This document shows positions 1-56,495 of a stretch of DNA of 56,495 nucleotides, piece after piece. Source of the DNA: an uncultured Pseudomonadota bacterium (GTDB taxonomy: Bacteria > Pseudomonadota > Gammaproteobacteria > Steroidobacterales > Steroidobacteraceae); the NCBI GenBank assembly GCA_903929455.1, contig CAIYVA010000151.1:1-56495 (forward strand), read 5' to 3'. Below the pieces are notes generated by a model. The model made no database searches. It had not been told where the DNA came from and saw only the letters and a list, made by a program, of their open reading frames with translations. A program made the translations under genes and the position numbers. Within the stretch, counting starts at the first letter, position 1. Every line of letters begins with the position of its first letter.

Positions 1-312
1 GGTCACGAGCCGATGGGTGGCTTTATCGTTCGTTCTGGCGAGGGACGCGCATTGGGGATCGTTCATTGGATTTTGCATCGATCGTGCTGGACCGTCGGAG
101 ATTATTGTTATCTACAAGACTTATTCGTGGCACCGGATACAAGAAATGCGGGCATCGGTCGACAACTGATCGAACAGGTGTATGCGTTGGCTAAATCGCG
201 TGACTGTTCACGTGTGTACTGGTTGACGCACGAAACCAATACAGACGCGATGAAGTTGTACGACAACATCGCCGACCGCTCTGGTTTTTTACAATACCGC
301 AAGATGTTGTGA
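1..312 (+). CDS. GNAT-family N-acetyltransferase, 3' part
   Basis: This is the C-terminal part of a GNAT acetyltransferase, which moves an acetyl group from acetyl-CoA to an amine. The reading frame is open to the first base of the window, so the true start lies upstream; the ATG at 13 is probably internal. Visible features are the strand leading into the acetyl-CoA pyrophosphate loop (YLQDLFVAPDTRNAGIGRQLI, of which R-N-A-G-I-G-R is the Q/RxxGxG/A-type loop) and a C-terminal N-x-D-A-M-K-L-Y-D segment typical of the fold's last helix. The acceptor substrate cannot be told. The stop codon overlaps a possible GTG start of the next gene. Confidence 0.85.
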   Translation, partial: GHEPMGGFIVRSGEGRALGIVHWILHRSCWTVGDYCYLQDLFVAPDTRNAGIGRQLIEQVYALAKSRDCSRVYWLTHETNTDAMKLYDNIADRSGFLQYRKML

Positions 313-335
313 CGTACTCGCCGAGAGAGATATCA

Positions 336-794
336 ATGATCAGAGCATTTTGGTCCGATTTGTGTGATGCCCCGAGGGCCGCCTTGGTGTTCGGTTTAGG
401 TGGGCTGCTTCCTTTTATAGCCTTGACGACACTTGCCTTGGTGGCACCGACGCTCGCTCATTGCGACTGGCTTTTGGTACTGGCGCACTACGCAGCAGTG
501 ATTGTCTCCTTTGTCGGTGCGCTGCATTGGGGATATGCCGTTAAAGAGGGTGCCCAGGGGCGAGACGCTTGGCTTCGTTATGGATGGAGTGTGTTACCAG
601 CGCTTATTGCTGTCATCGCCTTACAGTTACCTACCCCGAGTGGCTTACGCTTAGACGCCCTCATGATCCTGAGTGCGCTACGAGTCGATCAATGGATTGA
701 CCAACGAAGGCAGATTAGCGAGTGGATGCGGTCACTGCGCCTTCTCTTGACCGTCATCGTCGCGGCTTTGCTGGTGGTGGCAAGTTATGCCTGA
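336..794 (+). CDS. DUF3429 family membrane protein
   Basis: A small inner-membrane protein of about 152 residues with four to five hydrophobic segments and the DUF3429 pattern around G-A-L-H-W-G-Y in the second half of the membrane region. Function of the family is unknown. A GTG at 309 would extend it by nine residues and overlap the acetyltransferase stop, but the ATG at 336 has a purine-rich GAGAGAGA stretch five bases upstream and is the better start. It follows the acetyltransferase gene with almost no gap, so the two are probably co-transcribed. Confidence 0.7.
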   Translation: MIRAFWSDLCDAPRAALVFGLGGLLPFIALTTLALVAPTLAHCDWLLVLAHYAAVIVSFVGALHWGYAVKEGAQGRDAWLRYGWSVLPALIAVIALQLPTPSGLRLDALMILSALRVDQWIDQRRQISEWMRSLRLLLTVIVAALLVVASYA

Positions 795-896
795 TGGATC
801 GAGGGCCTACCCGTTCGCTCGGACGAGATGAGAGAGTAGACTCTCCTTGGGCTTGAGATGATTTGTGGTTACGATTGGATTTAAGACGGAGATGAC

Positions 897-1880
897 ATGA
901 GTTTTACCTCAATCACACCGGCGCCGCCGCGTCTGCACCGCTCCGAATTGGCCGTGCCTGCCTCCAACCCACGCTTTTTTGCGAAAGCCGCCGCCTCTAG
1001 TGCCGATGTGGTTTTCTTAGATCTAGAGGATGCAGTGGCTCCGGAAGAGAAGGATCAGGCCCGACTAAATGCCATTGAGGCACTCAATCAGATCGATTGG
1101 GGCAAAAAAACCATGATGGTCCGTATTAACGGACTCGACACACCTTATATGTACCGAGATGTCATCGACATCGTGACAGCCTGTAAACGCCTCGACATGA
1201 TTCTCATCCCTAAAGTGGGTGTTGCCGCTGACGTGTACGCAGTGGATATGTTGGTGTCCCAAGTGGAATCCGCGGTGGGGCGTACCGAGCGTATCGGTTT
1301 CGAAGTGTTGATAGAGACCGCATTAGGCATGGCGAATGTAGAGGCGATCGCACAATCCAGCCGTCGCTTAGAGGCCATGTGCTTTGGTGTTGCGGACTAT
1401 GCTGCCTCCACGCGCGCTCGCAGCACGGTCATTGGCGGGATACATCCGGATAGCCGTGTGCTGGCGGATGCGGCTTCGGATGGCACGCGCGCGTCTTTTA
1501 TGACGGATCCTTGGCATGCGGCGCAGACGCGGCTACTGGTTGCTTGCCGAGCCTATGGCTTGCGCCCGATCGATGGGCCGTTCGGTGATTTTACGGATGC
1601 CGCGGGCTTTAACGCGGCGGCACTGCGCACGGCGGTTATGGGCTACGAGGGTAAATTAGTCATTCATCCAGCGCAGATTGAGCTTGCCAATGCGGTGTAC
1701 ACGCCAACAGACGCAGAGCTCCAAGAGGCTGCCCGTATTGTGGCGGCGATGGAGGCCGCTGTACGTAATCGACAGGGAGCGGTCTCTTTGGATGGCAGAC
1801 TTCTTGATATGGCGAGCATCAGCATGGCCGAGTCTTTGCTCACTAAGGCGCGCGCGATGGGGAAAAAATTCACCACCTGA
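897..1880 (+). CDS. HpcH/HpaI-CitE family CoA lyase, malyl-CoA/citramalyl-CoA lyase-like
   Basis: A 327-residue enzyme of the CitE-like lyase group. The N-terminal stretch (RSELAVPASNPRFFAKAAAS, then a D-V-V-F-L-D-L-E-D-A-V strand carrying the Mg-binding acidic residues) closely resembles L-malyl-CoA / beta-methylmalyl-CoA / citramalyl-CoA lyases of the Mcl1 type, and the length fits that family better than the roughly 275-residue RipC/Ccl lyases. Members split malyl-CoA into acetyl-CoA plus glyoxylate, or citramalyl-CoA into acetyl-CoA plus pyruvate. The start has GGAG six bases upstream. An MmgE/PrpD gene and a LysR gene follow. Given the CoA transferase and MaoC hydratase at 12.4-14.5 kb, citramalyl-CoA cleavage is a plausible role; the exact substrate is inferred. 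Confidence 0.85.
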   Translation: MSFTSITPAPPRLHRSELAVPASNPRFFAKAAASSADVVFLDLEDAVAPEEKDQARLNAIEALNQIDWGKKTMMVRINGLDTPYMYRDVIDIVTACKRLDMILIPKVGVAADVYAVDMLVSQVESAVGRTERIGFEVLIETALGMANVEAIAQSSRRLEAMCFGVADYAASTRARSTVIGGIHPDSRVLADAASDGTRASFMTDPWHAAQTRLLVACRAYGLRPIDGPFGDFTDAAGFNAAALRTAVMGYEGKLVIHPAQIELANAVYTPTDAELQEAARIVAAMEAAVRNRQGAVSLDGRLLDMASISMAESLLTKARAMGKKFTT

Positions 1881-1897
1881 CGCGCGCGATCATGGCG

Positions 1898-1943
1898 GCT
1901 ATCCCATAACATTTCGCGATGATTGTTATAGCAACGGGATAGC
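1898..1943. repeat. Imperfect nested inverted repeat after the CoA lyase gene
   Basis: GCTATCCC (1898-1905) pairs with GGGATAGC (1936-1943), and immediately inside ATAACA (1906-1911) pairs with TGTTAT (1924-1929), with an unpaired AGCAAC on one side. It lies 18 bases after the lyase stop codon and about 90 bases before the next start. There is no T run, so it is either a stabilising 3' hairpin or an operator-like site rather than a typical intrinsic terminator. Confidence 0.45.
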
Positions 1944-2033
1944 GTCGCTTGGTACGTACCGGTTACTCATCGACATCGTGCTCTGCGCCCGCGATACTCT
2001 TCACCTCGTGACGTCAGCAGAGAATCAGAATTC

Positions 2034-3347
2034 ATGGATGCAGTAATCGACACCTTGACCGGTCAACTGATTGGTCTCATTCGCCATAAAGCCATCACAG
2101 AGACTGATTTACAGGCAGCGGCGCTCTTTACATTGGATGCGTGCGCCAATGCGATTGGTGGGCGCAATACAGAGGCTGGGCGCATTTTGCTGCGCTGGAG
2201 CGCTGATCACCCGATCCAAGCGTCCAGTCGGTCTTTCGTCACAGGTGCGCTCACCCATATCCTTGAGACCGATGACTTACATCGTGCCTCGGTGACGCAT
2301 CCGGGTTGTGTTGCTGTTCCGGTCGCCATGGCGCTAGGTGCCAAACGCCAGGTGCCCGGTGTAGAGCTGTTGCATTCGGTATTGCATGGCTATGAAGCCA
2401 TGTGTCGCGTGGGCAATGCGGTAGGCCCGGCGCACTATAAGGTATGGCATAACACGGCCACGTGTGGCCCTTTCGGTTCTGCGATGACGGCCGCCAGCTT
2501 GCTGCAGCTAACGGACGTGCAGGCTCAGCATGCGCTTGGCAATGCGGGCACGCAGTCGAGTGGTTTGTGGGAGTTTTTAGATACGGGTGCAATGAGTAAG
2601 CACTTGCATGCCGGACGTGCGGCTGAGTCGGGATTGCTTGCCGCGGAACTGGCCGCCCTCGGATTCACAGGACCACCGGCGATCTTGGAAGGCAAAAAAG
2701 GATTTTTCGTAGGCGCTTGTCCCGATGCGATCCCGGCTCGAGTCACCGCGGATCCGAAGGCCCCATGGCAATTGGTCGGCACCTCCATTAAGCCATGGCC
2801 GTCATGCCGCCACACGCATCCAGCGATTGACGCAGGCTTGGAGCTGCACACTCAGCTGGCTGGGCGTGCGATTCGTGATGTGCACGCGTTGGTCTATCAG
2901 GCTGCCATCGATGTGTGTGACCGACCGAACCCACAGAGTGAATACGAGGCTAAGTTTTCCCTCTATCACTGCATTGCCGCTGCACTTGCAGATGGTCAGG
3001 TGACCTTCGAGTCATTTAATCCAGCGAGCCGTGAGCGTCTTTCTGGTCTTCGCCGCCAGATTTCTGCAACGGTGGCTGAGCCGTATCGGTCTGCTTATCC
3101 TGATAGTTATTGGGGTGCGGCGGTCCGTGTGACGACACAGGATGGCGCAACGCTTACTGTTGATCGACGTGTCTGCAAAGGAGACCCCGATGCCGCGCTC
3201 AGTCGTGAGGAGATGGTAGATAAAGCATTGATGCTGATGCGTCATGGTGGCTTAGCGACAGAGACCGCGCAGCAGCTGGTGGAAGCCATTCTGGCATTAC
3301 CCAGCAATCGGGCGGATTGGGACGTGTTGCAGCGTGTCTTTATTTAG
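2034..3347 (+). CDS. MmgE/PrpD family protein
   Basis: A 437-residue member of the MmgE/PrpD fold, which includes 2-methylcitrate dehydratase and cis-aconitate decarboxylase. Recognisable parts are the helical core with F-V-T-G-A-L-T-H-I-L-E-T-D-D (the conserved H and D of the active site), H-P-G-C-V-A-V-P-V-A-M-A-L, the H-A-G-R-A-A-E-S-G motif and the S-I-K-P-W-P-S-C-R-H-T-H-P segment of the lid region. It is one of three family members in the window and is not the prpD of the methylcitrate cycle, which sits at 49340. It lies between a CoA lyase and a LysR gene, so a role in hydroxy- or unsaturated dicarboxylate metabolism is likely but the substrate is unknown. Confidence 0.85.
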   Translation: MDAVIDTLTGQLIGLIRHKAITETDLQAAALFTLDACANAIGGRNTEAGRILLRWSADHPIQASSRSFVTGALTHILETDDLHRASVTHPGCVAVPVAMALGAKRQVPGVELLHSVLHGYEAMCRVGNAVGPAHYKVWHNTATCGPFGSAMTAASLLQLTDVQAQHALGNAGTQSSGLWEFLDTGAMSKHLHAGRAAESGLLAAELAALGFTGPPAILEGKKGFFVGACPDAIPARVTADPKAPWQLVGTSIKPWPSCRHTHPAIDAGLELHTQLAGRAIRDVHALVYQAAIDVCDRPNPQSEYEAKFSLYHCIAAALADGQVTFESFNPASRERLSGLRRQISATVAEPYRSAYPDSYWGAAVRVTTQDGATLTVDRRVCKGDPDAALSREEMVDKALMLMRHGGLATETAQQLVEAILALPSNRADWDVLQRVFI

Positions 3348-3352
3348 CTTGC

Positions 3353-4297
3353 ATGGCGCACCTCGCAACTAAACTGCCACCGTTACGTAGCCTAGTCGCG
3401 TTTGAGGCGACGGCGCGCCATGCGAGTCTAACGGGGGCTGCCCAGGAACTGCGCATGAGTCGCGAAGCCGCCAGTCGCCACATCCGAGTGCTCGAGGAAT
3501 ATCTTGGCATTAAGTTGTTCTATCGGCGTCACCGTGGTGTTGAGCTGACCTCAGCAGGCCGGACGTTTCAGACGATTGTGCAGGAGAGTTTGCAGAGCAT
3601 CGCGAATGGTGCCGCGACCATACAGAGTCATCAGCGCTCCAATGGGATTACGGTATCCGCCACCATTGCGATTGCCTCCTACTGGTTAATGCCGCGATTG
3701 GCGATGTTTCGGCAGAAGCATCCGGATTTAGAAATTCATATGAAAATCTCTGATGCACCGAGCGATATGGTGGCGGATGGTATCGACATCGCACTGCGTT
3801 ATGGCGATGGCCAATGGAAAGGTCTGCGTGCCCAGCGATTGTTTGCAATCAACTCTTTTCCGGTGTGTTCGCCTGATTACTTAAAGCACGCGCCGCCGCT
3901 ACAGCGCGCGGTGGATCTTCTGCGACACACGTTGATTAATTTGGACGGCGCAGTACACGTTGCAGAAGATTGGCACTGGTGGCTTGGACGTGTCGGTGTG
4001 CGCGTACCTAAGGTGCTCAAGACGCTCGGCTTTGATAGCTACGCGAACGTGATGCAAGCCGCTCTCGATGGTCATGGGGTCGCGCTTGGTTTTACTGGCC
4101 TTGCGGCTGACCTGTTGGCCAAGGGACAGCTAGTGCAACCGCTCGATACGGAACTCACGCGGGGCTTGGCGGTTTACCTGGTAACCCCTCGCAGCAACAA
4201 ACCGCCGCCGCCGGTGCGAAGTTTTATTCGCTGGATGACGGCGGAGGCGGGCATGATCGCGCATGGGGCAAGCACCAGCCCCATCATGACGGATTAG
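3353..4297 (+). CDS. LysR-family transcriptional regulator (GcvA-like)
   Basis: A 314-residue LysR regulator with an N-terminal winged HTH (residues about 8-65; A-S-L-T-G-A-A-Q-E-L-R-M-S-R-E-A-A-S-R-H is the recognition region) and a C-terminal effector-binding domain containing the D-I-A-L-R-Y-G-D-G-Q-W segment seen in GcvA/AmpR-type members. The ATG at 3353 is chosen because the HTH starts at its usual distance; an upstream in-frame GTG would overlap the previous gene. It follows the MmgE/PrpD stop by five bases, so it is probably in the same transcript and may regulate it. Its last bases overlap the convergent gene at 4294. Confidence 0.85.
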   Translation: MAHLATKLPPLRSLVAFEATARHASLTGAAQELRMSREAASRHIRVLEEYLGIKLFYRRHRGVELTSAGRTFQTIVQESLQSIANGAATIQSHQRSNGITVSATIAIASYWLMPRLAMFRQKHPDLEIHMKISDAPSDMVADGIDIALRYGDGQWKGLRAQRLFAINSFPVCSPDYLKHAPPLQRAVDLLRHTLINLDGAVHVAEDWHWWLGRVGVRVPKVLKTLGFDSYANVMQAALDGHGVALGFTGLAADLLAKGQLVQPLDTELTRGLAVYLVTPRSNKPPPPVRSFIRWMTAEAGMIAHGASTSPIMTD

Positions 4298-4896
4298 ACG
4301 CCGGCTGGGTTAGCCACATCCTTGCCGAGATCTTTGAGGTCCTGATAACGATCGCCGATGCGATGATGCGGGCGCCCACCGGTCGCACCGCCTAAGACGA
4401 CGAGCACTTCGTCTTGTGTGGGGGCATCGGGTATTGAGAACTGCACGGTTAGATAGTGCGATCGCATGCCGGAATCGTCTTTATGCATCAGCGGCACCAT
4501 GATCGGACAATTGGCAGGTCCCCGGGTGTTGGTAAAGGATAGATAGCTCTTGGCGCTCAGCGCTTCGCGGTAGTGGTTACCAAAGCGCAGCGTGTGAATG
4601 AGTGCTGAGCCATGCTCCAGCTCACCGTTCAGACCGGTGACACAGGCTTTGCCGTAGGCCTCGATCTTATCTGCACCCCCAGCGAGGGCCGCCATGCGAG
4701 CCGTCAACAGGCGGCCGAGTTCGGAGGCAAGGGCATGAATCTCGGGTTTTAAGTCCTCTACATAGCCGCGGCCCACCCAGGGATTGCGCAGAACAATGGC
4801 GGAACCGAAAATCTTCAGGGGGCGTGGTGCCGCCTTGTCGCCATCGGTGTAGATTTCCTCGAGAAAGTCGACTGCTTTGCGAATCAAAATGGCCAT
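4294..4896 (-). CDS. 'Amino acid synthesis' family protein (DUF1185/PF06684-like)
   Basis: A 200-residue cytoplasmic protein that I recognise as the PF06684 'amino acid synthesis' family from its start (I-R-K-A-V-D-F-L-E-E-I-Y-T-D-G), the N-P-W-V-G-R-G-Y-V-E-D-L motif, and the G-N-H-Y-R-E-A-L and S-F-T-N-T-R-G-P-A motifs. The biochemical function of this family is not established despite its name; members often sit in catabolic clusters. It is convergent with the LysR gene (tail overlap of four bases) and its promoter must lie in 4897-5244. No signal peptide or membrane segment is visible. Confidence 0.7.
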   Translation of the reverse strand: MAILIRKAVDFLEEIYTDGDKAAPRPLKIFGSAIVLRNPWVGRGYVEDLKPEIHALASELGRLLTARMAALAGGADKIEAYGKACVTGLNGELEHGSALIHTLRFGNHYREALSAKSYLSFTNTRGPANCPIMVPLMHKDDSGMRSHYLTVQFSIPDAPTQDEVLVVLGGATGGRPHHRIGDRYQDLKDLGKDVANPAGV

Positions 4897-5244
4897 GGCT
4901 ACCCCGAGATCTGTTGCGACAATGACCCACCTTGGATGAAAGGGGCGTGATGGGTCAATAGCTTTTCACGTGACGCCCCTGTCACGGCTTAGTCTCACCG
5001 TCATCCGGGGCGCCAATCAGTCGTCGTTGGGTGCTTGACGCCAGTCGCGGCAAGCCTCCGGTACTGACGTGCCGATCAATCGCCTATAACCTGTTGGCAT
5101 ATTATATAGTTAAATTATCGAAAGTGAATTTAGGTTAAATTCGAGGATAGACGAGGGCGTGTGGTGCGTGACTGACAGTGGGAACACCATTGGTTGAGTG
5201 CTAAAGACGCCGTCTACATAATCACAATTCAGGGGGGGGATCTA
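4897..5244. promoter_or_regulatory. Divergent intergenic region with AT-rich block, direct repeats and a hairpin
   Basis: This 348-base gap separates the minus-strand gene ending its 5' side at 4896 from the TonB receptor gene. It contains an inverted repeat AGGGGCGT (4941-4948) / ACGCCCCT (4973-4980), a CACGTG core at 4967-4972, and a markedly AT-rich block at about 5098-5145. In that block GTTAAATT occurs twice in direct orientation (5109-5116 and 5134-5141), 25 bases apart, each followed by TCGA (once after one extra base). That is how an activator or repressor site might look. No convincing -35/-10 pair could be fixed, and no coding region is seen. Confidence 0.45.
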
Positions 5245-7617
5245 ATGAATTCACAGCACAGTGCGGGCGTAGTCCGATCATCCACACGGTCGCGACTCAG
5301 TGTCGCCATCGCGGCAGTATTGACAGGCGCCACGGCGTATACCTCCCCGGTTAGCGCCTTCGTAGAAGCGAGCGACAGCTTAGGCGAAGTCATTGTGTCC
5401 GCGCGTAAGCGCGACGAAAGCTTGCAGGATGTGCCGATCAGCGTGCAAGCGATCGGTGGCGACGCATTGGCGTCGTTGGGTGCCAAGAGTTTTGAGGAAT
5501 ACGCCCAACTGATGCCGTCGGTGTCATTTAAGTCTTTCGGCACGCCGGGCACAGCCACTGTGCTGATGCGCGGTATCTCTGACGGCGGCGACGGCAATGC
5601 GTCTGGTTCACAACCCAGCGTCGGTATGTATCTCGACGAAGCGCCAGTGACCACCATTTCATCGAACCTTGATGTCCACATCTACGACATCGCCCGTATC
5701 GAAGCCTTGGCAGGTCCTCAGGGCACCCTGTTCGGTGCCAGTGCTGAGGCGGGTGTGGTGCGGATCGTGACCAACAAGCCTGAGCTCGGTAAGACCGAAG
5801 GCCGTCTGGATGTGGGCATTGGCACTACCAGTTCCGGTGCGGGCAGTCACTCCATCGAAGGCGTTGTTAACTTTCCCATTGGTGAGAGCGCAGCCATCCG
5901 CCTCGTGGGCTGGTCGATTCAAGACGGTGGTTGGATCGATAACGTGCCAGGTACGCGCACCTACTATTTGCCACCGTGGAATCTGGATCGCGTCGCCACG
6001 CTCACCAATGATGGGCTCACAGGTCCTAACCAAAACGACTCGCGCAAGGATGGTTATCGCGCAGCGCTGAAGGTTGATCTCAACGATCATTGGACTGCCA
6101 ACACCAGCGTCACCACACAAAACACGCATTCACATGGTATCTGGGAGGCTGATCCGCCAAGCACGGGCAACTACCACGCGATTCAGCGTTTCACTGCGGA
6201 AAATCGCCGAGATGAGTTCACGCAGGCCGCGTGGACCTTAGACGGTGATCTGGGTAATCACAAACTCACCTATACCGGCTCGCACCTGGATCGTAGCGTT
6301 GATTACGTGACTGATTACAGCAAATACGGTGAAGACTTCTCGTATGTGCCGTACTACGCCTGTGATTATTCAGCCACCGGTAAAAATCTGAGCACACAGT
6401 CAGCGACGGATTGCACCAGCCTTTACGAGTACATCACCTCTCACAATAGCTACCGTCGTACCAGTCACGAGATGCGCTTGCAGTCGAGCTTCCAAGGCCC
6501 ACTACAGTACGTGATTGGCCTGTTTGATCAGGATGCACAGCACCGTTACACCACGCTGTATGTGCAGCCCGGTATGTCGCCCACCTTACAGGTGCCAGGC
6601 TATGACGTGTCAAATGTCTATTTCCGCACCGATCAGTTACGTAAGGACAAGCAAAAAGCCGTGTTTGGCGAGGTCTACTACGATATGACCGCGACCCTGC
6701 GCGCGACCCTTGGCGCAAGACATTACGACGAGTCGAGTGATGTCAATGGCGTGGTGGGCTGGGGTCCTGGCCAGTACTGTCCATCAGATCCAACCTGCCG
6801 CGACACCGTTGCCAACTCTAAGGTTAGCTTTAAAGGCGAGATCTACAAAGCCAACTTGGCTTGGAAACTGACCGCGGATGATCTGCTGTATGTGACCTAC
6901 TCTGAGGGATATCGCCCTGGTGGTGAGAATCGTGATCCCGGCTTAGTTGCGTCAGCGGGTAGCCAGTCTTGGCAGCCTGACAAGCTCACGAACTATGAGC
7001 TGGGTTGGAAGACCTCGTGGCTTGACAAGCGTCTGCGTTGGAACGGCGCCGTGTATCAGATGGACTGGAGCAAAATTCAGTACACCGTGTACGACTTTGC
7101 GCTGTCCGCTTGTTGCGGTAACGTCTACAACTTAAGCTCAGCCCAGAATCGCGGCGCCGAAACCGATATCACGTGGGTTGCTGCCCACGGCCTGACCATT
7201 GCGGCCTCTGCCTCATATAATGACGCAAAGACCACGGGTGATTTCACACTGCCGAGCGGGACGCTCTCAGTGCCTAAGGGCACCCCGTTGCCAAACGTGC
7301 CTAAGCTTAAGGCGACCGCACGGATTCGTTACGACTTCCCCTTGGGTCAATATGAAGCGTACGTCCAGGCGAGCGACACCAGCGTGGGTAGCAGTTACAA
7401 CCGCATCACGCCTGAGAAGTTCTACTACAACCAGCACGGGTACAACTTGCTGAATCTGTCAGCCGGCTTGACGCATGGTCACGTGGGCGGACAGATCTAC
7501 ATCAATAACGCCACCAATGAATCCGCGCAGCTGAACGTGCATCCACGTAACTACGAGTATTCAGTCGTGACGAACCGTCCGTTGTCCTTTGGCTTAAAGG
7601 CATGGGTCACGTTCTGA
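5245..7617 (+). CDS. TonB-dependent outer-membrane receptor
   Basis: A 790-residue outer-membrane receptor that imports a substrate using TonB-ExbBD energy. A signal peptide covers about the first 40 residues (basic start, hydrophobic A-I-A-A-V-L-T-G-A core). The plug follows (V-I-V-S-A-R-K-R-D-E-S-L-Q-D-V-P-I-S-V, then a degenerate M-R-G-I-S and G-P-Q-G-T-L-F-G). The C terminus is a beta-barrel ending in F, as outer-membrane proteins do. The ATG at 5245 is preceded by a G-rich Shine-Dalgarno and by the signal peptide; a longer frame from 5194 has no good start. The TPR-sulfotransferase gene follows after 75 bases. The plug type resembles receptors of the FecA/CirA group from sphingomonad-like and freshwater gammaproteobacterial genomes. 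The ligand is unknown. Confidence 0.93.
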   Translation: MNSQHSAGVVRSSTRSRLSVAIAAVLTGATAYTSPVSAFVEASDSLGEVIVSARKRDESLQDVPISVQAIGGDALASLGAKSFEEYAQLMPSVSFKSFGTPGTATVLMRGISDGGDGNASGSQPSVGMYLDEAPVTTISSNLDVHIYDIARIEALAGPQGTLFGASAEAGVVRIVTNKPELGKTEGRLDVGIGTTSSGAGSHSIEGVVNFPIGESAAIRLVGWSIQDGGWIDNVPGTRTYYLPPWNLDRVATLTNDGLTGPNQNDSRKDGYRAALKVDLNDHWTANTSVTTQNTHSHGIWEADPPSTGNYHAIQRFTAENRRDEFTQAAWTLDGDLGNHKLTYTGSHLDRSVDYVTDYSKYGEDFSYVPYYACDYSATGKNLSTQSATDCTSLYEYITSHNSYRRTSHEMRLQSSFQGPLQYVIGLFDQDAQHRYTTLYVQPGMSPTLQVPGYDVSNVYFRTDQLRKDKQKAVFGEVYYDMTATLRATLGARHYDESSDVNGVVGWGPGQYCPSDPTCRDTVANSKVSFKGEIYKANLAWKLTADDLLYVTYSEGYRPGGENRDPGLVASAGSQSWQPDKLTNYELGWKTSWLDKRLRWNGAVYQMDWSKIQYTVYDFALSACCGNVYNLSSAQNRGAETDITWVAAHGLTIAASASYNDAKTTGDFTLPSGTLSVPKGTPLPNVPKLKATARIRYDFPLGQYEAYVQASDTSVGSSYNRITPEKFYYNQHGYNLLNLSAGLTHGHVGGQIYINNATNESAQLNVHPRNYEYSVVTNRPLSFGLKAWVTF

Positions 7618-7692
7618 TGACCCAGCACCGTTGGTGCGCGCAGAGACGCGGGATAGATCGACCTGCACTCTGCGATCGCACCGACGGAACCT

Positions 7693-9729
7693 GTGACGGT
7701 GAATAGATCGTCTGGCCCGGATGCCACTGCGCAGACGGGCGATCTCACCTTAGCGGTTCGTAACGCCATGGCGTTGTTCGCGCGTGGCCAACATGCGCTT
7801 GCCGCTGAACAAGCCACTGAAATCCTGCGTCAGTATCCCGCCGAACCCAACAGCGCCTTTGTACTGGCAGCGATCGCCCGTGCCCAAGGTGATCATCACG
7901 CAGCCCGCGTGCAGTTGGAGGCGTTGGTTTCCCGTGTTCAGGACTTTCCGCTTGCCTGGCAGGAGCTTGGTTTCACCTTGGCCAGCCAAGGCGCTGTGCC
8001 TGCCGCGAAAGGCGCGCTTCGCAAGGCGCTGGCGCTTAATTCTCAGCTGCCGGAGAGCTGGAAAGTACTGGCAGAGCTTGCCACCGCCGAAGGCAATATC
8101 GATGAGGCGACCGAGGCGGCTGATCACTTCGCGTTGGCTAATGCGACCGACGTGCGGTTGGTTGAAGCGGTGCGCCATGCCCGTGCTGGGCAACTGGCGT
8201 TAGCGGAACGTGGCGTTCGCGCCTATCTATACGATCGGCCAGATGATGCCACCGCAATTCGGTTGCTAGCTGATATCGGTGTGCGTGTGGGTGCCTTTGA
8301 AGGGGCTGAGCACTTATTTCGTCGGTGCTTAGAGCTCGCACCAGACTTTACCTTGGCACGGCTGAATTACGCACAGTTTCTAAGCAAGCGCGAAAGACTC
8401 GTCGAGGCGCTAGTCGAAGTTGACCGCCTGCTACAAGCAGATGCCAAGCACTACGCATTTTTAACCTTGAAAGCATCGATTTACACCAAGTTAGGTGACT
8501 TCACACAAGCGATTGCACTGTATGAGCGCTTGCTGACGGAGTTCCCGCCAAGGCCTATCACCTTGCTTGTGTATGGCCACGCGCTAAAAACCGTCGGGCG
8601 GCAGAGCGATGCTATTGAGGCGTATCGGCGCACCATAGCCCTACAGCCCAGTTTTGGCGATGCCTACTGGAGCCTTGCTAACTTAAAGACTTTTCGTTTC
8701 GATCATGCCGATATTGTGACCATGCGTGCACAGATCGACAGTGGTGCAGGGTCACAAGAAGACCACTTTCATCTGCGCTTCGCTCTAGGTAAGGCGTTGG
8801 AAACACAGGGTGATTACGTCGAGTCTTTTACGCACTATCAACAAGGTAATCAAATCAAGATTAGCTTGGAGCACTATAGTGCGGAACGCACCACCGCTGA
8901 GATCGATCGTTCTATCCGAGTCTGTGGGTCGGCGTTTATGGCGAGCCGCGCGGGTCTTGGTTGCGTCGCACGGGATCCTATCTTCATTGTTGGTCTGCCG
9001 CGCTCCGGGTCGACACTGCTCGAACAGATTCTGGCGAGCCACTCGCAGGTTGACGGCACTAAGGAACTGATTGATATTCCGGCGATCATCCGCCGATTAT
9101 CCGGTAGACCGCGCACGGGAGAGACGCCGCGCTATCCGGATCTGTTAACCGAGATTGAGCCGGATACTTTTCGCCTGCTGGGCGAAGAGTATTTGGAGCG
9201 CACCAGAATCCAGCGTGGGTCATCGCTTTTTTTCATCGACAAGATGCCCAACAACTTTCGCTATATCGGTCTAATTCATTTGATTCTGCCCAACGCCAAG
9301 ATCATTGACGCCCGCCGTCACCCGATGGCGGCCTGCTTCAGTGGCTTTACGCAGCTGTTCGCGCAAGGACAAAGCTTCACGTACGGGCTATCTAACATCG
9401 GGCGTTATTACCGCGATTATTTGCGGCTTATGGATCACTGGGACGAGGTACTACCCGGTAAAGTGCTGCGGGTGCAGTACGAGGATATGACACAGGATAC
9501 AGAGCAACAAGTACGTCGATTACTGGATTATTGCGGCTTGCCGTTTGAGCAAGCCTGTCTGCAGTTCCATCAGACTGAGCGCGCGGTCCGTACCGCGAGC
9601 TCTGAGCAAGTTCGCCAGCCGATTTATGCCACCGCGGTTGATCACTGGCGACACTACGAGCCAATGCTAGATGAACTCAAAGAGGCGCTTGGCGAAGACG
9701 TCCTAGCACGCTATCCGATCTCCGCATAA
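7693..9729 (+). CDS. TPR-repeat sulfotransferase family protein
   Basis: A 678-residue two-part protein. The N-terminal half (about residues 20-360) is a run of tetratricopeptide repeats. The C-terminal half is a Sulfotransfer_3 domain with the PAPS 5'-phosphosulfate loop G-L-P-R-S-G-S-T at residues 434-441. The later D-A-R-R-H-P segment matches the 3'-phosphate-binding region (R-x-P in family). Such enzymes transfer sulfate from PAPS, though the TPR-fused bacterial members mostly have unknown acceptors. It starts with a GTG. It lies just downstream of the TonB receptor gene, a pairing I know from other proteobacterial genomes, which suggests a shared transport or modification task. No signal peptide is seen. 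Confidence 0.88.
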   Translation: MTVNRSSGPDATAQTGDLTLAVRNAMALFARGQHALAAEQATEILRQYPAEPNSAFVLAAIARAQGDHHAARVQLEALVSRVQDFPLAWQELGFTLASQGAVPAAKGALRKALALNSQLPESWKVLAELATAEGNIDEATEAADHFALANATDVRLVEAVRHARAGQLALAERGVRAYLYDRPDDATAIRLLADIGVRVGAFEGAEHLFRRCLELAPDFTLARLNYAQFLSKRERLVEALVEVDRLLQADAKHYAFLTLKASIYTKLGDFTQAIALYERLLTEFPPRPITLLVYGHALKTVGRQSDAIEAYRRTIALQPSFGDAYWSLANLKTFRFDHADIVTMRAQIDSGAGSQEDHFHLRFALGKALETQGDYVESFTHYQQGNQIKISLEHYSAERTTAEIDRSIRVCGSAFMASRAGLGCVARDPIFIVGLPRSGSTLLEQILASHSQVDGTKELIDIPAIIRRLSGRPRTGETPRYPDLLTEIEPDTFRLLGEEYLERTRIQRGSSLFFIDKMPNNFRYIGLIHLILPNAKIIDARRHPMAACFSGFTQLFAQGQSFTYGLSNIGRYYRDYLRLMDHWDEVLPGKVLRVQYEDMTQDTEQQVRRLLDYCGLPFEQACLQFHQTERAVRTASSEQVRQPIYATAVDHWRHYEPMLDELKEALGEDVLARYPISA

Positions 9730-9762
9730 CCCACAGTGAAAGTGACGGGATCGTCGGTATGT

Positions 9763-11070
9763 TTAAGGCACCGCCGCGAGATTCCCCGCGCGCTCTAGGT
9801 CGCGCTCGATGCTAAGACTACAGCGCCAGAGGTGAAAGGCAGCCCACAGACCGACGAAGGTCAGTGGTAGCAAGGCCATGCGCAGAGCATCCGAGCCGAA
9901 AGACGGTGCGAGGTGATCGCTCATCAAGCCGACGGCTACGGGGGCCACCACCAGATTCGATAGGCTCGACAAGAACAACATCACAGCCACCGTCTGGGCG
10001 CGCATGGATGCCGGTACGAGGTTCTGCATCAGCGCGAATTTCGGTCCGAAGGAAGCGTAAGACAGCGGAATGAAGAGGCTCAGCATCGCGACTGAGAGCG
10101 TACGTGAGGGAGTCAGATAGGCCAGCACTGACGGCACCGTACCTAGCAAAGCAGCGGCCACCAGATACAACGGCACATAACGCGCTGGTCGGTGCTGCAG
10201 TCGCTTCATCACCAGCGTGGTGAGGAGAATCACCGCGGTGCCACCGATGCCATGAATCAGCGCCAGGATGCCGCCAGAGTCGGACAGGGACATGCCATGA
10301 CAGCGCATCAGAAAAGACGGCGTCCACCAAAGCAGTCCCCAGGACCACAGCGTGAACAGAGTGCCGCCGGCGAGCGCATGCACTAACGCCCACTGTTGCT
10401 TGATGAAGGTGAGGGTTTCCCAGAAGGTGGCGTGGGCCTCAGCCGGTTGCGTATCTAGGCGACCGCGCTTCGGTTCGCCGGTTAAGGTATAGACCGCGAT
10501 ACCCAACAACACCCCGGGCAGACCGAGTGCGAAAAAAGCACTGCGCCAACCGAAGGCATCGCTTAAATAGCCCGCACTGGCCGCGAGTACGGAGCCCACG
10601 GGAATGCCCAGCGCATAAATCGAAAACGCATACGCGCGACGATGCCAAGGATAGTAATCGGAAATCTGCGACTGAGAGGCCGGTGTGCCACCGGCCTCGC
10701 CGATGCCGACTAGTGCGCGTGCTACGAACAATTGCTCAAACGTGCGCGTGAGGCCACAGGCCGCTGTCATTAAGGACCACAAGCTTAAGCTGATGGCGAT
10801 CAGATTACGCCGATTGACGCGATCGGCCAGCACTGATAATGGCAGACCCGCTAACACGTAGAAAATAGCGAGCGATACCCCTGTGAGCATACCGACTGCG
10901 GTGTCGGACAGATGGAGATCTGCCTTCAAAGGCTCGATCAGCGTCGACATCACGTATCGATCTGCCATATTGAATGCATACACCGCTGTGAGCATCGCCA
11001 GTACCCAGCCGGGTGTCGTGGCAAGGACGCTCGATTTAGCGGACGTAACCGCTGAGTCGCTGGTATCCAT
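9763..11070 (-). CDS. MFS transporter, spinster-like
   Basis: A 435-residue inner-membrane transporter of the major facilitator superfamily with about twelve hydrophobic segments. The loop 2-3 motif reads G-L-P-L-S-V-L-A-D-R-V-N-R-R (the canonical G-x-x-x-D-R/K-x-G-R-R region), and A-R-A-L-V-G-I-G-E-A-G matches the spinster-type subgroup common in aromatic- and acid-degrading proteobacteria. It is the last gene of the minus-strand operon starting at 15621; its start abuts the stop of the MmgE/PrpD gene. In that context it is the likely importer of the operon's substrate, replacing the TRAP transporter seen in other itaconate-type loci. Confidence 0.88.
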   Translation of the reverse strand: MDTSDSAVTSAKSSVLATTPGWVLAMLTAVYAFNMADRYVMSTLIEPLKADLHLSDTAVGMLTGVSLAIFYVLAGLPLSVLADRVNRRNLIAISLSLWSLMTAACGLTRTFEQLFVARALVGIGEAGGTPASQSQISDYYPWHRRAYAFSIYALGIPVGSVLAASAGYLSDAFGWRSAFFALGLPGVLLGIAVYTLTGEPKRGRLDTQPAEAHATFWETLTFIKQQWALVHALAGGTLFTLWSWGLLWWTPSFLMRCHGMSLSDSGGILALIHGIGGTAVILLTTLVMKRLQHRPARYVPLYLVAAALLGTVPSVLAYLTPSRTLSVAMLSLFIPLSYASFGPKFALMQNLVPASMRAQTVAVMLFLSSLSNLVVAPVAVGLMSDHLAPSFGSDALRMALLPLTFVGLWAAFHLWRCSLSIERDLERAGNLAAVP

Positions 11071-12459
11071 TCAGAGCGGCGATGCCAGGTAGCGCAGTGC
11101 TTGCAACAGTGCGCCGGCGTCTGGTAGCGCGTGCAGGTGGTTCAGATCATGCCACAGCGTCTCGATAACGTTTTGCGATAAATGTGGACGTGCGCAATCG
11201 AGGAACTTCTCATATAGCGCTAGCGATGACAGCGGCGCTCCTGGGCTGCCGGCCGCTTCAGCTACCACTTGTCGCAGGTGGGTGCCATCGCGCAGGTGTA
11301 TCTCAACCGTGTCCGGATCCTCCGGTGCACAATCGCGCGCATCGGTGGCGACCGCGTAACCGCTCAGAGTAACGCACGTTTGCAGCGCGGTGATGGCGTC
11401 GCGTTGCAGCGCCTCGGGTGTGAAATCAGCGAGTCCAAGTCGCCCTGTGGTGGCGGCCACCGCAGCACAGTAGTGCATGCTAAAACGAGCCTGCATGGGA
11501 TCGATCGGTACGGCAAAGGGCAGCACTTGAAGGTTAGGCTCAGGGACCAGCACTTGGATCGAGCCTATGTCTTTTGCATGAAAGCGATGCTGCTCTCGCA
11601 GCGCAATAATGCCGTCGATGGCGCGGCTGATGTAACCACAGCACGGATATCGTTTGATATACAAACCGTAACGCTCAATCGCTAGTGACGCATGATCCAT
11701 GCTAAGACGCTGTGCGTGATCACCGCCCCCGCCGCCGCGCCAAATAGCCAGCAGTCCTTGCGCGCCCTCAAACATCTGATCCGAGGCAGTGATGCCACTT
11801 TTCGCAAGGCCCGCCGCTAATAATCCGGATTTGGCAGCAAGACCCGCGTGCAGTGGTTTAGCCATCGTGCCAAATTGATACTTGAAGCCACTCGCCATAC
11901 TTGAGGCAAGGCTTAACGCGTGGGCACTTTGTATCTCATCTAGCGACAGTAAGCGTGCGGCACTGGCGGCGGCTCCCAGAGTGCCGAGTGTCGCCGTGGC
12001 GTGCCAGCCCCGTAGATAGTGGTCCATGTTCACCGCTTCACCAACCCGCACCATCACCTCATAACCCATGAGCAGTGCATCGAGTACCGCAGCACCACTG
12101 CTGTGCTCTTGTTCCGCCACGGCGAGAATGCAGGGCACGAGCACCGCGCCCACGTGTGCGACCGAGGGAGCATCGTAATCATCGAAATCCTGTGCGTGTG
12201 CGGATGTGCCGTTGCACAGTGCCGCCCATAACGGATCCGCAGTGCCACCGCCGACCACGGTAGCTACGCCATCACCCCGTTCAGCCACGAAGCACCGAGC
12301 AGCGCGTGCGGCTGGCTGATCGTGGCCGGCGAGTAAGCAGGCGATGGTGTCTATAAAACAATGCCGAGCACGGGTCTGCGCCTCTTGACTGTGCCGCTTG
12401 TCGGCGCTCGCAAGCCAGCGCGCCAGTTGCCCTAAGGCAGTGCCTTGCGGCTGATTCAC
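11071..12459 (-). CDS. MmgE/PrpD family protein
   Basis: A 462-residue MmgE/PrpD protein. The N-terminal helical domain has N-G-T-S-A-H-A-Q-D-F-D-D (active-site H and D residues). Then come H-V-G-A-V-L-V-P-C-I-L-A-V-A, K-P-L-H-A-G-L-A-A-K-S-G, and K-R-Y-P-C-C-G-Y-I-S-R-A-I-D. The fold is shared by 2-methylcitrate dehydratase and cis-aconitate decarboxylase, the enzyme that makes itaconate. Its start overlaps the MaoC-like gene by ATGA, so they are translationally coupled. I recall an MmgE/PrpD gene also in the Pseudomonas itaconate locus. The reaction here is not known; isomerisation, hydration or decarboxylation of a C5-C6 acid would fit. Confidence 0.85.
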   Translation of the reverse strand: MNQPQGTALGQLARWLASADKRHSQEAQTRARHCFIDTIACLLAGHDQPAARAARCFVAERGDGVATVVGGGTADPLWAALCNGTSAHAQDFDDYDAPSVAHVGAVLVPCILAVAEQEHSSGAAVLDALLMGYEVMVRVGEAVNMDHYLRGWHATATLGTLGAAASAARLLSLDEIQSAHALSLASSMASGFKYQFGTMAKPLHAGLAAKSGLLAAGLAKSGITASDQMFEGAQGLLAIWRGGGGGDHAQRLSMDHASLAIERYGLYIKRYPCCGYISRAIDGIIALREQHRFHAKDIGSIQVLVPEPNLQVLPFAVPIDPMQARFSMHYCAAVAATTGRLGLADFTPEALQRDAITALQTCVTLSGYAVATDARDCAPEDPDTVEIHLRDGTHLRQVVAEAAGSPGAPLSSLALYEKFLDCARPHLSQNVIETLWHDLNHLHALPDAGALLQALRYLASPL

Positions 12460-13316
12460 ATCAGCGCCTCGGCGATCATGATTACATCACCCGTTGGCCC
12501 CGTGGCCCATAGATGGACGCGCTCCGCCTCGGTGCGCGCACTGAGATTTAGGGTCTCCCCCAGAATCAGAGGATTGTGCGCACGATACGTAAACTCTCGT
12601 AACACCCGAGCGCGATAGCGTTGGCGTAGCAGCTCTAATAGAAAAGTGGCGACCAGCGGGCCATGCACGATCACGCCGGGATAGCCTTCCTGTGATCGAG
12701 CATAGTCAGCGTCGTAGTGGATGCGGTGTGAGTTAAAAGTTAGTGCAGAGTAACGAAAAAGCTGCACCGCCGACGGGGTGACACGGAGTATGACCTCAGG
12801 GTCGTGACAGGCAGCAGGCAACGGTGCTGATCGGCGTACGAAGGCGGTGGATCCCGCCACTGCCCGGTACACGATGTCATGGTCTTCTAACACCTCACCA
12901 CCTGAGGGCGAGGTCAGGTGATGCCTGACGGTGACAAAGCGCAACTTGCCGGAAGCCCCATTTTTTTCACTGACCGAGTGGATGGTGGAATGCCGTGTCA
13001 CTGGTTCACCAATACGGATAGGCGCACGGATGCTTAGGCGCCCACCCGCCCACATACGTCGCGCCTGATCGATGGCTGGTAAGAAATCGCCAGGCTTCGC
13101 ATGGCCATCCGTGCCGAGCGCCGATAGAGGCGCTACGGAGTGGAAGAAGGTCCAGTGCCAGCCCGGCGGTAAGGGATCGCCCTCTTTAAGTGGGTCCCCG
13201 CCCATATCCAGAGTGGCTTCTAAGGCGCTTACCCACGCGATGCGTAGCTCATCGTGACTGTGCATTTCACGGCCGACCCAAGCGGATGCGTCGATTGGTG
13301 GTGTGGATGAGGTCAT
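12456..13316 (-). CDS. MaoC-like hydratase, mesaconyl-C4-CoA / itaconyl-CoA hydratase type
   Basis: A 286-residue double-hotdog enzyme with an N-terminal FAS1-like dehydratase domain (about 1-150) and a C-terminal MaoC-type half carrying the F-N-S-H-R-I-H-Y-D active-site motif and the G-V-I-V-H-G-P-L stretch. Length and motif match mesaconyl-C4-CoA hydratase (Meh) of the 3-hydroxypropionate bicycle and bacterial itaconyl-CoA hydratase (Ich), which both yield citramalyl-CoA. It lies between a class III CoA transferase gene and an MmgE/PrpD gene, which supports the same role. Assignment to one of the two substrates is not possible from sequence reading. Confidence 0.8.
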   Translation of the reverse strand: MTSSTPPIDASAWVGREMHSHDELRIAWVSALEATLDMGGDPLKEGDPLPPGWHWTFFHSVAPLSALGTDGHAKPGDFLPAIDQARRMWAGGRLSIRAPIRIGEPVTRHSTIHSVSEKNGASGKLRFVTVRHHLTSPSGGEVLEDHDIVYRAVAGSTAFVRRSAPLPAACHDPEVILRVTPSAVQLFRYSALTFNSHRIHYDADYARSQEGYPGVIVHGPLVATFLLELLRQRYRARVLREFTYRAHNPLILGETLNLSARTEAERVHLWATGPTGDVIMIAEALM

Positions 13317-13345
13317 AGCTTCTAGGGTGTCAGTGTAGCGGGTAG

Positions 13346-14467
13346 TTAACTAAACTCGGTACGGATAGCATCTGAGTGTGCGCCGATGGTTGGCACCGAA
13401 CCAAAGTGTTTACTGCCCGACGTGGATTGCGTGGGTGGTGCGGCGATACTCATAGGACCAGAGACCGTCTCAATGGTGATGCGTCGCAGTGCTGGATGTT
13501 GGCTAAATGCAGCGATGTCGTTGACAAAACCATAGGCCGTATTGGCCGCTTGCAGACGTTGTGCGGCCGACGATCGATCAAGCCGAGCAAAGGCTTCCGC
13601 AATACGCGTATCGACTTGAAGGCGGTTACTGACGCGCGCGACATTGGACTCAAATCCGGCTTGTGATGCCAGAGCCTGATCTTGTAAGAAATGCGTGCAG
13701 AAGGCCTGCCACTCGCGCTCATTTTGAATCGAGATCACCACCGCCACACCATCGGCTGTGGTGAAGGCGCCATAGGGACAGATGCTAGGGTGTGCTAAGC
13801 CCACGCGCTTAGGCGCCTGCCCGCCACCTTCATACTGTAAGAGCGGCACACTCATCCAATCAGCAATGGCATCGAACAAGCTAAGTTTGATGCCCTGACC
13901 AAGCCCGGTACGACCTCGCTCTATCAGTGCTTCGAGGATGGCGGCGTGTGCTGACATGCCGCAGGCGATGTCGCACACGGATACACCCACGCGACCGGGC
14001 CCTTCCGGTAGCCCGGTGATGGAGGCGAGGCCACTCTCCGCTTGTACTAAGAGATCGTACGCTTTGAGATCGGCACAGGCCGGCGCATCGCCGTAGCCTG
14101 AGATGTCCACCGTGATTAGACGCGGGTTTAATGCCCTGAGCGCATCTGATCCAAAGCCCGCGCGGGCGGCCGCACCGGGCGCTAAGTTTTGGATGAACAC
14201 ATCTGCTTGCGCGGCGATGGTACGCAAAAGGGTGGCATCGGCGGGCTGTTTGATATCGGCGACGAGACTTTGCTTGCCGCGGTTGAGCCACACGAAGTAG
14301 CTAGACTGCTCCCCACCCGCGCGGTCGTAATAGCGCGCGAAGTCGCCTTCTGCGCGTTCCACCTTGATCACGCGTGCACCGGCATCTGCTAAGCGCGAGG
14401 TGCAGTAGGGTGCGGCGACTGCTTGCTCTAAGGCAAGCACGAGCAAGCCCTCGAGTGGCCGACTCAA
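13346..14467 (-). CDS. CaiB/BaiF class III CoA transferase
   Basis: A 373-residue CoA transferase. It has the family start (P-L-E-G-L-L-V-L-A-L-E-Q-A-V-A-A-P-Y-C), the R-V-I-K-V-E-R strand, L-N-R-G-K-Q-S, and the catalytic aspartate at D166 in G-V-S-V-C-D-I-A-C-G, equivalent to Asp169 of formyl-CoA transferase. Start choice: a TTG at 14467-14465 gives the conserved N terminus and overlaps the stop of the upstream dehydrogenase gene as TTGA. The same frame is open for 57 more codons inside that gene but is not family-like there. In context it would activate itaconate, mesaconate or methylsuccinate with CoA from another thioester. Confidence 0.85.
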   Translation of the reverse strand: MSRPLEGLLVLALEQAVAAPYCTSRLADAGARVIKVERAEGDFARYYDRAGGEQSSYFVWLNRGKQSLVADIKQPADATLLRTIAAQADVFIQNLAPGAAARAGFGSDALRALNPRLITVDISGYGDAPACADLKAYDLLVQAESGLASITGLPEGPGRVGVSVCDIACGMSAHAAILEALIERGRTGLGQGIKLSLFDAIADWMSVPLLQYEGGGQAPKRVGLAHPSICPYGAFTTADGVAVVISIQNEREWQAFCTHFLQDQALASQAGFESNVARVSNRLQVDTRIAEAFARLDRSSAAQRLQAANTAYGFVNDIAAFSQHPALRRITIETVSGPMSIAAPPTQSTSGSKHFGSVPTIGAHSDAIRTEFS

Positions 14468-15621
14468 AATGATCTCGGCAGCCCGAGCACGTGCTCGGCG
14501 ACGTATGACAAGATCAGGTTGGTGGAAATGGGTGCGACTTGATAGAGCCTGGTTTCTCGAAATTTGCGTTCGACATCGTATTCGCAGGCAAAGCCGTAGC
14601 CACCATGGAACTGCAGACACACATTGGCTGCTTCCCAAGAGGCATCTGCTGCCAGCAGTTTGGCCATGTTTGCCTCAGCACCACAGGGCTTGACGGCATC
14701 AAACAATTCGCACGCTTTAAAGCGCATTAAACTGGCCGCTTCGATGTTGATGTGCGCGCGTGCGATTGGAAACTGTACGCCTTGGTTTTTGCCGATCGGC
14801 CGATCAAACACGATGCGCTCATTGGCGTAGTGCGTCACTTTGTCGATAAACCAGTGGCCATCACCAATACACTCTGCAGCAATCAATGCGCGTTCTGCGT
14901 TTAAGCCATCGAGAATGTACTTGAAACCTTGCCCCTCCACGCCGATCAGGTTCTCAGCAGGCACTTCAAGATCAGTGAAAAAGAGCTCATTGGTCTCGTG
15001 ATTGACCATGTTCATGATGGGTCTTACCTCGAGACCCTTACCAATCGCATCGCGCAGGTCGACGATGAACAGCGACATGCCTTCCGATCGCTTCTTCACC
15101 TCAGCCAACGGTGTGGTGCGCGCCAGTAGGATCATCAGATCTGAATGCTGAACGCGTGAGATCCACACCTTCTGACCATTGATTACATACCGATCCCCTT
15201 TGCGGACGGCGGTCGTTTTCAGTTTGGTGGTGTCCGTGCCGGTGGTGGGTTCAGTGACTCCCATCGATTGCAGACGTAGGGTGCCGGAGGCGATGGCTGG
15301 GAGATAGCGTTGTTTTTGTTCCTCCGAGCCGTGCCTTAAGAGCGTCCCCATGTTGTACATCTGGCCGTGACAGGCGCCTGAGTTGCCACCGCACCGATTG
15401 ATCTCCTCGAGGATCACCGAGGTGGCAGTCAGACTCAGGCCGGATCCACCGTACTGTTGCGGGATTAGCGCGGCTAGCCAGCCGGAGGTGGCTAAGGCAT
15501 CAACAAAGGCCGCCGGATAGCCACGCTCGGCGTCAATCTTGCGAAAGTACTCAGCCGGGAACTGCGCGCACAGAGCGCGTACGGCGTCGCGGATGTCTTG
15601 AAAGGCGTCATCGAGTGGCAT
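14464..15621 (-). CDS. Acyl-CoA dehydrogenase family protein
   Basis: A 385-residue FAD-dependent acyl-CoA dehydrogenase. It has the FAD/substrate motif S-M-G-V-T-E-P-T-T-G-T-D, the W-I-S-R strand and the C-terminal helices with L-Q-F-H-G-G-Y-G-F. The usual C-terminal catalytic Glu (in Y/W-E-G-T/S) is missing: the aligned segment reads Y-Q-V-A-P-I-S-T. Glu243 in G-L-N-A-E-R-A-L instead sits where isovaleryl-CoA dehydrogenase carries its base, so the enzyme may still be active on a branched or dicarboxylic acyl-CoA. It is the first gene of the operon, divergent from LysR at 15728. A methylsuccinyl-CoA-like substrate would fit the pathway but is inferred. Confidence 0.88.
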   Translation of the reverse strand: MPLDDAFQDIRDAVRALCAQFPAEYFRKIDAERGYPAAFVDALATSGWLAALIPQQYGGSGLSLTATSVILEEINRCGGNSGACHGQMYNMGTLLRHGSEEQKQRYLPAIASGTLRLQSMGVTEPTTGTDTTKLKTTAVRKGDRYVINGQKVWISRVQHSDLMILLARTTPLAEVKKRSEGMSLFIVDLRDAIGKGLEVRPIMNMVNHETNELFFTDLEVPAENLIGVEGQGFKYILDGLNAERALIAAECIGDGHWFIDKVTHYANERIVFDRPIGKNQGVQFPIARAHINIEAASLMRFKACELFDAVKPCGAEANMAKLLAADASWEAANVCLQFHGGYGFACEYDVERKFRETRLYQVAPISTNLILSYVAEHVLGLPRSF

Positions 15622-15666
15622 CAGCGTCGTTCCTATACGGCGGGCAGGGGGCCCGCATACCGAGTC

Positions 15667-15722
15667 TAGCTATATTATGAATATAATAAATTGCTACCAA
15701 ATATGCTTTTCTGATATAGCTA
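15667..15722. promoter_or_regulatory. Likely LysR operator in the divergent promoter region
   Basis: In the 106-base gap between the operon at 15621 and LysR at 15728, TAGCTATAT (15667-15675) is repeated inverted as ATATAGCTA (15714-15722). Within it lies a tighter inverted repeat, TATTAT (15673-15678) / ATAATA (15683-15688), with a four-base centre. AT-rich interrupted dyads containing T-N11-A spacing are typical LysR binding sites and this is the place one would expect the site of the divergent regulator. Confidence 0.6.
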
Positions 15723-15727
15723 ACACC

Positions 15728-16672
15728 ATGAACCTGCAACAACTGAGAACCTTCATCCGCATTGCGGAGCTAGGCTCGCTGAGCAAAGCCTCGGACCGCA
15801 TGCGGGTGGCGCAGCCGGCGTTGAGCCGTCAGATGAAGTTGCTGCAGGAGGAGGTGGGTGTGGTGCTGTTTGACCGCCATCGGGGTGGTATGCGCCTGAC
15901 CTTGGCCGGTGAGGAACTGTTACGCCGGGTGCCAGGGCTGATCCGCCAACTCGATCAGGTGTACGAAGACGTGCGTACCCATGCGGGGGCTACACGGGGT
16001 CAGGTGGTCTTTGGTGTGGTGCCGACGGTGAGCTATGTACTGGCGCGCCACCTAGCGTGCCGAGTGGCCGCTGACTTTCCAGATGTTCAGCTGCGAATTG
16101 TCGAGAGCTACTCAGGCCATCTGGTGGAGTGGCTGCAGCGGGGTGAGATCGACGCGGCCATCGTCTATGGCCCCGGCGAGAAGTTTCACATGCGAGCCGA
16201 AGAGCTACTGCTTGAGGATTTGGTGGTGGTTGGGCCACCTGATGCCGGTCTCGATCCGGCCACCCCCGTGTCGATGGCCGCGTTTGCGAACTTGACCTTG
16301 GTGCTGCCGAGTCGTCCACACGGTCTGCGGGTGGTCGTCGAATTAGCTGCTCATCGTGCTAAGACCAAGCTAGAGGTGCGTTTTGAAGCCGACTCCTTTC
16401 GTGTGCTAGTTGATTTGGTTGAGCAGGGTCTTGGTTATAGTGCGTTGCCACTGTCTGCGGTATCGCGAGAGGTAGCCCAGAAACGCCTGACGTACGCGCC
16501 GCTTATTGAGCCAAAGGTCACGCGTAATTTAATCCTAGGTATTCCCGATTCAACATTGTCGCGTGCGACGCAGACAGTGATCGCATTGACTCGCGAGGAG
16601 ATAGCGAAGTTAGTCAAGTCAGGGGCGTGGGATGCCCGTCTGCGCTATTCCTCCGATCGGACTGTTCGTTGA
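15728..16672 (+). CDS. LysR-family transcriptional regulator
   Basis: A 314-residue LysR regulator. The HTH occupies about residues 1-60 (M-N-L-Q-Q-L-R-T-F-I-R-I-A-E-L-G-S-L-S-K-A-S start; A-Q-P-A-L-S-R-Q recognition helix). The effector domain follows, including R-I-V-E-S-Y-S-G-H-L, a segment typical of the CbbR/nitrogen-assimilation-control-type subgroup. The ATG at 15728 gives the canonical LysR N terminus; an in-frame extension to 15677 would run through the operator and is rejected. It is divergent from the dehydrogenase operon and is its probable activator, responding to a pathway acid or CoA ester. Confidence 0.88.
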   Translation: MNLQQLRTFIRIAELGSLSKASDRMRVAQPALSRQMKLLQEEVGVVLFDRHRGGMRLTLAGEELLRRVPGLIRQLDQVYEDVRTHAGATRGQVVFGVVPTVSYVLARHLACRVAADFPDVQLRIVESYSGHLVEWLQRGEIDAAIVYGPGEKFHMRAEELLLEDLVVVGPPDAGLDPATPVSMAAFANLTLVLPSRPHGLRVVVELAAHRAKTKLEVRFEADSFRVLVDLVEQGLGYSALPLSAVSREVAQKRLTYAPLIEPKVTRNLILGIPDSTLSRATQTVIALTREEIAKLVKSGAWDARLRYSSDRTVR

Positions 16673-16680
16673 AGCCGAGC

Positions 16681-18090
16681 TTACCCGTCAGGATCAAGGC
16701 CCGCATCGGCCACGGCCACTAGTTGGATCTCACGATTGAGATCAAAGTGCCGATACGCGATCAGATAGATTAAAGTCGACACCGGCAATCCCACCAGCAT
16801 GGCGAAATCCGCGCCGCCCAGTGCCACTGCCGCCGGTCCTCGATAGACGCCGGTACTAAAGAACGGCACCATCACGAGGAATCCGCCGAAGTAAGCTGTG
16901 AGCCCGCGCCAGTTCCAGCGACCGTACATGCCGCGCGGATTAAATATCTCTCGTACGGAGTAATGACCGCGTCGCAAGTAGTAGAAGTCGACTAAATTAA
17001 TGGCGGTCCAAGGTGTGAATAGATAGCCAAGAATGACCAAGAACTCACCGAACTCAGTGGCAAAGTCTTTGGAAGCGCCAAGCGCCAGCACCCATGATAC
17101 GGCGAGTAGAATAATTAACGTGACTAAGCGATGCCAGAGCGCAGGACGTAGCGGACGAAGGGAGTCTGCGACGCTCAATAGTGTCAGCGATGCGCTATAG
17201 AACATTAGTGTTGAGGTGGTGATGAGGCCCAGTACTGATGCGATCAAAAAGGGGCCACCGGATCCAGGCAGAATCAAGTCTGCGGCAGCTTTAAGCGCTG
17301 CGGTTAATTCCATTTTCGGAAATAGCGCAATCGCTACGGAGCCGATCAGTGTGGGCCACGTCGTGCCGATAAACGAACCGACATAAGTCCACCAGAAAGA
17401 AGCGCGCACGCCGACGTTTTTTGGTAGATAGCGCGAATAATCAGAGACAAAGATGGACCAAGACAATTGGTAACCGGCGGTGGTCAGCAGTTGGCTCAGG
17501 AAAGGCACCAAGCGAAAGTCAGCGACGTTAAATTGTTCTGCGGGAAAGTGCGCCCCGAATGCAGCGACGGTCATGACCACAAACGTGGCGAGTAGCAGAT
17601 ACGCTAAGACGCGTTGCGCAGTGTGGATAACGTCATAGCCAATCACTGCAAGTGCCGCCGCCAATAAGCCGACTGCGATCATTGTGTGTGGGCGGTTAAA
17701 GCCACCGAGCGTATAAAGCGTATCGGCGGTCAGTACCTGATTGAACGCGCAGTAGCCGATGAAGGTGATCAGTGCTACCCCCCAGACTAAGAGGGCACCC
17801 ACATAGCCGAACTGCGGCCGTGATTGGATCATCTGCGGCAGACCGAGTTGCGGGCCTTGCGTCGAGTGGAAGGCCATGAAAAAGGTGCCGAACGCGCAGC
17901 CGATAATCACTGCGATGGCAGTCCAAAACAAGTTACCGCCCGCTAGGATGCCGACTGCACCACTAGCGATGGTCGCTAAATGAGCGCCGCCTGTGAACCA
18001 TACCGGCCATAGATGCCAAAGCTTACCGTGCCGCTCACGGATCGGCACATAGTCGATCGATCGTTGCTCGATGAGCGGGTTATTAGCCAC
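16681..18090 (-). CDS. NCS1-type permease (purine-cytosine permease family)
   Basis: A 469-residue inner-membrane transporter with about twelve hydrophobic segments. The N terminus (I-D-Y-V-P-I-R-E-R-H-G-K-L-W-H-L-W) and the S-D-Y-S-R-Y-L-P motif are typical of the cytosine permease (CodB-like) branch of the NCS1 family, which moves nucleobases, hydantoins or related small nitrogenous compounds with a cation. It is the last gene of the minus-strand run from 26981 and probably imports that pathway's substrate. An NCS1 carrier in a carnitine-like locus is unusual, since betaine compounds normally enter by BCCT or ABC systems. The real substrate may therefore be a related cyclic or amino compound. 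Confidence 0.85.
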   Translation of the reverse strand: MANNPLIEQRSIDYVPIRERHGKLWHLWPVWFTGGAHLATIASGAVGILAGGNLFWTAIAVIIGCAFGTFFMAFHSTQGPQLGLPQMIQSRPQFGYVGALLVWGVALITFIGYCAFNQVLTADTLYTLGGFNRPHTMIAVGLLAAALAVIGYDVIHTAQRVLAYLLLATFVVMTVAAFGAHFPAEQFNVADFRLVPFLSQLLTTAGYQLSWSIFVSDYSRYLPKNVGVRASFWWTYVGSFIGTTWPTLIGSVAIALFPKMELTAALKAAADLILPGSGGPFLIASVLGLITTSTLMFYSASLTLLSVADSLRPLRPALWHRLVTLIILLAVSWVLALGASKDFATEFGEFLVILGYLFTPWTAINLVDFYYLRRGHYSVREIFNPRGMYGRWNWRGLTAYFGGFLVMVPFFSTGVYRGPAAVALGGADFAMLVGLPVSTLIYLIAYRHFDLNREIQLVAVADAGLDPDG

Positions 18091-18119
18091 TAAGCCTCCT
18101 GTAAAGAACGCATCACGGT

Positions 18120-19007
18120 TTAGCTGCGTGGCTTAAGACCCATTTTGATGCGCGCGTCCTTAGCTGACATCACGCGACCGCCTAATTGGTCGATGATATG
18201 CGCGGCCTTCTCCACCAACTGGCCGTTGGAAGCGAGCACGCCTTTCTTAAGATATAAGTTGTCTTCGAGTCCGACCCGGACGTTGCCGCCTAAGATCATG
18301 GCTTGTGCCGCCATGGGCATTTGCATGGTGCCTGGGCCGAAGGAGAACCAATTGGCATCGGCGGGGAGTGCATTGGTCATCGCCATCATTGAGTTGGTGT
18401 CAGCGCCGGCGCTCCACGCCAGACCTAAGCAGACCTGGAAAAGTGGCGGCGCGTCGATCAAGCCCTGATCGATCAGGTGGCGCGCGAGTCGAATCTGACC
18501 GAGATCGAACACTTCAAGTTCTGGCTTCACGCCGAGCTCTTGCACTCGTTTCGCCATCGCGGCGAGACAGGCGCTGGTATTGATGTAGACCTCATGGCCC
18601 ATACCGAAGTTGAGCGTGCCGCAGTCAAGACTGCACACATCGGGCAGCAACTCCTCGACGTGCGCGAGGCGTTCCATCGCGCCCACAATATCTGTCCCCG
18701 GGCCGCCGATGGCTGGGTTTTCAGCGCTCGGCACGAAGTCACCTCCCATACCGGCGGTTAAGTTAATGATGACGTCGGTTCCTTTGGCGCGCACCAATTC
18801 AACGACTTGGCGAAATAGTTTGGGATCACGACTGGCTTTACCGTTTTCAAGGTTTCTGACGTGAATGTGCACCATGGCAGCGCCGGCATCGGCGGCATCG
18901 AAGCAGGCTTGGGCAATTTGCTTTGGCGTCACGGGCAGGTCAGGGTGCTTGCCGATCGAGTCGCCAGAGCCTGTCACCGCACAAGTAATCATCACATCTC
19001 TGTTCAT
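18120..19007 (-). CDS. BKACE family beta-keto acid cleavage enzyme (DUF849), dehydrocarnitine cleavage-like
   Basis: A 295-residue BKACE enzyme, a zinc-dependent TIM barrel that condenses a beta-keto acid with acetyl-CoA and releases acetoacetate plus a new CoA ester. Zinc ligands are visible as H47 and H49 in M-V-H-I-H-V-R and E248 in R-V-G-L-E-D-N, with R244 and D249 as the expected catalytic partners. With the carnitine-dehydrogenase-like gene at 21986, the natural reading is cleavage of 3-dehydrocarnitine to betainyl-CoA and acetoacetate, as in Pseudomonas carnitine catabolism. Other cationic or amino beta-keto acids are possible because BKACE specificity varies widely. Confidence 0.85.
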   Translation of the reverse strand: MNRDVMITCAVTGSGDSIGKHPDLPVTPKQIAQACFDAADAGAAMVHIHVRNLENGKASRDPKLFRQVVELVRAKGTDVIINLTAGMGGDFVPSAENPAIGGPGTDIVGAMERLAHVEELLPDVCSLDCGTLNFGMGHEVYINTSACLAAMAKRVQELGVKPELEVFDLGQIRLARHLIDQGLIDAPPLFQVCLGLAWSAGADTNSMMAMTNALPADANWFSFGPGTMQMPMAAQAMILGGNVRVGLEDNLYLKKGVLASNGQLVEKAAHIIDQLGGRVMSAKDARIKMGLKPRS

Positions 19008-19026
19008 GATCCGGTCTCCACACTAG

Positions 19027-21144
19027 TCATTGGGGTTCTGAAAATCGAAGTAGCGCGTCTACCGCAATGATACCGTACCCTTTAGGCAGCACGATCAGCG
19101 GATTGACATCAAGTTCTTGAATGGTGCCCCAGTGGGCACAGGCAAAGGCGGCGATGGCCAAAATGGCATCTATGGCAGCGGCGCGATCCCCTTCTGGTCG
19201 GCCACGAAAGCCTTTTATTAGGGTGGCCACTTTGAGTCGGCTCAGTGCTTGATCAACCGCGGCGCGGTCTGTGGGTAGCAGCAGACTCACACTGTCGCCT
19301 ACCAGCTCAACGAGGATTCCCCCGGAGCCGATCACTAGCGTTGGACCAAATTGCGGATCACGATGGATACCGACGATGAGCTCTGCCACGGTAGGGGTGG
19401 CCATCGACTCCACAATGAATTGAGTTGCCTGAAGACCGCGTGCGGCTGCGGCCTTCATGATGGCGTCAGCCGCCGCCTCCACATCAGAAGCGCTCGTTAG
19501 ACCGATATGAACAGCGGCCAGTTCAGACTTGTGTATGAAAGCGCTCCCGCAGGCTTTGAGCGCCACCGGAAATCCGATCTCGCATGCGGCGATACCGACG
19601 CCTGGGCGGGCAACCAACTGGCCGCTCGGGACCGTAAGGCCGGCAGCGCTTAAGCGCTGCTTGCTCTCCCACTCATCCAAGAAAGTTCCGGCAGACCCTA
19701 CTGGCGCGTCGTCTGCAAACTTTGGCAGTGGGGTGGCGAGCTGCGCCTGACGGTGTGTGTGATAGCGTCCCGCGGCGGCGATCGAAAACAGTGCGTCGTC
19801 GAGTCCTTGTAAGGGTACGACACCTGCCTCAATGAGTCGGGTGCGTAGCGCCTCTGGGATCAACTCCGACACCGTGCAAGCCAAAAAAGCGGGCATGCCG
19901 GTGGCTGCATGAGCGGCGATGAAAGCCTCGAGACAGTCGATCCACTCGGCGACTTCCGGGGCATCGATGGTCGGATGGTCATACACCAGCAGTGCCGCAT
20001 GATGCGTACCGGACAAAGAGGTAGTGAAGCAACGCTCCATCCCGGCCTTGTCGCCCCAGATCGAGGTGTTGTAGTCAAATGGATTCGACACCGTCACGTA
20101 ACCTGGGAACATGGCCACAAGTGATTGTGTTTGTGTCGCTGAGAAAGGCGGGGTGGTGAGACCGTAGGTGTCACACAGATCGGCGAGAATACCCGCTTCG
20201 CCACCGGAGCAAGACAGGGTCACGATGTCCGTGCCTTTGATCAGTGGTGCCACATCGAATAGTTTTAGCGTCTCCAGCAGACAGTTAAGCGAGTCAACAC
20301 GGATAATGCCGAGACGTTCGAAGAGCGCGTCGTATAGCGTATCTGAGCCGACCAGTGAACTGGTGTGTGAACTGGCACGCTCAGCACCCGCTAGCGTGCG
20401 TCCAATCTTCATAACCACAATGGGAATGCCGCGCTCGAGTGCGCGCTGCGCCATGCGCGCGAATGCGGCGAGATCATCAAGGCCCTCAAGCAGCATACCG
20501 ATCGCGCGCACTCGAGAATCTTCGAGCAATGCCTCTAGGTAGTCCGCGGGACCCAGCACCGCCTGATTGCCCGCGCAGATAACGTGTGTGAACTGCACCG
20601 AGCGCTCGTTCATTGTGAGATTCATGGCGACGTTGCCGCTCTGTGAGATCAGCGCTACGCCACGATCCACCGGACGGCCGCCAAACACATAAGGCCACAG
20701 CGCGAGTTGGTCGACATAGTTAATAAACCCGAAGCAGTTGGGGCCCACCAAGGGCATCGCATCTGCTGCCTCGATGAGCTGCTGCTGTAGTTCGATCCCC
20801 TCGCCGCCCACTTCTGCGAATCCTGCGGCGTAGCACACGCAACCACCAGCACCCAGAGCCGCTAAGCTTCGCACCACCTCGATGGTTGCACTGCGATTGA
20901 CGCCAACATACGCGGCATCGGGGACAACCGGGAGTGCCTCAATGCTGGGATAGCAAGGTACCCCACCCACCGTTTTCTTGGATGGATGCACCATGTACAA
21001 CTCACCCTTAAAGCCCGCCTCACGGCAACGGGTGAGCGCCATCTCGGCGATTTTTCCGCCAATAAAGACGATGCTGCGTGGCGCGAGCAGTCGATGGAGT
21101 CGCGAATGCGAGGGCGCCGATGTTTGCAGTGGAATCTTGCTCAT
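19027..21144 (-). CDS. NDP-forming acyl-CoA synthetase (acetate-CoA ligase family)
   Basis: A 705-residue single-chain acyl-CoA synthetase of the ADP-forming type. Domain order: CoA-binding Rossmann domain (about 15-110, starting L-L-A-P-R-S-I-V-F-I-G-G), succinyl-CoA-synthetase-like and ligase domains (about 150-450, with S-Q-S-G-N-V-A and S-C-S-G-G-E-A-G), and a C-terminal ATP-grasp (about 490-705, beginning E-W-E-S-K-Q-R-L-S-A-A-G). It makes an acyl-CoA from acid, CoA and ATP via a phosphohistidine. It sits between the CaiD-like hydratase and BKACE genes, with a 16-base gap to the former. It would provide the activation step of the pathway, for example gamma-butyrobetaine to its CoA ester. 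Confidence 0.87.
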   Translation of the reverse strand: MSKIPLQTSAPSHSRLHRLLAPRSIVFIGGKIAEMALTRCREAGFKGELYMVHPSKKTVGGVPCYPSIEALPVVPDAAYVGVNRSATIEVVRSLAALGAGGCVCYAAGFAEVGGEGIELQQQLIEAADAMPLVGPNCFGFINYVDQLALWPYVFGGRPVDRGVALISQSGNVAMNLTMNERSVQFTHVICAGNQAVLGPADYLEALLEDSRVRAIGMLLEGLDDLAAFARMAQRALERGIPIVVMKIGRTLAGAERASSHTSSLVGSDTLYDALFERLGIIRVDSLNCLLETLKLFDVAPLIKGTDIVTLSCSGGEAGILADLCDTYGLTTPPFSATQTQSLVAMFPGYVTVSNPFDYNTSIWGDKAGMERCFTTSLSGTHHAALLVYDHPTIDAPEVAEWIDCLEAFIAAHAATGMPAFLACTVSELIPEALRTRLIEAGVVPLQGLDDALFSIAAAGRYHTHRQAQLATPLPKFADDAPVGSAGTFLDEWESKQRLSAAGLTVPSGQLVARPGVGIAACEIGFPVALKACGSAFIHKSELAAVHIGLTSASDVEAAADAIMKAAAARGLQATQFIVESMATPTVAELIVGIHRDPQFGPTLVIGSGGILVELVGDSVSLLLPTDRAAVDQALSRLKVATLIKGFRGRPEGDRAAAIDAILAIAAFACAHWGTIQELDVNPLIVLPKGYGIIAVDALLRFSEPQ

Positions 21145-21160
21145 GCCTGTCTATTTAATT

Positions 21161-21961
21161 TTATTGGCTCTTGAAATCAGCGGTGCGCTTGTCCACGAAA
21201 GCTTGCACGCCTTCTTTGGCATCGCCCGAGGCGAGCATCCGTTCATAGGCCGCAAACTGACCCGCGCGCATCGTCGTATACGCGGCACGTGGCGAGAGCC
21301 CCTCGATGCCCGAAGTCACTTCTTTCATGGCCTCGACCGCGAGCGGTGCCGCTGCGGCGATTTGGTCAGCCCACTCGCGCGCCTTAGTCATTAGATCGGC
21401 CGCCGGCACCACCAAGTTAACCAGACCATAGTGAGCCGCTTCTTGTGCGCTCAACCAACGACCGAGATAGAGCATTTCCATCGCAATGTTGCGTGGAATG
21501 CGTCGAGGCAGGCGTTGCACAGCACCGGCGTCCGGTACTAGGCCGAGTGGCAATTCTGGCAGGCGAAATTGCACATGGTCAGCCGCGATCAGTAAATCGC
21601 AGGACAGTGCGATCTCGAACCCACCGCCGATCGTTTTGCCGTTAAGGGCAGCAATCACAGGCTTATTGAGACCCCAGAACTCGGTGAGTCCAGCGAATCC
21701 GCCCGTGCCGTAGTCGGTTTCCCACCAACGGTTGAGCGCCATCTCGCCGCTATTCACCGCTTTTAGATCCCAACCGGCACAAAACACTTTGTCGCCACCG
21801 CCGGTGATGATGCCGACGCGGAGCGTCGGATCATCGCGCAGTGCGCCGAAGGCCTCGCCTAGCTTGCGGCTAGTGGCGAGATCGATGGCATTCACCGGTG
21901 GTCGGTTAATGGTGACCTCAAGCACGCCGCCACGGCGTTCAACCCGTACTTCGTCCGTCAT
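21161..21961 (-). CDS. Enoyl-CoA hydratase, CaiD (crotonobetainyl-CoA hydratase)-like
   Basis: A 266-residue crotonase-family enzyme. Both catalytic glutamates are present: E116 in G-G-G-F-E-I-A and E136 in L-P-E-L-P-L-G. The stretch from F-C-A-G-W-D-L-K-A through G-T-G-G-F-A-G-L-T-E-F and L-N-K-P-V-I-A-A-L-N-G follows E. coli CaiD almost motif by motif, including the unusual G-W-D-L-K and G-G-F-A-G-L-T-E elements. CaiD hydrates crotonobetainyl-CoA to L-carnitinyl-CoA. The neighbouring carnitine-dehydrogenase-like gene starts 24 bases upstream on the same strand. I am fairly sure of the CaiD likeness, less so of the exact substrate. Confidence 0.85.
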   Translation of the reverse strand: MTDEVRVERRGGVLEVTINRPPVNAIDLATSRKLGEAFGALRDDPTLRVGIITGGGDKVFCAGWDLKAVNSGEMALNRWWETDYGTGGFAGLTEFWGLNKPVIAALNGKTIGGGFEIALSCDLLIAADHVQFRLPELPLGLVPDAGAVQRLPRRIPRNIAMEMLYLGRWLSAQEAAHYGLVNLVVPAADLMTKAREWADQIAAAAPLAVEAMKEVTSGIEGLSPRAAYTTMRAGQFAAYERMLASGDAKEGVQAFVDKRTADFKSQ

Positions 21962-21985
21962 CCTAATCTCCCGACTGGTATTTGT

Positions 21986-22939
21986 TTAAGTGAGTTCCGG
22001 CGGTGCCCGCAGCACTTTCAGAATACTGATGAGATACGCATCGCGATCGCGGATCATGTCGTTGATGCTGCGACCAGCCGACTCCGCTACGCAACCGTCG
22101 ATCACTTTGGCGCGCAGCTCTGCGGTAAGTTCCGGCGCCTCGAGGCGCGTCCACGGCCATTTGAGTGACGGCGCGAACTGGTCAAGCACGTGCGCCATGC
22201 CGCCATCACCACCAGCCAAATGATAGTTCATGCCAGGGCCGGTAATCGCCCAGCGAAGCCCCGGGCCATAGGTAATGGCGTCATCGATCTGCTGCACGGT
22301 GGCCTCCCCTGCGTTCACCATGTGTAGCATCTCGCGCCACATGGCTTCCTGAAGACGTGTGGCGATAAATCCAGGCACTTCGCGATCAAGCTTGACGGGA
22401 CGCTTACCAAAAGCCGTGTAGAAGGCAACCGCCCAGTCGACCGCGTCAGCATTTGTCTTGTCGCCGCCAACCACCTCCACCAATGGCACCAGATAAGGTG
22501 GATTGAAGGGGTGGCCTACCACGGTGCGATCGGGATGTTGGCATTTGACCTGCATGTCGGTCATCTTAAGCCCCGAGGTGCTTGAGAGCAGAACGATGTC
22601 TTTAGGTGCCGCCGCGTCGATGCGAGCGAGCGTGTCTATTTTAGATTGCAGTGCCTCAGGACTGTTCTCTTGCACCACATCGACGTCGGCGACCGCTGCC
22701 TCGAGTGTGTCCACAAAGCGGATGCGATCAACCGATGCACCGGGTCGCAAGCCCAGTCTGACGAGTGTTGGCCATGCGTTGTCGCACATCTTTTGGAAAC
22801 GCTTACGGCAGTCTGGGTGCGGGTCATAAGCAATGACGTCGAGTCCTTGTGCAAGAAAATGCAAGGCCCAGCCACCGCCGATCACGCCCGTTCCGATGAT
22901 GCCCACGCGCGTAACGCGATCTGGTGCTTTGCGACTCAT
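21986..22939 (-). CDS. lcdH: L-carnitine dehydrogenase-like 3-hydroxyacyl dehydrogenase
   Basis: A 317-residue NAD-dependent dehydrogenase of the 3-hydroxyacyl-CoA dehydrogenase fold. The NAD-binding G-T-G-V-I-G-G-G is at 16-23 with an acidic D39 at the end of strand 2 (NAD rather than NADP). The catalytic dyad is H143 in V-G-H-P-F-N-P-P and E155. The C-terminal half (W-R-E-M-L-H-M-V-N-A-G-E-A-T, then I-D-D-A-I-T-Y-G-P-G-L-R-W, then H-L-A-G-G-D-G-G-M-A-H) carries the motifs I know from L-carnitine 3-dehydrogenase rather than from fatty-acid enzymes. The product, 3-dehydrocarnitine, is what the BKACE gene product would cleave. It is the short form without the fused thioesterase. Confidence 0.8.
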   Translation of the reverse strand: MSRKAPDRVTRVGIIGTGVIGGGWALHFLAQGLDVIAYDPHPDCRKRFQKMCDNAWPTLVRLGLRPGASVDRIRFVDTLEAAVADVDVVQENSPEALQSKIDTLARIDAAAPKDIVLLSSTSGLKMTDMQVKCQHPDRTVVGHPFNPPYLVPLVEVVGGDKTNADAVDWAVAFYTAFGKRPVKLDREVPGFIATRLQEAMWREMLHMVNAGEATVQQIDDAITYGPGLRWAITGPGMNYHLAGGDGGMAHVLDQFAPSLKWPWTRLEAPELTAELRAKVIDGCVAESAGRSINDMIRDRDAYLISILKVLRAPPELT

Positions 22940-22964
22940 GACAGATTATTCCTCAACAGGGTGT

Positions 22965-24125
22965 TCATTTTTCATAAGGCCGTAAGATCGCACGCGAAAT
23001 AATGTGACGCTGGATCTCGCTCGTGCCATCCCAAATGCGCTCGATACGCGCATCGCGCCAGAAGCGTTCAATCGGCAGGGTGTTCATTAATCCCATACCG
23101 CCAAAGATCTGCACTGCGTTGTCAGTCACGCGCGAGAGCATCTCAGCCCCGAACAGTTTAGCCATGGCCGCATCTTGATCCGTCATGAGGCCTTGATCGA
23201 ACTTCCAGGCGGCTTTCAGTGTGAGCATCTCTGCTGCGGCGATATCGACGGCCATGTCGGCCAGTTTGAAGCCGGTGCCTTGGAAGCGACCGATGGTCTG
23301 CCCAAACTGCTTGCGGGTGCCAGCCCATTCAGAGGCCATCTCAAAGACGCGATTTGCTCGGCCAACCGCGAGGGCGCCGATGGACAGTCGGGCGGGTGAT
23401 AACCACTTGCTAGCCAGTTGAAAGCCCTCGCCAGGTGCACCTAACATCTGCCGCGCCGGCACTCGGCAGTCATCAAAAAATAGTTCCGCGTGATCATAGC
23501 CGCGATGTGCGGTGCAGACGGGGCCGCGACGCGCTGTAAAGCCCTTCGTGCCTTTATCCACCAAGAAGGCGCTGATCTCCGCGCGCTTGCCGCGCGCCGA
23601 CTCGGTTTCGCCGGTCACTGCAAACAGCAGCACGTAGTCAGCACGCATGCCAAAGCTAATGAAGTGTTTGGACCCGTTGATGACATAGTCATCACCTTTT
23701 CGGACGGCGCGTGTGGTCATCGCAGACAGATCGGAGCCAGCACCTGGCTCAGTGAAGGCGATGCAGTCGAGACGTTCGCCGCGCACGGTTGGCTCAAGAT
23801 ACGTTTTAATCTGTTCGGGTGAGCCCGCTTCCAAAATGTTGCTTGGCCTATGCACGATGTAATGCAGTGCGTAGGACACCCATCCGAACTCACGCTCGAC
23901 CAATGCAAACGTCAGTGCATCAAGGCCACCACCGCCGTGTTTCTGGGAGATGTTCGCAGCAAATAAGCCCGCTTCAATAGAGCGCTGGCGGATTTGAGCG
24001 AATAGATCATCGGGCACGTAGTCCTGTGCTTCCACCACGTCTTCATGGGGCAGTAGTTCCCTGCGAACGAAGTTGTGGGCGACGTCGATAATCAGTTGCT
24101 GTTCTTCGCTGACCGAAAAATCCAT
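22965..24125 (-). CDS. Acyl-CoA dehydrogenase with Asp at the catalytic-base position
   Basis: A 386-residue acyl-CoA dehydrogenase with all three domains: N-terminal helices, the A-F-T-E-P-G-A-G-S-D-L-S FAD/substrate motif, and the C-terminal helices with R-K-Q-F-G-Q-T-I and Q-I-F-G-G-M-G-L. The usual base in the E-G-T/S motif is Asp here (D366 in I-W-D-G-T-S-E-I-Q-R-H). It has no Glu at the alternative isovaleryl-type site (P-A-R instead). In the operon it would form the enoyl-CoA that the CaiD-like hydratase hydrates, for example gamma-butyrobetainyl-CoA to crotonobetainyl-CoA. The substrate is inferred from neighbours. Confidence 0.87.
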   Translation of the reverse strand: MDFSVSEEQQLIIDVAHNFVRRELLPHEDVVEAQDYVPDDLFAQIRQRSIEAGLFAANISQKHGGGGLDALTFALVEREFGWVSYALHYIVHRPSNILEAGSPEQIKTYLEPTVRGERLDCIAFTEPGAGSDLSAMTTRAVRKGDDYVINGSKHFISFGMRADYVLLFAVTGETESARGKRAEISAFLVDKGTKGFTARRGPVCTAHRGYDHAELFFDDCRVPARQMLGAPGEGFQLASKWLSPARLSIGALAVGRANRVFEMASEWAGTRKQFGQTIGRFQGTGFKLADMAVDIAAAEMLTLKAAWKFDQGLMTDQDAAMAKLFGAEMLSRVTDNAVQIFGGMGLMNTLPIERFWRDARIERIWDGTSEIQRHIISRAILRPYEK

Positions 24126-24156
24126 GGGGTCCTCAGTGGTTCCGGATCAGGCCGGT

Positions 24157-24948
24157 TTAGGTGTAAGTACGAGTTAAAAAGGGTAGCAGCGCACGAAGCA
24201 CTGCATCGGGGTCCTCCGCGAGTGCCATGTGGCGAAGTCCCGGTAGGATAACGCAGTCAGCGCCTGGCACCTTGGCCGCAGCCTTTTGCGCCATCTCAGG
24301 CGAGTTGCCAAAATCCTCACCGCCGGTCATCACGAGCGTCGGGCAACGGATGGCGCCTATGGCGCTGACAAGTTCCGCATCCGCCTCGGCTAGCACGTGG
24401 TAGGCCGCGGCGAATGAGGCGGGATCATTGGCGGTGACCCAAGTGCGCACTTGCTCAAGGGTCTCGGGGCTTCGTGCGGCAAAGTCTGCTGTAAACCAAC
24501 GTTGTAGGGCAGGTCCGATGGTAGCCGCTGGACCTGCTGTGCGGGCAAGTTGAACGCGCGTGCGGATGGCTGCCCGCTCCTCGTCGCTGCGGTTGTAAGC
24601 CGAGTGCAGCACTCCGAGTGCCGCAGTCCGCGTCGGATGCGCGAGCGCGAAGGCTTCGGCAATCAGCCCACCAAGGGAAAAACCGATGACGCCCACGCGT
24701 GTTAAGCCGAGGTGATCGATGAGATGAGCTAACTGCGCGACCAAATCGGCCATGGTGAGATCGGCTGCTTTGCGGTAGCTATCACCATGACCGATTAAAT
24801 CGTAGCTAATGACACGGTAATCACGCGCTAGTGCAGGAGTGACCCACTGCCACATCGCGTGATGAAGACCCAGGCCATGCACCAGAACAACGGGCAACCC
24901 ATGACCGGTGACCTCATATCGCGTGCCCTGTGGATCGATGAGTCCCAT
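24157..24948 (-). CDS. Alpha/beta hydrolase
   Basis: A 263-residue alpha/beta hydrolase with a complete catalytic triad: S91 in the nucleophile elbow G-F-S-L-G-G, D212 in G-G-E-D-F, and H240 in G-L-R-H-M. The oxyanion motif is V-H-G-L-G. Overall form resembles 3-oxoadipate enol-lactonase and RutD-type hydrolases. It is two bases downstream of the monooxygenase gene stop and 31 bases before the dehydrogenase. Possible jobs are hydrolysis of a monooxygenase product (ester or carbamate) or of a CoA thioester such as carnitinyl-CoA or betainyl-CoA, for which no other thioesterase is present. Confidence 0.85.
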   Translation of the reverse strand: MGLIDPQGTRYEVTGHGLPVVLVHGLGLHHAMWQWVTPALARDYRVISYDLIGHGDSYRKAADLTMADLVAQLAHLIDHLGLTRVGVIGFSLGGLIAEAFALAHPTRTAALGVLHSAYNRSDEERAAIRTRVQLARTAGPAATIGPALQRWFTADFAARSPETLEQVRTWVTANDPASFAAAYHVLAEADAELVSAIGAIRCPTLVMTGGEDFGNSPEMAQKAAAKVPGADCVILPGLRHMALAEDPDAVLRALLPFLTRTYT

Positions 24949-24950
24949 AC

Positions 24951-26012
24951 TTAACCAGTAACCGATCCGCTCTCAGCGAAGGCAGGCATGACCTCATCAA
25001 TGAACAGTTTGAGCGAGGATTTCTGGTGTTTTAGCGGCAAGCCGTAGGCTGAGTTGAAACAGAAGTGATCGACGCCCATGGCTTCGTACACTTTCAGTTT
25101 TTTGATCACTTGTTCGGGTGTCCCGAGCGGTAGATGCTGCATGAGGTTGTCGTGCGCGTATTCGGCCTGATTGGTGAACAGCGACGGATCTGGATCCATC
25201 GGGAAGCCATTGACGACGGGCCCAAGACCGCGGAACAGATTTTCGAACTGCCTGCCTTGACGTTGGATCGCTGCGATAAAAGGTGTCTCGCCACCGGCTT
25301 TCGCATAGACGCCGGTATGGCGCATGGTCATGAAGCGGGGGCGTTTGACGCCGGGGCCTGCCAATGCGAGACCTGCTTCAAAGCGACGCATGTACTCTTC
25401 GAGTTCAGCGTCTGGTCGCACCATAGGCCAGGTCATGATGTGATAGCCCTCTTTCAGAGCCGCATTGAAGGTGCCAGGGTCGCGCGCTGCCACCCAGATC
25501 GGGGGGTGCGGTGTTTGTAGGGGTTTTGGGCATGAGGTGGCGGCTGGGAAGGACCAGTATTTGCCTTCATGGGCATAGTCGCCGAGCCATAGTTTTTTGA
25601 GGGCAGGTAGCATCTCAAGCATCATGGGCACGCCGAGATGTTGATCCATACCGCCCATCATGCGATCGAATTCGCGCTGGTAAGCGCCACGACCGATGCC
25701 GAATTCGAGTCGACCGCCCGACAACAGATCAAATAGCGCGGCCTCGCCTGCAAGTTTGATCGGGTGCCAGTAGGGGGCGACCACCACGGCGGTCCCCAGA
25801 CGAATACGCGTGGTGCGGGCGGCCCAGTGCGCCAGTAACTGAAAAGGCCCTGGTGCGATGGTCATCTCGAGGGCGTGGTGTTCTGCGGCCCAGGCGATGG
25901 CAAAGCCGCCCGCATCGGCCATTTCGACCATTTCGGTGACATGGCTTGAGACCTCGCGCATGTCGTCACTGTCGTCCATGCGCTCGAGATTGATGACGAG
26001 ATCGAACTTCAT
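24951..26012 (-). CDS. Luciferase-like (LLM class) flavin-dependent monooxygenase
   Basis: A 353-residue single-domain TIM-barrel monooxygenase of the bacterial luciferase group, which uses reduced flavin and oxygen. Recognisable elements are W-A-A-E-H-H near residue 42, the R-L-G-T-A-V-V-V-A-P-Y-W-H-P strand, F-D-L-L-S-G-G-R-L-E-F-G-I-G-R-G and P-P-I-W-V-A-A-R-D-P. It needs a partner flavin reductase, and one is encoded at 28532 on the divergent operon. Its position ahead of the alpha/beta hydrolase and behind a RidA gene recalls the Rut pyrimidine pathway, but the protein is not RutA itself. The 157-base gap upstream of it contains an inverted repeat. Confidence 0.87.
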   Translation of the reverse strand: MKFDLVINLERMDDSDDMREVSSHVTEMVEMADAGGFAIAWAAEHHALEMTIAPGPFQLLAHWAARTTRIRLGTAVVVAPYWHPIKLAGEAALFDLLSGGRLEFGIGRGAYQREFDRMMGGMDQHLGVPMMLEMLPALKKLWLGDYAHEGKYWSFPAATSCPKPLQTPHPPIWVAARDPGTFNAALKEGYHIMTWPMVRPDAELEEYMRRFEAGLALAGPGVKRPRFMTMRHTGVYAKAGGETPFIAAIQRQGRQFENLFRGLGPVVNGFPMDPDPSLFTNQAEYAHDNLMQHLPLGTPEQVIKKLKVYEAMGVDHFCFNSAYGLPLKHQKSSLKLFIDEVMPAFAESGSVTG

Positions 26013-26083
26013 GAGAACCCGCTCCGATAAGGATAAATATCGCAGCTACCAACGGCGGGCGGCCACGAAATTCATTACACCGC

Positions 26084-26138
26084 ACTTGCGGAAAACAAGT
26101 AAACGGTATCACAGGTTCCCGTTGCCGTAACCGCAAGT
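26084..26138. repeat. Inverted repeat between the RidA and monooxygenase genes
   Basis: ACTTGCGG (26084-26091) recurs inverted as CCGCAAGT (26131-26138); nested inside are AACGG (26102-26106) and CCGTT (26119-26123). This lies in the only long gap (157 bases) of the minus-strand operon. It could be a hairpin damping read-through from the RidA gene or an operator for a second promoter in front of the monooxygenase gene. Confidence 0.35.
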
Positions 26139-26169
26139 TCACGCGAGAAAGATGCCTCGGGGCGGCCCT

Positions 26170-26559
26170 TTAGAGGGGTTTGTAGGCCACCACTTCGACC
26201 TCAACGCGCACATCGACCAACAGTTCGCTGATGACGGCGGAACGCGTCGGCGGGTCGATGGGGAAGTATTCGGCGTACACCGCGTTGAAGCCGGGAAAGT
26301 CGGCGCGTTCGCGTAGCCAGACCATGGATTTGACGACATCACGGAGCGAGCAATCAGCTTCCGTGAGCGTGTCTCGGATCAGTTCCAGCACGATGCGGGT
26401 CTGTTCTTCGATCGTGCCTGTGGTGACCACAGCGCCCTCGCGCATCGGAACTTGGCCCGTCAGGAAGACGAAATCCCCTGCACGGATCGCCCGTGACAGC
26501 GACAGGACTCGGCCGTTGATCGAGAGCGGAGCGCCAATGACACGAGCCTTTTTTTGCAT
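26170..26559 (-). CDS. RidA/YjgF/RutC-family protein
   Basis: A 129-residue Rid-family protein, the group that hydrolyses reactive enamines and imines and includes RutC. The key arginine is present in P-P-T-R-S-A-V, followed by V-E-V-E-V-V-A-Y, the family's closing strand. It overlaps the preceding AhpD-like gene by one base (TAATG), so translation is coupled. Near a flavin monooxygenase and hydrolase, it probably clears or converts an imine or aminoacrylate-like intermediate. That suggests a nitrogen-bearing substrate. Confidence 0.88.
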   Translation of the reverse strand: MQKKARVIGAPLSINGRVLSLSRAIRAGDFVFLTGQVPMREGAVVTTGTIEEQTRIVLELIRDTLTEADCSLRDVVKSMVWLRERADFPGFNAVYAEYFPIDPPTRSAVISELLVDVRVEVEVVAYKPL

Positions 26560-26981
26560 TATTTAGGCTCTGTTTCAGCGGGTGCGTCGAGTTCTGCGAA
26601 CGCCGCTTGAGCGATCCGGACGCTGTCCACAGCGGCCGGTATGCCGCAATAGATGCCCGCTTGTAGGAATACCTCAATGATTTCTGCTCGTGTGACCCCA
26701 TTGTTTAACGCGCCCAAGATGTGCGTGCGCAGTTCGTGTGGGCGGTTCAGTGCGGTCAACATGCCTAGATTCAGCAGGCTTCGTTCTCGGCGGGCGAGTC
26801 CTGGCCGTGACCAGACGCTGCCCCAGCAGTATTCAGTGACCAGTTCCTGCAAGGGCCATGTGAGCTCGTCTGCCGCCGCCAGCGCTCGGTCGACATAGGC
26901 GTCACCAACGACCGCGCGTCGTATGGCGAGCCCTTCCTGGAACTTGGCGGAGACCTTGTGTTTGGGAATTTTTTTAGCCAC
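26559..26981 (-). CDS. Carboxymuconolactone decarboxylase/AhpD-like protein
   Basis: A 140-residue all-helical protein of the CMD family. It has R-R-A-V-V-G-D-A-Y-V-D-R-A-L, the W-x-R-P-G-L motif, R-R-E-R-S-L-L-N-L-G-M-L-T-A-L, H-E-L-R-T-H and the C-terminal A-G-I-Y-C-G-I-P-A-A-V-D. It is of the 4-carboxymuconolactone decarboxylase type rather than peroxide-reducing AhpD, since no C-x-x-C pair is seen. The GTG at 26981 is chosen because the family's N terminus starts there and the frame further upstream would run into the divergent aldehyde dehydrogenase gene. It is the first gene of the long minus-strand run. The reaction is unknown. Confidence 0.8.
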   Translation of the reverse strand: MAKKIPKHKVSAKFQEGLAIRRAVVGDAYVDRALAAADELTWPLQELVTEYCWGSVWSRPGLARRERSLLNLGMLTALNRPHELRTHILGALNNGVTRAEIIEVFLQAGIYCGIPAAVDSVRIAQAAFAELDAPAETEPK

Positions 26982-27036
26982 CGTAGGCCTCGTGAGTCTG
27001 CCGGCTGTCCGGCGTCGTGAAGTTAGGAGTGAGCGG

Positions 27037-28521
27037 ATGGTCGAACTCAAACAATATCAGATGCTGATCGACGGCGAGTGGGTTGACGCAGAGGACAACC
27101 GGCGCTTCGAGAGTATCAATCCCGCCACCGGCGCGGCCTGGGCCACTATCCCGGACGCTAGCGCTAACGACGTCAACCGTGCTGTGGAGGCTGCGGCACG
27201 CGCCTTCTCAAGTGGGCCCTGGTCCAAGATGACGGCCACCGAACGGGGCCGCTGCCTGCGACGGCTAGGCGATCTGGTGGCGGCGCAATCCGAGGCACTC
27301 GGCCGCATCGAGTCGATCGATACCGGCAAGCTCTATAACGAAACGCGCTGGCAGGCCGCCTACATCGCTGAGTACTTTCATTACTACGCGGGCTTAGCCG
27401 ACAAGGTTCATGGCGACACTCTGCCGATCGACAAACCGAATCTATTGGTCATGACGTTACGTGAGCCACTGGGTGTTGTCGCGGCCGTTGTACCCTGGAA
27501 CTCACAACTCTTTCTAACGGCCGTCAAGATGGGGCCGGCACTCGCGGCAGGCAACACCGTGGTGCTTAAAGCGTCGGAGCATGCTTCAGCAGCCATGCTG
27601 GAGTTTGGTCGTTTAATTGCCGAGGCGAAGATCCCGCCCGGTGTGGTGAACATTATATCTGGGCTTGCTGAGCCATGCGGTCGAACACTCACGACGCACC
27701 CAAAGGTGGCGCGTATCAGCTTCACCGGTGGACCTGAGACTGCGCGACACATCATCCGACATTCTGCAGAAAATCTTGCAGAGGTATCGCTCGAGCTCGG
27801 CGGCAAGTCGCCTGTCATCGTATTCGAGGATGCTGATATTGAGAGCGCCGTCAATGGTGTGGTGGCCGGCATCTTTGGCGCCAGTGGGCAAAGCTGCGTG
27901 GCAGGTTCTCGCTTGTATGTACACGAGAACATTGCCGAGGAATTTCTAGCGCGCCTGACCGCTATCGCCACGCAGATACGTATCGGTGATCCGCTGGGAG
28001 ATAAGACTCAAATGGGCCCGCTCGCCACGCGCGGTCAGCTGGCCAAGATTGAAAAAGAGATTGCACGCGCCTGTGCGGAAGGCGCAACGATACGTTGCGG
28101 TGGACGGGCGCCTGCCGATCAAAAAAGTGGCTGGTTTTTTGAGCCCACCATCCTCGAGTGTCCGACTCAGCAAACCGCGATCATGGATACGGAGCTGTTT
28201 GGGCCTGTGCTCAGTGTATTGCGCTTTCGTACGGAAGAGGAAGTCACTGCGCTTGCAAATGATTCTGCTTACGGATTGGCGGCTGGTATCTTCACACGCG
28301 ATGGTGCGCGGTCGCTGCGTATGACCAAGGCGTTGCGCTGCGGCATCGTCTGGGTCAATACGTACCGCGTGGTCTCACCAGTCGCTGAGTTTGGCGGTTT
28401 TAAGAACAGCGGCTATGGACGTGAGAGTGGTATGCAAGCGATCTATGACTACACGCGCGTCAAGACGGTGTGGCTTAATACCTCAAGCGATCCGATGGCT
28501 AACCCCTTCGTGATGCGCTGA
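27037..28521 (+). CDS. Aldehyde dehydrogenase
   Basis: A 494-residue NAD(P)-dependent aldehyde dehydrogenase with the catalytic set complete: N155 in V-P-W-N, E253 in L-E-L-G-G-K and C287 in G-Q-S-C. The ATG at 27037 has TAGGAG seven to twelve bases upstream. It belongs to the group containing betaine-aldehyde, gamma-aminobutyraldehyde and trimethylaminobutyraldehyde dehydrogenases. Divergent from the CMD gene with only 55 bases between starts, it shares a control region with the long minus-strand operon. In a gamma-butyrobetaine scheme it could make the acid that the CoA synthetase activates. The aldehyde itself is not known. Confidence 0.9.
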   Translation: MVELKQYQMLIDGEWVDAEDNRRFESINPATGAAWATIPDASANDVNRAVEAAARAFSSGPWSKMTATERGRCLRRLGDLVAAQSEALGRIESIDTGKLYNETRWQAAYIAEYFHYYAGLADKVHGDTLPIDKPNLLVMTLREPLGVVAAVVPWNSQLFLTAVKMGPALAAGNTVVLKASEHASAAMLEFGRLIAEAKIPPGVVNIISGLAEPCGRTLTTHPKVARISFTGGPETARHIIRHSAENLAEVSLELGGKSPVIVFEDADIESAVNGVVAGIFGASGQSCVAGSRLYVHENIAEEFLARLTAIATQIRIGDPLGDKTQMGPLATRGQLAKIEKEIARACAEGATIRCGGRAPADQKSGWFFEPTILECPTQQTAIMDTELFGPVLSVLRFRTEEEVTALANDSAYGLAAGIFTRDGARSLRMTKALRCGIVWVNTYRVVSPVAEFGGFKNSGYGRESGMQAIYDYTRVKTVWLNTSSDPMANPFVMR

Positions 28522-28531
28522 CGTTACGCTT

Positions 28532-29491
28532 ATGAAGCTGATCGATGCCAAAGACCTGAGGAAGGCCTTCGGTTCATTCGCGACCGGCGTGACGGTAGTG
28601 ACGACTGAATCCGACGCCAGTGGTCCGGTTGGGTTTACCGCCAACTCGTTCACCTCAGTGTCTCTTGATCCGCCATTGCTGCTGGTGTGCTTGGCGCACG
28701 GCATGCGGTGCTTCCCATTATTCGAGCAGACCCAGCGATTCGCGGTGAATATTCTAGCCGATGACCAGCAAGAAATTTCCAGCACTTTCGCATCACGCGG
28801 GGCTGACAAGTTTGCGGCCGTGCAGTGGCGCGCTAGTCACACGGGAAGCCCACTGCTTGAGGGCGTGGCAGCCTGGTTTGACTGCGAAGTTCACCAACGA
28901 ATATTGGCGGGTGATCACACCATCCTGATCGGACGAATTGTTGATTACGCTTACGAGAATCGAGCCCCGCTCGGCTTTTGCGGCGGCGGTTATTTACGCT
29001 TTGGTCTTCTGCAGCAAGCAGTAGAGTCGAGTCATCGGCATGGCCGTGTTCGGGTGGGAGCAATACTCGAATGCGCCGAAGGCCTGTTGCTTGAGGAGCA
29101 TTCGGATACCGGCCACTTCTCGGTTCCCGCCGCTACGCGCCTCGGGAGTTCGGGTGCAAAAGGGGGTTTGTTCGGTCACTGCGCTGCAGCGGGCTACACC
29201 ATCACACTGCCCTTTCTGTTCGCTGTGTATGAGGAAGCGGATACGCAATTTGTCATTCATCGGGGCACCGCGATTCGGCAGGCGCCGAGTGACTTGGCGC
29301 ACCAGCCATGGGTAGGGTCGCTACGTGTTTTCTCACTAGATAACATTCCTTGGGAAAAGATCGCCAGTTCGCCGGAGCGGATGATGCTGGAGCGATATCA
29401 GCGTGAACGCGCCACTAACGTCACCGGTATTTACGTCGGTACAGCCGAATCGGGTGATCTGCATACCGTGACAGCAACACGTCCGCTGTAA
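28532..29491 (+). CDS. Flavin reductase with a C-terminal Nudix-like domain
   Basis: A 319-residue protein in two parts. Residues 1-165 form a complete flavin reductase domain of the HpaC/RutF (DIM6/NTAB) type: A-F-G-S-F-A-T-G-V-T-V-V-T-T, G-F-T-A-N-S-F-T-S-V-S-L-D-P-P-L-L, and G-D-H-T-I-L-I-G-R-I-V-D-Y. Residues 172-319 start like a Nudix domain (R-V-R-V-G-A-I-L-E-C-A-E-G-L-L-L-E) but lack the Nudix box with its R-E-x-x-E-E core, so catalysis there is doubtful. The gene starts 10 bases after the aldehyde dehydrogenase. It presumably supplies reduced flavin to the luciferase-like monooxygenase encoded divergently. Confidence 0.85.
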   Translation: MKLIDAKDLRKAFGSFATGVTVVTTESDASGPVGFTANSFTSVSLDPPLLLVCLAHGMRCFPLFEQTQRFAVNILADDQQEISSTFASRGADKFAAVQWRASHTGSPLLEGVAAWFDCEVHQRILAGDHTILIGRIVDYAYENRAPLGFCGGGYLRFGLLQQAVESSHRHGRVRVGAILECAEGLLLEEHSDTGHFSVPAATRLGSSGAKGGLFGHCAAAGYTITLPFLFAVYEEADTQFVIHRGTAIRQAPSDLAHQPWVGSLRVFSLDNIPWEKIASSPERMMLERYQRERATNVTGIYVGTAESGDLHTVTATRPL

Positions 29492-29654
29492 CCCTTGGTA
29501 TTTGGCGTTATCAGCGCGGTGTCGCAAAGTGCTTGCAACAGCCCGCCGTTAGGCGCGTACTAAGCCCATCAGTAGCGGTCTAGCTCGTTCATCGAGCGCA
29601 CTGGTTACTACCATCAGTCGCAGCTGGTTTTGCGTTCACCAACGGAGAACGGCA

Positions 29655-30917
29655 ATGACCTTATTCAGTGGACCCGTATTCGAGATGGCCGCCGAGCAAT
29701 TTGCGGCCGTGGCTGATCACTTGAGTATTCCAGAGGATGAGCGCCCTCGGTTGCTGCTACCGAAGCGCGCGATCGCGGTATCGGTGCCCATTCACAAAGA
29801 CGATGGTCGTACACACGTCTTTCAGGGTTACCGCGTGCAGCATCACCTCACGCTAGGCCCTACTAAGGGCGGCACTCGCTTCTCGCCTGATCTCAACATA
29901 GGCGAAGTAGCCGCCTTAGCCATTTGGATGAGTTGGAAGTGCGCATTAGCGGGTCTTCCGTATGGTGGGGCTAAAGGCGGTGTCGCCTGTGATCCCTTAA
30001 CCCTCTCTCGGCGCGAACTGGAAGCAGTCACTCGGCGCTACATGCAAGAGATGATCCCGTTCGTGGGTCCGCAGATCGATGTGATGGCACCTGACATGGG
30101 GACCAACGAACAAACCATGGCGTGGTTCATGGATACCTATTCTATGCACCAAGGAAATGCCGTTGCCGAGATCGTGACCGGCAAGCCGGTGGCGATGGGA
30201 GGCACCTTAGGGCGTAGCGAAGCGACCGGCCGTGGCGTCGCATTCCTAGTGGCAGAAGCGTTGAAGTGCTGCCAATTATCCGCCAGTCAGTGCACCGCCA
30301 TCGTGCAAGGCTTTGGTAATGTAGGCCGCTCAACCGCCCTGATCTTGAGCAACGAAATGGGATTGCGTGTGACCGGCATTAGCGATCACACCGCAGCCTT
30401 TTATGACGCGAAGGGTCTCCCGATTAGCCAGATGGCCGCCTACGCCACCCAGCATGGCGTTTTAAAGGGTTGGTCTACGGAAGCCGAAACAGACCCAGAT
30501 ACTTTCCTGACACTGCCCTGCGATGTACTGGTGCCTGCAGCTGTTGAGCGCGTCATCACGGGCAAGAATGCGGCGCAACTGCGCTGTCGAATTTTAGCGG
30601 AGGGCGCCAATGGGCCGACTACTCCAGAGGCTGATCGTATTTTGGATCAACGAAGTAACGATCTATTTATCGTACCGGATATTTTATGTAACTCCGGCGG
30701 GGTGATCGTCTCCTACTTCGAATGGGTGCAGGACCTGCAGCGACTGTTTTGGACAGAGCAAGAGGTTCGTGATCGCCTGCAGACCATACTCAAAACAACA
30801 TTTAATGCCGTGATTAACCGTGCAAAAGTGGATCAGGTATCGCACCGAGTCGCCGCGACCGCCATTGGCATTGAGCGCGTTCGCATGGGCAAGCAATGGC
30901 GGGGGCTATTCCCCTAG
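29655..30917 (+). CDS. Glu/Leu/Phe/Val dehydrogenase family protein (glutamate dehydrogenase)
   Basis: A 420-residue amino acid dehydrogenase that interconverts glutamate and 2-oxoglutarate plus ammonium with NAD(P). The catalytic lysine is K107 in P-Y-G-G-A-K-G-G; substrate residues include K71 in G-P-T-K-G-G and K95 in W-K-C-A-L; A-P-D-M-G-T-N-E and the Rossmann motif G-F-G-N-V-G are present. Length and motifs match hexameric NAD-type glutamate dehydrogenases. GGAG lies eight bases before the ATG. It follows the flavin reductase gene by 163 bases and probably has its own promoter. A link to handling ammonium from the neighbouring amine-type catabolism is possible but only contextual. Confidence 0.9.
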   Translation: MTLFSGPVFEMAAEQFAAVADHLSIPEDERPRLLLPKRAIAVSVPIHKDDGRTHVFQGYRVQHHLTLGPTKGGTRFSPDLNIGEVAALAIWMSWKCALAGLPYGGAKGGVACDPLTLSRRELEAVTRRYMQEMIPFVGPQIDVMAPDMGTNEQTMAWFMDTYSMHQGNAVAEIVTGKPVAMGGTLGRSEATGRGVAFLVAEALKCCQLSASQCTAIVQGFGNVGRSTALILSNEMGLRVTGISDHTAAFYDAKGLPISQMAAYATQHGVLKGWSTEAETDPDTFLTLPCDVLVPAAVERVITGKNAAQLRCRILAEGANGPTTPEADRILDQRSNDLFIVPDILCNSGGVIVSYFEWVQDLQRLFWTEQEVRDRLQTILKTTFNAVINRAKVDQVSHRVAATAIGIERVRMGKQWRGLFP

Positions 30918-30947
30918 CGAAAACCGCCCCATTCTCTTTCGCGATGC

Positions 30948-31559
30948 CTAAACGCCGTGCTTCTTCATTGCACGCTGATAGGCAGGCCGAGCCTCCATCC
31001 GTGCCGCAAACGCTGTGAGATGGGGAAAAGCGGTAGCGCCTTGCATGCGAACCGCCACTTGAGCAATAAACGACAGTTGCACGTCAGCACCGCTCAAGCG
31101 ATCGCCAATGAAATACGGACGATCTCCCAGTAGCTGATCAAGCCAGCCCATGTGGTTTGCGATTTCGCTTTCAATACGCGGGCTTAGTGGTGCACCGGCC
31201 TCACCTAAGCGCCCCACATAGAGCTTTAACAACAGCGGCAGCGCAGCAGAACCCTCTGCATAGTGCATCAGTTGCACATACTGCTCGTAATCAGGGGAAT
31301 CGGCTGCGGGCGCGAAACCGCCTTTGCCGTAGTGACGAACGAGGTAATCCACAATCGCGCCCGATTCAATAATCGTATGGTGTCCGTCGCGAAGCACGGG
31401 TGCTTTGCCTAAAGGATGCACTGCTGTCAGTTCGGGTGGAGCCAGCCGCGTGCTGGCGTCACGCTGGTAATTAATTACTGTGTACTCAACGCCAAGCTCC
31501 TCAAGCAACCAGGTGACGCGTCTCGAGCGGGACTCATTTAAATGATGTAACTCAATCAT
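30948..31559 (-). CDS. Glutathione S-transferase family protein
   Basis: A 203-residue glutathione transferase. Residues 1-78 form the thioredoxin-like domain (H-H-L-N-E-S-R-S-R-R-V-T-W-L-L-E-E-L, with S10 or nearby as likely thiolate-stabilising residue; G-K-A-P-V-L-R-D; I-E-S-G-A-I glutathione-binding motif). The rest is the helical domain with the G-D-R-L-S-G-A-D-V-Q-L-S N-capping box. It conjugates or reduces electrophiles with glutathione in the cytoplasm. It is convergent with the dehydrogenase gene and stands alone as a transcript. Confidence 0.9.
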   Translation of the reverse strand: MIELHHLNESRSRRVTWLLEELGVEYTVINYQRDASTRLAPPELTAVHPLGKAPVLRDGHHTIIESGAIVDYLVRHYGKGGFAPAADSPDYEQYVQLMHYAEGSAALPLLLKLYVGRLGEAGAPLSPRIESEIANHMGWLDQLLGDRPYFIGDRLSGADVQLSFIAQVAVRMQGATAFPHLTAFAARMEARPAYQRAMKKHGV

Positions 31560-31827
31560 GACTCTATCCTATGGCAATGAGCAGTTCACTCAAGTCTATC
31601 GTTTAAATACACTAACCAGAACTGCGGTGCAAGATTCGCACTCAAAGACTCGAGTTGGCACCATCAGGTGTCAATCCTGGGACCGCTGAGCTGGAGAGTA
31701 GGATGACTCTGCCCGACTGTGTTGCGAGCCAGCCTGACTAAGAGCGACATAGAGCAAGGAATCCGCGTGTATAGTGAATCGGTCCAGCGCGTTTCAATCG
31801 CACAGCTGCCAGCACGAGGATTACACA

Positions 31828-32364
31828 ATGACAATCATATCCAAGCGGACGCGCACCATCGCCGTTTTCTGTTTGACATTTTTTTCAATCACGATTCAAC
31901 TGACTGCTGCCGCTCAGGCAGCCATGCCGGACCATCACCAGGGGACTCCACAGATGACCAATCACCAAGCCGTAATCGCTGCCACTGACAATTTTTACCG
32001 CGCGCTGAATATCATGTTTACGGGTGATGGTCAGCCAATGAAAGATGCGTGGTCTAAATCCAAGGACATTACCTATATGGGTCCTAGTGGGCGCTATCTC
32101 GTTGGTTGGGACGCGATTGAGAAAGAATGGAATGCCCAGACCGCAAGCAAACTAGGCGGAAAGGTCACTGCCGAGCAAGTCAACACGATCGTGGGCTCTG
32201 ACCTCGCTTTAATCAATTGCATTGAAAAAGGCGTCAATGTGGTCAATGGCAAAACAGAGACTGTGCAGCTACGCTCTTCCACCGTGTTCCGTCAGGAACA
32301 AGGTGTGTGGAAAGTAATCGCTCATCAGACTGATCTATTGGGCTATATGAACCCGGTCAAGTAA
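31828..32364 (+). CDS. Secreted SnoaL/DUF4440-like protein
   Basis: A 178-residue exported protein. A signal peptide covers about the first 30 residues (basic K-R-T-R-T, hydrophobic I-A-V-F-C-L-T-F-F-S-I, then A-A-Q-A-A). The mature part has the cone-shaped NTF2-like pattern: an N-terminal helix with A-A-T-D-N-F-Y-R-A-L-N, the Y-M-G-P-S-G region, G-W-D-A-I-E-K-E-W, and a closing V-F-R-Q-E-Q-G-V-W-K-V-I-A-H-Q strand. No catalytic residue can be named. The ATG at 31828 is chosen because it directly precedes the signal peptide and has GAGG upstream; an earlier in-frame start would add a non-hydrophobic tail. Function unknown. Confidence 0.75.
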   Translation: MTIISKRTRTIAVFCLTFFSITIQLTAAAQAAMPDHHQGTPQMTNHQAVIAATDNFYRALNIMFTGDGQPMKDAWSKSKDITYMGPSGRYLVGWDAIEKEWNAQTASKLGGKVTAEQVNTIVGSDLALINCIEKGVNVVNGKTETVQLRSSTVFRQEQGVWKVIAHQTDLLGYMNPVK

Positions 32365-32404
32365 CTATCGACCTTCATCGTTCAGTGATGAGTCGGCCGC
32401 GATG

Positions 32405-34276
32405 CTATGAGGCATCAAAAGCTGGCTCGTCACTCACTTGCTCGCCTAAAAATCCGCCGGTTTGATGCGCCCACAAGCGCGCATATAGGCCATCTTGTTT
32501 GATCAGCGTGGCGTGATCGCCTTCTTCCACCACAGTGCCCTTGTCGAGCACAATTAAACGATCCATGGCTGCAATGGTCGATAGACGATGCGCAATGGCA
32601 ACCACCGTCTTCCCCTCCATCAAGCGATAGAGACTCTCTTGAATCGCGGCTTCGACCTCACTATCCAATGCGCTGGTCGCCTCATCTAGTAGCAAAATCG
32701 GCGCGTCTTTAAGCATCACGCGAGCAATGGCGATACGCTGCCGTTGACCACCGCTTAATTTGACCCCGCGCTCTCCGACGTGTGCGTCATAGCCAGTTCT
32801 GCCCTTGGCGTCGCGCAGCCCTAAAATAAAGGAGTGCGCCTCAGCGCGTTGAGCCGCGCTGATCATGTCTTGTTCACTCGCCTCCGGACGACCGTAGAGA
32901 ATATTTTCGCGCACTGAGCGGTGTAGTAGTGACGTATCTTGAGTCACCATGCCGATCTGCGAGCGCAGGCTGCTCTGCAGACAGCCAGAGATGTTCTGAT
33001 CATCAATTAAAATTTCACCCTTCCGAACATCATAGAATCGCAGTAGCAGATTAACGATGGTGCTCTTGCCAGCCCCAGAGCGACCAACAAGACCGATTTT
33101 CTCGCCCGAGCGCACTTTCAGATTGAGTCGATCAATGACCGGAGGCTTTGCATCTGTACGATCGTCGCCGTAGTTGAAAGTCACATTATTAAATTCGATT
33201 TCAGCGCGCGTGACGATCAGTGGCTTGGCATCAGCAGCATCCACGACAACCAATGGCGTGGCCAGTGTGGTGATGCCATCTTCAACGGTGCCTACTTGTT
33301 CGAAGAGCGAGGCAATTTCCCACATCACCCAATGGGAGATGCCGTTAAGCCGTAGGGCCATGGCAGTTGCTGCCGCAACACTCCCAATGCCAATGGCATG
33401 CTGACTCCAGAGCCATAACGTGACACCAGAGGTTCCGGCGATCAGTCCCATGCCGAGTAAATGATTGACCACTTCAAAAGCCGACACCATGCGCATCTGT
33501 CGATAGACGGTTTTTAAAAATTCTGCCATGCCGCGCTTGGCATAGTCGCTCTCTCGGTCGGTATGAGAGAACAATTTCACGGTACTAATATTGGTATAGG
33601 CGTCTGTAATGCGCCCGGTCATCATCGAGCGCGCATCGGCCTGGGCTTTACCGACGGCAGCCAGTCGCGGCACGAAATACCATACGCCGACCGCATACAG
33701 TAATAGCCAGCCCATAAAAGGAATGAGTAACCAAGCGCTGAAAGTGCCGACCACCAAAACAATGGTGGTGAAGTAAATGAGCACGTACACCAAAATGTCA
33801 GCCAAGATCATCCAGGCGTCGCGCACCGCCAAGGCTGTTTGCATCACTTTGGCGGCTACTCGGCCGGCGAACTCGTCTTGATAAAAGCTAAAGCTCTGCG
33901 CCAGCATTTTGCGATGAAAATCCCAGCGGAGCTGCATCGCAAAATTGCCGGCCAGTGACTGCCGGCGCACCAGAGTCTGCACGGCCACTACTAAACTGCT
34001 CGCTGCCAAAATCCCTGCCAGCATGAGCAGATGGCGGCGCTCGGTTACCCATAGCTGACTGGGCTCGACGGCGGCGAGCCAGTCGACCACTCGCCCTAAC
34101 ATGCTAAAAAGCAGCGCCTCGAATATGCCAATGGCTGCGGTTGCGAGCGTCATTGTGGCAATGAAACCGCGTACGCCGCGAGTACAGGCCCACATAAAGT
34201 GCAGTAGACCAGACGGCAACTCAGGCGGTGGGGTGTCTGGATACGGGCAGACGCGTTGCTCAAAGAAACGAAACAC
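32405..34276 (-). CDS. ABC transporter, fused permease and ATPase (MsbA-like exporter)
   Basis: A 623-residue half-transporter. The N-terminal transmembrane domain has about six helices (residues 35-340). The C-terminal ATPase carries Walker A G-R-S-G-A-G-K-S-T, signature L-S-G-G-Q-R-Q-R, Walker B I-L-L-L-D-E and the H-loop A-H-R. A GTG at 34276 with GAGG eight bases upstream gives the start F-R-F-F-E-Q-R-V-C-P-Y-P, characteristic of this exporter subgroup; the frame is open 29 codons further but the extra residues look non-coding. It probably works as a homodimer exporting a hydrophobic or xenobiotic compound. It stands alone. Confidence 0.9.
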   Translation of the reverse strand: MFRFFEQRVCPYPDTPPPELPSGLLHFMWACTRGVRGFIATMTLATAAIGIFEALLFSMLGRVVDWLAAVEPSQLWVTERRHLLMLAGILAASSLVVAVQTLVRRQSLAGNFAMQLRWDFHRKMLAQSFSFYQDEFAGRVAAKVMQTALAVRDAWMILADILVYVLIYFTTIVLVVGTFSAWLLIPFMGWLLLYAVGVWYFVPRLAAVGKAQADARSMMTGRITDAYTNISTVKLFSHTDRESDYAKRGMAEFLKTVYRQMRMVSAFEVVNHLLGMGLIAGTSGVTLWLWSQHAIGIGSVAAATAMALRLNGISHWVMWEIASLFEQVGTVEDGITTLATPLVVVDAADAKPLIVTRAEIEFNNVTFNYGDDRTDAKPPVIDRLNLKVRSGEKIGLVGRSGAGKSTIVNLLLRFYDVRKGEILIDDQNISGCLQSSLRSQIGMVTQDTSLLHRSVRENILYGRPEASEQDMISAAQRAEAHSFILGLRDAKGRTGYDAHVGERGVKLSGGQRQRIAIARVMLKDAPILLLDEATSALDSEVEAAIQESLYRLMEGKTVVAIAHRLSTIAAMDRLIVLDKGTVVEEGDHATLIKQDGLYARLWAHQTGGFLGEQVSDEPAFDAS

Positions 34277-34447
34277 GGCAGGAGCCTCAAGCGAGATGAT
34301 CAAAGAGGGAGCAGAGTAATCCAATTCCGTCGAGTGCAGTATGGTTCCTGATGGGGGAGCCACCCAGATCGCGCAGAATGAGAGTATGTAGGTATGAGTG
34401 CCCTATGAGGGCGCGTCTTCACTGGTGACACATGTCAGGGATTAGGT

Positions 34448-34867
34448 ATGAATTTTAAAAGATCGGTACATACGTGCTTGCAGCAGTACCTTACCTTGCG
34501 CGGTCGAGCGTCTCGTTCGGAGTACCTTTATTTCAGCTTATTTAATCTAATCGCGCTGATTTTCCTAGTAATATTAGGCGCTTGGCTCGGTGCGCTTTGG
34601 TGGGGCGCCGACAGCAGCTTGGCGCTGCTGGGTTTTGCCCTGCCTAATAGTGTGATCTTTGCGACAGCGATGGCCACCCTGTTTGCTTTACTGATGGCCT
34701 TACCCAATTGGACTGTATCGGTTCGCCGTTTGCATGACAGTGACAAGTCGGGTTGGTGGTTACTACTGGGTTTTCTGCCCTACGTGGGTGGTCTCATTGT
34801 GATGGTGTTGTTGCTTTTACCGAGCACGGATGGCCCGAACCGATATGGCGTGGCTGAAGACGCCTGA
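34448..34867 (+). CDS. DUF805 family membrane protein
   Basis: A 139-residue inner-membrane protein with three to four hydrophobic helices and the DUF805 hallmarks: L-R-G-R-A-S-R-S-E-Y at about residues 19-28, V-R-R-L-H-D-S-D-K-S-G-W-W in the middle and a C-terminal G-P-N-R-Y-G. The family has no assigned biochemical role. It lies between an ABC exporter gene on the other strand and the pirin gene downstream, with 48 bases to the latter. Confidence 0.9.
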   Translation: MNFKRSVHTCLQQYLTLRGRASRSEYLYFSLFNLIALIFLVILGAWLGALWWGADSSLALLGFALPNSVIFATAMATLFALLMALPNWTVSVRRLHDSDKSGWWLLLGFLPYVGGLIVMVLLLLPSTDGPNRYGVAEDA

Positions 34868-34915
34868 TTTTTAGTTTGCCTGCCTGACATCAGATGAGCA
34901 GTCGGAGGAATTTCA

Positions 34916-35761
34916 ATGAATAGTCGAGTCGTGGTTGAAGTGACGCGGGGACGGCCCACCTCAGATGGTGGTGGCGTGCGCTTGACTCGATTGATTACAC
35001 CGCAGCAGGGTCTAGATCCTTTCCTAATGCTCGACGAGTTCGATTCGAGCGAGGCCAGTGACTACTTGGCTGGCTTTCCAGCTCACCCACATCGTGGTTT
35101 TGAGACGGTGACGTATATGCTCGATGGGCACATGCTGCACGAGGACCATCTAGGTAACCGCGGCGATCTAAAGCCAGGCGCTGTGCAGTGGATGACGGCG
35201 GGACGCGGCATCATTCACTCTGAAATGCCCCAACAGGTCGCTGGTCGCATGCGCGGATTTCAGCTGTGGATCAATCTGCCGGGGTCTGAAAAAATGAAAC
35301 CGGCTGATTATCGCGACATCGATCCGGAGGATATTCCTGAGCAAGTGTTCTCGGATGCCTCTATCAAAGTGATTGCAGGACAGTGCCAGGTCGTAGGTTC
35401 TGATGCGCTGATCGCAGGGGCACACGGCGGCGGTGCGACCGAGCCGCTTTATTTGGATGTCGCCTTAAGTGCGCATGCAAGTCTCACACTTGCGACGCCC
35501 AAAAGCCATCGTGTATTGGCCTATACCTTCGAGGGAGCGGTGAGCATTGGTGAGCGTGTGCTGCATCAGAACGAGCTCGCACAACTCAGTGAGGGCAATG
35601 CTGTTTGCCTCACGGCAGGACCGATACCGGCGCGGGTTCTCATCATTGGTGGCAAGCCCTTACGCGAGCCTGTGGTGCATTACGGGCCATTTGTCATGAA
35701 TACCGCCGCCGAGATTGAGCAAGCGGTGCGCGATTTTAGAAGTGGCCATCTCACTGCATAG
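34916..35761 (+). CDS. Pirin family protein
   Basis: A 281-residue bicupin of the pirin family. The metal ligands are intact: H57 and H59 in A-H-P-H-R-G-F-E, and H101 and E103 in H-S-E-M-P. Bacterial pirins are reported as quercetin dioxygenases or regulators of pyruvate metabolism; which applies here cannot be told. GGAGG lies about eight bases before the ATG. The gene is upstream of mnmG with a 114-base gap. Confidence 0.92.
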   Translation: MNSRVVVEVTRGRPTSDGGGVRLTRLITPQQGLDPFLMLDEFDSSEASDYLAGFPAHPHRGFETVTYMLDGHMLHEDHLGNRGDLKPGAVQWMTAGRGIIHSEMPQQVAGRMRGFQLWINLPGSEKMKPADYRDIDPEDIPEQVFSDASIKVIAGQCQVVGSDALIAGAHGGGATEPLYLDVALSAHASLTLATPKSHRVLAYTFEGAVSIGERVLHQNELAQLSEGNAVCLTAGPIPARVLIIGGKPLREPVVHYGPFVMNTAAEIEQAVRDFRSGHLTA

Positions 35762-35875
35762 TTTTGGCTGAATTGCTCCTAATAGGCAGTCCCTCGCCTG
35801 TGATGGAGCCCTGATTTTTGCGACACGCTCGCTGAGAATCTTCGGGTGGCCTCAAAAGTATCGTAATCTACGCCC

Positions 35876-37612
35876 ATGCTTTATCCGGATCATTTTGATG
35901 TCCTTGTGATCGGCGGCGGCCATGCCGGCACCGAGGCTGCGCTTGCGGCCGCGCGCACTGGCGCACGCACGCTGTTGGTGACTCATAACGCAGAAACCTT
36001 GGGCGCCATGAGCTGTAATCCAGCCATTGGTGGTATCGGCAAGAGTCATCTTGTGCGCGAGATTGACGCGCTCGGTGGCGCTATGGCGAAAGCGGCCGAT
36101 TTGGCGGCGATCCAGTTGCGCATACTCAATGGCAGCAAAGGACCTGCAGTGCGCGCAACGCGCGTGCAGGCTGATCGCACCCTGTATCGGCGCGCGATTC
36201 GCTCTCTATTAGAAAACACGCCGGGCCTGTCTATCTTTCAGCAAGAGATTGCCGATCTGTGGATTGAGCAGGGAGAGCTTGTAGGTGCTATCACTGCGAC
36301 GGGTGTTCGCTTTAAAGCCGCCAGCGTGGTACTTACGGCCGGTACGTTCTTAGGCGGCCGGATTCACGTCGGGCTCGAAAATGTCAGTGGTGGGCGCTCC
36401 GGTGACCCGGCCTCTAATCGATTAGCTGATCGCTTGCGTGAACTGATGCCGCGCGTTGCGCGTCTAAAGACAGGCACACCGCCGCGTATCGATGCCAAGT
36501 CAGTCGATTTCTCTGTGATGCAGCGGCAGGACAGCGACTATCCGTTGCCTGTGATGTCTTACCTTGGGCGACCAAGTGATCACCCTAGACAAATTCCGTG
36601 CTATATCACTCATACCAATGAGCGCACGCATGAATTGATTCGAGCAGCCGCGGATCGGTCACCGATGTTTACTGGTCTCATTGAAGGTCGCGGCCCGCGC
36701 TACTGTCCCTCGATTGAGGACAAGGTTGTGCGCTTTGCCGCGCGCACCTCCCATCAAATTTTCGTCGAACCCGAGGGACTAGACTCACAAGAGCTCTATC
36801 CAAATGGCGTCTCTACCAGCTTGCCCTTTGATGTGCAGTTAGAATTCATACGCAGTATTGTGGGCTTTGAAAAAGCTCATCTGACGCGCCCAGGCTATGC
36901 CATCGAATATGACTTTTTCGATCCGCGTGACTTAGATTATTCGCTTGCGACCCGCTCACTGCCGGGTCTTTACTTTGCAGGGCAGATTAATGGCACGACC
37001 GGTTATGAAGAGGCGGGTGCGCAAGGACTAATCGCCGGTCTGAATGCCGCTCGTCGTGCGCGCGGCTTGGCGCCTTGGTGGCCTAAGCGCTCTGAGGCGT
37101 ATATCGGTGTCATGATTGATGACTTAGTGACTCAAGGTGCGCCTGAGCCATATCGAATGTTTACCAGTCGAGCTGAGTATCGCCTGAGTTTGCGCGAAGA
37201 CAACGCGGATACTCGACTGACGGCACAGGGCCGTGAGCTTTCGCTGATTGATGATGAGCGCTGGGCGTTCTTTGAGGCCAAGCGTGCCGCCATGCAAAGA
37301 GGCGGCTGTGTTCATGAGACCGATAGTCGTCTGGTCGAACAGGTGACCTTGGCGCTTGAAGTAGAGTCAAAATACGCTGGTTATTTGACGCGACAACAAA
37401 AAGAAGTGTCGAAGCTTGCGCGCCATGAGGGCACCTCGTTACCAGTGGATTTGGATTATGGGAGCATCCAAGGGTTGTCAAACGAAGTCTATCAGCGGCT
37501 CGTTGAAGTGAAGCCACTCACGTTGGGCCAAGCAGCGCGTATTCCAGGGCTCACACCTGCCGCGGTGTCACTGTTGCTCGTCCATTTGAAGAAACTCGGC
37601 CGTACGGGATGA
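35876..37612 (+). CDS. mnmG: tRNA uridine-5-carboxymethylaminomethyl modification enzyme MnmG, shortened
   Basis: MnmG (GidA) works with MnmE to build cmnm5U/nm5U at the wobble position of tRNAs. The 578-residue protein has the FAD motif [46 protein letters not shown] and the C-terminal G-L-S-N-E-V / T-P-A-A-V-S-L-L-L motifs. It is about 50 residues shorter than the usual 625-630. The loss is internal: the stretch with the conserved L-L-R-R-P element between the F-E-A-K-R helix and K-Y-x-G-Y is gone (around nucleotides 37285-37375). Its stop overlaps the next start as ATGA. The usual partner rsmG is 13 kb away. Confidence 0.93.
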
Positions 37613-39201
37613 GGCCATCATTGGCGCGCCCACTGGTGGGTGCACTGTTACTGCTGTTATTGGCCGCTTGTCATTCGAGCCAAGTGCCGAAGCATCTGAT
37701 GGAAGATCCGCAGGTGCTGCGACGGGGCAACGGGCCAGAACCGGACTCGTTGGATCCTCAGCTGGCACGCACGGATTCCGCTGCGCAGATTCTCAGAGAT
37801 TGTTATGAGGGTTTGATCAGCTTAGACCACGAAGCGCGACCTGCGCCTGGGGTTGCAGCCAGTTGGGATGTCAGTGCTGATGGTCTGCTCTATACCTTTC
37901 ACTTGCGCTCGGATGCTCGTTGGTCCAATGGTGACGCAGTGGTCGCTCAGGACTTTATTGCATCGTGGCAGCGACTAATTAATCCAAGCACCGGCGCGCC
38001 TTACGCGCAGGCTTTGCGTCCCATCGTTGGTGTAGCTGAGATTCTGGCCGGCCAGAAGCCGCTCGAAGCCTTGGGTGTTGATGCGCCGGATGGACAGACA
38101 GTACGTGTGCATTTGGTGCGACCGGTTGCGTACTTTCTGGGGCTGCTCGCGCATTGGAGTACTTATCCGACGTATCACGGACAGGTGCCGGCTCGGGTCG
38201 GGGGAGTCATTTCAAACGGTGCCTATGTGCCAACTGCTTGGGTAGTGGGTAGCGAAGTCACCGCTCAGCGTAATGCCTACTACTGGCGACCACCCGCGGC
38301 ATCCTTCAAGACGGTACGTTATGTGCACATTGTGGATGCCAATGATGAGTACGCGCGCTTTCGAGGCGGTGGGCTAGATTCCACCTACACCTTGCCGTTG
38401 CAACCCATCACGCACTTAGAGGCGACGCCGGAAGCCACCGTTCATCGTGCGCCGCAGTGGGGCCTTTATTACTATGGGTTCAACTTAGATAAGGCGCCAT
38501 TTAAAGATGCTAAGGGTCTCCGACAGGCGCTGGCGATGACGGTGGATCGCGAGCGCCTGGTGTCCAGTGTGACCGGCTTGGGGGAGATGCCCGCCTACAC
38601 TTGGGTGCCGCCGGGAATGGCGAGTTACGAGGCGCAGCACTTTGCGTGGGAATCTCTACCGCCAGCAGAGCGTCTTGCGCGCGCACGCGCGCTGTACAGC
38701 CAAGCCGGATACTCGGTCTCTCAGCCTCTCAAAATTGAGTTGAACTTCCCGAGCGGCAGCACCCACGAGCGCATCGCTTTGGCGGTTGCCGCCATGTGGA
38801 AAGAGGCGCTGGGTGTCGACGTCATCTTAGGCGGCGAGGAATTTAAATCGCTGTTACAACGAATTACGCGCGGTGACACGATGATGTTTCGCGCGAGCTG
38901 GATTGCCGATTACAACGATCCGTGGACTTTTGCAGAAGTGATGTCGAGTGGATTTGGCATCAATCTGCCTAAATACAGTAACGCAGCCTACGATACATTT
39001 TTGGAGTCAGCGAATCGATCTGTATCATCGCCCGATCGTGTGGCGGCGTTACAGTCCGCTGAACGCCAGCTATTGGAGGATGCACCCATTATTCCACTGT
39101 ACTACTACGTGAATAAGCATCTGGTCTCTAGACATATCAGAGGCTGGTACGACAATGGTATGAATGTGACTTACACCAAGGATCTGGAGTGGCAGCCATG
39201 A
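37609..39201 (+). CDS. Oligopeptide ABC transporter substrate-binding lipoprotein (OppA-like)
   Basis: A 530-residue periplasmic binding lipoprotein of the SBP_bac_5 family. The N terminus is a lipoprotein signal ending in L-L-A-A-C with the lipidated C21. The body shows [27 protein letters not shown] and [11 protein letters not shown], all typical of OppA/MppA-type peptide binders. It overlaps mnmG by ATGA and the glutathione peroxidase gene by ATGA. No permease or ATPase genes are nearby, so it is an orphan binding protein that must use another system or serve as a sensor or chaperone. Confidence 0.9.
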
Positions 39202-39698
39202 GCAATTTTTTCGACTTTAAAATGAATTCTCTGCAAGGTACCGCCGATGTCTTAGGCCCACTCGCAGGCCGTGTGGTTTTAGCGGTCAATGTCGCCAGTG
39301 AGTGCGGCCTGACACCACAATATGCGGGCCTTCAAGAGTTACAAAAGGACTTAGTAGACGAGCGATTCTCAGTGGTGGGTTTCCCTTGCAATCAATTCGG
39401 TGCGCAAGAGCCGGGCACCGCCGCCGACATCGTTGCTTTTTGTACGCAGCGTTTTGCCGTGACGTTCCCGATGTCGCAGAAGATTGACGTGAATGGTCCT
39501 AGCCGAGACTCTCTGTATGCATGGTTAACGGACCCGGCTCAGGGACATGCTGGGGATATCGAGTGGAACTTTGAAAAGTTCCTGATCAGTCACGATGGGC
39601 GCGTACTTAAGCGCTATCCACCCACCGTGAAGCCACAGGACTATGGCGTGCTGCAAGACATTGCTGAAGCGCTCGAGCAGGCGACCTCATCAGGTTAA
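39198..39698 (+). CDS. Glutathione peroxidase family protein
   Basis: A 166-residue thiol peroxidase of the glutathione peroxidase fold, reducing hydroperoxides with thioredoxin or glutathione. The catalytic tetrad is complete: C36 in V-A-S-E-C-G-L-T, Q70 in F-G-A-Q-E-P, W123 and N124 in I-E-W-N-F-E-K-F. A second cysteine, C82 in V-A-F-C-T-Q, is placed like the resolving cysteine of thioredoxin-dependent members. The start overlaps the stop of the lipoprotein gene as ATGA, so it is the third cistron of the mnmG transcript. Confidence 0.93.
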   Translation: MSNFFDFKMNSLQGTADVLGPLAGRVVLAVNVASECGLTPQYAGLQELQKDLVDERFSVVGFPCNQFGAQEPGTAADIVAFCTQRFAVTFPMSQKIDVNGPSRDSLYAWLTDPAQGHAGDIEWNFEKFLISHDGRVLKRYPPTVKPQDYGVLQDIAEALEQATSSG

Positions 39699-39722
39699 AC
39701 GATGCCTGAGTAGTTGAGGTAC

Positions 39723-41438
39723 TCAGCGAGTGACCGAACAAGTACTGGCAGCACCCCCATCCAAATCAAGGCAGCGCCCATCGACGATGGGCGTCTTTAT
39801 GCCGATTAAGGCTGCCAGCGTGGGCGCGATATCCACGGTCTCTACCGGCAACGGTTGCTCAAAGCCTGCCTGCCCTGGTCGCCAGAAGACCAAGGGCACG
39901 CGTCGGTCATAGTTCCACGGCGACCCGTGTCCCGCAATGGCATCACCGACTGATTTAGGGTCGCCAAAAGAGGCGCCGGGTTGGAAGGCAACGCTGATAT
40001 CACCACTTCGTGTCACATCGAAGCTCTCAGCAAAGCGCTCCGCCAGTGTTAACTCATCTGCGCGTTTGTTCTGTGGTATTTGGACATGTGCCAGTTGTGT
40101 GCTGGCAAAAGCATCAACTACCTCTGGCATCTGCCGAAGACGTTCAACCGCCATGTGAATGACGCGCTGACGCAGCGCGTCAGGGTGAATCTTGGAGGAG
40201 AGATACAGTTGTTGGCCATCGCCAATTATTGGGTCGAAATCCACATGTAGTTTTTTGCGAAGATCAAAGTTCAAGGAAGCCATCACGGTCGTAGGTTCAA
40301 TGCGGATTGCGGGGAACGCACGCTCAGTGACGCGCTCGGCTGCATCGACCGATCCATGATCCGCTGTTAACACCAGAACGGCAGGCACCTTTAACTGAGA
40401 GATTTCATCCATGAATCGCCCGAGCGATTGATCCAGATGAGCGATCTGATCGCACATCTCAGGGCCCTGTGAGCCATAGCGATGCCCGATATAGTCAGTT
40501 GCGCTCAGACTAATCGTTAATAAATCAGGTGCGCTACTTTGACCTAAGTGAAATTGATGGATTAGATCAGTGGCTAAGTCGAGTGTGGTTTGATCCAATA
40601 CAGGAGAGGCGCGTAGCCACTTCTGCATGCTGGGTGAGCCATTCAGCGTGAATGGCTGCCCACTCGCCATGGCGCCACCCGGTGGGGGCACGCGGTGATC
40701 GATACTCAGTGAACCGTAGCGATGCATGCCGGTGTTTGCCAGACAGCGTGGATCAGCGATATCCCACGAGGGGCTCTGTTGACTCCAACGATTAAACAAG
40801 GCCTTATTGAAAGCAGTCACAGGCTTAAGTCGCGTCTGCTCATCACTGCCTGCTGGCACAGAGGTCGTAAACCCGCGCTCATCGTCCCACCAGAAGACAC
40901 CATCTGGATTGTGGCCCGTCATCGTGATCGCCGCACGATCCTTTCCGGATACGCCAAAGACGCGTGATTGTGGGTTGGCCTGTTTAAGCCACTCACCGAG
41001 GGTGCTGACTCTGAGATTGCTGGGCCCGCGTGGGCCATTGGGCCGCCCGGGTACGGGATGAGTCGGATCCGTCACGCAGTACATTGCTGACTCCGTGGCG
41101 CGATCCACCCAATTATTGGCGACGATGCCAGTAGCCGATGGGTGGCGGCCGGTCAGTAACGTGGAGTGCCCAGGACATGTTTCTGTAGCCGCGTGACTTT
41201 GATAGGCCTCTGGGAACACCACGCCTTGGTCTATAAGCTGATGCAGACCTTGGGTATAACTGGATCGGTGCTGGTTAAATACAGCAGCACTAAATTGATC
41301 CACAGAGATCACGACGATGAGTTGCGGTGTTGCCGCCGTGGATGCGGGGAGCGCGTTGGCAGACCCGAACAGGCCCACTGCGGCCGTACTGATAATGAGC
41401 GCGTGACGCGCTAGCACGGTACTGAATGTTTTTTTCAT
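39723..41438 (-). CDS. Secreted alkaline-phosphatase-superfamily hydrolase (PafA-like)
   Basis: A 571-residue exported enzyme. A signal peptide spans about residues 1-30. The alkaline phosphatase fold shows metal-binding D47 in I-S-V-D-Q-F, the nucleophile threonine T87 in E-T-C-P-G-H followed by S-T-L-L-T-G-R-H-P-S, and A-D-H-G-S plus a late A-G-H-G-S-P-W metal-site histidine. The Thr nucleophile and the G-H-S-T-L pattern resemble the phosphate-irrepressible PafA group, which hydrolyses phosphomonoesters. It lies 76 bases beyond the DUF5690 transporter gene on the same strand. Together they may release and take up a phosphorus compound. A phosphonoacetate-hydrolase role is unlikely because the protein is exported. 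Confidence 0.85.
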   Translation of the reverse strand: MKKTFSTVLARHALIISTAAVGLFGSANALPASTAATPQLIVVISVDQFSAAVFNQHRSSYTQGLHQLIDQGVVFPEAYQSHAATETCPGHSTLLTGRHPSATGIVANNWVDRATESAMYCVTDPTHPVPGRPNGPRGPSNLRVSTLGEWLKQANPQSRVFGVSGKDRAAITMTGHNPDGVFWWDDERGFTTSVPAGSDEQTRLKPVTAFNKALFNRWSQQSPSWDIADPRCLANTGMHRYGSLSIDHRVPPPGGAMASGQPFTLNGSPSMQKWLRASPVLDQTTLDLATDLIHQFHLGQSSAPDLLTISLSATDYIGHRYGSQGPEMCDQIAHLDQSLGRFMDEISQLKVPAVLVLTADHGSVDAAERVTERAFPAIRIEPTTVMASLNFDLRKKLHVDFDPIIGDGQQLYLSSKIHPDALRQRVIHMAVERLRQMPEVVDAFASTQLAHVQIPQNKRADELTLAERFAESFDVTRSGDISVAFQPGASFGDPKSVGDAIAGHGSPWNYDRRVPLVFWRPGQAGFEQPLPVETVDIAPTLAALIGIKTPIVDGRCLDLDGGAASTCSVTR

Positions 41439-41514
41439 ATGAGTGGTTTCACTTCGTTCTGCATATTGCCGATGACTTGCTCAGATTGCATAGCGCCTGC
41501 GACTCTGCTGTGAC

Positions 41515-42837
41515 TTAGACAGCGACGTCTGCCGTTTGGCGCACTTCTTTGGATTTTTTTAGAAAGAACAGCGCGGAGCACACCACCAAGAGCGTGCCGA
41601 TTAGGCTCGTTGTGTAGATGCCGACGGTAAATACTTGCAACCAGTTTAGTTGCGTGAGGCCAAAGTTACGCCAGATAAGCAGGCCACAGCTACCGACGTA
41701 GCCAAATGAATCTGCCACATAAATTAAAAATCCTGCAGTACCGGCGCGTCCACTGAAGGCGATTAGACGATCAAACAGCATGGCGTTAAACGGCGTATAC
41801 GCCATGTAAAGACCTGCACCACTAAGAATCATCCAGGTGATGGGGCCGAGCCAACCTGCCTGGAAGGCCAGCGTGGACGCTGCCATCAGAGCAAAGCCGG
41901 CGATAATCACCGCGTGAATGATCATCACGGCACGCGTGTTGTTACGCACCATGATGATGAGTGCGAGGGTCGCCAGTGCAAGGATAGCCACTGGCAACTC
42001 ACTGGCGGTAAAGATCGCTGCTCCATTGCCATGTCCTAACGCGCTCCACAGTTCAGCCGCAAAATTATCACGGAAGTCTCGAAGTGCTGTCGCAAAAATA
42101 TACGCCGTCACCAGTAGACCGATGCCAAGACCGTAGACCGCAAGAAAGCCATATCTTGCGGCCGCGTTCATCGGCACGCGCCGCACTCGCGCCGCCTCAT
42201 CAAGCGCATCAGGGGGCGGCAGCGCCGATAATATCCAGACGGAAATAAACAGTAATGGAAAGAACAGCGCGCCGGCCACGGTTGGCATCCAGAAAGCACT
42301 CACGTGCCAGCCATCCATGACAATCTTGCCAACGGTTTTAACAGCTCCGGACGATACGATGAGACTCGCGCAGAGTACCGTGCCGAGTACTTCCGACGTT
42401 CTACGCCCCTCTAAGTAGCCAAAGACTAAGCCCCAGATCATGCCAAGTGGTAGGCCGTTTAAGAACAGTGCGAGTACATTCCAAGGTGCCGGTGTGACTG
42501 CAAAAAGAACGAGCGCAAGCCAGGCCATGACAATCAGAGAGATGAATGTGATGGATCGTCGTTTGGGGTCAAGTTCAGAGATGAACTTGATGCCGAACAT
42601 TTTTGAGCAGGCATAGCCTGCCACTTGAGCGAGCACCAAGGCGATCTTAAAATCGATCGCAAAAGCCCATCCGGAGACCAGTGGGTAAGTGGCGGCCGAG
42701 AAGGGCTTTCGGAAAGCGTACATTGCAAAGTAAGCAGAAAATGCCGCCGTTCCCGCAATGATGCTAAATGCGAGAGGGCTGCATCGCTCAAGGTAGCGGC
42801 GAAAATAAGTACTCATGAATGGCATAAAAGCCGCCAT
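41515..42837 (-). CDS. DUF5690 family MFS-like transporter
   Basis: A 440-residue membrane protein with about twelve hydrophobic segments. The start of the core reads Y-A-F-R-K-P-F-S-A-A-T-Y, followed by D-F-K-I-A-L-V-L-A-Q-V-A-G-Y and F-G-I-K-F-I-S-E, the pattern I associate with DUF5690, distantly related to hexose/glycerol-phosphate permeases of the MFS. No substrate is established. It is divergent from the FAD oxidase and PhnW genes, so it could import an aminophosphonate. An alternative translation start is the ATG at 42825 or 42813. Confidence 0.8.
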   Translation of the reverse strand: MAAFMPFMSTYFRRYLERCSPLAFSIIAGTAAFSAYFAMYAFRKPFSAATYPLVSGWAFAIDFKIALVLAQVAGYACSKMFGIKFISELDPKRRSITFISLIVMAWLALVLFAVTPAPWNVLALFLNGLPLGMIWGLVFGYLEGRRTSEVLGTVLCASLIVSSGAVKTVGKIVMDGWHVSAFWMPTVAGALFFPLLFISVWILSALPPPDALDEAARVRRVPMNAAARYGFLAVYGLGIGLLVTAYIFATALRDFRDNFAAELWSALGHGNGAAIFTASELPVAILALATLALIIMVRNNTRAVMIIHAVIIAGFALMAASTLAFQAGWLGPITWMILSGAGLYMAYTPFNAMLFDRLIAFSGRAGTAGFLIYVADSFGYVGSCGLLIWRNFGLTQLNWLQVFTVGIYTTSLIGTLLVVCSALFFLKKSKEVRQTADVAV

Positions 42838-43013
42838 GGCTCGTGCGCCATGAGGCTATGAGATAACACGATGATGACACTGTGATCGTACAGGCCGATT
42901 GATATCGCGCCGGTGGAGATTGCTGACTTGGCTGGAATGCGCATAGACCATAGTTCACTCGTGCCATTGGTCGCTATACTAAGTGCCTTGTAAGCATACC
43001 AACTGAGCACGCA

Positions 43014-44138
43014 GTGAGCACACAGAAATATGATTTAGCGATCGTTGGTGCCGGCATTCTCGGCTTATCCGCTGCCTTGGCGGCTGCTAAGCGAGGATTG
43101 AAGGTGGTCGTGCTCGATCGCAGCAGCCGAGCCATGGGCGCGTCGGTTCGTAACTTCGGATTTGTGACCGTCACGGGTCAAGATCGCGAGCACACGTGGT
43201 TGCGGGCGCGCCGATCGCGGGAGATTTGGTTGGAGGTTGCGGGTGCAGCCGGCATTCCCATTGCCCAAACGGGTGCGTGGATCACCACACAGCGCCCTGA
43301 GGCCACAAGGGTCCTTGAGCAGTTCATGGCATCGGATATGTCGGAAGGCTGTGAACTGTTGACGCAACCGGAGGCTAAGACACGCTGTCCTTGGTTAACG
43401 CATGACCACGTGGGCGCAGTGTTGTGGAGTCCGCATGAGTTACGCGTTGAGTCGGTCGACGCCATCCCTCAGTTGGCCCGTTGGTTGAGCGCCCATTATG
43501 GCGTCGTGTTTTTGTGGAACACGGCAGTCAAATCCATTGATCTACCCGTAGTGAGCACGGCTCAAGGGCCAGTACTGGCTGAGCGGGCAATCGTTTGTCC
43601 GGGGGAGGACACGATTAGCCTTTACTCCGATCGGCCGGGTATGGGCGCGATCAGTCGGTGCCAATTGCAGATGCTTCGTCTGGACAGCCCAGGCTATCGA
43701 CTGCCGGGCACCGTGATGTCAGATTTAAGCCTGTTACGGTACGGTGGTTTCGCAATGCAGCCAGCGGCGCACGCACTGCGTAGTCGAGTATCAACGGAGC
43801 TCCCGCAGTTTCTGGATCAGGGCATTCACTTAATCATCGCGCAGAGCGCGGATGGCAGTTTGGTTGTGGGGGATAGTCATCGTTACGATCAAGCGGTGTC
43901 TCCTTTCGCCCAAGAGAGTGTTGATCAGATGATTTTAGAAGAGTTTGGGCGGGTGACCGGCCGACCCGCGCCCGCGGTACGTGAGCGCTGGATGGGCTCC
44001 TATGCTTATTTGGCAAATACACCTGTATTTATGGACTCGCCAGCTGATAATGTTCGCTTAGCGATCGTCACCAGTGGCATCGGGGCGTCAACGGGTTTTG
44101 CCATCGGCGAAGAACTGATTTCGGACTTATTATCATAA
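43014..44138 (+). CDS. TIGR03364-type FAD-dependent oxidoreductase
   Basis: A 374-residue FAD-dependent amine or amino acid oxidase (DAO fold). The FAD motif is G-A-G-I-L-G-L-S near residue 10, followed by a second-strand acid in V-L-D-R-S, then A-M-G-A-S-V-R-N-F-G-F. The latter with its V-R-N-F-G matches the TIGR03364 clade, which is linked to phosphonate genes and includes oxidases acting on 2-aminoethylphosphonate analogues. It begins with GTG and is followed after 60 bases by phnW. The likely role is oxidative deamination or N-demethylation of an aminophosphonate, feeding PhnW or bypassing it. Confidence 0.85.
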   Translation: MSTQKYDLAIVGAGILGLSAALAAAKRGLKVVVLDRSSRAMGASVRNFGFVTVTGQDREHTWLRARRSREIWLEVAGAAGIPIAQTGAWITTQRPEATRVLEQFMASDMSEGCELLTQPEAKTRCPWLTHDHVGAVLWSPHELRVESVDAIPQLARWLSAHYGVVFLWNTAVKSIDLPVVSTAQGPVLAERAIVCPGEDTISLYSDRPGMGAISRCQLQMLRLDSPGYRLPGTVMSDLSLLRYGGFAMQPAAHALRSRVSTELPQFLDQGIHLIIAQSADGSLVVGDSHRYDQAVSPFAQESVDQMILEEFGRVTGRPAPAVRERWMGSYAYLANTPVFMDSPADNVRLAIVTSGIGASTGFAIGEELISDLLS

Positions 44139-44198
44139 GGATGATTGCATCATGATACGCGCGCTTGCTCAGACCGCAACCGATATAGGGTGCACGCC

Positions 44199-45305
44199 AT
44201 GACAGATGCTATTTTATTGACGCCTGGACCGCTGACGACGTCGGCGGAGACCAAAGCGGCGATGCAGTCCGATTGGGGATCGTGGGATCAGGCTTTTAAT
44301 ACCCTGACTGCTTCCGTGTGTAGCGACTTATTGTCTATTGCGAATGCCAGTGCTGAGCATGTGTGTGTGCCACTACAAGGGAGTGGCACGTTCTCTGTAG
44401 AAGCGGCACTCGGGACGTTGGTGCCAAAAAAAGGGAAAGTGCTGGTTCCAGATAACGGTAGCTACTGCAAGCGCATCGTTAAAATTCTTGAGTATCTTGG
44501 TCGTGAAGTGGTGGTACTGGCTCATGCGGAAACGGAGCCTGCCAATTTAACGCGCATCGATGAGGCATTGCGTGCCGACCCGTCCATCACACACGTTGCG
44601 CAAGTGCACTGCGAAACGGGCACCGGCATATTGAACCCGCTAGCAGAGATCGCGACACTGGTAGCCAGTCATGGTCGGCGATTGATTATCGATGCGATGA
44701 GCTCCTACGCCGCTCTGCCCATTGATGCCAAAACGCTGCCCTTTGATGGGTTGATTGCTGCATCGGGAAAATGCTTGGAAGGCGTGCCAGGCATGGGCCT
44801 GGTGCTGGCTAATCGGAAAAGCCTAGAAGCGTCGGTTGGTAATAGTCATTCGCTCGCCCTCGATCTGTGTGATCAATGGCAATACATGCAAAAGACCGGT
44901 CAGTGGCGATACACGCCGCCTACCCATGTGGTGGCCGCTTTGCGTTCTGCGATTGATCAGTACCTGCGTGCCGGTGGAGCGCCGGCGCGACTCGCACGCT
45001 ATCAGGCTAACTGCCAAGCGCTGGTGTCAGGAATGCGTGCAATGGGCTTTAAGACACTGCTACCGGATACGGTTCAGGCGCCGATTATTGTTACTTTTCA
45101 TTCGCCGCCCGATCCGGCGTACGATTTTGGCGAATTTTATCGGCGTATCCGCGATAGAGGATTCATTATCTATCCGGGCAAGCTCACCACGATTGATACA
45201 TTTCGCATTGGTTGCATTGGGGCGATCGGTCCTGAGGTGTTGGTTAACGCCGTTTCGGCGGTTGCGAGTGTGATGCGTGAGATGGGCGTGACACGATTCT
45301 CATGA
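44199..45305 (+). CDS. phnW: 2-aminoethylphosphonate-pyruvate transaminase
   Basis: A 368-residue class V aminotransferase that converts 2-aminoethylphosphonate and pyruvate to phosphonoacetaldehyde and alanine. It has the family start [19 protein letters not shown], the pocket motif [11 protein letters not shown]165 contacting the PLP ring, and the PLP lysine K191 in [10 protein letters not shown]. The ATG at 44199 is chosen over an upstream TTG at 44145 because AGGG lies eight bases before it and the conserved N terminus begins there. No phosphonoacetaldehyde hydrolase (PhnX) follows. Confidence 0.93.
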
Positions 45306-45448
45306 GGTGAGCGCTACGGGTTCGATCGTATTCGGGGGCCTAAATTTAAAAGGGCTGCTTTCTGTGGTGGCATTTTCTAATGGGTGTCCGTACCATTTCG
45401 CCACTTGGTCTGGTGGATAGACGAGCCTGACGAGGCGTGCGGAGACTT

Positions 45449-46078
45449 ATGTTATTGATAAATAAGCGATTTAATGTGTTTTCGGGTCTGTTGGCGCTGG
45501 CCTTAATGGCGAGCGTGACGGCTCATGCCGAACAAACGCCCGCGGGCGACGCCGCGCACGGCGCCAAACTGGCCTATACCTGCCTTGGCTGTCATGGGAT
45601 TGCCGATTATCGCAACGCCTATCCGGCCTACCGAGTGCCGAAAATTGGCGGTCAGCATGCTGACTATATGGTGGCGGCTTTGGCCGAGTATCGCAGCGGT
45701 GCACGCGTGCATCCGACCATGCGCGCTCAGGCATCGAGTATGACGGTGCAAGACAGCCGCGATATCGCTGCTCACTTCGCAACCCAGACGCCGGTGGCGT
45801 CGCAAGGAAAATCAGTGGGTGTACTGCCAGCCGCAGCCCAAGCCTGCGCCGCGTGTCACGGTTCGGATGGCGTAGGCATTCTTCCAGAATATCCAACGCT
45901 TGCCGGTCAGCAAGTGGACTATATAGAGCAGGCTTTACGTGCTTATCGTAAAGGTACGCGCCAAAATGCCATCATGGCAGGATTCGCTGCGACCCTTCAG
46001 GATTCAGATATTCACGCGGTAGCGGTGTATTTTTCTAATCAGAGCCCGGCACTTTGGGTGCCACACGCGACACACTGA
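45449..46078 (+). CDS. Diheme cytochrome c, c4-like
   Basis: A 209-residue exported cytochrome. A signal peptide ends after A-H-A at about residue 27. Two class I heme domains follow, with C-L-G-C-H at 45-49 and C-A-A-C-H at 133-137; M98 and M176 are candidate axial ligands in matching positions of the two halves. Such c4-type proteins carry electrons in the periplasm to terminal oxidases. The ATG at 45449 with GGAG just upstream is preferred to a GTG at 45437. A strong hairpin follows 22 bases after the stop. Confidence 0.9.
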   Translation: MLLINKRFNVFSGLLALALMASVTAHAEQTPAGDAAHGAKLAYTCLGCHGIADYRNAYPAYRVPKIGGQHADYMVAALAEYRSGARVHPTMRAQASSMTVQDSRDIAAHFATQTPVASQGKSVGVLPAAAQACAACHGSDGVGILPEYPTLAGQQVDYIEQALRAYRKGTRQNAIMAGFAATLQDSDIHAVAVYFSNQSPALWVPHATH

Positions 46079-46100
46079 TTCTCGTGACCGCGACGGTATC

Positions 46101-46140
46101 TGACACACAAAAGCCGGCGCAAGCCGGCTTTTGTGTGTCA
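46101..46140 (+). terminator. Perfect 18-bp hairpin with GCAA loop after the cytochrome gene
   Basis: TGACACACAAAAGCCGGC (46101-46118) and its exact reverse complement (46123-46140) flank a GCAA tetraloop. The lower AAAAGCCGGC/GCCGGCTTTT core is a classic intrinsic terminator shape, with the T run inside the stem. It is the most perfect inverted repeat seen in the window. It lies within or just before the start of the next gene, so it could also act in control of that gene. Confidence 0.75.
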
Positions 46141-47097
46141 GGGATCACCGATTTTGCCGATGGGATCTCAGCCATCGATACGCATCATATTAGACCCGCG
46201 TTAGATGCCAGTTATCTGTTGATTCGTAACGGGCGAGCCGCTTTTGTCGATACCGGCACTGCGCTTGCGGTACCCCATTTGCTTGCGGCGCTCGATCAGA
46301 AAAAACTCAGCGCAGAAGCGGTTGATTGGATTTTTTTGACGCATATTCATTTGGATCATGCGGGTGGCGCTGGCGCATTGCTTAAGCACCTACCGAATGC
46401 CCGTGTGCTGGTTCATCCTAAGGGTGCGCCCCACCTTGTTGATCCAACCAAGTTGATTCAAGCGACCATTGGCGTCTATGGCGCAGATTTTTTTGCAGCG
46501 ACTTATGGTGAGATTCTGCCTATTCCGGCGGATCGACTGCAGGTCAGTGAAGATGGCGTACCCTTGCTTTGGGTTGATCGCACCTATCAATGCTTGCATA
46601 CGCCTGGTCATGCTTTGCATCATTACGTGCTGTGGGATCCGTTGGCGCGTGCGGTATTTGCGGGCGACAATTTTGGTGTGTCCTACCGGCAGCTAGACGT
46701 ATCCGGTCGCGCTTTTGTGATGCCAGCCACCACGCCCTCCCATTTTGATCCGAGCGAGATGCACCGCTCCATTGATCGTATCGCTGCCTTGCAGCCGGCG
46801 GCGGTCTACCTGACCCACTATGGTCAGGTGACGGAGATTGAGCGGCTGGCCCAAGATCTCCATCGGGGCGTGGATGCTTATGTGGCGATCGCCGATAGGC
46901 ATCCCGCGGGCTTTGATCGTACCGTTAGGATGTGTGCTGAGCTTTTCGAGTGGCTGTCTGGCGAGCTTGACGCGCATGGTGACCAGAGCGATGTCAAAAC
47001 GCGCCACGAGGTGCTCGATTTAGACATCGACCTGAATGTTCAGGGACTTATCTCTTGGGCTACGCGCACCGGGACCACTAAGTTGAGTGGCACCTGA
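46135..47097 (+). CDS. MBL-fold metallohydrolase
   Basis: A metallo-beta-lactamase-fold hydrolase of about 320 residues. The zinc motif T-H-I-H-L-D-H-A-G-G is complete, with further metal histidines in C-L-H-T-P-G-H-A and D in F-A-G-D-N-F, and a late T-H-Y-G. The family (I-T-D-F-A-D-G-I-S-A-I-D start, H-P-K-G-A-P-H-L-V-D-P-T-K-L) is a glyoxalase II-like group of unassigned substrate. The start is uncertain: the frame is open through the upstream hairpin, GTG codons exist at 46084 and 46135, and none has a good Shine-Dalgarno. 46135 is chosen because family similarity begins there, although it lies inside the hairpin's right arm. Confidence 0.8.
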   Translation: MSGITDFADGISAIDTHHIRPALDASYLLIRNGRAAFVDTGTALAVPHLLAALDQKKLSAEAVDWIFLTHIHLDHAGGAGALLKHLPNARVLVHPKGAPHLVDPTKLIQATIGVYGADFFAATYGEILPIPADRLQVSEDGVPLLWVDRTYQCLHTPGHALHHYVLWDPLARAVFAGDNFGVSYRQLDVSGRAFVMPATTPSHFDPSEMHRSIDRIAALQPAAVYLTHYGQVTEIERLAQDLHRGVDAYVAIADRHPAGFDRTVRMCAELFEWLSGELDAHGDQSDVKTRHEVLDLDIDLNVQGLISWATRTGTTKLSGT

Positions 47098-47170
47098 GTC
47101 GTTCGCTAGCGTACTATATGACTGGGTTTTGGGAGATTTGCGTGACGCACATCGTGGCACGTTACCCAAC

Positions 47171-47191
47171 AGACGCAATAGCATTGCGTCT
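47171..47191. promoter_or_regulatory. Perfect inverted repeat just before prpB
   Basis: AGACGCAAT (47171-47179) and ATTGCGTCT (47183-47191) form a perfect 9-bp inverted repeat around a three-base AGC centre, ending 20 bases before the prpB start and just ahead of its GGAG (47200-47203). It is either the operator of an unidentified prp regulator or a 5' leader hairpin near the ribosome-binding site. No regulator gene is adjacent. Confidence 0.55.
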
Positions 47192-47211
47192 CATATTTCG
47201 GAGACTTCACT

Positions 47212-48105
47212 ATGGCAACCCCAGCAAAAAGCACGCTCACCACGGCCGGGCAACGCCTACGAGCCGCTGTGCAGCAAGAACGACCTCTGCAGGTGGTGGG
47301 CGCAGTGAATGCCTACACCGCCTTACTCGCTGAAAAATCAGGGTTTAAAGCGCTCTACTTGTCAGGTGCCGGCGTTGCGAATGCCTCCTTTGGCTTGCCT
47401 GACCTGGGTATCACCTCGTTAAACGATGTCTGTGAAGATGTGCGGCGAATTACCTCTGCCACCGATTTGCCACTGTTAGTGGATGCGGACACTGGCTGGG
47501 GTGCTGCCTTTAATATCGCGCGCACGACTGCTGATTTGATTAAGTCGGGTGCCGCCGGCATGCATCTGGAAGATCAAGTGCAGGCAAAGCGCTGCGGTCA
47601 CCGCCCCGGCAAGGCGCTGGTCTCGATGGTGGAGATGGTTGATCGTCTGAAAGCCGCAGTGGACAGTCGTGTCGATCCCTCGTTTGTCATCATGGCGCGC
47701 ACCGATGCGCATGCGGTGGAGGGGCAGCAAGCCGCGCTCGATCGTGCTCAAGCCTATGTAGAGGCGGGTGCCGACATGATTTTCGCAGAAGCGCTAACCA
47801 CCCTTGCCGAATATCGTCAATTCACCCAAACGGTGAAGGTGCCGGTGCTGGCCAATCTAACCGAGTTTGGTAAAACGCCTTTGTTTACAGTGACCGAGAT
47901 GGCTGACGCAGGCGTCTCCTTGGCGCTTTATCCTCTGTCGGCCTTTCGCGCGATGTCACAAGCGGCTTTGGCTGTGTACTCTGAAATACGAAGCAAGGGC
48001 ACTCAGCAAGGCGTCATTGATCGCATGCAAACCCGCACTGAACTATATGACGTGTTGGGTTATCACGAGTACGAGCAAAAACTAGATCAGCTATTCACAA
48101 AGTAA
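47212..48105 (+). CDS. prpB: 2-methylisocitrate lyase
   Basis: A 297-residue member of the isocitrate lyase/PEP mutase family, the last step of the 2-methylcitrate cycle, splitting 2-methylisocitrate to succinate and pyruvate. The Mg-binding D-A-D-T-G-W-G (91-97) and the catalytic loop K-R-C-G-H-R (126-131, catalytic C128) are present, and the M-A-R-T-D-A strand follows. GGAG is eight bases before the ATG. prpC follows after 41 bases and prpD after a further 32, making a three-gene operon; prpE, acnD and prpF are absent here. Confidence 0.95.
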
Positions 48106-48146
48106 CCACGACTAGAATGTATTAATCAAAGAGTGCGAGCAAACCC

Positions 48147-49307
48147 ATGAGTGACACCAACGCGCCCATCGCTGCCCCTAAACCTAAGAAGTCCGTCATG
48201 TTGTCCGGCGTGCTCGCCGGCAATACCGCACTGTGTACCGTTGGCCGTAGTGGCAACGACTTGCACTACCGCGGTTATGACATCTTAGAAATTGCGGATA
48301 ATGCTGAATTCGAAGAAATCGCTTATCTACTGATACACGAGCGCTTACCAACCGCGTCGGAGCTTGTGACCTACAAGCGCAAGCTCAAAGCCTTGCGTGG
48401 TCTACACCCCGCCGTGATCAAGGTGTTAGAAGCGTTGCCCAGCACCGCTCATCCGATGGATGTGTTGCGCACGGGCGTGTCCACCTTAGGGTGTGTCGCT
48501 CCTGAGGGCCTAGCGCAAGAGCATGCGGCGGCGCGTGACATCGCTGATCAGTTGATTGCGAGTCTCGGTTCGATGCTGTGCTACTGGTACCACTACAGCA
48601 ACAGCGGCAAGCGCATTAATGTGGAAACAGATGATGATTCTGTCGGCGCACATTTTCTGCACTTACTGCATGGCAAGCCTGCGCGTGCAGAGTGGGTGCG
48701 CGCGATGCATACCTCACTTAATTTATATGCCGAGCATGAGTTCAATGCGAGCACCTTCACCGCTCGCGTGATCACCGGAACAGGCTCCGATATTTACTCT
48801 GCGATTAGTGGTGCGATCGGCGCTCTGCGCGGACCTAAGCATGGTGGCGCCAATGAGGTGGCCCTTGAGATACAGCAGCGCTACCGTACGCCTGATGAGG
48901 CCGAAAAAGACATCCGCGCACGCGTCGCTAATAAAGAAGTGGTGATTGGCTTTGGCCATCCCGTTTATACCATCAGTGATCCGCGCAATGTCATTATCAA
49001 ACGAGTGGCTCACCAGTTGTCGGTGCTTGCCAATGATACGGCGCTGTATGACATCGCTGCCCGCTTAGAAGCCGTGATGATGGAAACGAAGAAAATGTTT
49101 CCTAACCTCGATTGGTTTAGCGCGGTGAGTTATCACATGATGGGTGTGCCTACGGCCATGTTTACGCCGCTGTTCGTGATTGCGCGTACGACTGGTTGGG
49201 CAGCGCATGTGATCGAACAGCGAGTTGACGGGAAAATCATCCGTCCTGGCGCCAATTATGTAGGCCCCGAGTCACGCGCCTTTGTGCCGCTCGCTGAGCG
49301 CCGGTAA
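48147..49307 (+). CDS. prpC: 2-methylcitrate synthase
   Basis: A 386-residue citrate-synthase-fold enzyme that condenses propionyl-CoA with oxaloacetate. The motifs include [10 protein letters not shown], the oxaloacetate-binding G-P-K-H-G-G-A-N-E and G-F-G-H-P-V-Y, and the catalytic aspartate region [10 protein letters not shown]. The first residues with [11 protein letters not shown] are the methylcitrate-synthase form. It lies between prpB and prpD, which fixes the methylcitrate assignment over citrate synthase. Confidence 0.95.
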
Positions 49308-49339
49308 TTTTTTCACTTCACGTTTTATAGAGATGCATC

Positions 49340-50791
49340 ATGTCAAGCCACGATTTTAAGTCGACCGTTCGCCCTGCTCCGGATCAAGTGTTGGTGGACA
49401 TTGCCACCTATGCACACAGTGCACCCATCAATAGTGCGCTCGCCTATGACACGGCTCGCTATTGCTTGATGGATACGCTGGCCTGCGGTTTTCAGGCGCT
49501 GAAATATCCTGCCTGCACCAAATTAATGGGACCTGTGGTACCAGGCGCTACGATGGTGGGTGGTGCGCGCGTGCCAGGCACAAGCTATGAGCTTGAGCCT
49601 GTGCAGGCTGCTTTTAATATCGGCGCCATGATCCGATGGTTGGACTTCAATGACACGTGGTTGGCGGCCGAGTGGGGCCACCCTTCCGACAATCTCGGTG
49701 GAATCTTGGCAACGGCTGATTATTTGTCGCGGCTCAATGTGGCTGAGGGTCGTGCGCCACTGACCGTGCGCGCTGTGCTCACTGCCATGATTAAAGCGCA
49801 TGAGATCCAAGGTGTCACAGCGCTTGAGAATGCCTTTAATCGCGTCGGCTTAGATCATGTGTTCAACGTACGCCTAGCCACCACGGCGGTGGTCACTGCT
49901 ATGTTGGGCGGCACACAAGAGCAGGTCATTAATGCCGTCTCGAACGCCTTTATTGATGGCGGCGCACTCAGAACCTATCGGCATGCGCCGAATACCGGAT
50001 CACGCAAGAGCTGGGCGGCGGGTGACGCCACCAGTCGCGGCGTGCGTCATGCCTTCATGGCAATGACCGGCGAGATGGGCTATCCCTCAGCTCTGACGGT
50101 GCCTACTTGGGGGTTTTATGATGTCATCACTAAGAAGCCACTGGTTTACAAGCAAGGCTTTGGCAGCTATGTGATGGAGAACGTTCTTTTCAAGATTAGT
50201 TTCCCTGCAGAGTTTCATGCGCAGACGGCGGTAGAGGCGGCCATCACCTTGCATCCATCGGTTGCCAATCGTATCGGGGACATCGCTAAGATTGTCATCG
50301 AAACGCAAGAACCGGGCGTTCGTATCATTGATAAGACGGGTCCGTTGTCTAATCCAGCTGATCGTGATCACTGCATTCAGTATATGGTCGCTATCCCATT
50401 AATTTTCGGTCGACTCACTGCAGCCGACTATGAGGACAGTGTGGCGCACGATCCGCGAGTGGATGCACTGCGTAACGTGATGGAAGTGCGTGAGTACGCG
50501 CCCTTCACCAAGGAATACTACGAAGCCGATAAGCGGCACATTGGTAATGCCGTGCAGGTGTTCTTTAAGGATGGCAGCCAGACAGAGCGCATTCAGGTGG
50601 ACGTGCCAGTCGGCCATCGTAAGCGTCGTGCCCAGGGTATCCCGTTGTTGCTCGAGAAGTTCTCGCAGTCGGTGGCTGCGCATTTCTCGGCTAAACAGAC
50701 CGCTGCCATTGTCAGTCTATTTGCCGATCCCGCTAAGTTAGATGCCATGCCGGTGCAAGACCTAGTCGCGGCCATGGTGAAAAATAGCTGA
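49340..50791 (+). CDS. prpD: 2-methylcitrate dehydratase
   Basis: A 483-residue MmgE/PrpD protein matching true Prp[11 protein letters not shown], the conserved [19 protein letters not shown] region with the active-site acids and histidine, and [12 protein letters not shown]. It dehydrates 2-methylcitrate to 2-methyl-cis-aconitate. It closes the prpBCD operon. Hydration to 2-methylisocitrate would then need an aconitase encoded elsewhere. The other two MmgE/PrpD proteins of the window lack this W-L-D-F-N-D-T-W signature. Confidence 0.95.
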
Positions 50792-50846
50792 TACGCGTAT
50801 TCAGCGAGTGCGTACGGGCTGAGTGAAGTCAGCGTAAACTAGCGGC

Positions 50847-51494
50847 ATGACTGCTCAGCCCCGTACGATTCTGCAGCAAGGCCTTGAGGCACTCGGCCTT
50901 GAGGCCAGTGCCACGCAGTGCGATCAAATGATGGCGTTGCTCGATTTGGTGGCCGAGTGGAATCAGAAAATCAATCTGACCGCGATCACCGAACCGGTGG
51001 CGATGGTACAAAAACACCTGCTCGACAGTCTGACGGTACAGCCGTGGATTAAGGGTCCGTTTGTGATCGATGTCGGTACCGGGGCGGGCTTTCCCGGACT
51101 GCCACTCGCCATTTTAAATCCGAACTTACGCTTTACCTTGCTGGACTCGACCGGTAAGAAAATTCGCTTCGTCGAGCATGTGATCCAAAGCGTGGGGCTA
51201 CCTGAGGTCACGGCGGTGTGCGCACGTGCTGAGCACTTTAAGCCCGAGCAGCGCGCTGCCACGGTGGTGTCTCGAGCACTGTCGACCGTTCCAGAGTTCA
51301 TTCGTTATGCCGGCCACATGGTGTCTAAGAGCGGCACGCTGTTAGCCATGAAGGGCAAGGACCCCGCGGCTGAGCTGGTGAATTTGGCTCCGCAGTGGCG
51401 TTTGCTGGGGGTGGAGCGACTGACCGTGCCTGGGTTGAGCGATCAGCGGCATGTGGCGCGTCTCGCACGCGTGGTTTTAGACCCGTCGATGTAG
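50847..51494 (+). CDS. rsmG: 16S rRNA (guanine527-N7)-methyltransferase
   Basis: A 215-residue SAM-dependent methyltransferase (GidB) that methylates G527 of 16S rRNA. The N-terminal helices end in W-N-Q-K-I-N-L-T-A-I; the SAM motif is V-I-D-V-G-T-G-A-G-F-P-G-L-P-L-A-I; K-K-I-R-F-V-E and the S-R-A-L strand follow. It precedes parA by 151 bases. In most relatives mnmG lies immediately upstream; here prpBCD does. Confidence 0.95.
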   Translation: MTAQPRTILQQGLEALGLEASATQCDQMMALLDLVAEWNQKINLTAITEPVAMVQKHLLDSLTVQPWIKGPFVIDVGTGAGFPGLPLAILNPNLRFTLLDSTGKKIRFVEHVIQSVGLPEVTAVCARAEHFKPEQRAATVVSRALSTVPEFIRYAGHMVSKSGTLLAMKGKDPAAELVNLAPQWRLLGVERLTVPGLSDQRHVARLARVVLDPSM

Positions 51495-51645
51495 CCGGTA
51501 CGCCGGTGACGATGGGTGGGCTAAGGCCCCGACAGCCGTAGGTGCTTGAGTGATAACGGGTATGACGACGGGCGCCTCCCTTTAGTCAGTGGACCCGGCG
51601 TCTCACCCCCGCGCCTACCGGCGCGGATGTTATTCTGACCAGCTT

Positions 51646-52454
<809 letters not shown>

Positions 52455-52458
<4 letters not shown>

Positions 52459-53375
52459 CGATTAAAAAGCCCGCCTTAGGTCGTGGATTAGGCGCGCTAT
52501 TAGGAGACATGACCGCTCGTCAGGTGGTGGCTCAGGCGAATGCGCCAACCACACCCATCGGTGTTGCTCCCATGCTGGATGAGTTGATCCGTTTGCCGCT
52601 CGATCTTTTGCAGCGTGGTAAATATCAGCCACGTGTCGATATGCGTGCAGAGTCGCTCGCAGAGTTGGCGGAGTCGATTAAAGCGCAGGGGATTGTGCAG
52701 CCCATCGTGGTGCGACCCATTGGTACGCAAGGCCCAACCGACTCTCAACGGTACGAGATCATCGCTGGCGAGCGGCGCTGGCGGGCGGCGCAGTTGGCAG
52801 GCTTGGCGGAGATACCGGCAATTGTGCGCCGCGTGCCGGATGAAGCCGCGGTGGCCATGGCCCTGATTGAGAACATTCAGAGAGAGAACTTAAATCCCCT
52901 CGAAGAGGCGCGCGCCCTGGATCGTCTGGTGGTGGAATTTAAACTCACGCACCAAGAGGCCGCGGAGGCAGTGGGCAGATCGCGCGCAACCGTCTCTAAC
53001 CTCTTGAGATTATTGGAATTAGCGGACGAGGTGAAGACTTTGCTGGCAGAGCGCGCGCTGGAAATGGGGCATGGACGGGCCCTGTTAGGCTTGAGCAGCC
53101 GCCGTCAGCAAGCCGAGGTTGGCGCTTTGGTGGCTAAAAAGAGCCTATCGGTACGTGAAACCGAGGCACTGGTGAGGCGCTTAGTGGCACCGACCCGGGG
53201 GGGTGAGGAGCCTGCTCCCGCGCCCGATGCGGATGTGAAGCGTTTAGAAATTGAGTTGGGTGAGAAATTAGGCGCCAAGGTCACTTTCAAGCAAGCGGCC
53301 AAGGGTCGCGGTCAGTTAGTGATTAATTATTCGAGTCTCGAAGAACTGGACGGCATCCTGGCGCACATTCACTGA
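52455..53375 (+). CDS. parB: Chromosome partitioning protein ParB/Spo0J
   Basis: A 306-residue ParB CTPase and parS-binding protein. The N terminus has G-R-G-L-G-A-L-L, the ParA-stimulating motif. The CTP-binding core has G-E-R-R-W-R-A-A and E-N-I-Q-R-E-N-L-N-P-L-E-E-A. The HTH is L-T-H-Q-E-A-A-E-A-V-G-R-S-R-A-T-V-S-N. The C-terminal dimer domain ends in the L-E-E-L-D-G-I-L helix. No canonical parS site was found by eye in the window. It shares four bases with parA and is probably co-translated. Confidence 0.94.
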
Positions 53376-53452
53376 CCCATCCTTTGGCCTATTGAGTCAA
53401 AAATAAGTGCCTCTACAGCGGCTTAGCATGCATCGCCTACCCATCTTTGCAC

Positions 53453-53481
53453 TTGCCGTAGTGGCCTAAGATACCTATAAT
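53453..53481 (+). promoter_or_regulatory. Sigma70-type promoter upstream of the atp operon
   Basis: A perfect TATAAT -10 box (53476-53481) is preceded at exactly 17 bases by TTGCCG (53453-53458) as -35. Transcription would start near 53488. It lies in the 251-base gap between parB and atpI and is the best promoter seen in the window. Confidence 0.65.
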
Positions 53482-53522
53482 GCGCGCGCCTGAGGGGATG
53501 CGTTCGCGCTCCCTGAAGCCGC

Positions 53523-53575
53523 AAGGCCACTGCACGCGATGTCTCTGAAAAATGAGGGCTGGCAGTGGTTTTTTT
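53523..53575 (+). terminator. Terminator-like hairpin with T7 tail in the atp leader
   Basis: CCACTGC (53527-53533) pairs with GCAGTGG (53562-53568), and the pairing extends outward through two G-U and two A-U pairs into the T run at 53569-53575. The loop is 28 bases. It stands between the promoter at 53453-53481 and atpI, about 85-90 bases after the predicted start, so it could end a short RNA or act as an attenuator for the ATP synthase operon. Confidence 0.5.
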
Positions 53576-53626
53576 GTGCGCCCAGTATTTGGCGAGCGAG
53601 CGGAGAGGCGGTGTAAGGATGAGCGG

Positions 53627-54016
53627 GTGCTAAACCCAGTAGACACACACCGTAGCCGCAGCCGACAGATGGTGCTTCGGTACGCGTTGGTGCAGTTGGT
53701 GGCGACGGCGCTGGTGGCTGTGAGCGGCTTGGCCTTGGCTGGATGGACAGCCTTCGCCGCGGCTTGGGTGGGTGGTGCGATCGCGACGATTGGCACAGTG
53801 CTGTTTGGTTGGACGCTGTTTCAGCCGGGCGTTGCCGCAAGCAATACCCTGGCGCGGGCCCTGTATCGGGGTGAAGTGGCCAAATGGCTTTGGGTAGGTG
53901 TCGCTCTTTGGTTGGCTTTGTCTGTTGCGCGTATCGAGGCTCTGCCGCTAATCGCGGGCTTCATCGCAGCGCAGGTCGGATTTTGGTTGGGCTTGGTCTG
54001 GGTCAAAAGACCCTGA
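53627..54016 (+). CDS. atpI: ATP synthase subunit I
   Basis: A 129-residue membrane protein with four hydrophobic helices, the AtpI chaperone-like subunit thought to help assemble the c-ring. The GTG at 53627 has AAGGA at 53615-53619 with a seven-base spacer and gives a usual N terminus; a longer in-frame ATG at 53552 lies within the leader hairpin and is rejected, and an ATG at 53669 would be too short. It is the first gene of the atp operon. Confidence 0.85.
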   Translation: MLNPVDTHRSRSRQMVLRYALVQLVATALVAVSGLALAGWTAFAAAWVGGAIATIGTVLFGWTLFQPGVAASNTLARALYRGEVAKWLWVGVALWLALSVARIEALPLIAGFIAAQVGFWLGLVWVKRP

Positions 54017-54856
<840 letters not shown>

Positions 54857-54883
54857 TTGAGATTTGTTGATCGACTTGTTTAA

Positions 54884-55198
<315 letters not shown>

Positions 55199-55210
55199 GG
55201 GGTCGCGGCG

Positions 55211-55239
55211 ACACCCCGAGCGACTCGTCGCTCGGGTGT
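55211..55239 (+). repeat. Hairpin between atpE and atpF
   Basis: ACACCCCGAGCG (55211-55222) pairs with CGCTCGGGTGT (55229-55239), one bulged C, with a six-base loop. It has no T run. A stable stem just after atpE would protect its mRNA, consistent with the need for many c subunits per complex. Confidence 0.6.
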
Positions 55240-55260
55240 TGCTAATGTGAGGAGATAGGC

Positions 55261-55743
55261 ATGAGCATTACGATCACACTGATCATTCAGGGACTCGCGT
55301 TCTTCGCGGTCGCGTTGTTGGTCATGAAATTCGGCTGGCCGAATATCATGACGGCGATCGAGACCCGTCGCGCGAAGATCGCCGAAGGCTTGGCAGCGGC
55401 TGATCGTAGCCAGCACGCCCTTGAGGAAGCCAAAGTGCAGGCGCTCGGCATCATTCGTGAAGCGCGTGATAAGGCGGTGCAGATCGTCGATCAGGCGAGT
55501 CGCGCGGCGGGTGCCACGGTCGAAGAGGCTCGAGGCACGGCGCTGTCCGAAGGCGCTCGCTTGTTGGCGGCCGCCCGTGATGAAGTGGCCTCTGAAACAT
55601 CCAAGGTTCGCGATCAGTTGCGTACGGAGGTGGCGGCCTTGGCCGTTGCCGGTGCATCGCAGTTGCTCAAGCGAGAAGTGGATGCTAAAGCGCACGCTGC
55701 TTTATTAGATGAATTGGCCAACCGAATCGTGGCGGCGCGCTAG
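55261..55743 (+). CDS. atpF: F0F1 ATP synthase subunit b
   Basis: A 160-residue peripheral-stalk subunit: an N-terminal transmembrane helix (about residues 5-24) followed by W-P-N-I, then a long polar, Ala- and Glu-rich coiled coil to the end with R-R-A-K-I-A-E-G-L near residue 37, the conserved turn. It forms a dimer linking F0 to the delta subunit. The atpH start is three bases after its stop. Confidence 0.94.
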   Translation: MSITITLIIQGLAFFAVALLVMKFGWPNIMTAIETRRAKIAEGLAAADRSQHALEEAKVQALGIIREARDKAVQIVDQASRAAGATVEEARGTALSEGARLLAAARDEVASETSKVRDQLRTEVAALAVAGASQLLKREVDAKAHAALLDELANRIVAAR

Positions 55744-55746
55744 CTC

Positions 55747-56295
55747 ATGGCAGAAACAGCCACCATCGCAAGACCTTACGCGCGTGCCGCTTTTGACTAC
55801 GCGCGTCAGCAGAGCGCACTGGCCAGCTGGTCGCATTGGTTGGCCGTTGCCGCATCAGTGACGCAGAGCCCTCAGGCGGCTGCGTTACTCGGTAATCCTC
55901 GGGTCAGTGCTGGCGAGTTGGTTGAATTGATTGCGAGCGTGGCTCACGATGCGGGCGCTGCGGTGGATGACTTCGGGCGTAACTTTCTGGCGGTATTGGC
56001 TGAAAACCGCCGCTTAAGTTCACTGCCGGAGATCGCTCTGCAGTACGACGTGCTACGCGCTGAGGTTGAGAACACACTCGATGTCAGTGTGGTCACGGCG
56101 ATGGCGCTTACGGAGGCGCAACGTGCGAACTTGCAAAAGGCACTCGCTACGCGCTTTGGTCGCAATGTGCGTGTCGCAGAAACAGTGGATGCCAATCTTT
56201 TGGGTGGCGCCATTGTGCGTGCAGGTGATTTGATTATTGACGGATCGCTCGCGGGAAGTCTCGCGCGCCTCGAACAACAGATATCACAATCGTGA
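55747..56295 (+). CDS. atpH: F0F1 ATP synthase subunit delta
   Basis: A 182-residue stalk protein of the OSCP/delta family: an N-terminal helical bundle beginning [12 protein letters not shown], the [11 protein letters not shown] motif, and a C-terminal domain with [11 protein letters not shown] and I-D-G-S-L-A-G-S-L. It binds the top of alpha3beta3 and the b subunits. Spacing to atpA is 46 bases. Confidence 0.95.
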
Positions 56296-56341
56296 GCATG
56301 CATTTGCTTGCGGTCGACAAGGTTTAGGTAAGGAACGCAAC

Positions 56342-56495
56342 ATGTCCATCAAAGCGTCAGAGATCAGTGATCTCATTAAGGCTCGAATCTCAACATTCGA
56401 TGCTGCAGTCGAGGCAAGTAACGTAGGCACGGTCGTCAGTGTCACCGACGGCATCGTGCGCGTGCACGGACTGGCCGACGTTCGTTACGGCGAAA
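56342..56495 (+). CDS. atpA: F0F1 ATP synthase subunit alpha, 5' part
   Basis: The first 51 codons of atpA run off the window. The visible N terminus reads [16 protein letters not shown], then [16 protein letters not shown], the typical alpha-subunit crown domain. AAGGA lies ten bases upstream. The remaining operon genes (G, D, C) are expected just beyond. Confidence 0.95.

Follow-up and report, generated by a model that had tools for sequence, protein, structure and literature searches.

The window analysed here is a stretch of 56,495 nucleotides from an uncultured member of the Steroidobacteraceae, and its positions 16,681 to 29,491 carry a run of minus-strand genes diverging from two plus-strand genes (Table 1). 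Profile searches recovered, in place, the ten minus-strand and two plus-strand families that an earlier note had read at this locus, the former through Pfam models (best E-values from 2.4e-21 for CMD to 4.7e-94 for BKACE) and the ALDH and flavin reductase through NCBIfam models, so that these families can be taken as real. Neighbouring ORFs are 2–31 bp apart, except that RidA and LLM are separated by 157 bp and that RidA overlaps CMD by a single base. The BKACE, well above the Pfam PF05853 gathering score (315.2 against 24.8 bits), is the sole BKACE match in the genome and bears the motifs HIHVR, PELE and VRVGLED, with equivalents in aligned relatives; we take the HxH, E, R and E-D motifs to be the metal and catalytic residues of the family. 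The NCS1 carrier passes the gathering score of PF02133 (125.9 against 23.5 bits) and stays under the narrower TIGR00800 (99.1 against 353.1). The CMD is under the PcaC cut-off TIGR02425 (148.2 against 155.7 bits), and the hydrolase is under that of PcaD, TIGR02427 (168.2 against 255.85).

Table 1. Genes of the run and of its flanks, in positions of the window
Feature	Position	Strand	Basis and remarks
HpcH/HpaI CoA-ester lyase	897..1880	+	CitE and itaconate C-C lyase RipC are the top NCBIfam models, each matched under its cut-off
MmgE/PrpD family protein	2034..3347	+	54% identical to MmgE of Aminobacter cluster
PF06684 "amino acid synthesis" protein (AAsyn)	4294..4896	-	recurrent partner of LLM set
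Second MmgE/PrpD family protein	11071..12459	-	34% identical to Aminobacter MmgE
MaoC-type hydratase	12456..13316	-	43% identical to Aminobacter MaoC; sole match in genome
CoA-transferase family III (CaiB-like)	13346..14638	-	51% identical to Aminobacter CaiB; listed N-terminus overlaps ACAD2
Acyl-CoA dehydrogenase 2 (ACAD2)	14464..15621	-	66% identical to Aminobacter ACAD2
LysR-type regulator	15677..16672	+	95% identical in sister contig (L063/L093)
NCS1-family carrier	16681..18090	-	Pfam
BKACE, beta-keto acid cleavage enzyme	18120..19007	-	Pfam; Arg173
NDP-forming acyl-CoA synthetase (ACD)	19027..21144	-	ATP-grasp_5, Succ_CoA_lig and CoA_binding_2 domains in one chain
Enoyl-CoA hydratase (ECH), CaiD-like	21161..21961	-	Pfam and NCBIfam models
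Carnitine-dehydrogenase-like (LcdH-like) HAD	21986..22939	-	scores under the two curated carnitine cut-offs; Thr194 where canonical enzymes have Asp
Acyl-CoA dehydrogenase 1 (ACAD)	22965..24125	-	family models
Alpha/beta hydrolase (ABH), PcaD-like	24157..24948	-	family models
LLM (luciferase-like) flavin-dependent monooxygenase	24951..26012	-	family models
RidA-family imine/enamine deaminase	26170..26559	-	Pfam
CMD, PcaC-like decarboxylase-family protein	26559..26981	-	listed ORF opens at 27050
Aldehyde dehydrogenase (ALDH)	27037..28521	+	NCBIfam; listed ORF opens at 26923, 27037 being the likely start in our reading
Flavin reductase (FRed), C-terminal extension	28532..29491	+	NCBIfam
Glutamate dehydrogenase	29655..30917	+	next gene, same strand as flavin reductase

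The earlier note ended the run at position 16,681, which is probably too early. A contiguous plasmid cluster of Aminobacter holds relatives of the left-hand genes at 897–4896 and 11071–15621, and the system therefore probably spans about 0.9–29.5 kb. The HpcH/HpaI lyase is a likely member, at only 28% identity to the lyase of the same family in the Aminobacter cluster and with a score of 178.9 bits for the itaconate lyase RipC/Ccl model NF038242, short of its cut-off of 375. The best model for the CaiB-like protein is a succinate-glutarate CoA-transferase, at a score under its cut-off, and ACAD2 adjoins linked genes in two other loci (L003 and L029). A scan of 87 loci, some of them overlapping in the genomes they come from, found relatives of AAsyn in 46; in the window AAsyn lies 20 kb from the LLM gene, and the two are close together in Aminobacter. 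Glutamate dehydrogenase is the same neighbour in the sister contig (89–90% identity), and its part in the system is uncertain.

Recurrence in other genomes was counted over 76 fetched loci, 67 with an LLM at least 54% identical to that of the window and 9 others, genes being assigned by codon-usage calling as a guard against antisense frames in high-GC loci. The HAD recurs in 41 of the 67, the hydratase in 40, RidA in 37 and BKACE in 33; HAD, hydratase and BKACE are found in none of the 9 loci with an LLM below 54% identity. Of the 15 genomes of the genus, two contain the LLM, and it is these two that contain a 93–100% identical HAD. A broad sample of 398 genomes yielded 4 LLM matches at E 1e-105; one was the window itself, and the other three were 49–52% identical. 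LLM and HAD are linked in isolates (Aestuariivirga, Parasedimentitalea, Aminobacter), in many MAGs and in 13 AG-named records of uncultured Alphaproteobacteria. The LLM of these 13 records is 72–74% identical to the LLM on a contig with SAR116 in its title, SAR116 being described as marine in the abstract of PMC12262181. The cluster is contiguous on the Aminobacter plasmid pSR3 and nearly contiguous on Parasedimentitalea pW43B and in three further genomes (L023, L026, L034). Since gene order is near-intact in two loci (L002 and L063) and the same content comes back in loci whose titles name Alpha- and Gammaproteobacteria, the operon is not a product of chance. Moreover, a CoA-transferase/flavin-reductase gene fusion, present in four records, ties the monooxygenase half and the CoA half together. 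Judged from sequence, the locus looks like a set of about a dozen genes, found together again in many bacteria, in which the opening of a nitrogen ring would feed carnitine-like but distinct enzymes. Literature searches for the combination of a monooxygenase set with carnitine-like CoA/BKACE genes listed nothing relevant.

The two sets thus travel together in different genomes, as the earlier note had supposed in joining them. The separate operons in related genomes that it had named as counter-evidence are not the rule, but 11 Rhodobacter-like loci, among them one that ends just after the LLM gene (L061), carry the monooxygenase set without the linked HAD/CoA set. Likewise, LLM, FRed, ALDH, ABH and AAsyn genes occur without linked HAD, ECH and BKACE in Agrobacterium, Azospirillum, most Marinomonas-type loci and Leisingera. 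The window LLM is 38–40% identical to the Marinomonas and Leisingera LLMs and 50–51% identical to those of Agrobacterium and Azospirillum. Betaine-type carriers stand beside these HAD-less core sets, and BCCT or glycine-betaine-type ABC carriers, as well as GlxA/AraC regulators, are found in related clusters. Together with carnitine-type sets found alone, the solitary monooxygenase sets would suit a nutrient island of two or three independent pathways (homarine/trigonelline-type, carnitine-like and itaconate-type) with regulation, not intermediates, in common. We consider such an island rather improbable, given the gene fusion, the order LLM then ECH, HAD and BKACE on the same strand in loci titled Alpha- and Gammaproteobacteria, and the linked BKACEs, which form a lineage of their own (91/83) that is found also in G053, a genome with a canonical operon as well.

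The window HAD scores under both curated carnitine NCBIfam cut-offs (301.6 against 592 bits for NF005716, 361.2 against 414 for NF005471), and its own genome encodes elsewhere a separate carnitine 3-dehydrogenase (L091) that passes the former with 614.3 bits. In the wider HAD tree, from which 28 loci (mostly near-copies) and L099, a very long branch in the narrower tree, were left out, 15 canonical carnitine dehydrogenases lie across a 100/100 branch from the window and other linked HADs, and 2 further rows labelled canonical fall on the window's side. The narrower tree separates linked from canonical enzymes at 90/71 with the linked HADs as one group; adding plasmid relatives broke that group and kept the split. 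The HADs of Citricoccus, Streptomyces and Sinorhizobium, whose fetched stretches hold no LLM match, fall among the linked HADs, which are therefore not one exclusive clade. Position 194, Asp in the canonical enzymes, is Thr in all 43 linked HADs and Asn in those of Citricoccus and Streptomyces, which have the linked-type Pro at 148. The window ECH is 65–66% identical to its linked counterparts in Aminobacter and Parasedimentitalea and 43–47% to the two canonical ones compared; with the CaiD model NF002936 (cut-off 500 bits), it scores 297.8 bits, and two canonical carnitine-operon hydratases score 294.0 and 302.3. Among curated families, this ECH and this HAD come closest to those of carnitine enzymes.

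The BKACE tree (20 loci left out) nests the window copy with carnitine-operon BKACEs, in superclades of 34 and 36 rows (88/88, 96/90), the group labelled carnitine including three loci (L131, L132, L141) as putative members. In the phylogenetic check that the earlier note proposed for dehydrogenase, hydratase and BKACE, the dehydrogenase thus falls outside the carnitine clade and the BKACE stays among carnitine-operon enzymes, and the hydratase scores speak for neither outcome. At the position of Arg173 in the window BKACE, 36 of 36 linked BKACEs have Arg; of the 10 canonical carnitine ones, 8 have Trp and 1 has Arg; Citricoccus and Streptomyces have the canonical Trp, and Sinorhizobium mexicanum has Glu. 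These HAD and BKACE counts cover linked and canonical rows, rows of neither group being left out.

Such mixed affinities bear on the possibility that the CoA set is a true carnitine line, or that of a close quaternary-amine analogue with its cation kept, the monooxygenase set acting elsewhere on the compound or making its precursor. The BKACE placement and the nearest curated families argue for this reading, as do the five families found both in the CoA set and in the separate canonical operons of G044 and G053, the betaine-type carriers and GlxA/AraC regulators of related clusters, and an NCS1 carrier beside the canonical carnitine operon of Novosphingobium, to which the window carrier is 57% identical. 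ACAD 1 is 50–56% identical to canonical carnitine-operon copies and 48–52% to two plasmid linked copies; the window ALDH is 68–71% identical to two plasmid linked copies and 56% to that of Leisingera. Against a carnitine line stand the genome's own separate carnitine 3-dehydrogenase, the complete canonical operon that G053 has on the same contig as its linked one, the HAD scores with their 100/100 split, and the fixed changes from D to T in linked HADs and W to R in linked BKACEs. We regard this reading as possible but unlikely. A plain carnitine/gamma-butyrobetaine operon was rejected for the separate dehydrogenase and the HAD tree, and the carnitine reading of the window's CoA genes is, on these comparisons, weakened. 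The same results tell against the line from gamma-butyrobetaine through carnitine to dehydrocarnitine drawn in the earlier note; the joint occurrence of the two sets and the betaine-kind carriers of related clusters support its reading in part.

The reading that we tentatively prefer, with confidence a little short of even, is that of a catabolic island in which ring cleavage of the trigonelline type delivers its product to a CoA/BKACE module that resembles the carnitine one but does not serve carnitine. Its substrate would be a small zwitterionic N-heterocycle, most probably an N-methylpyridinium compound (homarine, trigonelline or something related). The families of the genes, their conserved linkage, the fusion and the divergence from carnitine enzymes are observed; the substrate and every chemical step are inferred. 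The substrate would be imported by the NCS1 carrier, and its ring cleaved with O2 by flavin reductase and LLM to an N-formyl semialdehyde, the aldehyde of which ALDH would oxidize to a carboxylate. The alpha/beta hydrolase could then remove the formyl group or open a lactone, and RidA, helped by CMD and the PF06684 protein, would hydrolyse an enamine or imine and release the amine. The acid so released would become a CoA ester through ACD and/or CaiB, to be desaturated (ACAD), hydrated (ECH) and oxidized at C3 (HAD), after which BKACE would use acetyl-CoA to split it, yielding acetoacetate and a shortened acyl-CoA. In the Aminobacter cluster, the CoA genes are followed by an acetoacetate-CoA ligase that passes its cut-off, as expected from BKACE chemistry. 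Finally, the left-hand MmgE/CaiB/ACAD2/MaoC/lyase genes may turn a branched C5 dicarboxylate into acetyl-CoA and pyruvate, as in itaconate breakdown.

The preferred reading draws on the linkage counts, the fusion, the plasmid clusters, the HAD-less core sets with the make-up of the trigonelline (tgn) pathway of Acinetobacter baylyi, the Aminobacter ligase and the genome's separate carnitine 3-dehydrogenase. Counting against it, the monooxygenase set by itself would presumably already bring homarine or trigonelline to central metabolism, which would leave the CoA set without evident need. The 11 HAD-less Rhodobacter-like loci, the BKACE nesting, the likeness of ACAD and NCS1 to carnitine-operon copies, the low LLM identities (38–40%, 50–51%) and the linked HADs' not being an exclusive clade also tell against it. 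With slim probability, a single pathway could dismantle a pyridinium (nicotinate-like) ring with an acid side chain from both ends, the ring taking the place of carnitine's trimethylammonium: the side chain would be trimmed to acetoacetate by the CoA/BKACE set and the ring opened by the LLM set, with the itaconate-type set disposing of the branched C5 carbons of the ring. An extra ring carboxylate would account for Trp to Arg in the BKACE and Asp to Thr in the HAD. The BKACE Arg173 might suit a distal carboxylate were the LLM a type II Baeyer-Villiger enzyme, forming from a cyclic ketone a lactone that would be opened by the PcaD-like hydrolase, oxidized by ALDH and broken down as a dicarboxylate by the CoA set; the PcaC-like CMD and the dicarboxylate-type CoA-transferase models among the best matches are in keeping with this. 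RidA in 37 of 67 loci and betaine-type carriers in several related clusters nevertheless point to nitrogen, and no alcohol dehydrogenase was seen among the window genes of the run, which makes such a route very improbable.

Two neighbourhoods in related loci offered further leads. A histidine/ergothioneine link, suggested by an aromatic-lyase and a HisA-like gene (L017–L022), was rejected because the genes that follow (HtpG, thioredoxin, Lon-type) appear to be unremarkable neighbours. Sarcosine-oxidase genes lie near the Parasedimentitalea cluster, a candidate N-methylglutamate dehydrogenase link; no further methylamine genes appear among the features listed across the start of that record.

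A widespread pathway of this kind, acting on a zwitterionic nitrogen compound, would reveal one of the sources of carbon and nitrogen that these bacteria use, show how carnitine-type enzymes were re-aimed and end the annotation of these genes as carnitine metabolism. Trigonelline degradation (tgn) in Acinetobacter baylyi proceeds by two-component ring cleavage and involves a flavin reductase, an LLM monooxygenase, an ALDH, an alpha/beta hydrolase and a conserved hypothetical protein. Against this make-up, the window holds FRed, LLM, ALDH, hydrolase and AAsyn; unlike tgn, it adds RidA and the CoA/BKACE module and, in the genes examined (9.8–31.6 kb), shows one aldehyde dehydrogenase and not a second. 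The tgn look-alike clusters found in other bacteria use BCCT or betaine ABC carriers. Homarine, a methylpyridinium betaine degraded by environmental bacteria (Ferrer-Gonzalez et al., 2026, as cited in an excerpt of PMC13390433), is likened to the window by kind of compound, not by genes. The Rut pyrimidine pathway (RutA, C, D, F) shares the set of LLM, RidA, alpha/beta hydrolase, flavin reductase and permease, but not the CoA module, and was rejected with RutC, RutD and RutF scores far under cut-off (57.4 against 169.1, 86.3 against 238.5 and 102 against 254.75 bits); RutA is absent from the LLM's model matches listed (25 of 30). As in itaconate degradation (CoA-transferase, hydratase, RipC/Ccl lyase), CaiB, MaoC and HpcH/HpaI lyase genes lie near the window cluster and are contiguous in Aminobacter, whereas here the models are matched under cut-off and ACAD2 and MmgE/PrpD are extra. 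The gamma-butyrobetaine/carnitine route (LcdH, BKACE) differs in that the window HAD is without a fused thioesterase, under the cut-offs and across the 100/100 branch; the window shares with it ACAD, CaiD-like ECH, LcdH-like HAD, BKACE and NDP-forming synthetase in one run, and clusters related to the window's share its GlxA/AraC regulator.

Every open reading frame and family that the earlier note had read from the window, and with them the gene set as a whole, was recovered in place by ORF translation and Pfam/NCBIfam models. The minus-strand run is compact, with 2-31 bp separating ORFs, a RidA-LLM (luciferase-like monooxygenase) gap of 157 bp and a RidA/CMD overlap of 1 base, and is divergent from the aldehyde dehydrogenase (ALDH) and flavin reductase genes, the likely starts lying ~55 bp apart; the next plus-strand gene encodes glutamate dehydrogenase. 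The assembly totals 2.44 Mb in 244 contigs. Two sets meet here: an upper set (flavin reductase, LLM, ALDH, hydrolase, with or without RidA, CMD and the PF06684 protein), and a CoA set comprising acyl-CoA dehydrogenase (ACAD), CaiD-like hydratase (ECH), carnitine-dehydrogenase-like enzyme (HAD), NDP-forming acyl-CoA synthetase (ACD) and beta-keto acid cleavage enzyme (BKACE). Genes from loci joining both sets are called linked, and those of carnitine-operon type canonical.

Features and their coordinates
Feature	Sequence	Position	Remark
Left-hand genes	window	897-15621	scattered
TonB receptor	window	5194-7617	inside catabolic stretch
TPR and sulfotransferase protein, 678 aa	window	7693-9729	inside catabolic stretch
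LLM/CoA run	window	26981-16681	minus strand
Likely start of run	window	26981	GTG, minus strand, from translation
Likely start of divergent arm	window	27037	ATG, plus strand, from translation
DUF5690 protein	window	41515-42837	adjoins phosphodiesterase/nucleotide pyrophosphatase-like gene
Second carnitine 3-dehydrogenase, 492 aa	own genome, G000:C38 (L091)	8755-10233	curated level
BKACE/HAD cluster	Citricoccus plasmid, L131	13030-21737	
NCS1 carrier	Novosphingobium plasmid, L136	3429-4841	annotated cytosine permease

The union of the two sets is conserved. Searching species genomes with the LLM yielded 76 loci, onto which the window proteins were mapped, and co-occurrence was counted with fixed identity thresholds. 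Among the 67 loci whose LLM is at least 54% identical, ALDH was present in 43, HAD in 41, ECH in 40, hydrolase in 39, RidA in 37, BKACE in 33, ACAD in 29, ACD in 28, flavin reductase in 17 and CMD in 12, all of them minimum counts, since the flanks reach no further than 10 kb or the contig end; HAD occurred in 27 of the 42 such loci of at least 17 kb. At the same thresholds, HAD, ECH and BKACE were found in none of the nine loci with a more distant LLM. ALDH lies outside the first locus in L023, L026 and L034, yet on the same contig, ~9 kb from HAD. Beyond it, each of the three has RidA, hydrolase and a CoA-transferase of family III (CaiB); two also carry PF06684, and one a flavin reductase match, the L034 stretch ending at CaiB. 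At the genus level, two of 15 genomes encode the LLM, the same two that carry a 93-100% identical HAD. Some loci hold further genes: a transketolase pair lies within the ECH-HAD-BKACE-LLM cluster of L013, L016, L018, L024 and L033, and four of these five also contain a gene of the ATC-hydrolase family (each family assigned from a single representative); aromatic-amino-acid-lyase-family and HisA-like genes flank the ALDH/RidA part of L017, L019, L020 and L022 (families tested on the L022 copies).

The set stands in one piece on two annotated plasmids, pSR3 of Aminobacter sp. SR38 and pW43B of Parasedimentitalea marina; Aestuariivirga litoralis is another isolate that carries the complete cluster. 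On pSR3, one arm reads CoA-ester lyase, MaoC, CoA-transferase, ACAD, MmgE/PrpD, PF06684, flavin reductase, hydrolase and RidA, and the divergent arm ALDH, LLM, ECH, HAD, GlxA regulator, BKACE, ABC carrier, ACAD, NDP-forming ligase and an acetoacetate-CoA ligase scoring above its cut-off; pW43B keeps this order without the lyase/MmgE part and adds a serine hydrolase and CMD. The left-hand genes of the window resemble those of Aminobacter to graded extents (second acyl-CoA dehydrogenase, ACAD2, 66%; PF06684 62%; MmgE 54%; CaiB 51%; MaoC 43%; lyase only 28% identity), and in L003 and L029, too, ACAD2 has linked genes close by. They likely belong to the same system as the run, a membership kept at that strength because they are spread out, with the TonB receptor and the TPR/sulfotransferase protein interposed. 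Moreover, flavin reductase is fused to CoA-transferase family III in L043 (Pfam domains) and in L030 (the same contig as L096), L036 and pW43B (in-frame adjacent matches). This fusion ties the CoA half to the monooxygenase half independently of gene order.

The earlier note had proposed that one operon carries a gamma-butyrobetaine-to-carnitine line fed by the monooxygenase set. The joining of the sets bears this out in part; the identity of the HAD speaks against it. The NCBIfam models nearest to the window HAD are carnitine dehydrogenases, and both cut-offs are missed (361.2 bits against 414, 301.6 against 592). The other linked HADs scored, those of L088 and L096, fall short too. The 592-bit cut-off for carnitine 3-dehydrogenase is passed by the separate-operon HADs of genomes G044 and G053 (747.7 and 730.3) and by the C38 copy of the window's own genome (614.3). 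After this copy come an ORF of 224 aa and an ACAD, but the genome's only BKACE match is that of the window. In a tree of 52 HADs, a 100/100 branch parts 15 canonical carnitine dehydrogenases from all other rows, namely 28 linked HADs, seven of other context and the Citricoccus and Sinorhizobium mexicanum plasmid copies, both labelled canonical beforehand; linked HADs form no single exclusive group. Position 194, which probably corresponds to an active-site Asn of 3-hydroxyacyl-CoA dehydrogenases, is Thr in 43/43 linked and Asp in 18/19 canonical rows, and position 148, presumably following the catalytic His motif, is Pro in 43/43 and Val in 19/19; these counts, like the BKACE ones below, leave aside rows outside both groups. 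Citricoccus and Streptomyces, among those excluded, pair Asn194 and Pro148 with Trp in BKACE. The Citricoccus cluster (BKACE, a HAD 58% identical to that of the window, thioesterase, ABC carrier, serine hydrolase) contains no LLM match and is possibly a relative of the CoA set with a different entry.

In the BKACE tree, 22 linked rows are set apart by a branch (91/83; recovered in 89% of bootstrap trees), nested within a superclade of carnitine-operon BKACEs, and position 173, possibly lining the pocket, is Arg in all 36 linked copies and Trp in eight of ten canonical ones (Arg in one). Loss of the acidic and aromatic residues would fit a substrate that lacks a free trimethylammonium group. 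Identity of the window ECH is 65-66% to the linked copies on the two plasmids versus 43-47% to two canonical ones, whereas ACAD identities do not clearly separate the groups (50-56% to canonical, 48-52% to plasmid linked copies). BKACE is treated in PMC12133276, PMC12871164 and PMC4922564; where PMC12871164 gives Tyr in all BKACE sequences, the window and carnitine-operon BKACEs alike align Phe, the position having been matched by reading.

The window NCS1 carrier is 57% identical to the one adjoining a canonical carnitine operon in Novosphingobium, whose placement hints that some NCS1 carriers move carnitine-like compounds. Related clusters have a BCCT carrier (L003, L004) or ABC carriers with SBP_bac_8 binding proteins. 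Together, the carriers point to a small zwitterion, not to any particular one. Its catabolism could begin with ring cleavage by LLM and flavin reductase, oxidation by ALDH, deformylation or lactone opening, and hydrolysis by RidA releasing an amine; CoA activation and one round of beta-oxidation would then lead to BKACE cleavage, yielding acetoacetate. The upper set alone would bring homarine or trigonelline to 2-oxoglutarate or succinate semialdehyde, and the CoA set would therefore be superfluous for these two: either the substrate has more carbon, or the modules are merely adjacent. Homarine and Mgd are treated in PMC13390433. The literature searched, with the 2026 homarine paper outside its scope, yielded nothing relevant on the combined cluster, a conserved combination of pathway types that are themselves known.

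The upper set can occur without the linked CoA set. LLM, ALDH and hydrolase are found in 11 Rhodobacter-like loci (L039-L042, L044, L048, L053, L056, L061, L068, L069), none with a linked HAD, although the L061 stretch ends right after LLM. The genomes of L039, L041, L042, L048, L053 and L069 each gave a single HAD match at E 1e-40, lying in a frame of 492-590 aa and sharing 38-40% identity; the copy examined, from G044 (L069), exceeds the carnitine 3-dehydrogenase cut-off and sits in a separate BKACE, LcdH, ACAD, ACD, ECH operon. This speaks against a strict dependence on the linked CoA set. Plasmids of Agrobacterium fabrum C58 and Azospirillum oryzae carry flavin reductase, ALDH, LLM (50-51% to that of the window), hydrolase, CMD and PF06684, accompanied by glycine-betaine/proline ABC carriers. 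Marinomonas-type loci (L070-L077) hold PF06684, hydrolase, flavin reductase, LLM and ALDH, with a BCCT carrier in six of eight, and on a Leisingera plasmid this core precedes genes for an FAD oxidoreductase, RidA and another ALDH. The make-up of these plasmid and Marinomonas-type sets presumably matches the trigonelline pathway that Perchat et al. (2018) reportedly described in Acinetobacter baylyi.
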